From: Methylobacterium organophilum
Lineage (GTDB): Bacteria > Pseudomonadota > Alphaproteobacteria > Rhizobiales > Beijerinckiaceae
Length of the DNA stretch: 64,000 nucleotides
Assembly: GCF_022179465.1 (NCBI RefSeq)
Contig: NZ_BPQV01000001.1
Span: 1 to 64,000, forward strand
Reading direction: 5' to 3'
Below the pieces are notes generated by a model. That model was not told where the DNA came from and made no database searches. It saw nothing but the letters and a program-made list of their open reading frames with translations. The position numbers and the translations under genes are program-made. Positions 1 to 64,000 of the stretch are shown piece after piece; positions within the stretch are counted from its first letter, which is position 1; every line of letters begins with the position of its first letter.

Positions 1-2
1 TC

Positions 3-263
3 GCGGCCTGCGTGCCCACCGCCGCGCCGGACTGGCTGGTTGCCCCGGCCAACCCCGCCGTCGCCGTGCGCGCGCCGCGCTACTCCGCGGTCACCGCGGG
101 CGTGGCGCGCTACGACGTGGTCGATCCCAAGGACTGGCGCGAACTCAACCGCGCCGTGACGCCGAGGTCCGGCTCGGGCGGCATGGAGGGCATGGACCAC
201 TCCCGCATGCCCGGCATGACCATGCCCGGCATGGGCGGCAAGCGCGACACGGGAGGGCGGTGA
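3..263 (+). CDS. Met-rich lipoprotein, C-terminal part (5' end outside window)
   Basis: The reading frame is open from the window edge, so the start lies upstream. The first visible residues are Ala-Ala-Cys followed by Val-Pro-Thr, which fits the end of a lipobox; the mature lipoprotein would begin at that Cys. The roughly 85-residue remainder has no recognisable enzyme domain. It ends in a Met/Gly/His-rich tail (MEGMDHSRMPGMTMPGMGG) typical of periplasmic copper-handling proteins. With a copper-type ATPase 1 kb downstream, a role in metal handling at the outer membrane is plausible, but that is inference. Because the N-terminus is missing, the family cannot be fixed. Confidence 0.6.
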   Translation, partial: AACVPTAAPDWLVAPANPAVAVRAPRYSAVTAGVARYDVVDPKDWRELNRAVTPRSGSGGMEGMDHSRMPGMTMPGMGGKRDTGGR

Positions 264-325
264 TGCGCGAGCCCTGTAACCAAACCCCGCCCGCCCCCGG
301 ACTAACCCCCAAAGGGAACCCACGG

Positions 326-406
326 ATGACCGCGACCGGCATGCGCTCGATGGCCGAGACGAAGCTGCCGCTCTTCGGGGTCGCACACTTCCGGAAGCCG
401 CGATGA
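326..406 (+). CDS. possible 26-residue leader peptide
   Basis: An ATG follows a purine-rich AAAGGGA stretch and opens a 26-codon frame ending in TGA. The stop overlaps the ATG of the downstream lytic transglycosylase as ATGA, the arrangement seen with translational coupling. The peptide (starting MTATGMRSMAETKLPLFGV) has no recognised domain. It may be a coupling leader, the tail of a decayed gene, or chance. Confidence 0.3.
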   Translation: MTATGMRSMAETKLPLFGVAHFRKPR

Positions 407-1185
407 GGCAATCGTCCCTGATGAGGGCGGCGTCCCTGTCCGGGGAAGCGGCCGCCGGCGTGCGAGGTGGGGTGCCGGGCGCCCTCGTCCTGCCTCGCTC
501 CCGGCTGTTCCTGGTCCCGTGCGCGGCACTCCTCCTTTCATCCCCGGCCGTCGCCGTCGGGGACGCGCCCGCGGGCGCGTCCGCCCCTGCCGCGCCGTCA
601 TCCGCGGGCGATGCGGCTCGCACGGCGTCGGATCAGGCCGGCTATCGGCGGATGCTCGCGCGCGAGGCCGAAGCGCGCGGAGTGCCCCCGGCCATCGCCG
701 ATGCCGTCGCGTACGTGGAGAGCGGGTACGATGCCGGCGCGGTCGGCGGGGTCGGCGAGCTCGGACTGATGCAGGTCCGGCCGACAACCGCGGCCATGCT
801 CGGTCACACGGGTCCCGCCGGGGCCCTCCTCGATCCCGCGACCAACGTCCGCTTCGGCGTCGCCTACCTCGCCCAAGCTTGGAAGCTCACGCAGGGCGAT
901 CTCTGCCGCACGCTGATGAAGTACAGGGCCGGTCATGGCGAGGAGCGGATGAGCCCGCGCTCCGCCACCTACTGCCAGCGGGTGCGGGTCCGCCTCGCGG
1001 CGACCGACGCTTCCCTCGCCGGGACCGCCCCACCCTCCTTCCCGGGAAGCGTCCGCGGGGTTCCCGCGGCGCGCCTCACGGAAAGCGACCCCCGTTCGGC
1101 AATCGCGCGGCGCCTGTGGGCCGAGCATGCGGCCCGTGTCCGCGGCATCGGGGCGCGCATCGACCGCATCATGGGCGGCGGCTGA
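403..1185 (+). CDS. lytic transglycosylase, SLT-domain, exported
   Basis: 260 residues. An N-terminal region with a hydrophobic segment (about residues 34-52, ending SSPAVAVG) looks like a signal peptide with a long n-region; a second ATG at 421 would shorten it. Residues about 95-190 form a goose-type lysozyme/SLT domain: the catalytic Glu is in AYVESGYD (E106), followed by GELGLMQVRP, which matches the family's G-L-M-Q motif, and then the NVRFGVAYL helix. Such enzymes cleave the MurNAc-GlcNAc bond of peptidoglycan in the periplasm and are often encoded with envelope-spanning machines, none of which is visible here. The gene may be coupled to the 26-codon frame upstream. Family assignment is firm; the biological role is not. 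Confidence 0.85.
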   Translation: MRQSSLMRAASLSGEAAAGVRGGVPGALVLPRSRLFLVPCAALLLSSPAVAVGDAPAGASAPAAPSSAGDAARTASDQAGYRRMLAREAEARGVPPAIADAVAYVESGYDAGAVGGVGELGLMQVRPTTAAMLGHTGPAGALLDPATNVRFGVAYLAQAWKLTQGDLCRTLMKYRAGHGEERMSPRSATYCQRVRVRLAATDASLAGTAPPSFPGSVRGVPAARLTESDPRSAIARRLWAEHAARVRGIGARIDRIMGGG

Positions 1186-1294
1186 GAACCTGTCGGAGCA
1201 AGCTACGTGAACGTCCGCCTCAGCCCGGTCCCGCCCGCCGTCAAACCACGTGCCCTGCCCGCCGCGGGCGGCGGCAGCTTGGAGGTCTGAACCC

Positions 1295-3655
<2,361 letters not shown>

Positions 3656-3789
3656 GGCAGGGCCATGGCCTGCGCGCCGCCCTCCGCCGACGGGCCCGGC
3701 CCGACCCGTAGGGCGGAAACCCGGCGCGGGCGAATTCTGGGCCGTGCCCCCCTCCCTCCTTCGAGCAATCGCATGAGCCCGTGGAGACC

Positions 3790-4605
3790 ATGACCACGCA
3801 CCCGCTCGCACTCGGCGTCACGGGCGCCTACCTCGCCATGGTCGATACCGTCGTCCCTGACTTCGTCGAGGCTTTGTACCTCGTCGGTTCCGTCGCCATG
3901 GGCGACTTTCGGCCCCCGCTCAGCGACGTGAATTTCGTGGCGGTGTCCCAGGCTCGCCCGGGCCGGGGCGAGGTGGCCGCCCTCGCCGAGGCTCATGCCG
4001 GCCTCGCCCGCGGCTGGCCGGCCCCGGCGCTCGACGGCGTCTACCTGACCTGGGACGACCTGCGGGCCGGCCCGCTTGCCGTCCCGAACGGCCCCTGCGT
4101 CCGGCAAGGGCGATTCTTCGCGTCGGGATGCCACGACCGGCATCCGCTCACCTGGAGCGTCCTGAGGGCCAGCGCGGTCACCATCCGCGGTCCGCTCTGC
4201 GCGGGCACCGGGCTCTGGCGTGGAACGACCCACCTGGAACGGTGGGCCCTGGCCAGCGTCGACGAACGCCGGCGCGCTGGACTCGGACCCGATACGGCGG
4301 ACGCGACGCTCCTCGCGGCGAACGGGGTCGAACGGTTCGTCCTCGGCATGTGCCGGCTCCATTACGTCCTCGCGACCGGGGTCGTGCCTTCGAAGAGCGA
4401 CGCCGGCCTGTACGGGTTGATCACCTTCCAGCCGGAGTGGCATCGCATCATCGACGAGGCCCTGCGCATCCGCAGGGAACCGGGGGCGGAATGCCTCTAC
4501 GCGACGCCCGGCGAGCGCGGCCGCGACGCGTTGGCTTTCGTCCGCCTCGTCGCGGACGACGCACGAACGCTCGTCGTCGGTCCTGGCGGTTCCGGACCGG
4601 GCTGA
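3790..4605 (+). CDS. aminoglycoside-adenylyltransferase-like nucleotidyltransferase
   Basis: 271 residues from ATG 3790, with GGAG five bases upstream; a GTG at 3781 is an alternative. The N-terminal nucleotidyltransferase fold is recognisable from LVGSVAMGDFRPPLSDV (Gly33-Ser34 and Asp46). The C-terminal half is helical and resembles the second domain of AadA-like enzymes. The usual D-x-D metal pair is D-V-N here (Asp46, Asn48), so one metal ligand looks substituted and catalysis may be weakened or altered. AadA enzymes adenylylate aminoglycosides, but substrate and activity cannot be claimed for this protein. The gene stands between the copper ATPase and an ABC membrane protein without overlap. 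Confidence 0.65.
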   Translation: MTTHPLALGVTGAYLAMVDTVVPDFVEALYLVGSVAMGDFRPPLSDVNFVAVSQARPGRGEVAALAEAHAGLARGWPAPALDGVYLTWDDLRAGPLAVPNGPCVRQGRFFASGCHDRHPLTWSVLRASAVTIRGPLCAGTGLWRGTTHLERWALASVDERRRAGLGPDTADATLLAANGVERFVLGMCRLHYVLATGVVPSKSDAGLYGLITFQPEWHRIIDEALRIRREPGAECLYATPGERGRDALAFVRLVADDARTLVVGPGGSGPG

Positions 4606-4744
4606 GGGCGCTCGGTCTCCCACATCGCCCGGCCGGGAACGGCCGCGCTGCGGTGCGCGGCCGCCTGTGCCGTCCCGAGCTTGGCCGTTACGCCAGGCCT
4701 GCGGACGGGCCGCGAGAGGGGCGCCGACGAGATCGGCCTTCGTT

Positions 4745-4776
4745 CTGCCGGGAGCGCCCGCGGGCGCTCCCGGCAG
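4745..4776. repeat. 32-bp perfect palindrome
   Basis: Two 16-base arms, CTGCCGGGAGCGCCCG and its exact reverse complement, abut without a loop between the nucleotidyltransferase gene and the next gene. It could act as a terminator-like hairpin, but no T-run follows on either strand. It could also be a protein-binding site. Confidence 0.6.
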
Positions 4777-4880
4777 GGCCGGACCTCCGAAGCCCATTCG
4801 GAGGTCGTCGGGCTCACGGCAAGCCGCGCCGCGCCCTTCCGCCCGGACAAACGCCGGAGCCTTGTCGCCAGGAGTACCCG

Positions 4881-6170
4881 TTGCTGACCCCGCCGATCAT
4901 CCACGACCTGATCCATCGGACGTTGGGCCTCGACCACCCCCACACCCACTGGTGGATCGACCTCGTCACGGTCCTGGTCCTCGTCGTGGCACCTGCCTGG
5001 ACCGCTTGGCTCGCCATCCGGTCGGGCCTGCGCTGGGCCGCCGCCCGGCGGCATCGCACCCGCGGGACGGCGGCGCTTCCGCCGCCCGCCGCGTCCCTGG
5101 ACGCGGCGGGACGGCCAGGCGCCCGCCCGGCAGTGGCGGTGCGGCTGGAATCCTACGTCGTGCGTGCGACCTCGCGGCTGCAGTTCCGTCTCGTGCTCCT
5201 CTCCGTCCTGACGCTGCCGGCGGCCTGGCTGCTCCTTGAGATCCCCAAGCACATCATCAACCACGCCCTCGCCGACGATACGGGCGACGGTCACCCGAAG
5301 ATGGCCTTCCTCGGCGTCCAGCTGGGTCGCGTCGAGCTGCTGTTCGCGCTGTGTGCCAGCTACCTGGCCGTGCTCACGCTCAGCGGCCTCGCCAAGTACG
5401 CGGTCAATCGGGTCCGGGGGCGCGTGAACGAGCGCCTCGTGCGCCGCCTCCGCCTCGCCATCGTCCGCCGCGCGCGCGGCGAGCGCTCCCCCGAACGGCG
5501 GGCCACGCTGGCCGCCGTCGCGGTCCAGGAGGTCGAGCCCATCGGCTATTTCGGCGGCAGCCTGGTGGTCGTGCCACTCGTCCAAGGCGGCACGCTCGTG
5601 ACCAGCATCGTCTTCCTCCTCCTGCAGAACGCCGCCCTGGCGCTGGCGGCCCTGATCATGCTGCCGGTCCAGCTGTCTATCCTGCCGCGGTTGCAGGGGC
5701 GGTTGAACGCGAAGGTCCGCCAAAGGGTCCATGCCACGCGGGAGCTGGGGGCGCTCCTCACCGCTCCCGCGGACGCGCGACAAGCCGGCCGCGCGGCGTG
5801 CGAGCCCTCCGACCTGAGCCGGCAGATGCTTCAGGCCCGGAAGCTTGAGGGGGTGCGCATCGAGATCAACGACCTGAAGGGCCGCCTCAAGGGCCTCTAC
5901 AACTACACCTCGAACCTCACCCCGTTCTTCTTCTTCTCGATCGGCGGCTACCTCGTCGTGCAGGGTCAGCTCTCGCTCGGCGCGCTCGTCGCAGCCCTGG
6001 CCGCCTACAAGGAGATCGCCCCGGCCATGCGCGAGCTGTTCGACTTCGCCCAGGACTGGTCCGACGCGAGCGCGCGCTTCGAGGAGGTCACCAAGGCCCT
6101 CGGGCCGGCCGGGCCTGGGGATCGCGCGACGGAGAGGTCGGCGCGCGACCGGACCGTTCGGGCGGCCTGA
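4881..6170 (+). CDS. ABC exporter-type transmembrane protein lacking an ATPase domain
   Basis: 429 residues from a TTG start with AGGAG six bases upstream. The first 45 residues contain a membrane segment (WIDLVTVLVLVVAPAW). Residues about 95-420 match a type-1 ABC exporter membrane domain: several hydrophobic segments, a long cytosolic helix region, and the characteristic C-terminal stretch FFFFSIGGYLVVQGQLSLGA followed by ALAAYKEIAPAM. The reading frame stops just where the nucleotide-binding domain should start, and no Walker A or signature motif is found downstream before the convergent nuoN gene. It therefore needs an ATPase in trans, has lost it, or has another function. Substrate unknown. 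Confidence 0.7.
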   Translation: MLTPPIIHDLIHRTLGLDHPHTHWWIDLVTVLVLVVAPAWTAWLAIRSGLRWAAARRHRTRGTAALPPPAASLDAAGRPGARPAVAVRLESYVVRATSRLQFRLVLLSVLTLPAAWLLLEIPKHIINHALADDTGDGHPKMAFLGVQLGRVELLFALCASYLAVLTLSGLAKYAVNRVRGRVNERLVRRLRLAIVRRARGERSPERRATLAAVAVQEVEPIGYFGGSLVVVPLVQGGTLVTSIVFLLLQNAALALAALIMLPVQLSILPRLQGRLNAKVRQRVHATRELGALLTAPADARQAGRAACEPSDLSRQMLQARKLEGVRIEINDLKGRLKGLYNYTSNLTPFFFFSIGGYLVVQGQLSLGALVAALAAYKEIAPAMRELFDFAQDWSDASARFEEVTKALGPAGPGDRATERSARDRTVRAA

Positions 6171-6286
6171 GCGAAGCCGGCGAGCGCCGGAGCCTCGCGA
6201 GCAGGCGTCCGGCCCCGCGCGACGACGCCATCCCGCATGGCCGGGCACCACCCTCACCTTCCGGCACGCACCCGGCGCGGCCGCTC

Positions 6287-7741
6287 CTACCGCAGCAGCG
6301 TCGCGCCGAGCTGTGCCAGCCCGCGCCCGAGGCCCGGCGCGATGCCGAGGCCCAGCGTCCCTGCCGTGCACAAGCCGAGTGCCCATGCGTAGCCGGCGCC
6401 GGATGCCGGCCCCTCGGCACGGTCCGGATCCCTGAAGTACGTCTCCGCGATGATGGCCGCGTAGTAGAACAGCGCCACCGCCATGTTGGCGGCGGCCACC
6501 ACGGCCAGCCACGCGAAGCCGCCCTCGATGGCGGCCACGAGCAGGAAGACCTTGCCGGCGAAGCCCGCCAACGGCGGGACGCCCGCGAGCGACAGGAGGG
6601 CAAGCGCCAGCGCCGCCGCCGGCCCCGGCGCCCGCCGTCCGAGGCCGCGGATCGCGGCGAGGGCGTCGCTCCCGGTCATGCGCTCGACCTGCGCGACCAC
6701 CGCGAACGCCGAGAGGTTCATCAGGAGATAGGCCGCGAGGTAATAGCCTATGGCCGGCAGGGCCTCGGGGGCCTGCCCGGCCGCCGCAACCCCCATCAGC
6801 ACGTAGCCGGCCTGGGCGATGCTCGAATAGGCCAGCAGGCGCTTCAGGCTCGCCTGGCGGAGGGCCACCAAGTTGCCGAAGGTCATCGTCGCGGCGGCCA
6901 GGAGCGCGAGCACGGTCGGCCAGGCGGCGAGGCCGTCCGGCATCGCCGCCAGCAGGAAGCGGAGGAGGCCGGCGAAGGCGGCCACCTTCGGCACGACGGA
7001 GACGAAGCCCGAGGCGGGGGCCGTCCCGCCCTGGAACACGTCCGGGGCCCAGACGTGGAACGGCACCAGCGTCATCTCGAAGCCGTAGCCGACGAGGACC
7101 AGGCCGAAGGCCAGCGCCACCCAGGCCCGGTCGGCGCCGGCCAGCCCCGCCCCGATGGCCCGCAGGTTCAGGCTGCCGGTGAGGCCGAACAGGAAGGTGA
7201 GGCCGTAGGCCATCACCGCCAGCGCGGCGGCGCCGTAGAGGAAGTACTTGAGCGTCGCCTCCTGGGCCGGTCCGTCGCTCCGCACGAGCAGGACGAGCAG
7301 GTAGGACGGGAAGCTCACCATCTGCAGGAACAGGATGATGAGGCCGAGATCCGTGGCCGCCGTGAGCCCCATGCCGCCCACGGTCGCCATGAGCAGCGCG
7401 ACCGGGTGGTGCGGTTCCTGCTCGCTCCCGCGGAAGTGGGACCCGAGCGCGAGCAGGCTCACCAGGGCGCCGGCCTCGATGACCAACTGGTAGAAGCCCC
7501 GGAACGGGTCGACGGCGTAGGTGCCGCAGAAGGCCTCGCGCGGCGGGGCCGTCAGCATCGGCGCGGTCAGGCCCATCGCGACGAGCAGGGCGAGGAGCGC
7601 GACGGCGGCGGGCAGGCGGCGCCACCGGCCCCGGACCCAGCCGGCAACCGGGACCAGCGCGAGGGCGCTCCCCGCCAGGACCATCTCGGGCGCGACGGCG
7701 CCGAGATCCATGCAGCCGCCCATCGCCTGCCCGCCGGTCAT
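6287..7741 (-). CDS. nuoN: complex I membrane subunit N-like protein (antiporter-like)
   Basis: 484 residues, multi-pass membrane protein of the NuoN/MrpD antiporter family. Start ATG at 7741 overlaps the nuoM stop as ATGA; an in-frame ATG at 7723 is an alternative. The family segment LEATLKYFLYG-like (here QEATLKYFLYGAA, Lys165) and the GFAGKVFLL segment are present. The TM5 position normally occupied by the essential proton-channel Glu appears to be Gln140 (FLQMVSFPSY against FLELxSLPxY in classical NuoN). It is the last gene of the seven-gene membrane-arm operon. In complex I the subunit translocates protons; with the Glu replaced that activity is doubtful here (inference from alignment by eye). 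Confidence 0.85.
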   Translation of the reverse strand: MTGGQAMGGCMDLGAVAPEMVLAGSALALVPVAGWVRGRWRRLPAAVALLALLVAMGLTAPMLTAPPREAFCGTYAVDPFRGFYQLVIEAGALVSLLALGSHFRGSEQEPHHPVALLMATVGGMGLTAATDLGLIILFLQMVSFPSYLLVLLVRSDGPAQEATLKYFLYGAAALAVMAYGLTFLFGLTGSLNLRAIGAGLAGADRAWVALAFGLVLVGYGFEMTLVPFHVWAPDVFQGGTAPASGFVSVVPKVAAFAGLLRFLLAAMPDGLAAWPTVLALLAAATMTFGNLVALRQASLKRLLAYSSIAQAGYVLMGVAAAGQAPEALPAIGYYLAAYLLMNLSAFAVVAQVERMTGSDALAAIRGLGRRAPGPAAALALALLSLAGVPPLAGFAGKVFLLVAAIEGGFAWLAVVAAANMAVALFYYAAIIAETYFRDPDRAEGPASGAGYAWALGLCTAGTLGLGIAPGLGRGLAQLGATLLR

Positions 7742-9216
7742 GGAAGGTGCGCCAGGGCTGCGGTCGTGCCGTCGAGCAGCGCGACGAGGACGGCCGGCAG
7801 GACGCCGATGCCGACCGCCAGTGCCGCGAGCGCCCCCGCCGCGCCCGCCTCGGCCGCCGTGAGGGGCGGCAGCGCCGGCATGTCGGGCGGCGCCCGACCC
7901 ATCAGCAGGCCCGTCAACAGCCGGAGGTAGACCGCGGTCGTCACGACGAGCGCGAGGACCGCGAGCGCGGCGACCCAGGCGGAGAGCTGCAGGGCGGCGC
8001 CGATGGCCTGGAACTCCGCGATGAAGCCGGACAGGCCCGGGAGTCCGAGCGAGCCGAAGGCGAGCAGGCCGAACAGCCCGCTGAAGGCCGGCATCGCGCC
8101 GATCAGGCCGCCGAAGCGGGCGAGTTCCCGCGTGCCGGCGCGGTGCTGGAGCATGCCCACCAGCAGGAACATGCCGCCGGTCAGGAAGCCGTGGCTGACC
8201 ATCTGCACGGCGGCGCCGTTCAGCGCCAGCCGGCGCACGCCCTCGTTGCCGGCCAGCGCCGCCACCGCGACGCCGAGCGTGACGAAGCCCATGTGGTTGA
8301 CGGAGGTGTAGGCGACGAGCCGCTTCATGTCGGACTGCGCCAGCGCCGCCAGGGCCCCGTAGAGGAGCGATGCCAGGGCCAGGGCAACCAGGAGCCAGCC
8401 GAACCGTGCGACCGTGTCCGGCAGGGTCGGCAGCAGCACGGCGAGCATGCCGTAGCCGCCCATCTTGAGCTGGAGACCGGCCAGCACGACGCTGCCCTCG
8501 GTCGGCGCCTCGACATGCGCGTCGGGCAACCAGTTGTGCAGCGGCACCACCGGGAGCTTCACCCCGAACCCGAGGAGGAGGGCCAGGAAGACGAGGCCGC
8601 CCGCGAGCGGGGTCCGGTCCAGCGGCCGCGCCTGGACGATGGCCGGCAGCGAGAAGGTGTGGGGCTCCATGGCGAGGTAGAGGGCGAGGAAGCCGAGCAG
8701 CATGGCGAGGCTGCCGGCGCGGGTGTAGAGGAAGAACTTGAGCGCCGCGTACCGCCGCCGCTCCCCGCCCCAGATGCCGACGATGAAGTACATCGGCACC
8801 AGGCCGACCTCGAAGAACAGGTAGAACAGCAGCAGGTCCTGCGCCGCGAACAGCCCGATCAGCCCGGTCGCGAGCAGGAGGAAGAGGAAGGCGTGGGCGT
8901 GCGCCCGGTCGTGCTCGCCCAGCACGTAGACCATCACCACCGTGAGCAGGAGGGCCGTGAGCAGGATCAGCGCCAGGGAGAGGCCGCCGACGCCGACGTC
9001 GTAGCGCGCCCCGAGCGACGGGATCCATGGGAGCGACATCCGCCATTGCAGGCCGCCGTCGTCCGGATCGAAGCCGGCCCAGAGGATGAGCGCCGCGCCC
9101 AGCGTCAGCACGGAACCGCCGAGGGCGACGCGGCGGACGAGGTCCGGACGGTGACGTGGCAGCGCCAGCACGGCGAGGCCCGTGAGGAGCGGCAGGAGGA
9201 TGGTCGCGGTGAGCAT
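7738..9216 (-). CDS. nuoM: complex I membrane subunit M-like protein (antiporter-like)
   Basis: 492 residues, about 14 predicted membrane segments. Start MLTATILLPLLTG at 9216 lies 14 bases after the nuoL stop; the end overlaps nuoN by ATGA. Classical NuoM features are intact: the TM5 Glu in LFYLFFEVGLVPMYFIVG, the motif GIWGGERRRYAALKFFLYT, the discontinuous-helix region GFGVKLPVVPLHNWLPDAH with its Lys, and VNHMGFVTLG. The family couples redox-driven conformational change to proton pumping in the membrane arm of NADH:quinone oxidoreductase. Family call is firm; participation in a genuine NADH dehydrogenase is uncertain because this locus lacks all peripheral-arm genes. Confidence 0.9.
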   Translation of the reverse strand: MLTATILLPLLTGLAVLALPRHRPDLVRRVALGGSVLTLGAALILWAGFDPDDGGLQWRMSLPWIPSLGARYDVGVGGLSLALILLTALLLTVVMVYVLGEHDRAHAHAFLFLLLATGLIGLFAAQDLLLFYLFFEVGLVPMYFIVGIWGGERRRYAALKFFLYTRAGSLAMLLGFLALYLAMEPHTFSLPAIVQARPLDRTPLAGGLVFLALLLGFGVKLPVVPLHNWLPDAHVEAPTEGSVVLAGLQLKMGGYGMLAVLLPTLPDTVARFGWLLVALALASLLYGALAALAQSDMKRLVAYTSVNHMGFVTLGVAVAALAGNEGVRRLALNGAAVQMVSHGFLTGGMFLLVGMLQHRAGTRELARFGGLIGAMPAFSGLFGLLAFGSLGLPGLSGFIAEFQAIGAALQLSAWVAALAVLALVVTTAVYLRLLTGLLMGRAPPDMPALPPLTAAEAGAAGALAALAVGIGVLPAVLVALLDGTTAALAHLP

Positions 9217-9230
9217 CGGGTCCAGTCCCC

Positions 9231-11078
9231 TCAGGGCCACAGCATCAGGGCGCCGGCGGCGAGCGCCGCCGCGGTCCAGGCGAACAGGCCGAGCGTGTAG
9301 AGGTAGAGGCGCCCGGCCTGCAGGGCGCGGAGCCGCTCGCCCCCGGCGGCGAGCCCGGCGGCGAGGCGGTCGCCGCCGCGCCCGAAGCCCCCTTCCTCCA
9401 CCCGCCCCGCCCACCCGGCGGACCGCCAGGCCCACCCGGCCACGGCGCGGGCCCCGGCATCGAGCGCCCCCTCGACGGCCGGGACCGTCCGGGCGAGCCA
9501 CAGCGTCCGGCGCGCCGGGGCCTCGGTGACGGCTTCCAGCCCGGCGGCGAGCCGCGCGGGGAGCGCGCCGAGCGCGGGCGCGCCACTCCACCCCCGCGCC
9601 GCGCCGAGACCGAGCCCGAGCAGTCCGGCGGCGACGCCGAGCCTGCGCCACCCCGCCTCGGTCTCGGGCGCGGCGAAGGGCAGAGCGGCGCCGAACCGTC
9701 CGGCCAACAGCCAGCCGAGCCCGGCGGCGGCGAGCGCGAGCAGACCCAGGCCGGCGCGCATCGCCCAGTCGGGTCCTGACGGGCCGACCGCGCCGCGTCG
9801 GCGCCCGAGGAAGGTCGCGGCCCCCGCACGGCCGATGTAGATTCCGCCGAGGAGGACGAGCAGGACGACCAGGGCCCCCGTCCCGGGGCCGTGCCGCGAC
9901 GCCACCGCGAGGATTGCCTCCTCGCTCCGGAACCCGGACAGGGGCGGCACGCCGGCCAACGACAGGGCCGCGACCAGGAAGGCGGCGCCGGCGAACGGCA
10001 GCGCGCGAGCCAGCCCCCCGAGGCGGACGAGGATGCGCGTGCCCGCCCGTTCCTGCACGATGCCCGCGGCGAGGAACAGGGTCGATTTGAAGGCGGCGTG
10101 CGCCGCGAGGTGGAAGGCGGCCGCGCCCGGGCCGCCCAGTCCGAGGGCCACCATCATCTCGCCGAGCTGCGAGCAGGTGGACCAGGCGAGCACCCGCTTC
10201 AGGTCCGCCTCGGCGGTGGCGATGAGGCCGGCGGCGAGCGCCGTCGCGGCCCCGATCCAGAAGAGGGTGTCGAGCGCGCCGGGCGACGCCGCGAAGACCG
10301 GGTACAGGCGCAGCACGAGGAACACGCCGGCGGCCACCATCGTGGCGGAGTGCAGCAGGGCCGAGACCGGGGTCGGCCCGACCATCGCGTCGGGGAGCCA
10401 GGCGGAAAGCGGTAGCTGGGCGCTCTTGCCGACCGCGCCGGCCAGCATGAGGAGGGCCATCGCGGTGACCGTGCCGGGGCCGATCCGCCCGCCCTCGACG
10501 GCTCCGACGAGCGCGTCGACGTCCGTGGTCCCGACGGCGGCGAGCGCCAGGAGCCAGCCGAGCAGGAGGCCGACGTCGCCGATCCGGGTCATCAGGAACG
10601 CCTTGGCGGCGGCCGCGGCGGCGCCAGGCTCGGCATGGTCGAAGCCGATCAGGAGGAACGAGGCCAGCCCGACCACTTCCCAGGCCGCGAACAGGAGCGC
10701 GAGGGAGCTCGATAGCACGAGCGTCAGCATCGCGCCGACGAACAGGCCGAGCTCGGCGAAGAAGCGGGGCCGGTCGTCGCGCCCGGCCATGTAGCCGAGG
10801 CCGTAGAGGCCGACGCAGACCGCGACGCCCGCGACCACCGCCGCGACGAACCGCGTGAGCGGCGTCGCCGCGAGCCCGACGGTGAGCCGATAGCCGCCGC
10901 TCTCGAACCAGGTCGCCGACAGGGCGGCATCGGACGGCAGCGACGCGAGGCCGGCGAGCGCCAGGGCGACGGCGCCGACGACGAGCTCGCCGCCGCCCCG
11001 GGGCAGGCGGCGGCCGAGGCCGAGGGCGGCCGCGGCCGCCACGAGCGGCAGGAGCGGGACGGCGAGTAGGGCGGTCAT
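9231..11078 (-). CDS. nuoL: complex I membrane subunit L-like protein (antiporter-like, with lateral helix)
   Basis: 615 residues, about the usual NuoL length (613 in E. coli). Start ATG 11078 overlaps the nuoK stop as ATGA. Key residues are present: the TM5 Glu in FAAWEVVGLASFLLIGF, and GKSAQLPLSAWLPDAMVGPT followed by PVSALLHSATMVAAGV, the hallmark of NuoL/MrpA-type subunits including the channel Lys. The C-terminal 150 residues are Ala/Gly/Arg-rich and end in a final membrane helix, consistent with the lateral helix and anchor. It is the distal pump of the membrane arm in complex I. Polarity and spacing show co-expression with nuoK and nuoM. Confidence 0.9.
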   Translation of the reverse strand: MTALLAVPLLPLVAAAAALGLGRRLPRGGGELVVGAVALALAGLASLPSDAALSATWFESGGYRLTVGLAATPLTRFVAAVVAGVAVCVGLYGLGYMAGRDDRPRFFAELGLFVGAMLTLVLSSSLALLFAAWEVVGLASFLLIGFDHAEPGAAAAAAKAFLMTRIGDVGLLLGWLLALAAVGTTDVDALVGAVEGGRIGPGTVTAMALLMLAGAVGKSAQLPLSAWLPDAMVGPTPVSALLHSATMVAAGVFLVLRLYPVFAASPGALDTLFWIGAATALAAGLIATAEADLKRVLAWSTCSQLGEMMVALGLGGPGAAAFHLAAHAAFKSTLFLAAGIVQERAGTRILVRLGGLARALPFAGAAFLVAALSLAGVPPLSGFRSEEAILAVASRHGPGTGALVVLLVLLGGIYIGRAGAATFLGRRRGAVGPSGPDWAMRAGLGLLALAAAGLGWLLAGRFGAALPFAAPETEAGWRRLGVAAGLLGLGLGAARGWSGAPALGALPARLAAGLEAVTEAPARRTLWLARTVPAVEGALDAGARAVAGWAWRSAGWAGRVEEGGFGRGGDRLAAGLAAGGERLRALQAGRLYLYTLGLFAWTAAALAAGALMLWP

Positions 11079-11386
11079 CGCTTGAGGTCGGCGTAGGCGT
11101 CGACCTCGGCCGTCCGGCGCTGCCGGTACAGCAGCAGGACGAGGGCGAGCCCGATGGCCATCTCGACGGCGCCCACCGTGACGACCAGGATGGCGAGGAT
11201 CTGCGCGGAGTAGTCGCCCGGCGCGGTGAACCGCCAGAACGCGACGACGTTCAGGCCGATGGCGTTGAGGAGCACCTCGACGCCCATCAGGATCATGACC
11301 GCCGAGCGCTGGGCGACCACGGTGTAGAGGCCGATGGCGAACAGGAGCGCGCCTACGACGAGGTAGGCGGTCAGCGGTACCGTCAT
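11075..11386 (-). CDS. nuoK: complex I membrane subunit K-like protein
   Basis: 103 residues, three membrane helices, the normal length for NuoK. The two conserved intramembrane glutamates are present, in MGVEVLLNAIGLN (helix 2) and VGAVEMAIGLALVL (helix 3). ATGA overlaps join it to nuoJ upstream and nuoL downstream, so the three are translationally coupled. In complex I this subunit forms part of the E-channel between the quinone site and the pumps. Nothing in the sequence suggests inactivation. Confidence 0.93.
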   Translation of the reverse strand: MTVPLTAYLVVGALLFAIGLYTVVAQRSAVMILMGVEVLLNAIGLNVVAFWRFTAPGDYSAQILAILVVTVGAVEMAIGLALVLLLYRQRRTAEVDAYADLKR

Positions 11387-12390
11387 CCGATATGTCCCCC
11401 ATGCCGGCGGTGGGCGCCGTGGTCGGGCGCGGGCTCCGCCACCCCGTTCAGGGTCGCGCGTGGCGCGAGGCGGTCGTTCCGGATCGGCTCGGGCTCGGCG
11501 TCGACCGCGACCTTGGCGGCGCGCGAGGCGTCGTCCGGGTAGGTGGAGGGCCGGGCGAGCAGCAGGGCGCCGAAGATGCCGATCAGGATCAGGAAGCCGG
11601 CGCCCTCGAAGGCGACCATGTACTTCTCCATGAGGAGATGTCCGACCCGGCGTGCCGAATCCGCGTCCGGCACCGCGTCGGGCATCACCGGCCAGGCCGG
11701 CCGCAGGACCAGCATCCCGACGAGCACGGCCCCGACGCCGAGGGCGAGCCAGGCCGCGACGGGGCGCACGGGCGTCACCATCGACATGTCCATGCCACCC
11801 ATGTCCATGCCGCCGTGGCCGCCCCCAGGCGCGTGGTCGTGCCCGTGGGCAGCCTGCCCGTGTGGGTGGGCCGCGCGCTCGCCGTGCCCGCCCTGGGCCT
11901 CGTGCGGCATGGCTTTCGCCGCCCCGTCGTGCGCCTCGGCATGGTCGCCGCGCGCCTCGCCGCCGGGCCGGGGCGGGTGGGTGCCGGAGTGGCCCTCGCC
12001 GTGTCCCGTGGCCGCGGTTCGGTCGCCGGCCTCGCCCTGCCGGTGGCCGTCCGGCCCGGCCTCCGCGGGCCGGCGCGGGACGAGCCCCAAGCTGGACCAG
12101 CGCTCCAGCGGGGCCAGGTCCATGCCGGCCATCATCGCCCCGCCCGGGTCGTGCATGACCAGGACCATGAACAGGATCATGACGAGGAAGCCGCCGATAT
12201 ACATCATGACCTGGAGCAGCCCGATCAGGTCGGCGGACAGGAGGATGAACAGGCCGGCGACCCCGATGAAGGAGGCCATCAGGAAGATGCCCGAGCGGAA
12301 CATGCTCATGGTCGTGGTCATGCCGAGCGCGCCCGCGACCGCGACGAAGGCGCAGGTCGCGAAGGCGGTGAGCTCGAAGGCCGCGGTCAT
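11383..12390 (-). CDS. nuoJ: complex I membrane subunit J-like protein with a His/Met-rich insertion
   Basis: 335 residues against about 170-210 for ordinary NuoJ. The N-terminal helices are typical (MSMFRSGIFLMASFIGVAG, then LQVMMYIGGFLVMILFMVLV with the pi-bulge helix), and C-terminal helices resume at about residue 210. Between them, residues about 105-204 (bases 11779-12078) form a hydrophilic insertion with 14 histidines and a closing MDMGGMDMSM. The C-terminus ends HGAHRRHGGHIG. Such sequence is typical of metal-binding loops and has no counterpart in the NuoJ proteins I know. ATGA overlaps couple it to nuoH and nuoK. Given the copper genes on both sides of the operon, metal binding is a reasonable hypothesis. 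Confidence 0.88.
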   Translation of the reverse strand: MTAAFELTAFATCAFVAVAGALGMTTTMSMFRSGIFLMASFIGVAGLFILLSADLIGLLQVMMYIGGFLVMILFMVLVMHDPGGAMMAGMDLAPLERWSSLGLVPRRPAEAGPDGHRQGEAGDRTAATGHGEGHSGTHPPRPGGEARGDHAEAHDGAAKAMPHEAQGGHGERAAHPHGQAAHGHDHAPGGGHGGMDMGGMDMSMVTPVRPVAAWLALGVGAVLVGMLVLRPAWPVMPDAVPDADSARRVGHLLMEKYMVAFEGAGFLILIGIFGALLLARPSTYPDDASRAAKVAVDAEPEPIRNDRLAPRATLNGVAEPAPDHGAHRRHGGHIG

Positions 12391-13286
12391 GCCCGCGGTC
12401 CCACGCCGAGAAGGATCAGGCCGCCGACGAGGAGCACGTTGACGAGACCCGCCGGGATCAGGGCCTTCCAGGACAGCGCCAGCATCCCGGCCGTCGAGAA
12501 CGGCCGGACGCAGCGCCCGAGCCCCAGCATCAGCGCCATCAGGGCGTAGGTCTTCGCCAGCATCCAGGCCCAGCCCGGCAGCCAGGGGCCCGAGGGGCCG
12601 CCGAGATAGAGCACCGCTCCGACCGCCGCGACGACGAAGAGCACCCCGGCGAGCGCGACCCGCCACAGGAGGGCGGACCAGCCTCCCGCCGCGCCGAGCA
12701 CGCCACCGCCGATGGAATCCGCGAACGGCTCCAGGAACGGGGCGCGGTAGGAATGCATCAGCCCGGTGACGAGGTAGAGGAGGAAGCCCATGGGTTGCAG
12801 GACCACGAACCACAGGTCTCGTTGCGCCGCGACGACGGCGACGGTCGACAGGGAGCCTGCCATCATGACCACGCCGACATAGGCCAGGCCGAGCGGCACG
12901 ACGTAGGCGACGAGTTGGGCCACGATGCGGTAGCAGGCTTCCACGGCCTCGGGCGTGTTCGCGCCCCAGCCGGCGAGCGCCAGGCCGAGTACGACGAAGT
13001 CGACGACGACGATGACGTAGAAGAGGCCGACGCCGAGATCCCGGCCGATCAGCCCGGGCCCGAACGGGATGACCACCACGGCGAGCGCGACCCCGCCGAG
13101 CGCCACCGCCGGGCCGGCCGGCAGCAGCCAGCGGTCGGCATTGGGCAGGTCCAGGCCGCGCCCGAGGCCGACGGCGCGCGCCGGCCCGGCCTCCAGGCCC
13201 CGGCGCGCGACGAGGCGCTCGACCGCAAGGGTCAGGGCGGCGCCTCCGAGGAGCGCGGCCAGCACCGCCGCGGCGCTCGCGATCAT
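12387..13286 (-). CDS. nuoH: divergent complex I membrane subunit H-like protein
   Basis: 299 residues from ATG 13286, chosen because it overlaps the nuoA stop as ATGA like the other junctions; ATG 13292 is the alternative. The fold is recognisable from AGWGANTPEAVEACYRIVAQ, VPLGLAYVGVVMMAGSL and the HSYRAPFLEPFADS loop. Compared with classical NuoH it is shorter (about 340 is usual) and lacks conserved acids: the S-Y-E motif after AAQ reads A-Y-V (Val129), and the acidic loop after RAPF is largely neutral. In complex I NuoH forms the quinone cavity and the start of the proton path. The changes suggest a different or lost quinone reaction (inference by eye). Confidence 0.78.
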   Translation of the reverse strand: MIASAAAVLAALLGGAALTLAVERLVARRGLEAGPARAVGLGRGLDLPNADRWLLPAGPAVALGGVALAVVVIPFGPGLIGRDLGVGLFYVIVVVDFVVLGLALAGWGANTPEAVEACYRIVAQLVAYVVPLGLAYVGVVMMAGSLSTVAVVAAQRDLWFVVLQPMGFLLYLVTGLMHSYRAPFLEPFADSIGGGVLGAAGGWSALLWRVALAGVLFVVAAVGAVLYLGGPSGPWLPGWAWMLAKTYALMALMLGLGRCVRPFSTAGMLALSWKALIPAGLVNVLLVGGLILLGVGPRA

Positions 13287-13621
13287 TCCCATCGGAGCCC
13301 GCCCATGCCCCAGGCGTAGGCGATGCCCGCCGAGAGGAGCGCGATGAAGACCAGCATGTCCAGGAAGGCGGTCACGCCGACGTCGGCGAAGACGACCGCC
13401 CAGGGATACATGAAGATCATCTCCATATCGAAGGCGAGGAAGATCAGCGCGTAGACGGCGTAGCCGAAGCGGAACTGCGCCCAGGCCTGGGGGGCACGGG
13501 TCGTCCGCCTCGGGACCCGCACGAATGCGGCCGCGGCCAGCAGCGCGAGGCCGGCGCCCATCAGCAGCACCAGCGCCACGAACGCGTAGTCGCTCACGGT
13601 CGACCCCGGCAGCGGTTCCAT
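13283..13621 (-). CDS. nuoA: complex I membrane subunit A-like protein (first gene of the operon)
   Basis: 112 residues from ATG 13621, preceded by an excellent ribosome site (GGGAGGGGAGGAGCGAGG). Helices two and three match NuoA/ND3 (YALIFLAFDMEMIFMYPWAV, the F-D-x-E motif intact). The loop that normally carries the Y-E-x-G motif near the quinone site is shortened and reads APQAWAQFRFGYAVYALI, so that motif is missing. The gene is followed by nuoH with overlap. About 118 bp separates it from the end of the type I secretion operon, which reads in the same direction, so an own promoter is likely but not identified. Confidence 0.82.
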   Translation of the reverse strand: MEPLPGSTVSDYAFVALVLLMGAGLALLAAAAFVRVPRRTTRAPQAWAQFRFGYAVYALIFLAFDMEMIFMYPWAVVFADVGVTAFLDMLVFIALLSAGIAYAWGMGGLRWE

Positions 13622-13739
13622 CCTCGCTCCTCCCCTCCCATGGCGGCCCTCGCTCGCCGGGCCTCGGCCGCAGGACCGCACCGCCCATCCGCCCGGAACC
13701 GTTGTCGCGACCGACGGGGCGCGCCCCGGCCGGCCTGCC

Positions 13740-15053
13740 TCAATCTTCCTTGAACGCCCGCCGAACCTGGTCGTTGAGGGGCTTTGTCAGGTAGGAGAGC
13801 ACCGTCCGCTCGCCTGTCCGGATGAAGACCTCGGCCGGCATGCCCGGCACGAGCTTGATCCCCTTGAGCCGCGCGACCTGGTCCGCGTCCGGCCTGACAT
13901 GGACCTTGAAGAAGCTCGTGCCCGTCTTCTCGTCCGTGATCTGGTCGGCGGCCACGAGGCTGACCGTGCCCTCGATCTCCGGGGTGGTCCGCTGGTTGAA
14001 CGCGGTCAGGCGCAGCACGGCGTGTTGTCCGAGCCGGACCTGGTCGATGTCCTTCGGGGCGACCTTCGCCTCGATCACGAGCGTGTCCGACCTCGGGACG
14101 ATCAGCATGATGGACTCGCCCGGGCTGACGACCCCGCCGATGGTGTGGACGGCCAGTTGGTGGACCATGCCGTCCTGCGGGGCCCGGATGTCGATGCGCT
14201 TGAGCTGGTCCTCGGCCGCGACCCGCTTCTCGACGAGCTCGGCGATCTTGGCCTGAACCTCGCTCAACTCCTTTGCCACCTCGCTACGCAGGTCCTGGTC
14301 GACCTGGATCACCTGGAGCTCGGTCTCGGAGATCTTGCCCTTCGCCTGCGCGACGGAGGCGACGAGCTGCCCGTGCTCGCCCTCCAGGCGGGCGGCGTCG
14401 CGCTCCAGGGCGGTCACGCGCTGGATGGGGACCAGGTTCTTGCGCCAGAGGTCGCGCACGCCTTCGAGCTCGCGGTTGATCAACTCGGTCTCGCGCCGCT
14501 TGCCGGCGATCTGGCCCGTCAGGCCCTGGATCTCCTCCCGGAGCTGGCCGGTCCTCTCCTTCAGCTGCGCCTTCTGGCCCGCGCGGGCGTCCCGGCGCAG
14601 CTCGAACAGCCGGGTCTCGCCTGCGATGACCTTCCCCGCTTCCGGGTCGCTCTGGGCGCGGCCCCTGAGGACGGCCGCGAACGAGATCCGGGGGGCGCCG
14701 TCGCGTTCCGCCTCCAGGCGGCCCTGGCGCGCGGTCAGCTCGGCCAGGCTCTTGTCGACGACGGCGAGGTTGGCGCGGGTCACGGTCTCGTCCAGCCGCA
14801 TGACGACCTGGCCGGCGCGCACGAGGTCGCCGTCCCGGACCCGCACCTCGCCCACCACGCCCCCGGTGGGGTGCTGCACCTTCTTGACGAAGGAATCGAC
14901 GACGAGCGTCCCCGGTGCCACGACGGCGCCGGCGAGCTCGGTGGTGGCCGCCCACCCCCCGAGGCCGACGGTGAGCAGGGCCGCGGCCGCCAGGCTCAGG
15001 ACGAGGTGGCGCCGAACGGAGCGGCGGATGTCCCAGGGGCGCTGCGCGCTCAC
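13740..15053 (-). CDS. type I secretion periplasmic adaptor (HlyD/PrtE family)
   Basis: 437 residues, GTG start overlapping the upstream ABC gene stop (GTGA). A single N-terminal membrane helix (residues about 16-38), then a biotinyl-lipoyl-like half-motif (GVVGEVRVRDGDLVRAGQVV), a long coiled-coil hairpin (about 90-280), the second lipoyl half (IRAPQDGMVHQLAVHTIGG) and a beta-barrel C-terminus. This is the membrane-fusion protein that bridges the inner-membrane ABC exporter and an outer-membrane TolC channel. No tolC-like gene is in this operon, so the channel must come from elsewhere. Substrate is probably the RTX protein encoded upstream. Confidence 0.9.
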   Translation of the reverse strand: MSAQRPWDIRRSVRRHLVLSLAAAALLTVGLGGWAATTELAGAVVAPGTLVVDSFVKKVQHPTGGVVGEVRVRDGDLVRAGQVVMRLDETVTRANLAVVDKSLAELTARQGRLEAERDGAPRISFAAVLRGRAQSDPEAGKVIAGETRLFELRRDARAGQKAQLKERTGQLREEIQGLTGQIAGKRRETELINRELEGVRDLWRKNLVPIQRVTALERDAARLEGEHGQLVASVAQAKGKISETELQVIQVDQDLRSEVAKELSEVQAKIAELVEKRVAAEDQLKRIDIRAPQDGMVHQLAVHTIGGVVSPGESIMLIVPRSDTLVIEAKVAPKDIDQVRLGQHAVLRLTAFNQRTTPEIEGTVSLVAADQITDEKTGTSFFKVHVRPDADQVARLKGIKLVPGMPAEVFIRTGERTVLSYLTKPLNDQVRRAFKED

Positions 15054-16909
15054 GCCCGCGCTCCTTCCGATAGGGTCCCTTCCGTGGCGGCGACCACGCG
15101 CAGCGGCACCGCTCTCTCGGGTGGCGGGCGCTCCTTGCCGTCGCCCCTCGGCAGCCAGGCGCTCGCGGCCGCGGTCGGGCGCTTCAGGGCGGACAGGACC
15201 TCATGCTTGGGCCCGAAGGCGCGGACCCGGCCCTCCGCCATGAACAGCAACCGGTTGACCGCCGCGAGGGCGCTCGGACGGTGGGCGACGATGACCACGG
15301 TCCCGCCGCGGGCACGCACGTCCCGGATCGCGCGGTTCAGGGCGTCCTCACCCTCCGCGTCGAGGTTGGAGTTCGGCTCGTCGAGGACGACGAGGAACGG
15401 CGCGCCGTAGAGGGCGCGCGCCAGCGCGATGCGCTGGCGCTGGCCTCCCGACAGGGCGGCCCCACCTTCGCCGATGGGCGTATCGTAGCCCTTCGGCAAG
15501 GCGCACACGAGGTCGTGGACGCCGGCGGCGCGTGCGGCGGCGACGATGGCCGCGGAGGCCGCGTCCGGGTCGAAGCGCGCGATGTTCTGCGCCACCGTGC
15601 CGGCGAAGAGTTCGACGTCCTGCGGCAGGTAGCCGATGTGCCGGCCGAGCACATCCGGCGGCCACCGGTCGAGGGTGGCGCCGTCGAGCCGGACGCAGCC
15701 GCGGACCGGCCCCCAGATCCCGACCAGGGCACGGATGAGCGAGGACTTGCCGGAGCCGCTGGCACCGATGACGCCGAGCCCCTCGCCGGCCCGCAGCGCG
15801 AAGGTGGCGTCGTCGACGAGGGCATGTTCGAGCCCGGGGGCGGTGACCGTCAGGGCCTCGACCCGGACGCTCTCGCAGGGGGCCGGCAGGGCGACGCTCA
15901 ACCGCTCGTTCGGGAACGCGGCGAGGAAGGCCTTGAGGCGTCCCCAGCCCTGCCGGGCCGCCACGAGCGACTTCCAGTGTGCCACCGCCAGCTCGACCGG
16001 CGCCAGGGCCCGGGCGACCAGGATCGAGCTCGCGATCATGATGCCGCCCGTCGCCTCGCCCTCGATCACGAGGTAGGCGCCGACGCCGAGCACCAGGGAT
16101 TGCAGGGTGAGCCGCAGCACCTTGGCCATGGCGCCGAACCCGCCGGCGACGTCCGACACGCGCCGCTGAGCCACGAGGTGGCGCTCGCTCGCCTCGGCCC
16201 AGAGGTCGCCCGTGCGCGGGGTCATGCCCATGGCGCGCAGCACCTCGGCGTTGCGCCGGCCGGCCTCCGCCAGGGCGTAGCGCTGGCCGGCCGCTGCTGC
16301 CGCCGCCCGCGACGGGCGGCGGGTCAGGAGATCCGTGACGAGGGTGATGGAGACGAGAAGCAGCGCGCCCCCCAGCACCGCCGCGCCGATCCAGGGGTGG
16401 AAGGCGAAGCAGAGCAGCAGGTAGAGCGGGATCCAGGGCAGGTCGAACAGGGCGGCCGGCCCCGGGCTCGACAGGAAGGTGCGGACCTGGTCGAGATCGC
16501 GCAGCGGCTGCAGTCCGTCGCCGTGACGCGCGGCGACGAGCGGGGCCTGCACCACGGCGTCGTAGGTCCGGCGCCCGAACGCCCGGTCCACGGACGCGCC
16601 GATCCGGACGAGGAGGCGGTTGCGCAGCACGTCGAACAGGCCCTGGAAGCCGTAGAGGACGAGAACGATGGCGGCGAGCCCGAGCAGCGTGGGCACGCTG
16701 CGGCTCGGCAGCACCCGGTCGTACACCTCCAGCATGAACAGGGAGCCGGTGAGATAGAGGAGATTCACCAGGGCGCTCAGCAAGCCGACGCCGAGGAGCG
16801 CGCCCCCGATGCCGGGACGCACCTCGGCCATCGTGGAAGACGGTTCGTCATCCTTGGCCGCCGCGGCGTTGTTCGCGAGCGCGGTTGGCTGCATGTCGTT
16901 CTGCCTCAT
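15050..16909 (-). CDS. type I secretion ABC permease/ATPase (PrtD family)
   Basis: 619 residues. An N-terminal exporter membrane domain (about 30-330; LLYLTGSLFMLEVYDRVLPS is characteristic of the PrtD family) is followed by the ATPase: Walker A GASGSGKSSLI, signature LSGGQRQRIALARAL, Walker B FLVVLDEPNSNLD and the H-loop AHRPSAL. There is no C39 peptidase domain, so it exports substrates with an uncleaved C-terminal signal, as RTX proteins have. It overlaps the adaptor gene and follows the RTX gene after 105 bp that can form two strong hairpins. Confidence 0.93.
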   Translation of the reverse strand: MRQNDMQPTALANNAAAAKDDEPSSTMAEVRPGIGGALLGVGLLSALVNLLYLTGSLFMLEVYDRVLPSRSVPTLLGLAAIVLVLYGFQGLFDVLRNRLLVRIGASVDRAFGRRTYDAVVQAPLVAARHGDGLQPLRDLDQVRTFLSSPGPAALFDLPWIPLYLLLCFAFHPWIGAAVLGGALLLVSITLVTDLLTRRPSRAAAAAAGQRYALAEAGRRNAEVLRAMGMTPRTGDLWAEASERHLVAQRRVSDVAGGFGAMAKVLRLTLQSLVLGVGAYLVIEGEATGGIMIASSILVARALAPVELAVAHWKSLVAARQGWGRLKAFLAAFPNERLSVALPAPCESVRVEALTVTAPGLEHALVDDATFALRAGEGLGVIGASGSGKSSLIRALVGIWGPVRGCVRLDGATLDRWPPDVLGRHIGYLPQDVELFAGTVAQNIARFDPDAASAAIVAAARAAGVHDLVCALPKGYDTPIGEGGAALSGGQRQRIALARALYGAPFLVVLDEPNSNLDAEGEDALNRAIRDVRARGGTVVIVAHRPSALAAVNRLLFMAEGRVRAFGPKHEVLSALKRPTAAASAWLPRGDGKERPPPERAVPLRVVAATEGTLSEGARA

Positions 16910-16951
16910 GCGACGGGGCTCGCGCGCGAGGGCGCGGCGGCCTTCAGGTGC

Positions 16952-17007
16952 CGGCCGGGCGGCACGAGGCGCCCGGCCGCTCGGCCCCGCGCATGGGCGC
17001 GGGGCCG
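16952..17007 (-). terminator. tandem GC-rich hairpins between RTX and exporter genes
   Basis: Bases 16982-16992 pair with 16997-17007 (11-bp perfect stem, 4-base loop), and 16952-16961 pair with 16970-16979 (10-bp stem, 8-base loop). They begin 8 bases after the RTX stop. Neither is followed by a T-run, so they may attenuate transcription or protect the RTX mRNA 3' end rather than terminate fully. Differential expression of substrate over exporter is common in such operons. Confidence 0.5.
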
Positions 17008-17014
17008 CACCCGG

Positions 17015-18472
17015 TCAGGCGAGCATGTAGTCGTGCTCCGGGCTGGCGGAGGCCGTCGCGGTCTCCTGGAAGATCAGCCTGGAGCCGTCGCCGGTGATCG
17101 CCGGGTCGTTGATGAAGGCGCCCCGCGTCGCGTCGTCGGCGTTCCACATGAAGTCGTCCTGGGCCATCTGGCTCCTCGTCAGGCCCTGGAGGAGGATCGA
17201 GCCGTCTCCCTGATCCGTCTGCCAGCTCACCAGGACGCCGCCCGAGACGTCGGCGACCGTCACCTCGTCCGGGGTGATGTCGCGGAAGGCGATGTGGTCG
17301 AATGCGCCGGGGCCCGCATCGAAGCCGCCCGAAACGATGTCGTTGCCGGTGTCCGGCCCCACGATGAAGGCGTCCGCCCCGTCGCCGCCGTTCAGCACGT
17401 CGTCGCCCCGGCCGCCGTCCAGCATGTCGTGGCCGGCCCCGGCGTAGAGCACGTCGTTGCCGTCCTCGCCCATCAGGTTGTCGGCCTGGTCCCCGCCGTA
17501 GAGCTGATCGGCGCCGCGGCCGCCCATGAGGTGGTCCTGCCCCGCGCCGCCGTCGAGGACGTCGCGCCCGGCATCCCCGGATAGGTCATCGTCCCCTGCC
17601 GCGCCGGAAAGACGGTCGGCGCCATCCTGGCCATAGTAGAAGTCGCGGTCGCCCGTACCCGCGAAGGCATCTCGGCCCGCCGTGCCGACCTTCACGTTGA
17701 ACTCGTCGAAGCGGAAGGCGTCCTCGGCGGTCGTCTCGCTGCCCGTGCCGGGGGCGGACAGGTTGCCGCCCTCGTCCTTGATGAACTTGTCGGCGGTGAC
17801 GGTCTCCGCGTCGGCGCCGGTCGGGCGGATGACCTGGCGGTCGTCCGTGAACATGAAGTCGTCCTGGGCGAGTCGCGACTTATCGAAGCCTTCCAGCAGG
17901 ACCGAGCCCCGGCCTTCGGCGACGTCCCAGCTGATCCGCACGCCCGCGTCGGTGTCCTCGAAACGCAGGTCCTCGGCGTTAAGGCCGCGCACCGCCAAGT
18001 GGTCGAGGATGCCCGGGCCGCCCTGGAAGTCCCGGATCACGTCGTCGCCGCTGTCGGCGCTGATGACGAAGGCGTCGCCGCCGGGCCCGCCCACCAGGAT
18101 GTCGTCGCCGGCCCCGCCCTCAAGGTCGCCGTGGCCGACCCCTTCGTCGAGGTAGTCGCGCCCGTCCTCTCCCCGGAGGCCGTCGGCCGCGTCGCCGCCG
18201 ACGAGCACGTCGGCCCCCCTGCCGCCGTCGAGGTGGTCCATGCCGCCGTTGCCGACCAGGACGTCGCGACCGTTGCCCCCGAGCAGGTCGTCGTTCTCGC
18301 CGCGGCCCGCCAGGTAGTCGGCGCCGCCGCGCCCGAAGGCGGTGTCCAGCCGTTCCGTCCCCGGCTGGATGTCCGAGCCCGATCCACCGATGAACAAGCG
18401 GTGCTCGCCGAAGCTCAGCGGGGTGTCCAGCTCACCGTCGAGGGAGCTCCGATGCTGCGGTTTGTGCGTCAT
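17015..18472 (-). CDS. RTX (hemolysin-type calcium-binding repeat) protein, likely type I secretion substrate
   Basis: 485 residues from ATG 18472 with AAGGA nine bases upstream; an in-frame ATG at 18616 would add 48 residues that look non-coding. There is no signal peptide. The protein is an internal duplication: glycine/aspartate nonapeptide repeats at about 47-145 and again at about 263-385. Each block is followed by a similar 60-residue tail (HLAVRGLNAEDL / HIAFRDITPDEV, then VLLEGFDKSRLAQDDFMF / ILLQGLTRSQMAQDDFMW). No catalytic domain is visible. It ends in EHDYMLA, consistent with an uncleaved C-terminal export signal. Calcium-dependent folding outside the cell is expected from the family; function (adhesin, S-layer-like or toxin remnant) is unknown. 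A CsoR-like operator lies 65 bp upstream. Confidence 0.85.
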   Translation of the reverse strand: MTHKPQHRSSLDGELDTPLSFGEHRLFIGGSGSDIQPGTERLDTAFGRGGADYLAGRGENDDLLGGNGRDVLVGNGGMDHLDGGRGADVLVGGDAADGLRGEDGRDYLDEGVGHGDLEGGAGDDILVGGPGGDAFVISADSGDDVIRDFQGGPGILDHLAVRGLNAEDLRFEDTDAGVRISWDVAEGRGSVLLEGFDKSRLAQDDFMFTDDRQVIRPTGADAETVTADKFIKDEGGNLSAPGTGSETTAEDAFRFDEFNVKVGTAGRDAFAGTGDRDFYYGQDGADRLSGAAGDDDLSGDAGRDVLDGGAGQDHLMGGRGADQLYGGDQADNLMGEDGNDVLYAGAGHDMLDGGRGDDVLNGGDGADAFIVGPDTGNDIVSGGFDAGPGAFDHIAFRDITPDEVTVADVSGGVLVSWQTDQGDGSILLQGLTRSQMAQDDFMWNADDATRGAFINDPAITGDGSRLIFQETATASASPEHDYMLA

Positions 18473-18818
18473 CTGCCGGGTCCTTGTGCCGATGGAGGGA
18501 AGCCGACGTGCCGGGCCGGAGGCGGGCACCTCGGTCTGTACCCCCATGGGGTACACATCACCCAAACCGCGCTTGCGGGCTCGTGGTTTCCGGTCTGCAA
18601 GCAATTCGGGACGCATTGCCGCAGTGTCCGCGCCGTTGGCCGGGGTAAGCGTCGTTACCGGTAGCGGCGGCGCCCGGTCGTGCCTGCGCGCTCCGGGGAG
18701 CGTACCCTGCCCGGGTAAGGGCCGGTCGGCAGTCCGGCGCCAGGGCAGGGCCCGACCGCCGTCCGGCCGCGCCGGTTGCCGCGAAGCCGGCCGTCGCCCG
18801 TCGGCAGGGCCGGCCTCG
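18473..18818. other. 346-bp gap between RTX and endonuclease-like genes
   Basis: No credible gene is seen. It contains the inverted repeat at 18538-18554 and must hold the RTX promoter. The rest is GC-rich sequence without recognisable signals. Confidence 0.6.
18538..18554. promoter_or_regulatory. candidate CsoR-type operator upstream of the RTX gene
   Basis: GTACCC-N5-GGGTAC, perfect in its arms and embedded in a longer palindrome (TGTACCCC-CAT-GGGGTACA, 18537-18555). The 6-5-6 geometry is identical to the sites in front of the CsoR-family regulator gene and the Tat-protein gene. It sits 65 bp upstream of the RTX start codon. Confidence 0.5.
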
Positions 18819-20111
18819 CTAACGGATCTGGCCGACGGGACGCGCGATGGCGAGCACGCCTTTCAGGCCGCTCCCGAAACGGGCGATGCTCTCGCGGTGA
18901 CCGCGCAGCTCGCTGTAGGGCAGGTAGCGGAGATCCAGCTCGGCCACCCGCGAGAAGGCTGGCCGGGCGAACTGTGCCCGGACGTCGTCCTCCCGATTGT
19001 CGGGAGCGACGAGGAAGAAGTTCCGGGCGGTCCCGCCCTCGGCCCCGAGGGCCAGATCCAGCATGCGGACGATGCCGGAGTAGATGCTCGTCGTATGCTC
19101 GACCTCGAAGGCTGCGGCCAGGTCCTGGCTGGCCTTGTCGATCCAGATCACGTCAATGAGGCGGACGGTCTCGGCCGAGGCGGTCGCGGCCAGCCGCCCG
19201 GGCAGGCGTTGCAGGCATCCGTCGGAGAGCCGGCCCGCGCCGTAGGGCCGGTTGCCGTCGTTCGAGGCGATCCAGACGTCGAAGCCGAGCGCGAGGCCGA
19301 GGTCGCGCAGCCAACCCTGAACCTCGGTGTGGGTGTGGTCGGCTTCGCGGGCGGCCTGCTCCGCCTTCGACGCGGCGCCGGTCGCCTCCACCCGCACGCG
19401 TTCGAGGTTCTCGCGCCAGAGCTCCAGCGCGGCGGAGGTGTCGCGCTCCGGCAGCGGATACCGACCCGATCCCACGTCGAAGAGGAAGCCGGCGACGGCA
19501 CCGAAGTCGTTCGACAGCAGCGAGCGATGGGTCTTGTTGAGGTCGAGGATGCCGCGCCGCATGGCGAGATACTCGTCCCACTTGCCGAGCTTCACGTTGG
19601 CGCCCGTCAGGGCGTTGTAGCCCTTCACGATGGCCGTGTTGAACGGCGGAACCCAGGTTGGGTGCAGGAAATAGAGCAGGTTGGCCGCGGCCGGCCCCAA
19701 GCCCTTGATGCGGGCCTGGTCAAGCGCCTGTATCGCGGACACCACGTGCGCCTCGGCGTTGCAGCAGAGGCAGGTTTCGAGGAAGCGCCCGAACGCGACT
19801 TGGTTGGCGCGATCCTCGTAGATGTCAGGGATGCGCAGCTTCGGCTTCCAGAGGAAGGCGTGGTCGGCACCTTTGAAGACCTGGCGCTGCTCGGCGATGG
19901 AATGGACCACCGTCTCCAGCGAGGAGCCCCGGTAGGCGTTGCCGAAGGTGTCGGCCTTGACCTCGTCGACGACCGCCTGGATGCCGCGTCGGATCGACCG
20001 GAAGTTCTTGATGCGCTCGTCCCAGAGGAACCAAGTGCGGTAGGAAGCACCGGCATCCTCGCGCCAGTGCCGGATGAGCTTGCCGACCCAGGCGTCGTCC
20101 ACGTTCGTCAT
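18819..20111 (-). CDS. restriction-endonuclease-like protein of unknown specificity
   Basis: 430 residues from ATG 20111 (MTNVDDAWVGK); ORF extension to 20171 is possible. Residues about 130-160 (IKGLGPAAANLLYFLHP) resemble a helix-hairpin-helix segment. The C-terminal third has a pattern of a PD-(D/E)XK nuclease: Asp320 in LIDVIWID, then Glu336-Val-Glu338 in AAAFEVEHTTSIYSGIVRM, a motif I associate with annotated type II restriction-like proteins. There is no methyltransferase partner within the window on either side, so if active it would have to target modified or foreign DNA or depend on a distant methylase. Nuclease identity is probable, not certain. Confidence 0.55.
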   Translation of the reverse strand: MTNVDDAWVGKLIRHWREDAGASYRTWFLWDERIKNFRSIRRGIQAVVDEVKADTFGNAYRGSSLETVVHSIAEQRQVFKGADHAFLWKPKLRIPDIYEDRANQVAFGRFLETCLCCNAEAHVVSAIQALDQARIKGLGPAAANLLYFLHPTWVPPFNTAIVKGYNALTGANVKLGKWDEYLAMRRGILDLNKTHRSLLSNDFGAVAGFLFDVGSGRYPLPERDTSAALELWRENLERVRVEATGAASKAEQAAREADHTHTEVQGWLRDLGLALGFDVWIASNDGNRPYGAGRLSDGCLQRLPGRLAATASAETVRLIDVIWIDKASQDLAAAFEVEHTTSIYSGIVRMLDLALGAEGGTARNFFLVAPDNREDDVRAQFARPAFSRVAELDLRYLPYSELRGHRESIARFGSGLKGVLAIARPVGQIR

Positions 20112-20829
20112 CGCCCCAAGGCTCGGCCGCGCTGCAGGGGACTTATGCCCCGGCCGGGTATCGGGCACCACAAGATCCGGCTTGGCTCGGCGCGGTCTCG
20201 TGCGATCCTGGAAGGGTGTCGCAACCGCGCAACGTCCGCGCGCCGGCCATCACGGCAGGCGGCCGAAGGTCCTGCCAAGCCGCGATCCGGACTTCGGCCA
20301 GGACGTACGGCGTGTGAACGGGGTCCGCCCGCAATCGGGAGGACCCCTCCCGATCCCTCGACCGTGCCGTTAACGCCCCCTGCCCCAGGTCGCGCAGGAG
20401 GGTCGATCATCGGCCGCTTTCGTACCAGATCGACGAGCGGTCCTCAGGCCGCGGGCACCTTTCGCCGAAGCCCAGCGTGGCCGCCAGGAAGCGGGATGGC
20501 GCGCCGTGAACGATGAGGCGTCGAACCGGAAGCCACCACGCCGTTGCGGTCCCGTGATCCGGGAAGCGGTCTCCCAGGTGGGTGGTCCCATGGCCCGTGC
20601 CGAGGGGCCGGTCGGGTGACGCCGTCAGTCCGACGGCCCCGGACCCGGCCACGCGGTCCCGGATCGGGTGATGCGCATCCAGGTTCGGAATGTGCGGGGG
20701 CGCCGGGCGTGAGGGGCGCGCCGAGCGAGGTCGCGGTCGGCGAGGCCGGGGTCACCGGCCCCATCGCGGCGCCCCCGGAGCCGGGGCGCCCGGCCCCGGC
20801 ACCGGCCGCGTCTCGCTCGGCCAGGAGAC
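20112..20829. other. 718-bp stretch without a credible gene
   Basis: Several open frames exist on both strands, but all are Arg/Pro/Gly-rich frame shadows without ribosome sites or domain motifs. An imperfect inverted repeat ATGCCC-N5-GGGTAT at 20145-20161 resembles the CsoR-like sites with one mismatch. Nothing else is seen. Confidence 0.5.
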
Positions 20830-21096
20830 TCACCCGGCCTGTACGGGCGTGTAGCCGGCCGACACGACCGCCCTGGCGACGGCGACCGCGTCCGTCGTCC
20901 CGCTGACCGTGAGCGTCTTCGTGGCCAAGTCCACGCTCGCCACCGCGCCGGGCAGATCGCGCGCGATGGCGGCGGTGACCGCCCGCACGCAATGGCCGCA
21001 GGTCATGCCGTCGACCCGCAGCACGACCGCGTCGGGCCGCGCCGAACCGGAAGCGGAAGCCGGGCGAGCGGTGAGATTGTTCGTGCAGCAGCACAT
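20830..21096 (-). CDS. copZ: HMA-domain copper chaperone
   Basis: 88 residues from ATG 21096, with a perfect AGGAGG seven bases upstream. The N-terminus is unusual (MCCCTNN, three consecutive Cys). It is followed by a single heavy-metal-associated domain with the metal site in VDGMTCGHCVRAVTAAI and the typical C-terminal VVSAGYTPVQ. The family carries Cu(I) in the cytosol and hands it to CopA-type ATPases. It is transcribed divergently from copA out of a shared 200-bp region with CueR-type promoters, so both should respond to copper. The Cys triplet may add a second metal site. Confidence 0.88.
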   Translation of the reverse strand: MCCCTNNLTARPASASGSARPDAVVLRVDGMTCGHCVRAVTAAIARDLPGAVASVDLATKTLTVSGTTDAVAVARAVVSAGYTPVQAG

Positions 21097-21131
21097 TTGG
21101 GAACCTCCTCGGTTGGGATCCCCACGCAAAT

Positions 21132-21157
21132 GGTCGTTCCCATGGTGGGAAGGTCAA
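21132..21157 (-). promoter_or_regulatory. CueR-type promoter for the copper chaperone gene
   Basis: On the minus strand the sequence reads TTGACC (-35) running into CTTCCCACCATGGGAACG, a dyad centred in the spacer. This is the layout of MerR/CueR-activated promoters, where the activator binds between -35 and -10. It lies 36 bp upstream of the chaperone start codon. Confidence 0.65.
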
Positions 21158-21236
21158 GGGCCATCCCTGGCATTCGAACGCATTCTCTGCGGGACCACGA
21201 GATCGCCCGCACCGGAAGGCCCGCCTCGAAGGCCCC

Positions 21237-21260
21237 TTGACCTTCCCATTGTAGGAAGCC
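21237..21260 (+). promoter_or_regulatory. CueR-type promoter for copA
   Basis: TTGACCTTCCCATTGTAGGA followed by AGCC: a -35 TTGACC with the dyad CTTCC-N7-GGAAG in the spacer. It is nearly the same as the site on the opposite strand 80 bp away. It lies about 40 bp upstream of the copA start. The regulator is probably the CueR encoded just downstream of copA. Confidence 0.7.
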
Positions 21261-21297
21261 CCATCTCGGGAGCCATCGACGTTCGAGGGAGACGAGG

Positions 21298-23814
<2,517 letters not shown>

Positions 23815-23945
23815 GCGCCGCCCCGGGGCCACGGTCGGGGACGGCCCCGGCCGGCGCGGGCTCGACCGCGGCGGCGCCGCGTCCTAGACCCGGAGGCGGT
23901 TGCGAAGGCCCGGCCCCGGTCACCCGTCCAGCGGAGGGCAAAGCC

Positions 23946-24389
23946 ATGAACATCGGTGAGGCGGCCAAGGCCTCGGGGGTCTCGGCCAAGATGATCCGCT
24001 ACTACGAAAGCATCGGCCTGATCCGGCCGGCGGCGCGCTCCGAGGCGGGTTACAGGCTCTACGGTGACGAGGACGTGCACGCGCTCCGCTTCGTGCGGCG
24101 CGCCCGCAGCCTGGGGTTTCCCCTGGACGAGGTCGCCGCCCTGCTTGGCCTTTGGCACGACAAGCGGCGGGCCAGCTCCGAGGTGAAGGCCGTGGCAACG
24201 CGGCATGTGCGCGACCTCGAAGCGCGCATCGCCGAGATGCAGGCCATGGTCCGGACCCTCAGCCATCTCGCCGAGCATTGCTCGGGCGACGACCGTCCGG
24301 ATTGCCCGATCCTCGATGACCTCGCCGGCACCGCGCCCCGGTCCCCCGCGGGTCGTCCCGATAACCGGCGACGCGCGGAACACGCCTGA
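23946..24389 (+). CDS. cueR: CueR-like MerR-family copper-responsive activator
   Basis: 147 residues. The winged helix is at 1-70 (MNIGEAAKASGVSAKMIRYY, typical CueR), followed by a dimerisation helix and a metal-binding loop with Cys112 and Cys120 (EHCSGDDRPDCPIL), the same positions and spacing as in E. coli CueR for Cu(I)/Ag(I). The ribosome site GGAGGG precedes ATG 23946. It lies downstream of copA in the same direction and should activate the two promoters at 21132-21260. The C-terminal tail is longer than in E. coli and Arg-rich. Confidence 0.92.
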   Translation: MNIGEAAKASGVSAKMIRYYESIGLIRPAARSEAGYRLYGDEDVHALRFVRRARSLGFPLDEVAALLGLWHDKRRASSEVKAVATRHVRDLEARIAEMQAMVRTLSHLAEHCSGDDRPDCPILDDLAGTAPRSPAGRPDNRRRAEHA

Positions 24390-24828
24390 CGGCATTGACG
24401 CGCAGGCGAGGCCGGCAGCCGCCGGACGACGGGGTCGAGCGACCGGGGACGCGGCCTTCGCTTCCCACCACGCCTGGGATCGGCCTGTCGTTGGCCGCTC
24501 GCCAGGCCAGCGCAGCCAGACGCGGTGCCGCCGCTTGGGCCCGTCGGGACGGCGTGAGGTCTGACGGGATTCGACCTCTCAGGCCAGGTGCGCCAAGCGG
24601 ATCGGTCGGCGCGCGCCGGCCGCCGCGGGGCCGGCTGGCACGGCGGATGACGCTGCGCGGCGGGCAGCGCTCGCCCCGTCGCGCTCGGCGGCGGGCATGC
24701 CTGACATCGGGGTGACCCATGCCGGCTGCGGCACCGCCACGCTGGGGCGGACGCGGCGCCGGCACGAAGGGCAGCGAGCGCGCGGCTTGGGCCCCCTCGC
24801 AAACGCCGCACCGGCGAGGTCGCCGCGT
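24390..24828. other. 439-bp convergent gap after cueR
   Basis: It lies between the 3' ends of cueR and the Cys-rich gene. No gene or clear T-run terminator is seen. Confidence 0.5.
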
Positions 24829-25161
24829 TCAGGCGGCCATCTTCCGGCAGCTCTCGGCGCAGCGGCGGCACTGCTCGACGCAGGCTTGCATGTCGCCGAC
24901 CTGCTCGCAGCTGCGGGCGCAGTCCTCGCAGACGTCGGCGCACTCGGCGCAGGTGTGCTTGTGGTGCGCGGTGCCGAGCAGCATGAAGTGCGCCGAGGTC
25001 CGGCAGATCTCGGCGCAGGCCAGCATCAGCCGGAAATGCTCGGGCTCGACGTGCTTGCCGCCGGCCGGGAGGCAGTGGTTCGAGGCCATGCCGAGGCAGG
25101 TCTGATAGCAGCGCAGGCACTCGTCGATGCAGGACTGCATGTCCGGGCTCATCTGATGCAT
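24829..25161 (-). CDS. four-helix-bundle cytosolic copper-storage protein (Csp3-like)
   Basis: 110 residues with 16 cysteines, mostly in C-x3-C and C-x2-C pairs along predicted helices (SCIDECLRCYQTC, CAEICRTSAHF, TCAECADVCEDCARSC, CVEQCRRCAESC). This is the pattern of Csp proteins, which line the core of a four-helix bundle with thiols to store many Cu(I) ions. No signal peptide is visible, so it should be the cytosolic Csp3 type. It is transcribed divergently from a CsoR-family regulator. The inverted repeat at 25256-25272 lies 95 bp upstream and could control both. Confidence 0.9.
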   Translation of the reverse strand: MHQMSPDMQSCIDECLRCYQTCLGMASNHCLPAGGKHVEPEHFRLMLACAEICRTSAHFMLLGTAHHKHTCAECADVCEDCARSCEQVGDMQACVEQCRRCAESCRKMAA

Positions 25162-25255
25162 TTGGCGGCTCGCATTGTTGGGGGTGGGGTCAAGCCTTAC
25201 TATGAGGAGCGGCCCGCAAGCTCAGGCGGAGCTCGGGGGCTCGCGATGAATCAAC

Positions 25256-25272
25256 ATACCCTTTTGGGGTAT
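25256..25272. promoter_or_regulatory. CsoR-type operator in the csp/csoR divergent region
   Basis: ATACCC-N5-GGGTAT, perfect 6-bp arms, 54 bp upstream of the regulator start and 95 bp upstream of the storage-protein start. CsoR-family repressors bind GC-tract pseudopalindromes of this kind, and autoregulation is usual. Confidence 0.7.
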
Positions 25273-25325
25273 GGTTCCGGGTTGCGGGCCGTCGCTCGGC
25301 CTCCCCACCAGAGGTGCACGGCAAC

Positions 25326-25628
25326 ATGTCAGGTTCCGAAGTGGACCACGGGGGCGTCCCGGTCGACCACAAGCAGCAGCTTCCGCGGCTCCGCCGCATC
25401 GAGGGGCAGGTGCGCGGCGTGCAGCAGATGATCGAGACCGGGCGCTACTGCGTCGACGTCGCGCATCAGATCGATGCGGTGATTGCGGCGCTCCGGCGCG
25501 TGCAGTCCGACATGGTTCGCGACCACATGCACGCGCTGGTGCAATCGTCCCTCGCCGGCAACCTTTCGGAGGCCGAGCGGCAGCGGCTCGCGGATGAGGT
25601 CGGCAGCCTCATCGCCCGGATCGTCTGA
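25326..25628 (+). CDS. CsoR/RcnR-family metal-responsive repressor
   Basis: 100 residues from ATG 25326, with GAGGTG nine bases upstream. The all-helical DUF156 fold is clear from LPRLRRIEGQVRGVQQMIE, GRYCVDVAHQIDAVIAALRR and RDHMHALV. Two of the three classical Cu(I) ligands are present (Cys42 and His67). The third, normally Cys four residues after the His, is Leu71. It may use another residue (Met68, His69 or His15) or sense a different effector. Members bind operators as tetramers and release on metal binding. Its operator is the inverted repeat in the promoter region; similar sites elsewhere in the window suggest a small regulon. Confidence 0.88.
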   Translation: MSGSEVDHGGVPVDHKQQLPRLRRIEGQVRGVQQMIETGRYCVDVAHQIDAVIAALRRVQSDMVRDHMHALVQSSLAGNLSEAERQRLADEVGSLIARIV

Positions 25629-25969
25629 CCTCCGCCAGGCGCCTCGCGCGAGGGCGCCTCGTTCGTGGTCGTCGTCCCCGCCTCCCGGCAAGGGGAAGGC
25701 GTCGCACCCGCCGCGGTGGCGGGGTGGCCTGCGCCCCTCGGTCCCGCCGCGGCCCCCGCACCCGCCTCGCCGCTCGGTCTTGGCTGGTCACCTCCGACCT
25801 CGCCGCCTCGTTCCTCGTGGGGCGAGCCTTCAGCCCCCTGGCCGCATCGATTGTCGCCTCCCGGCAACACGCGGCGAGATCTTGTCCTCCTCCAGGGATT
25901 ATCGGCACGTTGGCTTTGACGCGCCGGCGCCGGTCCCATTACCCATAGGGGGTATCTTGGGAGGTTCGG
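25629..25969. other. 341-bp gap upstream of the Tat-exported protein
   Basis: No convincing gene. It contains the inverted repeat at 25939-25955 and should contain the promoter of the next two genes. Confidence 0.5.
25939..25955. promoter_or_regulatory. CsoR-type operator upstream of the Tat-exported protein gene
   Basis: TTACCC-N5-GGGTAT, one mismatch from the site upstream of the regulator and with the same 6-5-6 spacing. It ends 14 bp before the start codon and partly abuts the GGGAGG ribosome site, so bound repressor would block initiation. Confidence 0.65.
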
Positions 25970-27337
25970 ATGACCGACACGTCGCGACGGGGCTTTCTCG
26001 CATGCGCCGCCGGGGCGTTGGCCGCGACGGCAACCCTGTCGAGCGGCGTCGGTCGGGCATTCGCGCTCGAACAGCGTAACGAGGTCGGCTTCCTCAAGGG
26101 CCCGTACAACCTCGCGTTCTTCTACCGGCACAACCAAGCGTACCGCATCGGTGCCGGGATGCACTTCTTCCACTCGAAGCAGCACGACCTGCTGCAACTC
26201 ACCCGGTTCGAGGACCACGCCGCGGTCGACGCCCGCTTCGACAAGGAAGCGCAGGGATGGCTGCGCGACCCGCCGGCCACCGAGCCGGAGATGCCGTACT
26301 ACTCGTCCTACGTCGACCGGGCGATGCACACGCTGTTCCGGACCATCGACTGGACGCACATGCATCACGAGCAGACTTACGACGTGATGGCGTTCCGCGA
26401 GATCCCGTGGGCCGAGAAGAAGGTTTGGACCGACCGCGCGGTCGAATACTACCTCGCCATGCAGACCCCGGGCGTGCCCCGCAGCGTCGCGCCGCTTGAG
26501 CTGACGATGCGGCGGGCGGGCATCATGATGAAGCCCTATTTCAACTACTTCCGGAACTTCTACCCGCTCGACCAGAGTCTGTTCTACGTCGCCCACTGGT
26601 GGCACCCGGCTGTCTACGAGGCCCAGATGATCGCGGGCAACCGCGACCAGGAGGTCGCTATCCGGGCCGTGCAGGACACCCTGTACCGGGACGTCCTCCC
26701 GGACCGGCCGGGCCGGATGGTCCTCTCGCGGGAGATCATGCCGCGCTACGCGCGGATGAGTCCCGAGAGCGCGAACATCTTCGACAACCTGCACATGCTC
26801 CACGGCATCGCCTACTCGATCCTGGCCTACAAGGGCTGGACGGTCGAGGAGAAGCGGGCCGAGATGTACCGGGTCATCGACGCCATGGGCTACCAGCCCG
26901 GCGACGAGGCCTACGCCCGCAAGTTCCGCGAGCCCCACCCCAGTTACGATCCGCGCACCTACCCGGCCTGGGTGCGCGCGCCTCAGGGCGCCATGGGCAT
27001 GATCATGATGGACATGCTCATGGAGATGCTGCCGATGATGTACCCGGGCGGCCTCTCGAAGGCGCAACGGGCCGCAGTCATGCGGCAGATGATGATGAAC
27101 GGCCGGCTCGGGATCGAGCCCGGCGAGGTGCCCGGCTCGCTCCGCGACGCCCTGATGCAGGTCGCCCCCGGCATGCGGATGATGCCGGGCGCCACCGAGC
27201 CCGGCGAGACCCCGGCCATGATGGTCGAGCACATGCTCTCCGCCTGGAAGGCCAAGGCCGCCCATATCCCCGACGTGCCCTCCATCGACATGTCCGTCGA
27301 GCCGAGCCTCGGCCCGGTCCGCGTTGCCGTCCGCTGA
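25970..27337 (+). CDS. Tat-exported Met/His-rich protein, probably copper-related, function unknown
   Basis: 455 residues. The N-terminus has a twin-arginine signal (SRRGFLACAAGALAATATL), so it should be exported folded, possibly with a cofactor. The body has many His and Met: HFFHSKQHD (about 65-73), HMHHEQ, HWWHPA, and a C-terminal region with MGMIMMDMLMEMLPMM (about residues 341-356) and MRQMMMNGR. I do not recognise the family and see no multicopper-oxidase motifs. A CsoR-like operator in front, the position after the copper-storage and regulator genes, and its Met-rich segments point to periplasmic copper binding or oxidation. It forms an operon with the barrel protein 11 bp downstream. 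Confidence 0.7.
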   Translation: MTDTSRRGFLACAAGALAATATLSSGVGRAFALEQRNEVGFLKGPYNLAFFYRHNQAYRIGAGMHFFHSKQHDLLQLTRFEDHAAVDARFDKEAQGWLRDPPATEPEMPYYSSYVDRAMHTLFRTIDWTHMHHEQTYDVMAFREIPWAEKKVWTDRAVEYYLAMQTPGVPRSVAPLELTMRRAGIMMKPYFNYFRNFYPLDQSLFYVAHWWHPAVYEAQMIAGNRDQEVAIRAVQDTLYRDVLPDRPGRMVLSREIMPRYARMSPESANIFDNLHMLHGIAYSILAYKGWTVEEKRAEMYRVIDAMGYQPGDEAYARKFREPHPSYDPRTYPAWVRAPQGAMGMIMMDMLMEMLPMMYPGGLSKAQRAAVMRQMMMNGRLGIEPGEVPGSLRDALMQVAPGMRMMPGATEPGETPAMMVEHMLSAWKAKAAHIPDVPSIDMSVEPSLGPVRVAVR

Positions 27338-27348
27338 GGAGCCGCCCG

Positions 27349-28182
27349 ATGTCGATGACCACGCGCGGCGCCCTCGCGGCCCTCCTCGCCCTCTGCGCCG
27401 GCCCGGCGCTCGCCGCCGACCACTCCAACCTGGAGGAGGGCCTGCCCATCACCATCGAGGATGCCTATCCGATCAAGGAGAACGGCCTCGAAGTGCAGTC
27501 CTACTTCCAGTACAACCGCATCCGGAACGACCCGCGCGGCCTCAGCAGCCTGATGGCCGTGCCGCGGCTGGAATGGGGCGCCTTCAAGAACTTCCAGCTC
27601 TCGGTCGAGGCGCCGTACCGTGTCGGGACGGCGAGCGATACGGACCAGGGCGCGTTCCGGGCGCAAGGCTTCTACAACGTCAACCAGGAGGACCTGGTCC
27701 TGCCCGCGATGGCGGTCGCCTTCGGCGTCAACACGCCCTACGGGCGGATGGCCGGCGGCACCGAGACCGAGCTCAAGTTCCTGGCCACCAAATCCCTCGG
27801 CACGCCCGATCCGGAGGGGCTCTCGCCGTACTCGTACGTGCCGCGCCAGATCCACTTCAACGCGTCCTGGTTCCACAACTACGACCCGATAACCGGACGG
27901 GACGCGGAGCGGCGCGACCGTTACCGGGTCGGCGTCGCCTACAGCCAGCCGGTGTCGAACGACGTCGTGTTGGTGGCGGACGTCTACCGCGAGACGGACC
28001 GGGAGCGCGGCCGCGCGGTGAACCTCGCCGAGATCGGCGCCCGCTACATCGTGACGCCGCAGACGCTCCTGGTCGGGGCCGTCGGCGTCGGCTTCGGCGG
28101 CGACCGCCGGCAGGACTTCCGGGTCACGGCCGGCCTTCAGCACTCGCTGAGCTTCCCCTACTCCTTCGACCCGCCCCGCTGA
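27349..28182 (+). CDS. outer-membrane beta-barrel protein
   Basis: 277 residues from ATG 27349, with GAGGAG eight bases upstream. A signal peptide (about 1-23, ending PALAADH) is followed by alternating beta segments with aromatic girdles (VQSYFQYNRI, FQLSVEAPYRVG, QIHFNASWFHNY, YRVGVAYSQP) and a final strand ending SFPYSFDPPR. The pattern resembles CopB-like or phenol-degradation MetA-like barrels. It is probably co-transcribed with the Tat-exported protein, so a shared role in metal handling at the outer membrane is likely but unproven. Confidence 0.7.
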   Translation: MSMTTRGALAALLALCAGPALAADHSNLEEGLPITIEDAYPIKENGLEVQSYFQYNRIRNDPRGLSSLMAVPRLEWGAFKNFQLSVEAPYRVGTASDTDQGAFRAQGFYNVNQEDLVLPAMAVAFGVNTPYGRMAGGTETELKFLATKSLGTPDPEGLSPYSYVPRQIHFNASWFHNYDPITGRDAERRDRYRVGVAYSQPVSNDVVLVADVYRETDRERGRAVNLAEIGARYIVTPQTLLVGAVGVGFGGDRRQDFRVTAGLQHSLSFPYSFDPPR

Positions 28183-28258
28183 GAGGCGGGTACCGTTCCC
28201 CCCGGGCGCGCGGCCTCCCGCGTTCCCGGGCGTGTATCCGCGAGACCGGAGAGTTCGC

Positions 28259-28480
28259 ATGCGCGCGGAACGCCATGCCTGGACATCCAGGAACGCGGGA
28301 CGAAGGCGCCGCGTCCGGCCAGGGGTTCGGGCGGCCGCGCGGAGAACGTTCCTGCGCATCCTGGTGGCCATCGCGGTCGCGGGGGCGTGCGGCGTCGTCG
28401 GCAGGCAGATCCTGACCTCCACGGCCTGGACGGGCCGTTACATGGGCGATCAAGGCCCACGCGGTACCCCGGGGCCGTAG
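28259..28480 (+). CDS. small single-helix membrane protein, uncertain
   Basis: 73 residues from ATG 28259, with GGAGA six bases upstream. A strongly basic N-terminus (about 35 residues) is followed by one hydrophobic helix (FLRILVAIAVAGACGVVG) and a short tail. The gene follows the barrel gene by 76 bp in the same direction. No family is recognised. It could be a genuine small inner-membrane protein of the copper operon, or chance. Confidence 0.4.
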   Translation: MRAERHAWTSRNAGRRRRVRPGVRAAARRTFLRILVAIAVAGACGVVGRQILTSTAWTGRYMGDQGPRGTPGP

Positions 28481-28873
28481 CGGCGGCCGGTCCGGGCCGG
28501 CGCAGCGAGCGCCACGGGGTTGAGGGGCGATCCGCACCGGAGCGCGACGCGGGGCCCCGGCTGCAGGTCCCGGTGCGTCGATGGACGCTTGCGCAGGGTC
28601 GATCCCGTCGGCTGCCGCCGCGGACGCCTCGGATGCGGGCGTCCGCCATGGGTCTCCTTGTCCGCGCGGGCGGGACGGGCGGCTGGCGAGGCGCGCGGCG
28701 GGCGGGCGAGCGCGTGGCTCCGGCGCCCGAGCGGGCGGGACGCAGGAACCGGACCCGTGCGGGGGCGCTATGTCGCGCGTCCCGGATTCGGCCCGGGGCG
28801 TGCGCGGCGCTGTCCGGGTCGGCGCCGCGTGATAGGGTCCGGCCGGTCGACCAAGACGAGACAGGACCCAGCC
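28481..28873. other. 393-bp gap upstream of the gasdermin-like gene
   Basis: No gene is supported. It should contain the promoter of the gasdermin-like gene, but no clear -35/-10 pair is seen. Confidence 0.5.
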
Positions 28874-29734
28874 ATGACCGATCCGGTCTTCCGACCCGAC
28901 ATCCAGGATGCGCTGCTGCGGCTGCTGTTCGACAAGCACCGGATCAACCTGCTCAAGGTGCCACGGGAGGACCTGCAGCCCGGCCAAGCGCTCCTGCTGG
29001 CGGGGAGCGGTGCGGTGCCGGACGCGTTCGGGCCCGTCGCGCTCCAGAACCTCGTGCCTGGCCTGGTTCTTCCGGAGGTGGCGCGCGACGCGCGCCTCGC
29101 GGACGTCGACGCCACGTTCTCGGACAGCCAGGAGGGCCGGGTCGAGGGGGGTATCTTCGCGTCCTTCCTGGAGCGGTTCTGGCCGGGCGCGACCCTGCCG
29201 AGCATCTCGGCCAAGGCGGAGGCGAGCGGCGGGCGCAAGTTGTTCCTGCGGTTCTCCAAGGCCACGCGCGACGGCATCGACTTCGCCGCGCTCGGCCGGG
29301 CGCTGGGGCCGAACGCCCCGGACCTTTCCTTCGTCGAAGGCGCTGAGGCCGTGCGGATCTTCGCCGTCGTGGACGTGTACCGCTGCCCGGAGATCGAGAT
29401 GTCCTGGACGGACGACAAGGGCCGCGTGATCGACGCCGAGGCGGTGGTGGCGGAGGCGGCCAAGCTCGGCCTGGGCCACAAGGTGCGCAAGGAGGCGGGC
29501 GGGCTGGTCAAGGTGGCCGGGGACACGGCCCTGGCCTTCGGCGTCCGCCTGATGGAGCTCGTGCGCCGCGACGACGGACCCGGGTTGCGGCTGCGCCTCG
29601 CCCATACCAGGATCGACGTCCTCGGCGGCGGGCCGCGGGACGGCGGCACCGCCGAGGCGGATGCGCGGGATTACAGGCTGCTGGCCGACCCCTGGGCCGG
29701 AGGGTTGGGCATCGGGATCAGGCCGCCGGCGTAG
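28874..29734 (+). CDS. bacterial gasdermin-like pore-forming protein
   Basis: 286 residues. Comparison by eye with bacterial gasdermins shows the family layout in order: an early NLLKVPREDLQPGQALLL (residues 25-42, against a typical V-x-x-LPRxxIQPLxLL); a middle strand GRKLFLRFSKATRDGIDFAA (120-139) followed by a helix; and RIFAVVDVYRCPEIEMSW (161-178) with a helix-strand ending in DTALAFGVRLMELV (217-230). After that comes a 56-residue tail, longer than the usual 20-30-residue inhibitory peptide. Many family members have an acylated Cys near the N-terminus; here the only Cys is 171. In characterised systems a co-encoded protease cleaves the tail, and the N-domain forms large membrane pores that kill the infected cell. 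A CHAT protease is encoded on the opposite strand 1.1 kb away. Identification is from remembered family patterns and needs a profile search. Confidence 0.7.
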   Translation: MTDPVFRPDIQDALLRLLFDKHRINLLKVPREDLQPGQALLLAGSGAVPDAFGPVALQNLVPGLVLPEVARDARLADVDATFSDSQEGRVEGGIFASFLERFWPGATLPSISAKAEASGGRKLFLRFSKATRDGIDFAALGRALGPNAPDLSFVEGAEAVRIFAVVDVYRCPEIEMSWTDDKGRVIDAEAVVAEAAKLGLGHKVRKEAGGLVKVAGDTALAFGVRLMELVRRDDGPGLRLRLAHTRIDVLGGGPRDGGTAEADARDYRLLADPWAGGLGIGIRPPA

Positions 29735-30888
29735 GCCGCCGGCCAGCTCGCGGACCCGGGCAGGGCGGGCGGGTCGCGCGTGATGGCGAGCCGCGACAGA
29801 GAAAGGAAGCGGCGCTCGATCCGCCGACCGTCCACCACGACGTCGAGGATCGCGCTGTCCCCGACGCTGTGGTCGTTCCCGAAACAGACGACCGCCTCGC
29901 GCACCGTTCCCGCCGGCTTCTCGCCGCGGGCGATCACGCGCCGCGACCCGAGGTCGATCCCTGGACCGGAGACGTTGACCTCGACATGCGCCGCGACCGG
30001 GATGCCCTGCCCGAGCCGCACCGTCGCGTTGCCGGACGGCAGGTCGAGCCGGTCCCTCAGGGAAACCGTCGCTCGGTAATGCGCGAGGCCGTCCGGGCCG
30101 GTGCCGCGTGCGGCGTCGGCCCGAAGGGCCACCTCGGCGAAGTGGCGACGTCCGGTGCGCGCGAAATACCGGGTCAAGGCATCGGCCACGGCATCCGGCG
30201 TGGCCCCGCCCGCCGGGACGCCCGTGACGGTCGCCAGGGCGAGCGCCGAGGCGGCGCGCAGACGTGCGTCCGGTGCGGTCAGGAGCGGTTCGAGGGACCT
30301 CTCCACTTCCCGGCGCTCCCGTTCCGCCACGTCGGACCAGGACCTTGTCGCCACCTCCCGCAGCGTCTCGACGGCCTGCCCGGGCCCACCCCACCGGAGG
30401 CTCGCGAGGAGGTCGGGAACGGCGGCACCCGCCAACCTGCCACGCTCCGCCGGTCCGGACCGGTCGACGCTCCGCCAAGCCATCTCGCCAAAGGGCCCGT
30501 CGCCTGGCTCCACCGAGACGATCAGCACGGGCTGCAGGACCTGGCGGTGGCCTCGCATCCGCCGGGAGTTCTGGCGCCGCCGCTTCTTGAACGAGACTGT
30601 CTTCGGTCCCCGCTTCTCGGGCAGCAGTTCCGCGATGACCCGCGCGTTCGGCACGTTCGGGCTGCCGACGACGGTGCCCTCGCCCGAGCCGAGCATGAGG
30701 ATGTCGTCGAACGCGTGGAAGCGGCGTCCGTCCGCGTCGCGGACCGTGGCCGCCAGGTAGTCCGAGCGGGCGACGTTCAGCCGGTCGCCGGTGCGGACGA
30801 CGTACTGCTTCCCGCCGGTCCGCAGGACGGCCCACACCGCGGGCTCGGCTGCCGCCGTCCCGGTGCCGCCCCTCTTATGCCGCTCCAT
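29671..30888 (-). CDS. ribosomal protein bL21-domain fusion protein in the gasdermin/CHAT locus
   Basis: 405 residues from ATG 30888, overlapping the CHAT gene end by 14 bp. Residues about 17-124 are an almost complete bL21 domain: WAVLRTGGKQYVVRTGDRL at the start and VSFKKRRRQNSRRMRGHRQV at the end, the most conserved RNA-binding part of bL21. Residues about 150-245 are helical and HEAT-like (SLEPLLTAPDARLRAASALA). Residues about 248-370 look beta-rich (NATVRLGQGIPVAAHVEV). True rplU proteins are about 100 residues and sit with rpmA, so this is not the housekeeping gene. Its 3' end overlaps that of the gasdermin-like gene by 64 bp, tail to tail. A sensor, ribosome tether or decoy substrate for the protease are possibilities (inference). 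Confidence 0.8.
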   Translation of the reverse strand: MERHKRGGTGTAAAEPAVWAVLRTGGKQYVVRTGDRLNVARSDYLAATVRDADGRRFHAFDDILMLGSGEGTVVGSPNVPNARVIAELLPEKRGPKTVSFKKRRRQNSRRMRGHRQVLQPVLIVSVEPGDGPFGEMAWRSVDRSGPAERGRLAGAAVPDLLASLRWGGPGQAVETLREVATRSWSDVAERERREVERSLEPLLTAPDARLRAASALALATVTGVPAGGATPDAVADALTRYFARTGRRHFAEVALRADAARGTGPDGLAHYRATVSLRDRLDLPSGNATVRLGQGIPVAAHVEVNVSGPGIDLGSRRVIARGEKPAGTVREAVVCFGNDHSVGDSAILDVVVDGRRIERRFLSLSRLAITRDPPALPGSASWPAAYAGGLIPMPNPPAQGSASSL

Positions 30889-32128
30889 GCAGAGCTTCCC
30901 CGCGCGCCGTGGCGACCTCGCCCTCGATGGCCCCGGGCAGGGCGAAATCGTCCAGGGCATGGAAGGAATAGCAGAGGCTGGCGACGGATCCGTCCCGGTG
31001 GAGGCTGTCGCGTCGCGCTTGATGCAGGCTCTCCGCGACCGTCAGGCGCTCGCCCCGCACCCCGGGCGCGCGGGAGAATGCGTGCCGGTAGAACCGGCGC
31101 GCGAATTCCGTGGCGAAGCGTTCGTTGACGAGGCAGTGGGTCGCGATCACGCCGCCCGCCTGCATGAGGTGCAGGTTGTCCGGGAAGTTGCTGTCGGCGA
31201 TGACCCCGGGGGCCGCCGATGCGCAGATGTTCAGGAACACGAGAGGCTCCCCGACCAAGGGACGGGCCTCCTTCTGGTGCGGGCTGAAGAAGTCGGGCCG
31301 GACCTCCAGCCCGTTGTCGAGCACGAAGTAGTGCTGGCCCGCGAAGCTTTCCATGTGGCTGGTGACGTGCCAGACCGACCTGAGCTGGCCCAGCGCGCGG
31401 AACAGGGACGCGAGGTCGGCCACGGCCATCGGCTCCCTGTCCAGGCCGAGCAGGGGCGTGTCCTCCCGCGTCGTGCAGGCGGCGCCAAGGTCCTCGAAGA
31501 CGGCGAAGATGCTGGCCTCGTCGCGTCGGGACACGGAGGTGACGCGCGTGGACCCGAGCAGGCCGACGGATGGCGCGGCGTCGTCCGCCTCCCTCTCTTC
31601 CTTATCAGGCCTCGGCGCGTGGATCAGCGGGGCCCGGCTGCCGAGGAAGCGCTCGACGTCGAACCCCGAGCCCACGCGCCCGTAGTGCAGGGCGTCGAGC
31701 GGGATGCCGGCCAGGTCGCTGTCGAACGTGATCGACCTGAGGTTCGGGTGATCGAGGTAGAAGTCCAGGTCGGCACGGACCTTGGCCCCCTTCTCGGGAT
31801 CCGTGTGGCGGAAGAGGTTGCTGAAGAGGCTCACGGCGGCGTTCTGGAAGGATTGCAGCCTCGCCGCCGACGCCGGGTCCTGGGCCTCGGGTGCCCAGGT
31901 GCGCCCGGCGAACTCGGCCAGGCCCTCGGCGAACGCGCGGACGGCGTCGGCCAGCGCACCGCGCAGCGGGCCTCCGTGGAAGCGCAGGCTGTCGAGCTGC
32001 CCCGCCCCGAAGACGCTGACTTCGGTCCTCGCGGGCGAGTGGTCGCTCGTGGACGTGGCGATGCGCATTCGGAACGCGCCGGCTGCGATCTCATCCCGCT
32101 TTCGGCGACCGCCATGCCGACGAGCCAT
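30875..32128 (-). CDS. CHAT-domain (caspase-like) protease
   Basis: 417 residues from ATG 32128, overlapping the upstream gene by 38 bp; ATG 32068 would avoid the overlap. The N-terminal 180 residues include a helical segment and RSITFDSDLAGIPLDALHYG, typical of the region before a CHAT core. The core follows: the His motif SVWHVTSHMESFAGQHYFVL (His254, His258) and the Cys motif PLVFLNICASAAPG (Cys302), then HLMQAGGVIATHCLVNERFA, the usual strand-helix after the Cys. CHAT proteases are caspase relatives, and co-encoded CHAT or caspase proteases activate bacterial gasdermins by cleaving their C-terminal tail. The neighbours in its operon are the bL21 fusion and a 448-residue unknown protein, which may control it. 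Confidence 0.85.
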   Translation of the reverse strand: MARRHGGRRKRDEIAAGAFRMRIATSTSDHSPARTEVSVFGAGQLDSLRFHGGPLRGALADAVRAFAEGLAEFAGRTWAPEAQDPASAARLQSFQNAAVSLFSNLFRHTDPEKGAKVRADLDFYLDHPNLRSITFDSDLAGIPLDALHYGRVGSGFDVERFLGSRAPLIHAPRPDKEEREADDAAPSVGLLGSTRVTSVSRRDEASIFAVFEDLGAACTTREDTPLLGLDREPMAVADLASLFRALGQLRSVWHVTSHMESFAGQHYFVLDNGLEVRPDFFSPHQKEARPLVGEPLVFLNICASAAPGVIADSNFPDNLHLMQAGGVIATHCLVNERFATEFARRFYRHAFSRAPGVRGERLTVAESLHQARRDSLHRDGSVASLCYSFHALDDFALPGAIEGEVATARGEALHGAA

Positions 32129-33437
32129 CCTGACCGTTGTCCTCGTAAACCTCGACCGTTCTCTGGATCTTCGAAACGATGCGGTCGCGAGTCAAGAACG
32201 TGAATCGAAGCGCGTGCCTCCCGCCTTCCCGGGCGGTCGCCTTGAAGGTCAGCGGGTGCCCTACCCTGCCCTGCTTGACCCCGGGCGAGACCACGACGCC
32301 GTTGCCATCGGCGAACACGGTCACCGTCTCGGCAGCGCGCTCACGGCTCGCGATGCCCAGGAGCTGGTGGACCTCGCCGTCGAGGATGGCCGAGACGGCG
32401 ACGCTCGCCCCCTTGCCGAGCCGCACGGCGGTCGTCGCCGTCCCCGTGCCCGGCGGCCCGAAGACGACCTGACCGCGCAGGGCGTCGGGTCGCGTGCCCG
32501 GCAGGAGACGCCGGAGCGTCGGCCGATGCAGCGGGACGAAGCAGAGCGCCTCGCGGCGCTCGCGCGCGCCCCGCCCCGCCGCCGCGGGAACGGCCCCCCG
32601 CGTCAGCGCCAACGGCGGCAGCGGAACGGCCATCAGGCGGTGAACGCCCAGGCCGAGGCGCGGCAGGCACAGCGCATCGGCTTGCCGCGGCGGAAGCAGG
32701 GCGGGCAGATCCATCTGCCTCATGCGGAAGAGCTGGCTTTCCAACCTGGACAGGTATCGTTCGGCCACCTCGCCCCATCCGAGCTGCCGCCCGGCGGCGA
32801 AATGCTGCGCGGCGCGCCGGAGATGCCGTTTCGCCCGCTCCAGGCGCGCCTCGGAGCCGTTCCCCGCCTCCGCAAGCTGCCGGCCGCGCTCGAAGTGAAG
32901 CAGGCCGTCGACGAGCCGCGCGTCCCGCGCGCCGCGGAAGGCCACGCCGTCGGGGGCCGGTCGATCCGGGTGGCGGCCCACGGTCCCGTCGCGCAGGTCG
33001 CCGTGCAGCGCCGACCAACCGAGCGGCGGACCGGGCCTGATATCGAACGCGATGCAGGCGTTGGCCTCCGGCGACGGGCGGAACGTCGCCAGCGACGTGT
33101 CCCGCAGAAGCTTGGACCAGTGGGCGAGGCCGCGGGCCCGGAAGCCGGTGGGCAGCGCGGGCAGCAGCCAGGGTGGCCCGAGGCAGATCAGCTCGTCGCG
33201 CGACCGATCCGGCAGCAGGACCAAATCGTCGTCGCCGACGATGGCGTACCCGGTCGACGCATCCGCTATGAGGTGGCGGCGGTCGGACAGGGTCAGCGCG
33301 ACGCCGACGTCGTCGCCGCCCCGGTCGAAGGCCAGCCAGCACCGCACCACCGGCGGGCGGCCGCCCGCGACCGGCGAGGCCGCGAACAGGTCCGCCTGCG
33401 AGGTCTCGTCGAACGCCGTGGTCGACCAAGCCTCCAT
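32091..33437 (-). CDS. unknown protein, first gene of the CHAT/bL21 operon
   Basis: 448 residues, no family recognised. The N-terminal 170 residues look mixed alpha/beta (VRCWLAFDRGGDDVGVALTL). About 175-250 is helical and charged, rather like a TPR-type segment (LLHFERGRQLAEAG, RAKRHLRRAAQHFAAG). About 320-435 is beta-rich. GPPGTGTATT (327-336) resembles a P-loop but has Thr where the Lys must be and sits between strands. The beta-rich part (TTAVRLGKGASVAVSAIL, 335-352) resembles a segment of the bL21 fusion (NATVRLGQGIPVAAHVEV), suggesting a shared domain. Position as first gene before the protease makes it a candidate sensor or inhibitor (inference). Confidence 0.6.
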   Translation of the reverse strand: MEAWSTTAFDETSQADLFAASPVAGGRPPVVRCWLAFDRGGDDVGVALTLSDRRHLIADASTGYAIVGDDDLVLLPDRSRDELICLGPPWLLPALPTGFRARGLAHWSKLLRDTSLATFRPSPEANACIAFDIRPGPPLGWSALHGDLRDGTVGRHPDRPAPDGVAFRGARDARLVDGLLHFERGRQLAEAGNGSEARLERAKRHLRRAAQHFAAGRQLGWGEVAERYLSRLESQLFRMRQMDLPALLPPRQADALCLPRLGLGVHRLMAVPLPPLALTRGAVPAAAGRGARERREALCFVPLHRPTLRRLLPGTRPDALRGQVVFGPPGTGTATTAVRLGKGASVAVSAILDGEVHQLLGIASRERAAETVTVFADGNGVVVSPGVKQGRVGHPLTFKATAREGGRHALRFTFLTRDRIVSKIQRTVEVYEDNGQDGSSAWRSPKAG

Positions 33438-33695
33438 GGGCGCCTCCGACCGCCTCCGGCGCGGCTCCGCCGTCTCGGTAACCGCGATGCGCCGCGCGGG
33501 TATCCGGCCCTGCGACGGCGGCGACGAACGTGACGGACGTTCGCCGAATCGAGCGTACCGCGGGGAATCTTAAGCGGCCGTGTCGCCTACCGCCAAGGTC
33601 GCGGCGCGGCGTCCGCCGGATCGCCCGCGGCGCGGGCTAGGGCGGCCCGCTTCCTGCCCTGTGCCGCCCGCCGCGGCCCGAAGGGGCTGCCCGGG

Positions 33696-33970
33696 TCATG
33701 CGGCCCTCGTTCCGGCCCCCCGGCGCAGGAACGCGGCGGCCTCGGCCGCGGGCGCGGGCTTGCCGAACAGGTAGCCCTGCGCCTCGCCGCAGCCGGACAG
33801 CCGCAGCGCCCCGAGCTGCCGCTCCGTCTCGACGCCCTCGGCCGTGACCGCGGCGCCGAGGGAGGCCCCCAGGCCGGCGATGGCCCCAACGATGGCCGCC
33901 GTGCCCGGCTCGTCCACCGCCTCGACGAAGGAGCGGTCGATCTTGATCCGGTCGAGCGGGAACTTCCGGT
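33696..33970 (-). pseudogene. C-terminal remnant of an EAL-domain c-di-GMP phosphodiesterase
   Basis: The residues FPLDRIKIDRSFVEAV, TAEGVETERQLGAL and GEAQGYLFGKP are the last third of an EAL domain (the D-x-I-K-I-D-R-S-F loop and the E-G-V-E-T motif). Upstream of RKFPLD the frame runs into unrelated sequence at the left end of the tnpB element. No N-terminal EAL or GGDEF part is found on the other side of the element, so the gene was truncated by insertion and deletion. It is not expected to be functional. Confidence 0.8.
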
Positions 33971-35340
33971 TCTTCGTCGTTTGGGGTTGATCGACCTTCG
34001 GGCGGGCTTGACGCGTTCCCACTCCGTTCTACTCTGGTCGCGTGATCCTGACGTACCAGCAGAAGCTCAGCCGACCGCCGCCCAGCACCGCCTCCTCGCC
34101 GAGGCGCTGGAGCGTCAGCGCCTGCTCTACAACGCCGCCCTGTAGGAGCGCCGCGACGCCTGGCGGCTCGGGCGCAAGGCCTTCACCCGCCTCGACCAGC
34201 AGAAGAGCCTCACCGTCATCCGCGCCGACGACCCGGAAGGCCACGGCGCCGATCCGGTCACCATGGGCCGTTGGACGCTCAAGCGCGTCGAGGACGCATT
34301 CACCGGCTTCTTCGGACGGGTGAAGCGGGGGCTCAAGCCTGGCTTCCCGCGGTTCAAGCCTGCGTCCCGCTGGAGCTCTTTCGGCCTGCTGGAAGCCACC
34401 GGCCTGCGGCACGAGGGCGACCGCATCCGGCTCAAGGGCTTCGGCCGCCCGATCCGCCTCAACCACGACCGGCCGCTGCCGTCCGACGCGAAGATCCTGG
34501 GCGTGACGTTCACGCGCAAGGGCCGGCACTGGTTCGTCTGCATTACCGTCAAGACGAGCGAAGTCGTGGCGACCACGCCGCCTGCGGGCGAGGCGGTGGG
34601 CGGCGACCTGGGCGTCGAGGCGCTGCTGACGCTGTCCACCGGCGAGCGCATCCCGAACGTCCGCCCGTCCTCGCGTCGCGAGCGCGAGATCCGCGTCTCC
34701 CGCCGGGCCCTCGCCCGCTGCCGCAAGGGCTCGAACCGGCGGCGCAAGATCAAGGCTCGGCTGGCGCGTCAGTTGCAGGCGGTGGCGAACACGCGGGACC
34801 AGTACCTGCACCGCGTCTCGGCGCGGCTGACGCGCGAGCACTCGCTCGTCATGCTGGAGGACCTGCGCATCCGGAACATGACCCGCTCGGCCGCCGGGAC
34901 GGTCGATGAGCCCGGAGCGAACGTCCGCCAGAAGAGAGGGTTGAACAGGTCCATCCTGGATGCGGGATGGGGCAAGCTCGTGCAGTTCGTCCGCTACAAG
35001 GCTACCAGGGCCGGTGGCGAGTTGATCTGCGTCGACGCCAGGGGGACGTCGCAGGAATGCCGGCAGTGCGGGGCGGTTGTGCCAAAGCCGCTGTCCCTGC
35101 GCCGCCACGTCTGCCCGTGCGGGCTGAACGAGCATCGCGACGTTAACTCGGCCGGGGTGATCCGCGACCGGGGTCTCGCGGTGAAGGCCGCGAGCGAGGG
35201 GGGTCAGCCCCTCGGGGGCGCCAACGTGGGCCGTCGGGCCGTGCGTCGTCCCGGGACGCTCCTCGCCGCCTGAGGGCGGCGCTGGAGAACGTCGGATGGG
35301 GGCATCAACCTCAAATGACGAATGACCGTGAATTGTTAAG
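33971..35340 (+). mobile_element. IS200/IS605-superfamily tnpB-only element, decayed
   Basis: The element holds a tnpB pseudogene and no tnpA. The left boundary is placed where EAL homology stops; the right boundary is approximate, in the locally AT-richer stretch after the gene. A 7-bp stem (CGCCGCC/GGCGGCG, 35264-35281) lies at the tnpB stop, where the guide-like right-end RNA of these elements is usually transcribed. Confidence 0.6.
34042..35273 (+). pseudogene. tnpB: tnpB (RNA-guided nuclease of IS200/IS605) with frameshift and nonsense codon
   Basis: The first codons (VILTYQQKLS from GTG 34042) are in one frame. Homology then continues in another (PTAAQHRLLAEALERQRLLY), so there is a frameshift near 34070, and a TAG at 34143-34145 interrupts NAAL-stop-ERRDAWR. 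From ATG 34263 a 336-residue frame remains open. It keeps the RuvC-like Asp in VGGDLGVEALLTLS, the Glu in VMLEDLRIRNM, the zinc-finger Cys pairs (CRQCGAV and CPCG) and the final Asp in EHRDVNSAG. Full-length TnpB is about 400 residues. The nuclease core could still be made from 34263, but the N-terminal RNA-binding part would be missing. Confidence 0.82.
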
Positions 35341-36001
35341 GCATGCCTACGGGGCGTTCCGAGGTCGGCATCCCGGCGCGATTGTCCGCTGCACCGGCCC
35401 TGGGCAGGTCGCCGGCACGCCGCGCAGGCCGGGGCGATGGGATCGCGCGATCCGGGGCGCACCCCGGACCCGGCCTCGCTTGTAGGCATCGCGAGGCGCG
35501 ACTTGCGGAAGCCGCCGCCGGGACCGCACGGCTCCGGCCCGCCGGCGAGCCTCGCGGTTGAGCCGACGGTGCGGGTCCGCAGGATCTCTTGGCGTCAGAC
35601 GAGGATCGGCGCGGCATGGCCATGGCTGGCCCGTGCAATGGCCATGCCGGAATAACCGGTGCCGTTTCTCCCGTTCCGCCAGGTGTCGCCAACGGCGGAG
35701 GGCATCGCGGAAGCCCCGCCCCCGGCGCCTGGCCCTGGACTTCGGCGGCCCTGCCCCGGAGACCGTGACCGTGTCAGGCCCAGGATCCGTCCGGGCAACG
35801 CGGCGAGCCGCGGCCGGGACAGTCCGATGGGGCACAAGCATAGGGCGAAAGGCTTTCTTAACCTTACCGGCGTTCCCCGGGCGGCCATGGCCGGAAATGC
35901 TTGCCGTCGGCCGCCAGGTGCCGTAGGTACGGCCATGGCCATGTAAGCCCTGGCCGGCAGCTTCGTCCGGGGCTGCTGCGCTGCGGGCAAGGGGAGCTCA
36001 C
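35274..36001. other. 728-bp stretch without a gene
   Basis: Only frame shadows without ribosome sites or motifs are present. The first about 70 bases are probably the right end of the tnpB element. The last 40 bases hold the AAGGGGAG ribosome site of the next gene. Confidence 0.5.
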
Positions 36002-36466
36002 ATGTTCAACGACCTTCGCTCCGCGGTCAGGCGCATCGAGGAGGATATCGAGAAGCTCGTCGAGGAGCAGAACAGGTCCCTGCGCGCCACCGCGTCGCGG
36101 CTGGCGCTCCTCTACCTCCAGAAGGAGCGCATGGAGGAGCTTCTGGCAAAGGCGGAGACCGAGACCGTCCCGATGCCCCTGCCCGCGGCGCCGGCATCCC
36201 CGCCCCCGCCAGGGAGGCCCGAGCGCGCGGGAGCGTCCTCCGTGGTCCTCGGTCGCGCGGCCACGGTCATCGTGGAGGCGCTGGAGCGGGCCGGCGAGGC
36301 CGGCCTGTCCGGAACCGAGCTGAACGATGCCGTCCGAGACGCCCAGATGAGCAAGGACGCGTCCGAGAAGGCGAAAACGCGTTTGAAGCGCCTCGGCCTG
36401 GTCCGCCACGACGAGCTCGCTCGCCGATGGTACCCGCTGCCCCGGGCGGAAGTAGGCGCAAGATGA
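36002..36466 (+). CDS. hypothetical coiled-coil / winged-helix protein
   Basis: 154 residues, good ribosome site AGGGGAG six bases before ATG. Residues 1-53 form a charged amphipathic helix or coiled coil (IEEDIEKLVEEQNRSLRATA). A Pro/Ala linker follows. Residues about 80-148 look like a small winged helix (IVEALERAGEAGLSGTELND, then KTRLKRLGLVRHDELARRWY), as in DNA-binding regulators. No family is recognised. It stands alone between gene-poor stretches. A regulatory role is a guess from shape only. Confidence 0.6.
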   Translation: MFNDLRSAVRRIEEDIEKLVEEQNRSLRATASRLALLYLQKERMEELLAKAETETVPMPLPAAPASPPPPGRPERAGASSVVLGRAATVIVEALERAGEAGLSGTELNDAVRDAQMSKDASEKAKTRLKRLGLVRHDELARRWYPLPRAEVGAR

Positions 36467-37039
36467 CGGCGGTCGGAGACATCCGGGCCGGCGGGTGCCT
36501 GAACCTTAACCAACCCGGCAAAGTCGTCCAGGCAACCTACACCGCGGGTGTAAAAACTCGCCGGAACATGGTACCATTCACCGTGGATGATGGAGGCGCG
36601 CGTGGCGGCCGATCACCTCAAGCAGGCCTGGACCCGTTGCCCGAACGCTCCGGCGGCTGACCGCCCGGTCAGGCAGGGGCGCGCTCGCGGCCCGCCCTTG
36701 GTTCGGGCCGACCCGGGACCCCAGGTCTCGGACGGGCAAAAAGAAACGCGCGGCCCATGGGCCGCGCGCTTTACCCTGAACTCGCCTCTCAGTGTCGCAG
36801 CTGCCGCGAGTGTCAGGCATCCCGCACCCTAGGGTTCGGGATCGGCCAGCCAAGGCCAACGGGTTCCTCCGGGAGGCTGCCAGGCCCCGCGGATCGACAG
36901 TCGTACCCTAGCCGCACCTGCGCGCCTGCGCAAGCGTCTCGTTGCGCCCGTCCTGGATCCCGTTGGCGACCATCGCCGAGGACCCGCCGCCCTCACGGCA
37001 TGCGGGCCCGGTCCCTTCGCCTGCGAGAGGACAAGACCC
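36467..37039. other. 573-bp gap with a strong bidirectional hairpin
   Basis: No gene is supported. It contains the palindrome at 36747-36768. Confidence 0.5.
36747..36768. terminator. GC palindrome with flanking A/T runs, probable terminator
   Basis: CGCGCGGCCC-AT-GGGCCGCGCG, perfect 10-bp arms. On the minus strand it is followed by TTTCTTTTT, and on the plus strand by CTTTA. It looks like an intrinsic terminator working best for minus-strand transcripts, though no minus-strand gene is seen beside it; it may also end the 36002 transcript. Confidence 0.5.
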
Positions 37040-37213
37040 ATGGACGACCTGGATTTCGGTGGCCTCACCGGCGCCGACGACGACCCCGTCACCGCCGCCT
37101 TCCTCGACCCCGACTTCGACCGGTGGGACGGCGACGTCGCGCGTGCCCTGGGCCGCCGGGCCGCCGACTTCGACGGGCGGGGCCCCTCCGACGCCGACGA
37201 CGCCGACCGCTGA
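37040..37213 (+). CDS. small acidic protein of 57 residues
   Basis: ATG 37040 follows GAGAGGAC. The product (start MDDLDFGGLTGADDDPVTA) is very acidic, with about one third Asp and only a few basic residues, and no Cys. It is too short for family recognition. Codon use is like its neighbours. It lies 100 bp before the next gene in the same direction and may share its transcript. Confidence 0.45.
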   Translation: MDDLDFGGLTGADDDPVTAAFLDPDFDRWDGDVARALGRRAADFDGRGPSDADDADR

Positions 37214-37313
37214 GCGTCCGCACCGCGGTGCGCTCCCCTCCCTCGGCTCCGGCCGGGGGAGCCCCCTGTCCAGCGACGGGCCGCCCTTGCGGCCGTCATG
37301 CCGGAGTTCCCCG

Positions 37314-38048
37314 ATGAAGATCCGTGACCAGGAAACGACCACCTCCTCCCCCTCCCTCGACGATGCCGCCCGGGCAGCATCGTGCCGCCAGGTGCCGCCG
37401 GACGCGCACGGCCGGTGCGTGCCCGTGAGCGCCCCCTCCCCGCGTGCGCTGGCGTGCGTAGGCATCAGCCAGGCAGCCCTCGCCGTTCGCGTCGCGGACC
37501 TCGGCCTCGATGTCGTCCACATGACGCTGGCCCGCGACGAGAGCACGGGCCTGGTCGTCGCCGCGGCCCTCGACGCGGCGCGGCGCCGGCCGGTCGATGT
37601 CCTCGGGCTGTTCGGTGACGGCTCGGGCACGGCAGGCGGGCTCGGTGCCGTCTGGCCGTGCCTGGGCGTGCCGGAAGTCATCGTGGTGGACCACGCCGTC
37701 GGGTACCATGACACGGGCTTCCACGAGGCCGCGTGGCGGATGGGGATCCAGGTCCTGCACCGGCCCGCACGTGCACTGCCGGGACAAGCGCACCTCAACG
37801 CCCTGTTGGGCCGGTCCGGGTCCTGTCGCGACGGTCAAGGGCGAAGCGCCGTCACCATGGCGGCGCTCGTCGGCGCGGTGCATGCCTGGATCGCCGCCTG
37901 CTACGCGTCCCCGCGCGGTCGTGACGTGGACGCGGTGCGGACCGCGCCGCCCGCCGTCCCGCCGGGAGCGTCACGGGCCCACGCCTGGACGTTGCGGGGC
38001 AAGGCCGGCCGGAACCTGGTTGGCCGGATGGCGGCCGGCCGCCGCTAG
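37314..38048 (+). CDS. hypothetical protein, unknown family
   Basis: 244 residues from ATG 37314 with GGAG seven bases upstream. Residues about 40-190 alternate hydrophobic strands and helices (LACVGISQAALAVRVADLGL, VDVLGLFGDGSGTAGGL, PEVIVVDHAVGYHDTGFHEA), suggesting a Rossmann-like alpha/beta fold. The C-terminus is basic and Pro/Ala-rich. No catalytic motif is identified. It is one of a run of orphan genes between two tnpB relics. Confidence 0.5.
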   Translation: MKIRDQETTTSSPSLDDAARAASCRQVPPDAHGRCVPVSAPSPRALACVGISQAALAVRVADLGLDVVHMTLARDESTGLVVAAALDAARRRPVDVLGLFGDGSGTAGGLGAVWPCLGVPEVIVVDHAVGYHDTGFHEAAWRMGIQVLHRPARALPGQAHLNALLGRSGSCRDGQGRSAVTMAALVGAVHAWIAACYASPRGRDVDAVRTAPPAVPPGASRAHAWTLRGKAGRNLVGRMAAGRR

Positions 38049-39150
38049 GCCCGGCAGGGCCCTGGACCCGCCGGCGCTCGTCGGGCCCGAGCGTCCGACC
38101 CGGAGAGCCAAGCGCCCCCGATTCAGGGGCCGGTGTCCCTGCTCCGCGGCCCCCGGATACGGGGCCGCGGCATGCCCTCGCCTCGGGGCGCCAGCCGTCG
38201 GGGGCAGGCCGCTCGCATGACGCAACCGGCGAGCTGCCTGAAGGCGTCAATGTCGAGGAAACCAGGGCCGTGAGAAGGCGTGCACGAGCGTCGCCCTCCT
38301 CGTGGCAGCCATGCACCGCCCGCCACCGGCGCGACCGCGGCCCCGCCGGGCCCGTCCCAGCCCCCGGCCGGTCGATGATGCGAAACGCCCGGCGCCTCGT
38401 CTGCTCGTCGAGATGCACGTGCCCGCCTTGGGCGGCCCGGGCACGGGTCACGGTCCGTGACCTGGGCGCCTTCGCCGAGCCATGACACCTCCGCCAGGCG
38501 GGGTACGGGTCCGGTCAACATCGGTCGCGGCTCGGGCCCCTCCGACCAAGTCGGCGCGAGCCGGCCCGCGCAATCCGCCACCCAGCCTCCGGCCCAGGTA
38601 CCCTCCTCGCTTACGCCGCGGGCCCGGAAGGACCCGCCGGCTTCCGCTCGCCCGACAAGGAGGAGGCGCGGGCCGGTGGCCGACCGGTGCGTGCTTCGGA
38701 GGGCCAGCTGGCCGACGAACCCGCCGGGCGCCGCGCCATGCTCGACCGTGGGCTCCCCCCCAAGCAGAGCCCTGATACAGGTCGCGGGTTCCGGGCGGCT
38801 GTGAGACACGCGGAGGGTTCAGACCCCGGTCGACTCCCGGTCCACGTCACCGCCCTCCCCGAGCTTCGCCGGACTGGGGCTGGGCCTGAGAGCTGCGCAA
38901 TCCTGTGGCTGCCCGGGCCAGGTCTGGCTTGGCACGCGCCTCTCCCCTCGCGGACTCCTGGCCGAAGATCGGGGTGGCGGGTCGCAGCTTGTCCCTTTCA
39001 CGACCGCCCGGACGATCAACGCGTGCTCCCGGGCGGAGCAGCACTCTGTCGATTCGGGCCGGCGCCACTCGCAAGCGGCGGTCCCGGCGGGCCCCGCTGG
39101 GGTGCCCGATCCCCGGCGGCGCGGCTCCGTCCCAACCCTCCGGTGCTCGC
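38049..39150. other. 1.1-kb stretch without a credible gene
   Basis: Long open frames occur on both strands because of the GC content, but none has a ribosome site, domain motif or natural composition. It may be decayed sequence. Confidence 0.5.
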
Positions 39151-40539
39151 ATGTCTCCTTCCGGCCACGTCCCGTATGCCTCGAACGCGCCCGACGCTTC
39201 TGCCGCCGGCATGCCCTCCGTCCCGGAAGGGGAAATCCGGCGGGCGATGCGGGCCGTCGTCGCGGTTTGTCCGCCCGAATCGGGCATGATCCTGAACGTG
39301 TTGCTGGACAACCTTCTCACCGCCAGCCGAGCGGGAGGCATCCTGCGGTCCAAGCTGCACGGCCTGGACGTCGGGTTGCGCAAGCACCTCAGGCAAACGT
39401 GGCTCGACGGGGTCGTCGTGCCGCTCGCGAGGACGCGCAACCCACTCCATCGCGCCGCCTCCTCCGCCCTGCCGCAACTGCGGGACCCACGGGACGTCTC
39501 CGGCCTCCTCGCGGCGGTGAGACAGATCGCGGGCGAGGTCCCGGAGCACACCACGGCGCGGGAGCACCTCGACGGCGCCGTCCGCTTCCTGGAAGCGCTC
39601 CCGATCCTGATGCGCGCGGTCGAGGCCCTCGAAGCCCGGACCTTCGCCCAGGGTGCGGGCCGCTCGCGAGCGGTCGGGTACAATTCGGGCGCACGCGACG
39701 ACACGCGTGCCCGTCAGGTGCGGTCGGCCGCCCATGAGTTCCGCAAAGCGGCGAGGAAGGCGCTCGCGCCCCTCGTGCTGCGCCTGGCGGACGCCGTCTT
39801 CGAGGCGGAGCTCGGAGCGGTCCGGAGCGCCGCGTTCGCCCGAGCCGCGCCGGTCCTGCGGTCACCCCCGGTCGGCGGTCCGAGGAAGCGGGGCTTGGCG
39901 GGGCCACCCTGGCGCCGTCGCCTGCTCGACGGGCTGCAGGGCGATATCTGGGGCGGCTTCGGAGCGGCGCTGGAAACCGTGCTGCGGCGCCATCCCGGGC
40001 TGGAGGTCACGGAGATCGCCGTCGACCGCAGCGGCGACCTGTGCGGGCGGGCTCGGGCGGTCCTGACGCGGCACGGGGTCCGGTTTGCGGTCGCCACCTG
40101 CTTCGACCTTCAGGTCGGCTCGATGCGGCACAGGGCGGAGGATCTCGTCGGACCGGGCCACCGGGTCGACCAGCCCACCTGGGCCGAGGTGGACGCGTGT
40201 CTCGACGCTCATGTTCCGCCGGAACTCGACACCGCCTCCTTCCGCCTGATGCGCCACATCCTGCAACGGGACGGTGGCGACGGCTTCGTGCTCGATGCCT
40301 ATGCGGAGGACCAGCTCGTGATCGCCTGCCGCGCCGGTGGCCGGCTTCCGGAAGAATTCGCGGACTGGCTCGTCGAGGCCGCAGACGCGTTGGGGGTGAC
40401 CCTGAGGTTCGCCGCGGACGACGGTGGCCCACCGGTTGCCGAACTGGCGCGCGTCGGCTTCGCGTGGGCGGAGGGAAAGGAGCGGTTCTTCATGACGCGG
40501 TCGGCCGTGCCCGACCCGGGAACCGGCCCCCTGCCCTGA
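39151..40539 (+). CDS. hypothetical protein of 462 residues
   Basis: The start is placed at ATG 39151 (MSPSGHVPYASNAPDAS); ATG 39211 is an alternative and neither has a strong ribosome site. The N-terminal half is helical (IRRAMRAVVAVCPPESGMIL, REHLDGAVRFLEALPILMRA). The C-terminal half is mixed alpha/beta (FRLMRHILQRDGGDGFVLDA, PEEFADWLVEAADALGVTLR). No family or catalytic motif is recognised. The stop codon abuts a degraded tnpB element, so the natural C-terminus may have been altered by that insertion. Confidence 0.5.
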   Translation: MSPSGHVPYASNAPDASAAGMPSVPEGEIRRAMRAVVAVCPPESGMILNVLLDNLLTASRAGGILRSKLHGLDVGLRKHLRQTWLDGVVVPLARTRNPLHRAASSALPQLRDPRDVSGLLAAVRQIAGEVPEHTTAREHLDGAVRFLEALPILMRAVEALEARTFAQGAGRSRAVGYNSGARDDTRARQVRSAAHEFRKAARKALAPLVLRLADAVFEAELGAVRSAAFARAAPVLRSPPVGGPRKRGLAGPPWRRRLLDGLQGDIWGGFGAALETVLRRHPGLEVTEIAVDRSGDLCGRARAVLTRHGVRFAVATCFDLQVGSMRHRAEDLVGPGHRVDQPTWAEVDACLDAHVPPELDTASFRLMRHILQRDGGDGFVLDAYAEDQLVIACRAGGRLPEEFADWLVEAADALGVTLRFAADDGGPPVAELARVGFAWAEGKERFFMTRSAVPDPGTGPLP

Positions 40540-40540
40540 G

Positions 40541-41060
40541 CGGCGTGGTGCCACCACCACGCTCGCGCTCTCGACCGGCCAGCGAACGACGCTGCCCGAG
40601 AGCCTGGGGCGGATCGAGGCGCGGAAGTGGAAGGCGCAGAAGGTCGTCTCGCGTCGCAAGCGCGGCTCGAACCGACGCCGCCGGGCCCAAGTTCGCGTCG
40701 CGCGCCTGCAGGCGCGGCAGGCCCGCATCCGGCGCGACTTCCACCATCGCGAGGCCCTGGGCGTCGCCCGCCGCTTCGGCGTCGGCCGAGGAGCCGGGCC
40801 GCAACGTCCGGCAGAAGGCAGGGCTGAACGGCGCCATCCTGAACGCGCGCTGGCATCAGTTCGCGACGATCCTGAGCTACAAGATTGAGGAGAGAGGCGG
40901 TCAGGTCGCGACCGTTCCGGCTCGGTTCACGAGCCAGACCTGCGCCGCGTGCGGCGTCGTGGATGCGAGGAGCCGCGGGAGCCAAGCGCGCTGTCGACTG
41001 GAGGGGACCTCGCGGTTCCCGAAAATCCCCGTCGTTCACGGCGGGGAAGATGTTAGGGTG
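40541..41060 (+). pseudogene. tnpB: second tnpB relic with right-end hairpin
   Basis: Pieces of a TnpB coding sequence survive in different frames: TTTLALSTGQRTTLPES, then KVVSRRKRGSNRRRRAQVRV, then after a frameshift PGRNVRQKAGLNGAILNARW and FTSQTCAACGVVDAR from the zinc finger. The N-terminal third and the second Cys pair are missing. The end (CCCCGTCGTTCACGGCGGGG, about 41026-41045) is a hairpin like those at the right ends of IS200/IS605 elements. Not functional. Confidence 0.75.
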
Positions 41061-41091
41061 TTGTCGAGCTTAGATGCCAGGGGGAGCTGAC

Positions 41092-41613
41092 ATGGTGATC
41101 GTCAGGATGCCGGGTGGCGATGTCGAGTCTATCGCTCCGGACGAGCTGCTCTGGATGCGGCAGGCCTTTGACCACGAGTTCAAGGATGCGGTGATGCTCC
41201 GCATCACGGGTGACCGGATCTATTCCGTGGAAACGGTGGCGTCCCTGGCCGCGAAGTTCGCCGCAGCCGGGGCCGCCATGGCTCGGCTGACCCCTCCCGA
41301 GGGCGCCATCGAGATGATGGTCAGCGCCGAACGGGTCCGCGAGGTCGAGCCGCCGAGCCCCGCCATCCACCACGAGGGTGCCGGATCGGTCCTCAAGTTC
41401 GGTCCCAAGCTGATGCTCGCCGTGCGTGAGAGCGAGGCCCAGGCGAAGTCCATCCTGGCTGAGGCGGTTAAGGGTCGGCCGCCGGCACCTGCGGCATTGG
41501 CGGCGGCGGCCCTGGGAGGCGCCATCGTCGGTGCTGCGGTCGCCGTAGCTGTGACGGCGCCGGGCGCGGGAGGCCCGGATCCCGAGGCACAGGAACGCCC
41601 GGGACCAGCATGA
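41092..41613 (+). CDS. hypothetical protein with C-terminal membrane helix
   Basis: 173 residues from ATG 41092, with GGGGGAG six bases upstream; ATG 41074 is the longer option. The sequence is soluble-looking up to about residue 135 (DAVMLRITGDRIYSVETVAS, LKFGPKLMLAVRESEAQAKS). It then has a small-residue hydrophobic helix (ALAAAALGGAIVGAAVAVAV) and a short acidic tail, so it could be tail-anchored or membrane-associated. No family is recognised. It starts right after the second tnpB relic. Confidence 0.5.
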   Translation: MVIVRMPGGDVESIAPDELLWMRQAFDHEFKDAVMLRITGDRIYSVETVASLAAKFAAAGAAMARLTPPEGAIEMMVSAERVREVEPPSPAIHHEGAGSVLKFGPKLMLAVRESEAQAKSILAEAVKGRPPAPAALAAAALGGAIVGAAVAVAVTAPGAGGPDPEAQERPGPA

Positions 41614-42092
41614 GAGCCACGGCGGATCGCCCGGCCCGCTCGTGCCCCCTCGCCCGGCCCGCCATCCATGTGCCGCCGGGGCGGGGGCCGCTGTGTCCGC
41701 GCACCGGGAGTGACAGCCGGCGGGCCACAGGTGGCGATGCAAGCGACGCGCGACCGCGCGCCGCCTCCGGTACGGGACGGCCCAGGGCTTTGAGCAGGAC
41801 ACGCCGGTCGGGCAGATCTCCGGCATGAGCCGCCCCTCCGGGTTCGGTGGGGACGGGGCGAGGCAGGGACCTCCGGATGGGCCGGCCAACACCGATTTCG
41901 TTCTCTCTATGTTCCAATCTTGGAGCGCCTGCCCTAGTGTCTTGCTGGCGCGAGCGGCACCGTACCGAACGGAATCCGTGGACAACCGCAGGATCCTGGC
42001 GTGACGCGTCGGAGGGCCGGAACGTAGACCGGGGCGCACGGTGTTGTGGGTGGGCGATGGACCGGGCGTCCTCGCCGCAACGGGATCGAAGG
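41614..42092. other. 479-bp gap upstream of the dGTPase gene
   Basis: No gene is seen. The dGTPase frame is open back to 41847 without a ribosome site, so a longer start is unlikely. A promoter is expected here, but none is recognised. Confidence 0.5.
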
Positions 42093-43538
42093 ATGGCCGA
42101 TCAACTCGACTGGAGACGCCTCCTCAACGCGCAGCGGCGCAAGGGAAAGGCCGCAGGCAGAGCCTACACGGCGCGGCTGGGCGAGGACCGGACCGAGCAC
42201 GAACGTGACCACGACCGTATCCTGTTCTCGACCCCGGTGCGGCGCCTCCAGGACAAGACGCAGGTCTTCCCGTTGGAACGCAACGACAGCGTCCGCACCC
42301 GGCTAACCCACAGCCACGAGGTGGCGAACATGGCGCGGAGCATGGGAACCACCCTCGCCTTCGTGCACGGCGGGGCGCTGGGTTTCCCCGGGGAGGTCGA
42401 GCCCCTGCGCAACGTGCCCGCCCTCCTGGAGGCCATCGGGCTCGCCCACGACCTCGGCAATCCGCCGTTCGGACATCAGGGCGAGACCGCGATCCAAACC
42501 TGGGTGAAGCGGCACTCCGTGCCGCGCAAGGATGACCCGGCCTCGTTCGACATCTTCGACGCGCCGGACCTGAGCGAGCCGATGCGCCGTGATTTCCTGA
42601 AATTCGAGGGCAACGCGCAGGCGTTCAGGCTGCTGACGCGATTGCAGATCCTGAACGACGACTTCGGCCTGAACATGACCTATGCCTTCCTGGCGGCCCT
42701 GATGAAGTATCCCGTGCCGTCGGACGCGGTCGACAAGACCTCCCAGGCAAGGAAGAAGTTCAACTTCTTCCAGTCGGAGGCCGAGATCGCCGCCGAGGTC
42801 TGGGCCGAGACCGGCTTGCGGGAGGGCGTCCGCCATCCCCTGACCTTCGTGATGGAGGCTTGCGACGACATCGCCTACTCGGTGGTGGACGTCGAGGACG
42901 CGGCCAAGAAGAAGCTGATCAACTTCAACGTGCTCATGGCTTGGCTGCGTCACGACGCGTGCGACGACGAGTTGACGCTCGACGTCTGCGAGCGGGCCGA
43001 GCGCAGCCACGCCGAGTTCCGGGACGCGGGATTGTCGCCCGGGGAACTCGACGACATCTCGATGCAGATGTTCCGCGTGGACGCCATCGGGAAGATGGTG
43101 CGGGCCGCGGTTGGGGCGTTCGTGGCGAACCGGGATGCCATCATGGCCGGCGCGTTCGACAGGGAGCTGATGGCGGCCTCCGAGGCGGTCGTGCTGTGGA
43201 CCTCGTTGAAGCGCTTCGCCAAGTTTCACGTCTACCGCCACCGCAGCGTCCTCGAAGTCGAGCTCGACGGGCACCGGACCGTTCACGAGCTCATGGACAT
43301 GTTCTGGAAGGCCATCATCGAGCGCAAGGATCCGGACGACCTGCGCTCCGACCGCGAGGCGTTGCCGGCCTACGTGTATTCCCGGATCTCGGAGAACTAC
43401 CGGCGCGTGGCCGAGTCGCCCGGGAACGCGATGCCGATGCGCTACCGCGAACTGCAGCTCGTCACCGACATGATCTCGGGTATGACCGACACGTTCGCGG
43501 TGTCCCTGCGCGACGACCTGAGGCGGCACCATGGCTGA
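42093..43538 (+). CDS. dGTP triphosphohydrolase-like HD-domain protein
   Basis: 481 residues from ATG 42093 (MADQLDWRRLLNAQ); ATG 42057 would add 12 residues. The start matches E. coli-type Dgt: RILFSTPVRRLQDKTQVFPL, then RNDSVRTRLTHSHEV with the first metal His (His73), and AIGLAHDLGNPPFGHQGE with the HD pair (His119, Asp120). The family hydrolyses dGTP or other dNTPs to nucleoside and triphosphate, and dGTPases of this kind are known phage-defence effectors that starve replication. The gene overlaps the following nucleotidyltransferase by 8 bp, so the two are coupled. Substrate specificity cannot be read. Confidence 0.88.
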   Translation: MADQLDWRRLLNAQRRKGKAAGRAYTARLGEDRTEHERDHDRILFSTPVRRLQDKTQVFPLERNDSVRTRLTHSHEVANMARSMGTTLAFVHGGALGFPGEVEPLRNVPALLEAIGLAHDLGNPPFGHQGETAIQTWVKRHSVPRKDDPASFDIFDAPDLSEPMRRDFLKFEGNAQAFRLLTRLQILNDDFGLNMTYAFLAALMKYPVPSDAVDKTSQARKKFNFFQSEAEIAAEVWAETGLREGVRHPLTFVMEACDDIAYSVVDVEDAAKKKLINFNVLMAWLRHDACDDELTLDVCERAERSHAEFRDAGLSPGELDDISMQMFRVDAIGKMVRAAVGAFVANRDAIMAGAFDRELMAASEAVVLWTSLKRFAKFHVYRHRSVLEVELDGHRTVHELMDMFWKAIIERKDPDDLRSDREALPAYVYSRISENYRRVAESPGNAMPMRYRELQLVTDMISGMTDTFAVSLRDDLRRHHG

Positions 43539-44376
43539 CCTTGGCTCCCCCGTCCGCGACGGCGCTGAGCTGTGCCGGCGGATGCAGGCGTTCCTGGCGG
43601 ACGAGGCTCGCGGGGGCCCCGAGATCGCGGATCTGATCGGCCATCTCGGGCAGGTGGGCGAGGTTGCGATCTTCGGCGGCATGGCCCGGGATATCGCCCG
43701 GGGCGGGGCTGCGGCCTTCGCATCGGACGTGGACCTGGTCGTGCACGCGCCGCCGGAGCGCTTGGCGGAGCTGATGCGGGACGGCGCGGCCGTTCGGAAC
43801 CGCTTCGGCGGCTACCGCATCGCCGGGCGCCGCCACTCGTACGACGTCTGGGCCCTACCCTCCACCTGGGCGGTCCAGTCCGGGCACGTGCAGGCCGCCC
43901 ACCTGACCGACCTGGTGCACACCACCTTCTTCGACTGCGACGCCGTGCTTTACCTGTGCGGCTCCCGCCGGGTTCACCACGGACCGCGTTTCACCGCCTG
44001 GCTGCGCGACGCCATCGTCGACACCAACCTGGAGGAGAACCCGAACCCGCACGGGGTCGTGGCCCGCGCGTTACGGATCCTCCTCGAACATCGGCAGGCC
44101 GTCGGGCCCGGCTTGGAGAGGTATCTCCGCAGGATGGCCAAGGGGCACGCGGGCTGCCTCGATGGGGACCTCGCATCACGCCTGTCACGCATCCTCGCAG
44201 GCCTGCGCCCGCTGCCCGACGGCCTGGGAGCCACGGCCGCCGCGCGGCACCCGGGTGCGGGTGGTGAGGCGCCCGGGCGGGGCGAGCGGGACCGGGCGAA
44301 CCGGCATGGCTGCCCCGACCGTTCCCATGTTCCGTGGCCGGCGCCGGGGCGGTTGAGGTGTCCCGGATCATCCTGA
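43531..44376 (+). CDS. nucleotidyltransferase-like partner of the dGTPase
   Basis: 281 residues, ATG inside the end of the dGTPase gene. The N-terminal half has a polymerase-beta-type motif: EVAIFGGMARDIARGG (Gly49-Gly50, Arg53-Asp54) followed by SDVDLVVHAPPERL (Asp66, Asp68), the G-G-x-x-R-D and D-x-D layout of CCA-adding/poly(A)-polymerase-like enzymes. The middle third is helical. The last 60 residues are low-complexity Arg/Gly/Pro and may be a read-through extension. A real CCA enzyme is much longer, so this is an accessory transferase. Coupling with a dGTPase suggests a two-gene nucleotide-based module, perhaps toxin/antitoxin-like (inference). Confidence 0.65.
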   Translation: MADLGSPVRDGAELCRRMQAFLADEARGGPEIADLIGHLGQVGEVAIFGGMARDIARGGAAAFASDVDLVVHAPPERLAELMRDGAAVRNRFGGYRIAGRRHSYDVWALPSTWAVQSGHVQAAHLTDLVHTTFFDCDAVLYLCGSRRVHHGPRFTAWLRDAIVDTNLEENPNPHGVVARALRILLEHRQAVGPGLERYLRRMAKGHAGCLDGDLASRLSRILAGLRPLPDGLGATAAARHPGAGGEAPGRGERDRANRHGCPDRSHVPWPAPGRLRCPGSS

Positions 44377-45198
44377 TCCGGCCCGCGTGCTCCCGCGTTC
44401 GAGGCTGATGCGCCTCGCGAGTTGCCGGGCCCTATCCATGGAACCGGCCTTGCGCTGAGGTGGACGCCGCCACCCCTGGTCACCGGACCGAGGTTAAGCG
44501 TCAATCGCCCCATGGCAGCGCGCGGCGGGCCGCAAGGCATGGTGGCCGCGTGCGAGCATGGCCGTGTGGCGGCGCGTTTCCCGGACCGGAACGTCCTCGG
44601 AGAGGACCGGCCGACGGGGTACGACGCCGCGACGAGGAAGAAGGGCGCGGGCCTGTCGCCGCGCTCGTGGGTCCAAGACACGACGGTGATGCGTACTTCC
44701 TGACCGAAGGCGGGCCATTCGCACCTGACCTCGATTGCGGTCGAGTGTTCTATGAACCTGGCGAGGACTTCGGGATCATCAACGATCCGACGGACGGGCG
44801 CGACCCGCCGTTCAAGAGCGAGCCTGGCTCGTTGAGAAATGCTCGGCGACGGGTGAAGCCGAGAGGCCGATTTCCGGCCGACGTGCCTCCCGGTGGGCGT
44901 AGTTGGCGGGGCGCGGTGCATCCGGGGGGATGCCGCGGCCGCGCCGTTATTCACCAAGCTTTGCTATTTTCCCTACGCGTAAGCACCAGATTACCTTTAA
45001 GCAAAGACAGCCGACTGTCCGTGGATCTCCCGAACCAGGTGAGATCTCAAGCTGGCGTTGGCTTTCACGTCGGAAGTAGGCACTTGCGCCTGTCCCGTGC
45101 TATAACGAGCGCCACGGATGGCGCGCGCTCTTTTCGCCCTCGGTCTCGAACGCCAGCTGCCTGTTGAACGCACCAGGATGCCCGGGAAGAACACTTAA

Positions 45199-45250
45199 TC
45201 GCTTTCATAGGTCAGCCTATTCGCTTTGAAAGGCAGCCTAATCACTTTCC
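45199..45250 (-). repeat. tandem direct repeats resembling an IS end
   Basis: On the minus strand three units follow each other: AAAGTGATTAGGCTGCCTTTC, AAAGCGAATAGGCTGACCTATG (both written here in part) and AAAGCGATTAAG. Multiple roughly 21-base repeats are typical of transposase-binding ends such as those of the IS21 family, which I suspect but cannot confirm. No transposase gene remains. Confidence 0.5.
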
Positions 45251-45272
45251 CCCAGAGCCGCGAGGGTCGAAC

Positions 45273-45326
45273 TTCTCAGTAAATCCGGTCAAGTTACCCT
45301 TCCATAGGGTCAAACTTTACTGAGAA
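45273..45326. repeat. nested inverted repeat downstream of gyrB
   Basis: Outer arms TTCTCAGTAAA (45273-45283) and TTTACTGAGAA (45316-45326) are exact reverse complements. Inside them ACCCT and AGGGT flank a 5-base loop. GGTCAA-type direct repeats also occur. It begins 28 bp beyond the gyrB stop and could serve as its terminator or be a transposon end. Confidence 0.5.
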
Positions 45327-45353
45327 ATTACAGTCCGGACGCCGCCCTCTCGC

Positions 45354-48666
<3,313 letters not shown>

Positions 48667-48865
48667 GGCGGTCCCTGTGCGCGAAAGGCGCCCTGGCGGC
48701 GCGTCCTGCCGCCTTCTAGCGCGGAACGCCGGCCGGGGCATCCCGGGCCGGCGGCGTGACCGCCCGGCCACAAGGTGTCCCCATGCGCCCGGAACGCGCC
48801 GGCCAAGCGCGGCCGTGGCTGGCGGGCCCATCACGCGCCCGCTATCGCTGCCGCCGCGGAACGAA

Positions 48866-49243
48866 GTGGGGCACGTGGCGCAGCGCGGCATCATCGGAGC
48901 GGGGCTGATCCTCCTCGCGCTCTGGCTCCAGGCCCTGGCCCCCGCGGCCGCCCTGCGCGCCATGGCGCTCGCCGCCGATCCCGTCGCCCATGCCGTGATC
49001 TGCGGCCCTTCCGGCGCGGAGACGGACCCGGACGAGCCCGCCCAACAGGCCCCGCACGCCGCCTGCCAGCTCTGCGGCCTCTGCGCCGCGGGCCTGACCG
49101 GCGCCATCCTCCCGGCCGCGCCGCCCGCCCTGGCCGCCCCGTCCTGGCGGATCGCCGCCGCCTGGCCGATCCCGCCCCCGCCCGCCCGGATCGTTTCCGA
49201 CCATCCTTCCGGCCAGCCCCGCGCGCCGCCCGCCTTCGTCTGA
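48866..49243 (+). CDS. DUF2946-like small protein
   Basis: 125 residues with a GTG start (48866, or 48875); no ATG is near, so the start is uncertain. A hydrophobic N-terminal segment (GIIGAGLILLALWLQALAP) is followed by a paired-Cys region (CQLCGLCAAG) and a Pro-rich tail, the layout of DUF2946 proteins, which often precede TonB-dependent receptors for copper or iron. The TonB receptor gene follows 73 bp downstream, supporting the call. Function unknown. Confidence 0.6.
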   Translation: MGHVAQRGIIGAGLILLALWLQALAPAAALRAMALAADPVAHAVICGPSGAETDPDEPAQQAPHAACQLCGLCAAGLTGAILPAAPPALAAPSWRIAAAWPIPPPPARIVSDHPSGQPRAPPAFV

Positions 49244-49316
49244 TCGCCAGCGCCCTTCCCGACGCCCTCCGCGGCGGTGCCGCCCGCACGCCGCCGGATC
49301 AGACGAGTCTTCCCCG

Positions 49317-51629
49317 ATGCCTTCCTCCCTCCCGCAGGGCCCTGCCGCCCGTGCGTCCCTCCTCCGTGCGCCCGCCCTCCTCGCCGTCCTGCTCCTGCCC
49401 GCGACGCCGGCCTGGGCCGAGGATTCCCCCGCCATCACCCTCGAAGAGGTCTCCGTCGCCGGCACCGGCAAGGCGTTCGGCGTCGCGGCCCCGCCCGGCT
49501 CGGCCGCGGCGGTGATCGAGCATCCCGTGGGCCAGGTGGTCACCGCGGTGGGCCGCGAGAACGTCATCGCCAACCGGCCGGCCACCGGGATCGGCGCGGT
49601 GCTGCTCAACAGCCCGGGCGTCACCGTGCGCCAGGGCAACGGCGCCCGCGACGTCGTGATCTCGATCCGCGGCAACAACGCCCGCTCCACCGGCGTGACC
49701 CGCAACATGGTGGTGCTGGAGGACGGCTTCGTCGTCACCCAGCCCGAGGGCTTCACGCGGTTCGATCTGGTGGATCCCCGCGCCTATTCGCGCATCGACG
49801 TCTTCCGCGGCCCGCAATCGGCGCTGTTCGGCAACTTCGCCACCGGGGGCGCCCTGGCCTTCCGCACCCGCACCGGCCGCGAGATCGACGGCTACGAGGT
49901 CGGCACCGATGCCGGCAGCTACGGGCTGCTCAGCAACTACTTCACCGTCGGCGGCGTGAGCGGCCCCGTCGAGATCAGCCTGTTCGCGAGCGACGTGCGC
50001 GGCAACGGCTATCAGGAGCATACCGGCTACGACACGCAGACGGTGAACCTGCTCGCGAGCTACACCCCGACGCCGGACAATCGCTTCACGCTCAAGGTGA
50101 TCGACAACGAGGTGCATGCCGACATCGCCGGCCGCGCCTCCCTCGACGAGTACCGGCTCAACCCCTTCCAGCGCAGCTGCGCGAGCGCCGCGACGGCGGC
50201 GCCGGGCTGCGTGACCTACTCGCTCTTCCGGAACGGCGCCTTCGGGACGAGGATTCCCGTGACGGCCGCGCAGATCGGCCTGGAGCGGAAGGACCGGCGC
50301 ACCATCGTCGCCGCGCGATGGGAGCACGACGTGGACGCCGACACGACCTGGCGGATCCAGGCCGGCTTCGACGAGCGCAACATCAACCAGGCCTTCTACA
50401 CCTCGTCGGGGCGCGGCAGCATCCCCTCCCTCAACGTCCTGGCCGACGTGACCCACCGCTCGGAGCTGTTCGGCCTGCCGGCCCTCACCTACGCGGCCCT
50501 GAACCTCAGCGCGCTGGACGGCCACTCGCCGACCTTCAACCTCACGCCCTTCGCCGGGCCGCGCCTCGGCGCCCTGATCGGCGACCAGTTCTCGCAGCAG
50601 GCCAATCTCGGCGGGCGCGCCCGCACGGAGCTCGCCCTCTCGGAAAGCTGGACGGGCGTGCTCGGCATCAGCGCCGAGAACACCTGGATCAAGGGGCGCA
50701 ACCTCGCCTATTCCTACACCAACGGCAGCCTGACCCGCAGCCTCGCCACGGCCGACCGCAGCTTCCTCAACGTCGCGCCGGAACTGGCCCTGGTCTACCG
50801 GCCGAACGAGGCCCTCGCCGTCCGGGGGCGCGTCGCCACGGGCTACGCGACGCCGGGGGCGAGCAACCTCTTCGTCACCTCCGCCGGCCTGCCGGGCAAC
50901 AACACGCAGCTGCAGACGCAGGAGAATCTCGGCTTCGACCTCGGCGCGGACTGGACGCCGCTGCCGGACCTTCGCCTCAGCCTGACCGGCTTCTACGAGT
51001 TCTATCGCAACGAGCTCCTGTCCCAGTCGCCGGGCTTCGGGCTCCTCAGCTACACCTTCAACGCCCCCGCCTCGGAGCATCGCGGCATCGAGTTCGGCGC
51101 GGAGTGGCTGTTCGGGGAGGGCTGGCGCGGCACCCTCGCCTATACCTTCGACGACCAGTTCTACACCGACTACGTGGAGCAGCTGAGCGCCGGGGCGGCG
51201 CCGGTCCGGTTCGACCGCGCCGGCCACGCGATCCCCGGCGTGCCGGCCCACCAGCTCCTCGCCCGGATCGGCTACGACGTGCCGGCCGGCCCCCTGGCCG
51301 GCCTCGGGGCCTTCGCGGAAACGATCGTGCAGGACGGCTACTACCTCGACAACGCCAACCTGCTGCGGGTGCCGGGCTACGCGATCGTCAACCTCAACAT
51401 CCACTATTCGCGCCTGCTGCCGGCCGGCTACGCCAAGCGGATCGACCTCTACGGGGAGGTCCGCAACGTGTTCGACACGACCTACATCGCCTCCGCCAAT
51501 CCCCTCGCCAACTCGCTCAACGCGACGACGGGTCTGCAGAACGGGCGCGACGTGCTCGCGGCGACCTCCGGCTCGATCTATGCCGGCGCCCCGCGCACCT
51601 TCGTGGCCGGGATGAAGCTGAGCTTCTGA
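49317..51629 (+). CDS. TonB-dependent outer-membrane receptor
   Basis: 770 residues. Signal peptide (about 1-35, ending PAWAED), a TonB-box-like segment (ITLEEVSVAGTG), the plug domain (NVIANRPATGIGAVLLNSPG, then VISIRGNN and FRGPQSALFGN) and a 22-strand barrel ending in an aromatic strand (TFVAGMKLSF). Such receptors import metal chelates or other scarce ligands using the TonB energy system. The DUF2946-like gene upstream is often found with copper or siderophore receptors, but the ligand cannot be deduced. It converges on the GH13 gene with a 22-bp gap. Confidence 0.92.
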   Translation: MPSSLPQGPAARASLLRAPALLAVLLLPATPAWAEDSPAITLEEVSVAGTGKAFGVAAPPGSAAAVIEHPVGQVVTAVGRENVIANRPATGIGAVLLNSPGVTVRQGNGARDVVISIRGNNARSTGVTRNMVVLEDGFVVTQPEGFTRFDLVDPRAYSRIDVFRGPQSALFGNFATGGALAFRTRTGREIDGYEVGTDAGSYGLLSNYFTVGGVSGPVEISLFASDVRGNGYQEHTGYDTQTVNLLASYTPTPDNRFTLKVIDNEVHADIAGRASLDEYRLNPFQRSCASAATAAPGCVTYSLFRNGAFGTRIPVTAAQIGLERKDRRTIVAARWEHDVDADTTWRIQAGFDERNINQAFYTSSGRGSIPSLNVLADVTHRSELFGLPALTYAALNLSALDGHSPTFNLTPFAGPRLGALIGDQFSQQANLGGRARTELALSESWTGVLGISAENTWIKGRNLAYSYTNGSLTRSLATADRSFLNVAPELALVYRPNEALAVRGRVATGYATPGASNLFVTSAGLPGNNTQLQTQENLGFDLGADWTPLPDLRLSLTGFYEFYRNELLSQSPGFGLLSYTFNAPASEHRGIEFGAEWLFGEGWRGTLAYTFDDQFYTDYVEQLSAGAAPVRFDRAGHAIPGVPAHQLLARIGYDVPAGPLAGLGAFAETIVQDGYYLDNANLLRVPGYAIVNLNIHYSRLLPAGYAKRIDLYGEVRNVFDTTYIASANPLANSLNATTGLQNGRDVLAATSGSIYAGAPRTFVAGMKLSF

Positions 51630-51651
51630 AGGGCCGGCGCAACGCGGGCGA

Positions 51652-53331
51652 TCAGTTCGCGCTGCGCTTCAACAACGCGTCGAGGCCGCCGACGCGGTAC
51701 CAGTGGTAGCCGTAGCCCTCCAGCACGATGCCGTGGCGGCCATCCGCCCCCGCTTCGCTGCGGGCGCCGGTGAGGAGGTCGACCAGCACGGCGCCCTCCG
51801 GCCCCGGCACGCCGGTCTCAAAGCGGGCCTCGACGGGCTTGGCGTCGAGGTTGTGCAGGCAGAGCACGGAGTTGTTGCGCCAGTCGTAGCGCAGGGCGAG
51901 CACGGCGTTCTCGCCGGTCTCGATCACCGTGAAGTCGCCCCAGCCGATCTCCGGCACCTCCTTGCGCATACGGATCACGCTCTGCATCCAGTTGAGCAGG
52001 GAGCGCGGGGCGTGGCGCTGCGCGGCGACGTTGACGTGCGGGTAGCCGTAGGGCCCCGCGTCGATGGGCGGGCTCACCGGCCGGTCGCTGCGGGTGAAGC
52101 CGCCCTGGGCGTCGGCGGTCCATTGCATCGGCGTGCGGGCGCAGTCGCGCTCCGGGATCGAGAGGTCGTCGCCCATGCCGATCTCGTCGCCGTAGCGCAG
52201 CACCGGGGTGCCCGGCAGGGAGAACATCAGGGCATAGGCGAGCTCCAGCCAGCGCTGGTCGCCGTTGAGCATCGGCGCGAGCCGGCGGCGGATGCCGCGG
52301 TCGTAGAGCTGCATGCTCTTCTCGGGGCCGAACTTCGCGAAGACCGCCTGCCGCTGGGCCTCGGTCAGGCGGCCGAGATCGAGCTCGTCGTGGTTGCGCA
52401 GGAACATCGCCCACTGGGCCGAGGGCGGCCGGTTCCAGGTCTTCTTCAGGGCCTTGACCAGGGGCCGCACATCCGCGGCGGCGAGCGCGTAGAACAGGGC
52501 CTGGTTGACCTGGAAGTTGAACATCATGTGCATGCGGTCGGCATCGTCGCCGAAATAGGCCATGTCGTCCTTCGGCAGCACGTTGGCCTCGGCCAGGATG
52601 ATGGCGTCGCCCGAGCGCCATTGCAGGAATTCGCGGAAGTCCCGGAGCAGGTCGAACTGCTCCTTGGGCGCGCCCTTCACCGCGGCGCCCTTCTGGGCGA
52701 TCACGAAGGGCACCGCGTCCATGCGGAAGCCGGAGACGCCGAGTTCCAGCCAGAAGCCCATGATCTTGAGGATCTCGGCCTGCACCTCCGGGTTGGCGGT
52801 GTTCAGGTCGGGCTGGAAGTCGAAGAAGCGGTGGAAGTACCAGGCCTTCGCCGTCTCGTCGTAGCTCCAGGTCGTCTTCTGCACGCCCGGGAAGACCATG
52901 CCCTCGTCGTAATCGGCCGGCCGCGTCTTCGACCAGACATACCAGTCGCGGTAGCGCGAGGCCGGGTCGGAGCGGGCCGCCCGGAACCAGGGATGCTGGT
53001 CCGAGGTGTGGTTGACTACGAGGTCGATGATGACCTTGAGCCCCCGCTGCTTGGCCGCATGGGTGAAGGCCACGAAGTCGCCGAGCGAGCCGTAGGCCGG
53101 ATCGACCCCGTAATAGTCGGTGATGTCGTAGCCGTGGTCGCGCTGGGGCGAGGGCTGGAACGGGTGCAGCCAGAGCGCGGTGACGCCGAGGCCGAGCAGG
53201 TAGTCCAGCCGCCGCTCGAGGCCGGCGAAGTCGCCGGTGCCGTCCCCGTCGGCATCCATGAAGGTCCCGACCGACAGGCAGTAGAACACCGCGTTCTTGT
53301 ACCAGAGGTCGCGGATCACGCTGGCTTTCAT
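51652..53331 (-). CDS. GH13 alpha-amylase-family enzyme (trehalose synthase / alpha-glucosidase-like)
   Basis: 559 residues. TIM-barrel GH13 with all four conserved regions: IIDLVVNHTS, SGFRMDAVPFV (nucleophile Asp205), AIILAEANVLP (acid/base Glu248) and FLRNHDELD (Asp315). The N-terminal VIRDLWYKNAVFYCLSVGTF and the RNHDELDLG stretch are close to trehalose synthase (maltose isomerase), but the protein lacks the C-terminal maltokinase extension sometimes present. Likely acts on maltose/trehalose or short alpha-glucans in the cytosol. It is divergent from a small secreted-protein gene, with about 180 bp between them for promoters. Confidence 0.88.
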   Translation of the reverse strand: MKASVIRDLWYKNAVFYCLSVGTFMDADGDGTGDFAGLERRLDYLLGLGVTALWLHPFQPSPQRDHGYDITDYYGVDPAYGSLGDFVAFTHAAKQRGLKVIIDLVVNHTSDQHPWFRAARSDPASRYRDWYVWSKTRPADYDEGMVFPGVQKTTWSYDETAKAWYFHRFFDFQPDLNTANPEVQAEILKIMGFWLELGVSGFRMDAVPFVIAQKGAAVKGAPKEQFDLLRDFREFLQWRSGDAIILAEANVLPKDDMAYFGDDADRMHMMFNFQVNQALFYALAAADVRPLVKALKKTWNRPPSAQWAMFLRNHDELDLGRLTEAQRQAVFAKFGPEKSMQLYDRGIRRRLAPMLNGDQRWLELAYALMFSLPGTPVLRYGDEIGMGDDLSIPERDCARTPMQWTADAQGGFTRSDRPVSPPIDAGPYGYPHVNVAAQRHAPRSLLNWMQSVIRMRKEVPEIGWGDFTVIETGENAVLALRYDWRNNSVLCLHNLDAKPVEARFETGVPGPEGAVLVDLLTGARSEAGADGRHGIVLEGYGYHWYRVGGLDALLKRSAN

Positions 53332-53515
53332 GGAACGGGCTCCGGACGGCGACCCGGCTCAACCCCAGCAAGAGCTTAACCGTTCCGCGAGAGTCCGGTG
53401 AGGATCGCGGGACGATTGCAGGATGTTTGCCCAGGCAAGCTTGACGGCACGAACGGTGCCCGTGAAGCGTGACGACAACACCGCGCGATCGAGACGGTGT
53501 CCTTGGGGGCGTTCG

Positions 53516-54004
53516 ATGAAGACTTGGATCCTGGGCGTGGCGCTGGCCGCCGCGCTGACGTCGTCGGCCCATGCGCGCAACTTCGCCGTGCCGAACGGGA
53601 ACCCGGCGGTCACCATCGTCGTGCCGGACGACTGGAAGATCAAGGAAATCGATTACGGCTATTCCGCCAAGTCGCCCGACAGCGCGGTGATGTTCTATGT
53701 CGAGTACGCCAAGGGCAAGAAGCTCGACGCGATGATCAATCTGAACAAGGATTGGATGGCCGAGAACGAGATCGACGGTTCTGTAAAGCCGGAAGAGCGC
53801 GAGATGGACTTCAACGGCACCAAGGGCCAGGTGCTGCGCTACAACACCACCGATTCTCAAGGAAAGACCATCGTCGACTTCGTGCTGCTCGAAGGCGGCG
53901 GCGGCAACGTGGTCATGCTGACGCTCTGGGGCTCCCAGGAGGAGCGCGCGGCCAATTCCGAGGCCATCAGCGGCATCATGAAAAGCGTGCGGCCGATCCG
54001 GTAG
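53516..54004 (+). CDS. small exported protein of unknown function
   Basis: 162 residues from ATG 53516, with GGGGGCG upstream. A signal peptide (MKTWILGVALAAALTSSAHA) precedes a compact domain starting with PAVTIVVPDDWKIKEIDYGY and ending in GGGGNVVMLTLWGSQEERAA. It resembles small periplasmic lipoprotein-like beta domains found as hypothetical proteins in alphaproteobacteria. No motif gives a function. Confidence 0.75.
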   Translation: MKTWILGVALAAALTSSAHARNFAVPNGNPAVTIVVPDDWKIKEIDYGYSAKSPDSAVMFYVEYAKGKKLDAMINLNKDWMAENEIDGSVKPEEREMDFNGTKGQVLRYNTTDSQGKTIVDFVLLEGGGGNVVMLTLWGSQEERAANSEAISGIMKSVRPIR

Positions 54005-54150
54005 GCGACCGGCCGCCTGACAAGCCTCCGGCCGATCGGAGCGGATCGCGCCGGCTCCCCTCTCCCCGCCCGAAACCGGGCGGCCCCGGGCTCCGTCGGG
54101 AAGAGCAGACAGCCGGATCAACCGGACCCGGCACGATAAGGATCTCCAAG

Positions 54151-54729
54151 ATGAAGCGCGTGGTCGCGGGCCTGGTGCTGGTGCTGCTCTCGGGCGTGGC
54201 CGCCCGGGCGGCGGAGGATTTCTGGGGAGGGGCCGCCCCGAAACCGGCCGCCCCGGTGCGGAGCGCGGGCGGCGGCCTCGCCGAGGTGGAATCCCTGGAG
54301 GCGGCGCTCGCCGAGGCCTGGGAGAAGACCCCGCTGACCCAGCGCCACGTCGTCTTCGTCGCGGAGAAGGCGGCACTCTACGGCGCCTACACGGAGCGCC
54401 CCTCGCGCGTCTTCGCCAAGGGCGAGGATCTCGTGACCTATCTCGAGCCCATCGGCTTCACCTGGAAGGCGGATGCCGACGGGGTGAACCATTTCGGCTT
54501 CGTGCTCGACTTCACGGTGAAGAGCCGGGACGGCAAGGTGCTCGCCGGGCAGGACGGGTTCCAGCGCTTCGACTTCGCGAGCCGCTACAAGAACCGCGAG
54601 GTCTTCATGAACATCACCATGTCGCTGAACGGCATCGAGCCGGGCGACTACGTGCTCGGCTACACCCTGCACGACCGCAACGGCAACAAGGTCTCGCGCT
54701 TCGAGCAGCCCTTCGCGATCAAGGAGTGA
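54151..54729 (+). CDS. exported protein of unknown function
   Basis: 192 residues. Signal peptide MKRVVAGLVLVLLSGVAARA, a Gly/Pro-rich linker, then a soluble domain (RHVVFVAEKAALYGAYTERP, FGFVLDFTVKSRDGKVLAGQ) ending with a beta-rich part (YVLGYTLHDRNGNKVSRFEQ). The C-terminal part resembles Ig-like or bacterial periplasmic ligand domains. No family is recognised. It is in the same direction as its neighbours, with 146 bp before it and 148 bp after. Confidence 0.75.
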   Translation: MKRVVAGLVLVLLSGVAARAAEDFWGGAAPKPAAPVRSAGGGLAEVESLEAALAEAWEKTPLTQRHVVFVAEKAALYGAYTERPSRVFAKGEDLVTYLEPIGFTWKADADGVNHFGFVLDFTVKSRDGKVLAGQDGFQRFDFASRYKNREVFMNITMSLNGIEPGDYVLGYTLHDRNGNKVSRFEQPFAIKE

Positions 54730-54877
54730 GCGGGCGGGCGGCCATGGCCGGCTCCCCGGCCGGCGCACCTTAAAACAGCCGCGTTGTGCACCCCATCTTG
54801 CGGGGGCCCGCCCTGCGGGCGCCCGAGCGCGGCCCCCGCCGCGGGCGGGCCTCCCGTCCGCCCGCGCTCCGGTCTGA

Positions 54878-57800
54878 ATGAACCCCATCCTGATCAAGCT
54901 GTTCGCGACGGCGCTGACGCTCAGCCAGGTCACGACGCGGCCCGACGACGTCCGCACGCGCTTCGATCCGGCCACGGACGGGCCGCAGGTGGTGCAGATC
55001 CTGCGCGACGGCTGCGCCCATATGCGCAAGGCCTTCGACATCGAGGACATCAACCTCGACGAGCTCATCAGCACGGCGATGGAGGATCCGAGCGCGGTCG
55101 CCGGCGACAACGCGCCCAAGATCCTGCACGGGCTCGACCTGACCGAGCTGAACACGAGCTACAAGCAGTTCTGCAAGGGCGAGAACCCGGCCTCCTCCCC
55201 CTTCGACCCGAAGGCGGTGATCGCGTTCTACAACAAGGCCGTGACCGACCTGCCCTCCGCCGAGGCGCTGAGGGACGCCAAGCTGCCCGGCGCGACCGTG
55301 ATCCTCGACCAGGCCGGGAAGCCCTATTCGGAAACCTTCGAAGCCAACGGCCGCCGCCTCGCGGTGCCCGTCGGCGCGATCCCCGATATGGTCCGGCAGG
55401 CCTTCGTCGCGGCCGAGGACAAGCGCTTCTACCAGCACCACGGCATCGACGAACGCGGCGTCATCCGCGCCTTCATCGGCAATCTCGCCGCGCCGGGCCG
55501 GCCGGCCGGCGGCTCCACCATCACGCAGCAGGTGGTCAAGAACCTGTCGGTGGGCGACGACGTCACCTACGAGCGCAAGATCCGCGAGATGATCGTGGCC
55601 GCGCGGCTGGAGCGCATCCTCGACAAGCCGCACATCCTCGGCCTCTACCTCAACGGCATCTATCTCGGCCGCGGCGCCTACGGCATCGAGATGGCGGCGC
55701 GCTCCTGGTTCGGGAAGTCGGTCGGGCAGCTCACCCTACCGGAGGCCGCGCTGCTCGCGGGCCTGCCCAAGGGGCCGAACTACTACAGTCCCGACAAATA
55801 TCCGGAGCGAGCCCGGGAGCGGCGCGCCTACGTGCTGACCCGGATGAAGGAAGACGGCGCGATCACGGACGCGCAACTGAACGAGGCGCTGAAGAGCGAC
55901 CTCGGCATCCGCCCGCCCGAGACGGCACGGCGGGAGTCCGGCTTCTACTTCGTCGAGCATCTCGGCCGGGAGGCGCGCACCTTCGCCGGCCTCGAATCCC
56001 TGACGAGCGCCTCCTACACCGTGCGCTCGACCGTGAATGCCCGCCTGCAGACGGCCACCGAGACGGCCCTGCAGGAGGGGCTCTCCACCTATGAGCGCGC
56101 CACCGGCCGCGCCCGCTACGAGGGGCCGGAGCTGAACCTCGCCGAGGCGGTCAGGAAGCTGGAGGCCGCGCCGCCCCCGGCGCCCGAGCCGGCCCCCGCG
56201 GAGGAGGCGAAGCCGGTGCCCGTGCCGAGCGGGGTGAAGGCCGGAAAGGCCCTGCCGCCGCCGAAAGCCGCCGCGAAGCCCACGGTGAAGCCCGCCTGGC
56301 AGCGCGCCCTCGAAACCGCCCGGCCGGTCCTCTACGACGTGCACTGGCCGCTGGCCGTCGTGCTCCAGACCGGCAAGAACGGCACCAAGGTCGGCCTCGC
56401 CGACGGCCGGGTGGCGAGCCTCGATCCGGGGCCGGCCCGCGGCAAGCTCCAGCTCTACGACGCCGTGCGGGTGCGGCTGCGCGACCCCAACGCGCGCGTG
56501 CCCCGCGCCGACCTGCGGGTGCGGCCCGCGGTGCAGGGCGCCGCCATCGTGCTCGAGAACCGCACCGGCCGCATCCTCGCCATGACCGGCGGCTTCGCCT
56601 ATCCCCTGAGCCAGCTCAACCGCGTCACGCAGACGGTGCGCCAGCCGGGCTCCACCCTGAAGCCGCTGACCTATCTCGCCGCGCTCAATGCCGGCCTCCA
56701 GCCCAACACCCTGGTGATGGACGCCCCCGTCACCCTGCCGCCGATCGGCGGCATCGGCGAGTCCTGGTCGCCGAAGAACTACGACGGCGGCGGAGCGGGT
56801 GCGACCACCCTGCGGCGCGGCCTCGAATTCTCGAAGAACCTCGTCACCGCCCGCCTGCTCCAGGGCGGCATCGCCGAGAAGGCGCCGGCCTCGCTCCAGC
56901 GGGTCTGCGACATCGCCCTCGAAGCCCAGCTCTACGCGGAATGCGAGCGCTACTATCCCTTCGTGCTCGGCGCGCAGCCGGTGCGGATGATCGATCTGGC
57001 GAGCTTCTACGCGGCCATCGCCAACGAGGGCGGCCGGCCGAGCGCCTATGCGCTGGAGAGCGTCGAGAAGGACGGCAAGGCGGTCTACAGCCGCGCGCCG
57101 AAGGATCCGGTGCGGATCGGCTCGGCCGACCGCGTCGCCTTCTACCAGCTCAAGACCATGCTCCAGGGCGTGACCCAGCACGGCACCGCCGCGGCCCTGT
57201 CCGGCGTCTCGGCCTATGTGGCCGGCAAGACCGGCACCTCCGAGAACGAGAACGACGCCTGGTTCGCGGGCTTCTCCAACGAGATCACGGTGGTGGTCTG
57301 GGTCGGCTACGACAATGCCGACGGCACCCGGAAGACCCTGGGCCGCGGCCAGACCGGCGGCCACGTCTCGGTGCCGATCGCCCGCACCATCTTCCAGGCG
57401 GCCTGGGCCAACGGCGTGCCGAAGACGCCGCTCTCCGGCCCCTCGCCGGAGGCGCGGCCCCTGATCGCCGACCGTCTGATCGAGCCCCGCAGCGGCCAGC
57501 TCGTCGCGGGCGGCGGCTTCCTGGAGCATTTCCGGGTGAAGGACGGGCGCGTGGCCGACACGCAATACAACCTCGTCCCCCGCGAGACCCTCTACGCCAT
57601 GCGGCCCGATGGGGAGGACGGCGATCTCGGCGGCGGCGAGGACGGCGCCGACATGGCGGGCGACGCCATCTACGGCCAGCGCCGCCGCGGCGACCTGCTC
57701 GATCCCTTCGCCGATCGCGGCGATCCCGCCCCGCAGCGGCGCCCGCCGCAGGACGAGTACAGCCCCTGGCCCGGGCGCAACCGCTACGGCCAGGCCCAGC

Positions 57801-57886
57801 CCTCGCCCTTCGGCGACGACGAGTCCTATCCGCGCCAGCGCCGCCGCGACCCGGACTACCTGTTCGGCGACGATCCGCGCTACTGA
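54878..57886 (+). CDS. class A penicillin-binding protein (PBP1-like transglycosylase/transpeptidase)
   Basis: 1002 residues, longer than most PBP1A. A short hydrophobic N-terminus precedes a roughly 130-residue extension. The GT51 domain (about 150-330) has the catalytic Glu in AAEDKRFYQHHGID (Glu180) and GGSTITQQVVKNLS. A Pro/Ala-rich linker (about 425-480) follows, then the transpeptidase domain with active Ser592 in RQPGSTLKPLTYL (S-T-L-K), an S-x-N region (EFSKNLVTARL) and K784-T-G-T-S. The C-terminal 100 residues are low-complexity (Arg/Asp/Pro/Gly). It polymerises and cross-links peptidoglycan. Confidence 0.9.
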   Translation: MNPILIKLFATALTLSQVTTRPDDVRTRFDPATDGPQVVQILRDGCAHMRKAFDIEDINLDELISTAMEDPSAVAGDNAPKILHGLDLTELNTSYKQFCKGENPASSPFDPKAVIAFYNKAVTDLPSAEALRDAKLPGATVILDQAGKPYSETFEANGRRLAVPVGAIPDMVRQAFVAAEDKRFYQHHGIDERGVIRAFIGNLAAPGRPAGGSTITQQVVKNLSVGDDVTYERKIREMIVAARLERILDKPHILGLYLNGIYLGRGAYGIEMAARSWFGKSVGQLTLPEAALLAGLPKGPNYYSPDKYPERARERRAYVLTRMKEDGAITDAQLNEALKSDLGIRPPETARRESGFYFVEHLGREARTFAGLESLTSASYTVRSTVNARLQTATETALQEGLSTYERATGRARYEGPELNLAEAVRKLEAAPPPAPEPAPAEEAKPVPVPSGVKAGKALPPPKAAAKPTVKPAWQRALETARPVLYDVHWPLAVVLQTGKNGTKVGLADGRVASLDPGPARGKLQLYDAVRVRLRDPNARVPRADLRVRPAVQGAAIVLENRTGRILAMTGGFAYPLSQLNRVTQTVRQPGSTLKPLTYLAALNAGLQPNTLVMDAPVTLPPIGGIGESWSPKNYDGGGAGATTLRRGLEFSKNLVTARLLQGGIAEKAPASLQRVCDIALEAQLYAECERYYPFVLGAQPVRMIDLASFYAAIANEGGRPSAYALESVEKDGKAVYSRAPKDPVRIGSADRVAFYQLKTMLQGVTQHGTAAALSGVSAYVAGKTGTSENENDAWFAGFSNEITVVVWVGYDNADGTRKTLGRGQTGGHVSVPIARTIFQAAWANGVPKTPLSGPSPEARPLIADRLIEPRSGQLVAGGGFLEHFRVKDGRVADTQYNLVPRETLYAMRPDGEDGDLGGGEDGADMAGDAIYGQRRRGDLLDPFADRGDPAPQRRPPQDEYSPWPGRNRYGQAQPSPFGDDESYPRQRRRDPDYLFGDDPRY

Positions 57887-57933
57887 GCCGCCGCCGACGG
57901 CCCGGCCCTCCCCCTCTTCCTCAAGGACAAGAC

Positions 57934-58980
57934 GTGATCAGGCAGCTTCCGGCCTCCCTTCTCCTCGCGCTCGGCCTCGCGGCCCAGGCCGCCGCGCAGG
58001 AGGGCATGAAGATCCAGCCCGCATCCACGCCCTCCGCCGTGCAGGACGTGCCCTCCCTCGACGGGCAGGCAGTGCCGAAGCCGGGCACGATCCTGTTCAC
58101 GGACCACCGCGACAAGGCCTCGACCAACCCGGAAAGCGGGCTGATCCTGTTCAAGGACTGGCGCAAGGCGCGTCCCGAGGAAGCCGAGATCCTGGCGCCC
58201 TATCCGAGCTATGCCGAGCCGGACTACACCGTGACGCTCAACGGCACGACGAAGCCGCGGCACGAGACCCTGAAGGTCTATGTCGCGGAGGGCCGCTTCA
58301 CGATCGCCAAGCCCGCCTCCGCCATCGACCTGTCGCGCTTCGCCAAGCTCGATTTCGTCGCGAAGATGGACCCCGCGATCAAGCACAAGGCCCTGCCCCC
58401 CGGGGAGGTGACCCCGACCAAGGACCCGGCGGCCGCCTTCGCCAAGCGGCCCGACCGGCCCTGGTGCGGCGCCCCCGAGACGACCTGCATCGAGTCCCGC
58501 TACGATCTGGAAGGCAAGCTGCCCCTCGGCGTGAAGCTCGCCAACAAGCTGGAGCTCGGCTCCTCGAAGAAAATCGCGGAATTCGTCTCCTTCCAGAGCG
58601 AGCTGCGGCCGCTCTCGGCCTCCGAGGCGGCCGGGTTCGGGGCGCTCACCAGGATCGCGACCCCGCCGAGCGGCGGCCTCGAGCAGACGATCTTCTGGGT
58701 CAACCAGATCCTGCGCTTCGGCAAGTTCCTGGCGGTGTTCCAGCCGGCGCCGGACGACCCGAACAAGACCGTGGTGACGACCTACATGGCGCTCGCGGTG
58801 AAGGCCGACGTGCTCGACCGCAAGCAGGAATATTCCCGCGTGCCCGTGCTCAAGAACCTGCTGCCGGTGCAGGTGCTGATGGGCAATTCCTCCTTCAACA
58901 CCGGCACCTCGATCAGCGCCGGCCTGCCGGTCTATGCCCGCAACCGCATCGCCGCCTTCGCGGAGGCTTTGGGCAAGTAA
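57934..58980 (+). CDS. exported protein of unknown function
   Basis: 348 residues from a GTG start with AAGGAC six bases upstream. The N-terminus is a signal peptide (LPASLLLALGLAAQAAAQEG). The mature part is a large mixed domain (TILFTDHRDKASTNPESGLI, SSKKIAEFVSFQSELRPLSA, IFWVNQILRFGKFLAVFQPA) without recognisable motif; two Cys in PWCGAPETTC could form a disulfide. It follows the PBP gene by 47 bp in the same direction, suggesting a periplasmic partner. Confidence 0.75.
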   Translation: MIRQLPASLLLALGLAAQAAAQEGMKIQPASTPSAVQDVPSLDGQAVPKPGTILFTDHRDKASTNPESGLILFKDWRKARPEEAEILAPYPSYAEPDYTVTLNGTTKPRHETLKVYVAEGRFTIAKPASAIDLSRFAKLDFVAKMDPAIKHKALPPGEVTPTKDPAAAFAKRPDRPWCGAPETTCIESRYDLEGKLPLGVKLANKLELGSSKKIAEFVSFQSELRPLSASEAAGFGALTRIATPPSGGLEQTIFWVNQILRFGKFLAVFQPAPDDPNKTVVTTYMALAVKADVLDRKQEYSRVPVLKNLLPVQVLMGNSSFNTGTSISAGLPVYARNRIAAFAEALGK

Positions 58981-59174
58981 GGCGCATCCGACGCGAACCG
59001 GCGGCAGCGCGATCTCCGCGGAATTGCGGCGCCGGCGAGGGGATTCAGGCCTGGGCGCGTGACGAAGCGCGGGGAGCTTCTTCCCCGAAGGCACTGTGAC
59101 ACGCCGCCGGGTGCGTTCGCCGGGCGATGGGCCTATATGCGGCGGACACCACGTCTCTTCAGAACGCTTCCATC

Positions 59175-61094
59175 ATGGCATCCGAACCCGCTCCGGCGGC
59201 GGCGCGCGCACCGGCCCCGCCCGCGCGTCCCGGCCTCGTCGCCACGCTCCAGCGCCTCTGGCCCTATCTCTGGCCCCATGGCCGGCGCGACCTCCAGGCC
59301 CGCGTCTTCGTCGCCTTCGGGCTGCTGCTCGTGGCCAAGCTCGCCACGATGGTGATGCCCTTCACCTTCAAATGGGCGACCGACGCCCTCGTCGCGGCGG
59401 TCGGCGGCAAGGAGCCCTCGCTTCCGACCGGGCTGCTCGCCGCGCCGATGCTGCTGATCGGCGCCTACGGCCTCATCCGCATCGCCATGGCGGCGCTGAC
59501 GCAGGTGCGCGACGGCCTGTTCGCCAAGGTGGCGATGCACGCCGTGCGCCGCCTGGCGCTCCAGACCTTCGAGCACATGCACCGCCTGTCCCTGCGGTTC
59601 CACCTGGAGCGCAAGACCGGCGGCCTCACCCGCGTGCTGGAGCGGGGGCGCAACGGCATCGAGGAGCTGTCGCGCCTGATGGTGCTGACGCTGGTGCCGA
59701 CCGTCGTGGAGCTGGTGCTCGTGCTCGGCATCCTCGCCTACGAGTTCGACTGGGTCTACTCGGCCGTGGTCGCGGCCATGATCGCCGCCTATCTCGGCTA
59801 CACCTGGAAGGCGACCGAGTGGCGCATCGCGATCCGGCGGCGGATGAACCATTCCGACACCGACGCCAACGGCAAGGCCGTCGACTCGCTGCTGAACTAC
59901 GAGACGGTGAAGTATTTCGGCGCGGAGACGCGCGAGACCGAGCGCTACGACGCCTCGATGGCCGCCTACGAGAAGGCCTCGACCCAGACCTACGTCTCCC
60001 TCGCCGTGCTGAATGCCGGCCAGGCGATCATCTTCACCATCGGTATGACGGCGGTGATGTGGCTCGCCGCCCGGGACATCCTGGCGGGCCGGGCGACGAT
60101 CGGCAGCTTCGTGCTCGTCAACACGATGCTGGTTCAGCTCTCGATCCCGCTCAACTTCGTGGGCATGATCTACCGGGAGATCAAGCAGGCGCTCATCGAC
60201 ATCGACGACATGTTCCTGATCCTGCACCGCAATCCCGAGATCGCGGACAGGCCGGGGGCACTTCCCCTGCGGGTGGAGCGCGGCGTCGTGCGCTTCGAGG
60301 ACGTGCGCTTCGCCTACGACCCGGCCCGGCCGATCCTGCGCGGCGTCTCCTTCGAGGTGCCGGCGGGCCGGACGGTGGCGATCGTCGGCCCCTCGGGGGC
60401 GGGCAAGTCGACGCTCTCGCGCCTGCTCTTCCGCTTCTACGAGCCGCAGGAGGGCCGCATCACCATCGACGGGCAGGACATCGCGGCCGTGCGGCAGGAG
60501 AGCCTGCGGGCCGCCCTCGGCATGGTCCCGCAGGACACGGTGCTGTTCAACGACACGATCGGCTACAACATCCGCTACGGCCGCTGGGATGCGGACGCCG
60601 CGGAGATCCGCGAGGCGGCGCGCCTCGCCCAGATCGATCGCTTCATCGCGAGTCTGCCGGAAGGCTACGACACGCCGGTCGGGGAGCGCGGGCTGAAGCT
60701 CTCGGGGGGCGAGAAGCAGCGGGTCGCCATCGCGCGCACCATCCTGAAAGGGCCGCCGATCCTCGTCCTCGACGAGGCGACCTCGGCGCTCGATTCCTTC
60801 ACCGAGCGGGAGATCCAGTCGGCCCTCGACCGGGTGGCGGAGGGGCGCACCACGCTGGTGATCGCGCACCGCCTCTCGACCGTGGTCAATGCCGACGAGA
60901 TCCTCGTTCTGGACCACGGCCGCATCGTCGAGCGGGGCACCCATGGCGCGTTGCTGGCGCAGGGCCGCATCTACGCGGCGATGTGGAACCGCCAGCGGGA
61001 GGCGGACGCCGCTCTCGAGACCCTGAAGCGCACGGCCGAGGAGGAGGCGATGGAGCAGCTTCCCACGCGCCGGGAGCCGGCGACGGCGGAGTAG
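59175..61094 (+). CDS. Atm1/HMT1-type ABC exporter
   Basis: 639 residues from ATG 59175 (MASEPAPAAA); ATG 59127 would add 16 residues. Six membrane helices in the N-terminal half, with the Atm1 signature LLNYETVKYFGAETRETERY (about 238-257). The ATPase has Walker A GPSGAGKSTLS, signature LSGGEKQRVAIARTI, Walker B ILVLDEATSALDS and H-loop AHRLSTVV. Homologues export glutathione-linked persulfide or metal-glutathione conjugates and are needed for iron-sulfur homeostasis or heavy-metal tolerance. It stands alone in an apparent core region. Confidence 0.9.
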   Translation: MASEPAPAAARAPAPPARPGLVATLQRLWPYLWPHGRRDLQARVFVAFGLLLVAKLATMVMPFTFKWATDALVAAVGGKEPSLPTGLLAAPMLLIGAYGLIRIAMAALTQVRDGLFAKVAMHAVRRLALQTFEHMHRLSLRFHLERKTGGLTRVLERGRNGIEELSRLMVLTLVPTVVELVLVLGILAYEFDWVYSAVVAAMIAAYLGYTWKATEWRIAIRRRMNHSDTDANGKAVDSLLNYETVKYFGAETRETERYDASMAAYEKASTQTYVSLAVLNAGQAIIFTIGMTAVMWLAARDILAGRATIGSFVLVNTMLVQLSIPLNFVGMIYREIKQALIDIDDMFLILHRNPEIADRPGALPLRVERGVVRFEDVRFAYDPARPILRGVSFEVPAGRTVAIVGPSGAGKSTLSRLLFRFYEPQEGRITIDGQDIAAVRQESLRAALGMVPQDTVLFNDTIGYNIRYGRWDADAAEIREAARLAQIDRFIASLPEGYDTPVGERGLKLSGGEKQRVAIARTILKGPPILVLDEATSALDSFTEREIQSALDRVAEGRTTLVIAHRLSTVVNADEILVLDHGRIVERGTHGALLAQGRIYAAMWNRQREADAALETLKRTAEEEAMEQLPTRREPATAE

Positions 61095-61179
61095 CGGCGA
61101 CCGGGCGCCCAACAAAGATCGTCTTAACCGGCCCCGGTTACGGTCGGTGGGTCGAAAGCGGAGTTGATCGAACCCGCGC

Positions 61180-62184
61180 ATGCCTGGCCCTTCGAGACGA
61201 TCGCGCTCCCTCCCCACCTCGGCGGGGGAGAGAATTCGGCTGCTCGAAGCGCAGATCCGGTTGCAGAACGCGATCATCCGCGCGCAGGCCAAGGAACTCG
61301 CCCATTCCCGCAAGACCTTCGACCGGGCCTCGCAAGCGGCCCGGATCGGCGTGTGGGAATGCGACCTGCCCTCCGAGACGCTGCGCTGGACGGACGTGGT
61401 CTACGACCTGTTCGACATGCCGCGCGGCAGCAAGGTCGATCGCGGCCGTGCCCTCGCCTGCTACACGGAGGAGTCGCGCCGCGCGCTCACCGCCCTGCGC
61501 AATCGGGCGATCGCCGAGCGAAGCGGCTTCAGCCTCGATGCGGAGATCGTCACCGCCGCCGGCTGCCGCCGCTGGATCCGCCTGACCGCGACCGTCGAGT
61601 CGGAGGGCGGGCATGCCGTGCGCATCTTCGGGATGAAGCAGGACATCACCGAGGAGAAGATCCTCTCGGACCGTACCCAGTACCTGGCGAATTTCGACGC
61701 CATGACCGGGCTCGCCAACCGCCATCGCTTCCAGGCCCGGCTGCACACGCCCTTCCACGCGCTGATCCTGGTCGACCTCGACGGCTTCAAGGGCGTCAAC
61801 GACAATTACGGCCACGCGGTGGGCGATGTCTGCCTCGTCGAGACCGCCCGGCGCCTGTCGGATCTCTGCGGCAGGGTCGCCCTCGTCGCCCGCATCGGCG
61901 GCGACGAGTTCGCCCTGCTTCTCGATGGGGCGCCCGAAGACGGGCTGGAGGCGCTGGCCGCGCGCATCGTCGCCACCCTCGGCCAGCCGATCCGCCACGG
62001 GGGCCTGAGTTTCCACGTCGGCGCCTCGGTCGGCGTCGCCCTCGCGGCCCGGGAGGACCCGGATTCCCTGTTCGGCCAGGCCGATGCCGCCCTCTACGCC
62101 GCCAAGAACGCGGGGCGGAATACCTATCGGTTCGCCCCACCCGCTGCCGCACCGGCAGCGGGCCGCCACGAAAGGCGCGGTTGA
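61180..62184 (+). CDS. PAS-GGDEF diguanylate cyclase
   Basis: 334 residues. A coiled N-terminal helix, then a PAS-like domain (about 45-165; ARIGVWECDLPSETLRWTDV, VRIFGMKQDITEEKIL), then GGDEF (about 170-320) starting FDAMTGLANRHRFQARL, with the active motif RIGGDEFALLL intact (Gly240-Gly-Asp-Glu243). A canonical R-x-x-D inhibitory site before the motif is not evident. It should make c-di-GMP in response to an unknown cytosolic cue. It stands alone between the exporter and psd. Confidence 0.92.
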   Translation: MPGPSRRSRSLPTSAGERIRLLEAQIRLQNAIIRAQAKELAHSRKTFDRASQAARIGVWECDLPSETLRWTDVVYDLFDMPRGSKVDRGRALACYTEESRRALTALRNRAIAERSGFSLDAEIVTAAGCRRWIRLTATVESEGGHAVRIFGMKQDITEEKILSDRTQYLANFDAMTGLANRHRFQARLHTPFHALILVDLDGFKGVNDNYGHAVGDVCLVETARRLSDLCGRVALVARIGGDEFALLLDGAPEDGLEALAARIVATLGQPIRHGGLSFHVGASVGVALAAREDPDSLFGQADAALYAAKNAGRNTYRFAPPAAAPAAGRHERRG

Positions 62185-62244
62185 CGCGGGCACGCCCCCC
62201 TGCCATCGGGCGAAGGTCCACGCCCGCTGATCCGCCGGAGCCTC

Positions 62245-62955
62245 ATGTCCGACCTCCTCGAGACGATCCGCCGAACGCTCGTGCCGATCCACAAGGAGGG
62301 CTATCCCTTCATCCTGATCGGCATCGTGCTCACGGTGCTGTTCGGCTACTTCTCCCAGTTCCTCGGCTGGATCTTCCTGATCCTGACCCTCTGGGTCTGC
62401 TACTTCTTCCGCGACCCGGAGCGCGTGGTGCCGGTGGGCGACGGGCTCGTCGTCTCCCCCGCGGACGGCCGGGTGAACCTGATCGCCACGGTGCTGCCCC
62501 CGCCCGAGCTCGACCTGCCGCCCGAGCCGATGCTGCGCATCTCGGTCTTCATGAACGTGTTCGACTGCCACGTGAACCGCGTGCCGGTGACGGGCCGGAT
62601 CGGGCAGATCCACTACACGCCGGGCCTGTTCCTCAATGCCGAGCTGGACAAGGCGAGCGAGGACAACGAGCGCAACGCCCTCGTGATGGAGACGACCCAT
62701 GCGGGCCGGCCGGTGCGGATCGGCGTGGTGCAGATCGCCGGCCTCGTGGCGCGCCGCATCGTCGGCTTCGTCTCGGCCGGGGATTCGCTCCAGGTCGGCG
62801 AGCGCTTCGGCCTGATCCGCTTCGGCTCCCGCGTCGACGTCTACCTGCCCGCCTCGACGCGGGTGCTGGTCGGGCTCGGCCAGAAGGCCGTGGCCGGCGA
62901 GACGGTTCTCGCCGATCTCGGGGGTGGCCCGGAGCGGGCGTTTCGCCGTATCTGA
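62245..62955 (+). CDS. psd: phosphatidylserine decarboxylase proenzyme
   Basis: 236 residues, the short alphaproteobacterial type. Motifs: [43 protein letters not shown] and the self-cleavage site [11 protein letters not shown], where Gly194-Ser195 is cut to make the pyruvoyl group. It converts phosphatidylserine to phosphatidylethanolamine at the inner membrane. It lies 5 bp before pssA, which makes its substrate, so the pair is an operon for PE synthesis. Confidence 0.96.
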
Positions 62956-62960
62956 CCGCG

Positions 62961-63803
62961 ATGGACGATCTCTTCGCCCCCTTCGAGCCCGATCTCAACG
63001 AGCCGCGCCGGCGCCGCTTCAAGCCGGTCCCGTTCCGGATGATCGCGCCCAACATGATCACGCTCCTGGCGCTCTGCCTGGGGCTGACCGCGATCCGGCT
63101 CGCCTTCGAGGGCAAGTTCGAGCCGGCGGTGATCGCCGTGGTGGTCGCCGCCGTGCTCGACGGCATCGACGGGCGCGTCGCCCGCCTGCTCAAGGGCACC
63201 TCGCGCTTCGGCGCGGAGCTCGACTCGCTTGCCGACTTCGTGAATTTCGGCTGCGCCCCGGCCCTGATCCTCTACGGCTTCGCCCTGCACGACCTGCGCT
63301 CGGTCGGCTGGATCGGGGCGCTCGTCTTCGCCATCGCCATGGCGCTGCGGCTCGCCCGCTTCAACGCGATGCTGGACGATCCCCACCGGCCGGAATGGAA
63401 GAAGGACTTCTTCGTCGGCATGCCCGCCCCCGCCGGCGCGCTGACGGGCATGCTGCCGCTCTATCTCAACTTCCTCGGCCTCTCCTTCGAGGGCTGGGGC
63501 GCGCCGGTCATCCTGGCCTATATCCTCGTCATCGCCCTACTCGTGGTCTCCACGGTGCCGACCTTCTCCGGCAAGACCTGGGGCAAGCGCGTGCCCCGCG
63601 ACTGGGTGGTGCCGATCTTCCTCGTGGTCGTGGTGGGCTTCGGCCTCGTCATCAGCTTCCCCTTCGAGAGCCTGGTGACGGTGAGCCTCGCCTATCTCCT
63701 GCTCCTGCCCCTCGGCACCCTCCAGTACCGGCGCCGCCTGAAGCAGGAGCCCGCGCCCGCCCTGCCCGCCTCCGGCCCCGACGCCCCGTCCGAGGGGCCC
63801 TGA
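62961..63803 (+). CDS. pssA: CDP-diacylglycerol-serine O-phosphatidyltransferase
   Basis: 280 residues with about eight membrane helices. The CDP-alcohol phosphotransferase signature D-G-x2-A-R-x8-G-x3-D-x3-D is intact, though split here by inserted wording: DGIDGRVARLLKGTSRFG then AELDSLADFV. It makes phosphatidylserine from CDP-diacylglycerol and L-serine, and Psd then decarboxylates it. Start ATG 62961 follows the psd stop by 5 bp. The C-terminal tail is Pro/Ala-rich and soluble. No complete gene follows to the window end. Confidence 0.96.
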   Translation: MDDLFAPFEPDLNEPRRRRFKPVPFRMIAPNMITLLALCLGLTAIRLAFEGKFEPAVIAVVVAAVLDGIDGRVARLLKGTSRFGAELDSLADFVNFGCAPALILYGFALHDLRSVGWIGALVFAIAMALRLARFNAMLDDPHRPEWKKDFFVGMPAPAGALTGMLPLYLNFLGLSFEGWGAPVILAYILVIALLVVSTVPTFSGKTWGKRVPRDWVVPIFLVVVVGFGLVISFPFESLVTVSLAYLLLLPLGTLQYRRRLKQEPAPALPASGPDAPSEGP

Positions 63804-64000
63804 GCCCCCTCGGGCGGCCCCTCGGCCCTTCGACGATCCCTCCGGCTGCCTCCCGGTCGATCCCGCGGAACGAAATCGGGCCCTGGGCATTCCTGCCCGG
63901 GCTCGAAACGGTTCAGAGATCTTGAGAGCAGCCGCGTTTCTCTTCGCTTCTTCCGGAACACGGCGCTCGAACGTCCTCTACCGCGCCCGCGCGTCCTCGC

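What the first reader, a model, noticed from the sequence alone, without database searches (positions are those of the whole stretch)
28874..33437. Gasdermin-like gene facing a CHAT-protease operon with two unfamiliar partners
Seen: a 286-residue protein with the ordered sequence landmarks of bacterial gasdermins converges on a three-gene operon whose middle product is a CHAT protease with His258/Cys302 in place. Known: bacterial gasdermins are held inactive by a C-terminal peptide and released by co-encoded caspase-like, CHAT or trypsin-like proteases, killing phage-infected cells. Inference: this is a gasdermin defence system whose regulatory parts (a 448-residue unknown and a bL21-domain protein) are not ones I know from described gasdermin loci.
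Basis: partly seen in the sequence, partly recalled or inferred. Interest (0 to 1): 0.95.

Follow-up and report, generated by a model that had tools for sequence, protein, structure and literature searches.

The report
Gasdermin operon carrying a ribosomal-protein mimic
A rare four-gene unit in Methylobacterium pairs a bacterial gasdermin (a predicted membrane-pore death protein) and a caspase-like protease with a protein that carries a diverged copy of ribosomal protein L21 with its basic loop kept, which suggests, but does not show, a cell-death system that watches the cell's own ribosomes.

Summary
The 28874-29734 product is a bacterial gasdermin (PADLOC bGSDM 2.2e-22). The facing operon encodes a 448-aa orphan, a CHAT protease (His258/Cys302; profile match 6.1e-12) and a protein with a full bL21 domain (Pfam 1.2e-19); the host has its own rplU elsewhere. 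The operon L21 keeps the basic loop (16 of 17 residues as in host rplU) while the rest is 28 of 84 identical.

The gasdermin is in 6 of 112 genus genomes. It lies in a tract 98-100% identical between species whose rplU region is 74-81% identical to ours. Two further genomes with the same flanks lack the four genes as one block. Changes against the 99% copy show purifying selection, strongest in CHAT.

Best reading: gasdermin effector plus CHAT activator, with the L21 fusion as a ribosome-directed sensor or tether. The domain identities are well supported; the mechanism, above all the sensing step, is inference. No structure could be predicted. New variant of a known kind.

The parts
28874..29734 (+). 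Bacterial gasdermin, 286 aa; pore-forming domain about residues 11-246; one Cys (171), none at the N terminus
   Evidence: PADLOC bGSDM 2.2e-22; NCBIfam 4e-15, below its cut-off; PDB 7n50, 8sl0; Cys count. An 11-bp deletion at 28689-28699 in G611 argues against the longer TTG start at 28520.
29561..29731 (+). Gasdermin tail, residues 230-286: Gly/Pro/Asp-rich stretch (251-267), then a hydrophobic end; inferred protease-sensitive linker and inhibitory peptide
   Evidence: Sequence and hydropathy; bGSDM profile match ends at 246. Role is inferred.
29671..30888 (-). bL21-fusion protein, 405 aa from ATG 30888 (429 aa if from 30960)
   Evidence: Pfam PF00829 1.2e-19; translation; starts compared.
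30514..30834 (-). bL21 domain
   Evidence: PF00829 positions 2-98 of 99; 42 distinct PDB bL21 sequences matched, best 4.1e-15.
30541..30591 (-). Conserved basic loop of the bL21 domain (17 residues), 16 of 17 identical to host rplU
   Evidence: Alignment with 33 rplU products.
29674..30501 (-). C-terminal part of the bL21-fusion protein (residues 130-405), no known domain
   Evidence: No Pfam or PADLOC hit there; NCBIfam only XopZ at 0.03, 12 bits against a cut-off of 1300; no PDB match up to E = 1.
30875..32128 (-). CHAT-family protease, 417 aa; His258 codon 31355-31357, Cys302 codon 31223-31225
   Evidence: Pfam CHAT 0.0071, under cut-off; profile comparison 6.1e-12; residue numbers.
32091..33437 (-). 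448-aa orphan protein, first gene of the operon; its Walker-A-like GPPGTG stretch at residue 327 has no lysine and varies (G330A in G611)
   Evidence: No Pfam or NCBIfam hit; PADLOC IetA 0.029 only; PDB AFG2 homologue 0.021 at best.
28769..33351 (.). Block absent from G589 and G598, whose flanks match on both sides
   Evidence: blastn of L079 and L080 against the window.

Best explanation
A four-gene, death-type defence unit. The gasdermin waits in an inactive form, held by its short C-terminal tail. The CHAT protease cuts that tail when activated, and the freed gasdermin forms membrane pores that kill the cell. The bL21-fusion protein aims the protease complex at 23S rRNA through its retained basic loop, on the large ribosomal subunit or on its precursors, so that a phage-caused disturbance of the host ribosome releases or switches on the protease. 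The 448-aa protein is an adaptor or brake between sensor and protease. Shown here: domain identities, the CHAT Cys and a His at the expected place, gene overlap, presence and absence as one block in a small set of genomes, selection on the genes taken together, and selective retention of the L21 loop. Inferred from known gasdermin systems: tail cleavage and pore formation. Inferred without precedent that I found: ribosome sensing. Inferred without any direct evidence: the role of the 448-aa protein.
For: Gasdermin and CHAT identity. Overlapping genes read as one operon. Block present whole or absent as a unit. Pooled purifying selection, 10 of 27 changes non-synonymous against 0.73 expected. 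L21 loop 16 of 17 as in host rplU, the rest 28 of 84; 23 of 28 residues invariant in 33 rplU products kept, the five lost all outside the loop. The L21 domain is on a very long branch (2.77 changes per column), so the loop was kept while the rest diverged. Second L21 copies are rare: 4 of 289 class genomes by my reading of the rows, three of them with 5-10% contamination. A dGTPase-type defence gene lies about 8 kb away.
Against: No experiment and no structure. The L21 loop could be kept for ordinary ribosome incorporation. The selection signal is strongest in CHAT (9 of 17 synonymous changes); without it 7 of 15 changes are non-synonymous, p = 0.04. NCBIfam gasdermin and Pfam CHAT scores lie under their cut-offs. 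No N-terminal cysteine for lipidation. All intact copies are 99-100% identical, so no diverged four-gene relative tests which parts are fixed. G589 and G598 also lack other stretches of the tract, for example most of window 21163-24828, so losing a block there is not special to these four genes.
Confidence: 0.5

Rival explanations
1. Gasdermin-CHAT defence as above, but the L21 domain is only an RNA-binding module that senses phage RNA or tethers the complex, without regard to the state of the ribosome.
For: The retained part is the basic loop; five residues invariant in 33 rplU products are lost elsewhere, and there is an 8-residue insertion, so docking into the ribosome may be lost.
Against: The loop is nearest to the Methylobacterium form of rplU (16 of 17 in all six genus rows; 11-15 of 17 in the 27 others), which a general RNA binder would not need. 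Descent from a Methylobacterium-like L21 would explain this too.
Confidence: 0.25
2. The L21 part is a spare or replacement ribosomal protein carried as immunity or back-up; it protects the host's translation and has no part in triggering the protease.
For: Full-length L21 domain, 23 of 28 invariant residues kept.
Against: It is fused to about 275 residues of unknown sequence, lies inside the operon overlapping CHAT, and is absent together with the gasdermin in G589 and G598.
Confidence: 0.12
3. The L21 fusion is a chance gene fusion and the system works with gasdermin, CHAT and the 448-aa protein alone.
For: Only closely related copies are known, so no long-term conservation of the fusion can be shown. 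The bL21 gene alone has too few changes against G611 (2 synonymous, 2 non-synonymous) to show selection.
Against: Long divergence with a conserved loop and an open frame in the copies read whole.
Confidence: 0.1

Closest known systems
Bacterial gasdermin with adjacent protease (bGSDM systems: Runella, Bradyrhizobium and others)
   Same: Short gasdermin without a large C-terminal domain, near a caspase-like/CHAT protease gene; review PMC9612521 (passages) describes this arrangement.
   Different: No N-terminal cysteine here, whereas the majority of bGSDMs are lipidated there (PMC9612521, passages); convergent gene order; bL21-fusion and 448-aa partners are not among the operon parts named in the passages read.
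CARD-NLR gasdermin systems (Lysobacter enzymogenes type)
   Same: Multi-gene gasdermin system with protease and presumed sensor.
   Different: No trypsin-like protease, NLR/STAND ATPase or CARD found by Pfam, PADLOC or NCBIfam. Primary paper not held; known from PMC13236601 passages.
CHAT-controlled fungal gasdermins (HET-Q2-like clusters)
   Same: CHAT protease gene next to a gasdermin gene (PMC10989679, PMC12881547 passages).
   Different: Fungal proteases often carry NLR, WD40, TPR or ANK sensors in the same chain; here the candidate sensor is a separate bL21-fusion protein.
bL21 ribosomal protein (rplU)
   Same: Full domain and basic loop.
   Different: 28 of 84 identity to host rplU outside the loop, 8-residue insertion, about 275-residue C-terminal extension, a second locus besides the cell's own rplU.

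Membership tests
Bacterial gasdermin (bGSDM) | Profile similarity over the pore-forming domain | tested here: met
   PADLOC bGSDM 2.2e-22, residues 11-246 on profile 3-231 of 257; NCBIfam 4e-15 yet 56 of the 100 bits of its cut-off
Bacterial gasdermin (bGSDM) | Protease gene close by | tested here: met
   CHAT gene is the second gene along, in the facing operon
Bacterial gasdermin (bGSDM) | C-terminal tail that inhibits and is cut off | not testable with these tools
   A tail of suitable length exists; inhibition and cleavage need experiments
Bacterial gasdermin (bGSDM) | Gasdermin fold in a predicted structure | not tested
Lipidated bGSDM (the majority, not all) | N-terminal cysteine for palmitate | tested here: not met
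   Single Cys at 171
CHAT protease | His and Cys of the catalytic pair in CHAT context | tested here: met
   Cys302 aligned to the CHAT Cys; His258 lies outside that alignment and is placed by eye
CHAT protease | Profile similarity to CHAT domains | tested here: met
   hhalign 97.5%, 6.1e-12 over 266-397; Pfam 16.3 bits, under its cut-off of 24
CARD-NLR gasdermin system | NLR-like/STAND ATPase, CARD and trypsin-like protease | tested here: not met
   No such family hit in any of the four products; a CARD too diverged for profiles is not excluded
bL21 ribosomal protein | bL21 domain over its curated cut-off | tested here: met
   70.8 bits against 27
bL21 ribosomal protein | Is the cell's only bL21 | tested here: not met
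   Separate rplU at G000 C2:179525, 124 bits
bL21 ribosomal protein | Binds 23S rRNA | not testable with these tools
   Loop kept 16 of 17; that this loop contacts rRNA is recalled, from no call

The most novel reading that the evidence does not exclude
A gasdermin immune system that guards the ribosome: a mobile, diverged copy of ribosomal protein bL21 occupies or monitors the L21 site of the large subunit or its precursors, and loss of that state during infection unleashes a CHAT protease and a gasdermin pore. This would be a ribosomal protein turned into an immune sensor.
Probability: 0.3. Interest if true: 0.93.

Novelty: new variant of a known kind. Interest (0 to 1): 0.8.

Why it matters
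What triggers bacterial gasdermin systems is largely open: the 2022 review PMC9612521 says that the activating cue of the Lysobacter system is unknown (passages), and a 2026 paper, PMC13236601, still writes that it senses infection 'somehow' (passages); the 2025 primary paper on it was not held. Here one part points to a ligand, the L21 site of 23S rRNA, so sensing can be tested directly: does the protein sit on ribosomes, and does disturbing ribosomes trigger death? If yes, bacteria would guard their own ribosome by way of pyroptosis-like death.

Tried and rejected
ATPase in the 448-aa protein: PADLOC IetA (0.029) and PDB AFG2-type (0.021 at best) hits are weak; the GPPGTG stretch has no lysine and varies (G330A in G611). 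Rejected as an NTPase.

Relation between the 448-aa protein and the C-terminal part of the bL21 fusion, suggested by similar short motifs: no significant match.

G113 match to the bL21-fusion C-terminus (3.8e-4): tblastn of the fusion protein on L008 gave nothing convincing in the part of the output that I printed, and L008 holds other genes. Dropped, so 1 of 199 there and not 2.

Relatives outside the genus: gasdermin, CHAT and 448-aa protein only in our own of 199 family genomes. That sample held ten genomes of the genus and missed the five other carriers found later, so its negatives are a weak bound. bGSDM profile in 385 class genomes: own only. Plasmids at 1e-5 for gasdermin, 448-aa, CHAT and the C-terminal part of the bL21 fusion, none; at 10 for gasdermin and 448-aa, none; CHAT at 10 gave 5 weak hits. 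The L21 domain alone matched 27 plasmid records at 0.01, all under 60% identity, those annotated being called L21; I did not look at their neighbours. Viral contigs, four queries (for bL21 the C-terminal part only): none. The single genome-contig scan gave 4 near-identical loci; its patterns find close relatives only.

Origin of the L21 domain: the tree of 34 rows leaves it on a long branch, its place unsure and its letter make-up flagged as unlike the rest.

flank search: 112 of 112 genomes match, most through EAL paralogues; 7 match over the full 617 bp.
Full report
What is there. Four genes occupy 28874-33437. The gasdermin (+) faces a three-gene operon (-) in the order 448-aa protein, CHAT protease, bL21-fusion protein. 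Neighbours in the operon overlap by 38 and 14 bp (the second if bL21 starts at ATG 30888), and the bL21 and gasdermin genes overlap tail to tail by 64 bp. Codon-position GC looks coding in all four.

Identity of the effector. PADLOC's bGSDM profile matches residues 11-246 at 2.2e-22. NCBIfam's prok_gasdermin matches at 4e-15 but at 56 bits, under its cut-off of 100. Two solved bacterial gasdermins match weakly (0.0032, 0.0077). Pfam gives none. The protein is a diverged member. It has one cysteine, at 171, so the N-terminal lipid anchor described for the majority of bGSDMs (PMC9612521, passages) is absent. After residue 246 come 40 residues, with a Gly/Pro/Asp-rich stretch and a hydrophobic end, which fits a linker and inhibitory peptide, by inference.

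Identity of the protease. Pfam's CHAT hit is under cut-off (0.0071). I therefore made a profile from six plasmid sequences: L112 and L113 pass the Pfam CHAT cut-off; L111 and L115 are annotated CHAT, although the L111 stretch gave no Pfam hit; L114 and L116 are annotated hypothetical and were taken for their similarity to L111. The CHAT protein matches this profile at 97.5%, 6.1e-12 over residues 266-397, with Cys302 on the CHAT cysteine; the 448-aa protein gives 0.1%. Four of the six records (those of L111-L114) had turned up by weak similarity to our protein, so the test is not fully independent. His258 sits 44 residues before Cys302 and is placed by eye against the CHAT His.

The bL21 part. 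The domain scores 70.8 bits against a cut-off of 27, and 42 distinct PDB bL21 sequences match. The genome has its own rplU elsewhere. I aligned the operon domain with 33 rplU products; three of 36 loci gave no sequence by my pattern and were dropped (L035, L049, L062). In the 17-residue basic loop it is 16 of 17 identical to host rplU, and outside it 28 of 84. The six genus rows share 16 of 17 with it, the 27 others 11-15 of 17 (two of them, L052 and L055, 15); outside the loop all 33 share 24-36 of 84, the genus no more than others. Of 28 columns invariant in rplU it keeps 23, and all those that fall in the loop. In a tree it stands on a very long branch, 2.77 changes per column, of unsure place. 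So the basic loop was held while the rest drifted. In 289 class genomes, 267 have an L21 match and, by my reading of the rows, 4 have two: our own and three genomes with 5, 5 and 10% contamination. That the loop contacts 23S rRNA is recalled knowledge of bL21, not tested.

The 448-aa protein. Pfam and NCBIfam do not recognise it; weak ATPase hits are rejected.

Spread. The genus is Methylobacterium in the wide sense: the genome-contig scan found the gasdermin in Methylobacterium symbioticum SB0023/3, Methylorubrum rhodesianum DSM 5687, M. podarium DSM 15083 and, cut off by a contig end, M. zatmanii LMG 6087, at 99-100%. In the genus search it is in 6 of 112 genomes. The 448-aa protein is whole in 5 of 112, and only its first 31 codons are matched in two more, G589 and G598; G610 has the gasdermin on a contig that ends inside the block. 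Window 1-40640 is 99.8% identical to G617, and window 3-44576 is 98.7% and 98.3% in two pieces to G611. In an rplU region, over 1.7-2.0 kb, our genome is about 81% identical to four of the five and 74% to the fifth; gyrB next to the tract is 89% to G617. The tract is thus recently shared between species. Its right end lies by gyrB in our genome and in G617, and by a trxB-like reading frame in G611 (recognised by eye). G617 and G611 share about 43 kb more to the left at about 98%, but their own rplU regions are 92-96% alike, so that part says less.

One unit. G589 and G598 keep the tract in the same order at 71-90% identity but lack window 28769-33351, with 212 bp in its place. What remains is sequence upstream of the gasdermin gene and the first codons of the 448-aa gene. 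This looks like loss of the whole block, though insertion is not excluded. Other stretches of the tract are also missing there, among them most of window 21163-24828 (the second P-type ATPase region) and the TnpB stretch, so indels in this tract are common. Of 112 genus genomes, 7 hold the complete right flank: 5 with the 448-aa gene and these 2 without. All four frames are whole in the three other copies that lie on one contig, L009, G617 and G611.

Selection. Between our genome and G611 the four genes differ by 17 synonymous and 10 non-synonymous changes (sites 1267 and 3401; p = 1e-4). CHAT gives 9 of the 17; the other three genes together have 8 and 7 (p = 0.04). Overlaps between genes were counted twice.

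How it most likely works. By analogy with known systems the CHAT protease frees the gasdermin by cutting its tail. What is new is the partner. A mobile operon carrying a diverged L21 that keeps its basic loop in nearly the host's own form is best explained by a need to bind the host's ribosomal RNA. I propose a ribosome guard or tether; the rivals are a plain RNA sensor, a spare ribosomal protein, and an idle fusion. None was tested by experiment.

Literature. Searches for gasdermin with L21 (9 papers), Methylobacterium with gasdermin (11 papers, 10 listed), gasdermin with ribosomal protein and sensor (0), CHAT domain with ribosomal protein and conflict (0), and L21 with phage-defence words (20 of 573 listed, none of them holding 'ribosomal protein L21') showed no account of such a system in their listings. 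The library holds open-licence papers only, and the two primary gasdermin papers are not held. Papers seen as passages: PMC10989679, PMC9612521, PMC12881547, PMC13236601.

Noticed in passing
41847-43538 (+) and 43531-44376 (+): A dGTPase-type defence gene (PADLOC dGTPase 5e-75) overlapping a 281-aa gene with no Pfam or PADLOC hit, at the right end of the shared tract beside gyrB.
   Followed up: partly
L024:641-7220 (G617), against window 40641-44675: At the same place by gyrB, G617 holds different genes, among them an FRG-domain gene (3.7e-23) and an Ogg-HhH-type gene (1.1e-10): perhaps a hot spot for defence genes.
   Followed up: partly
33696-35328: A TnpB-type (IS605 OrfB) gene lies beside the EAL tail of a GGDEF-EAL gene, of which only that tail was seen in the window; G611 has 2.4 kb more there with the GGDEF part, and G589 has the gene joined up.
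   Followed up: partly
1250-3655 and 21298-23814: Two heavy-metal P-type ATPase genes in one tract, about 67% alike in DNA over 1.4 kb.
   Followed up: no
13740-18616 (-): HlyD-type, ABC exporter and RTX-repeat protein genes in a row, which looks like a type I secretion unit with its own substrate.
   Followed up: no
7738-12813 (-): Genes for proton-antiporter/NADH-dehydrogenase-like membrane subunits inside the shared tract.
   Followed up: no
38905-40539 (+): A gene of up to 544 aa with no Pfam or PADLOC hit, kept at about 90% DNA identity in G589 and G598.
   Followed up: no
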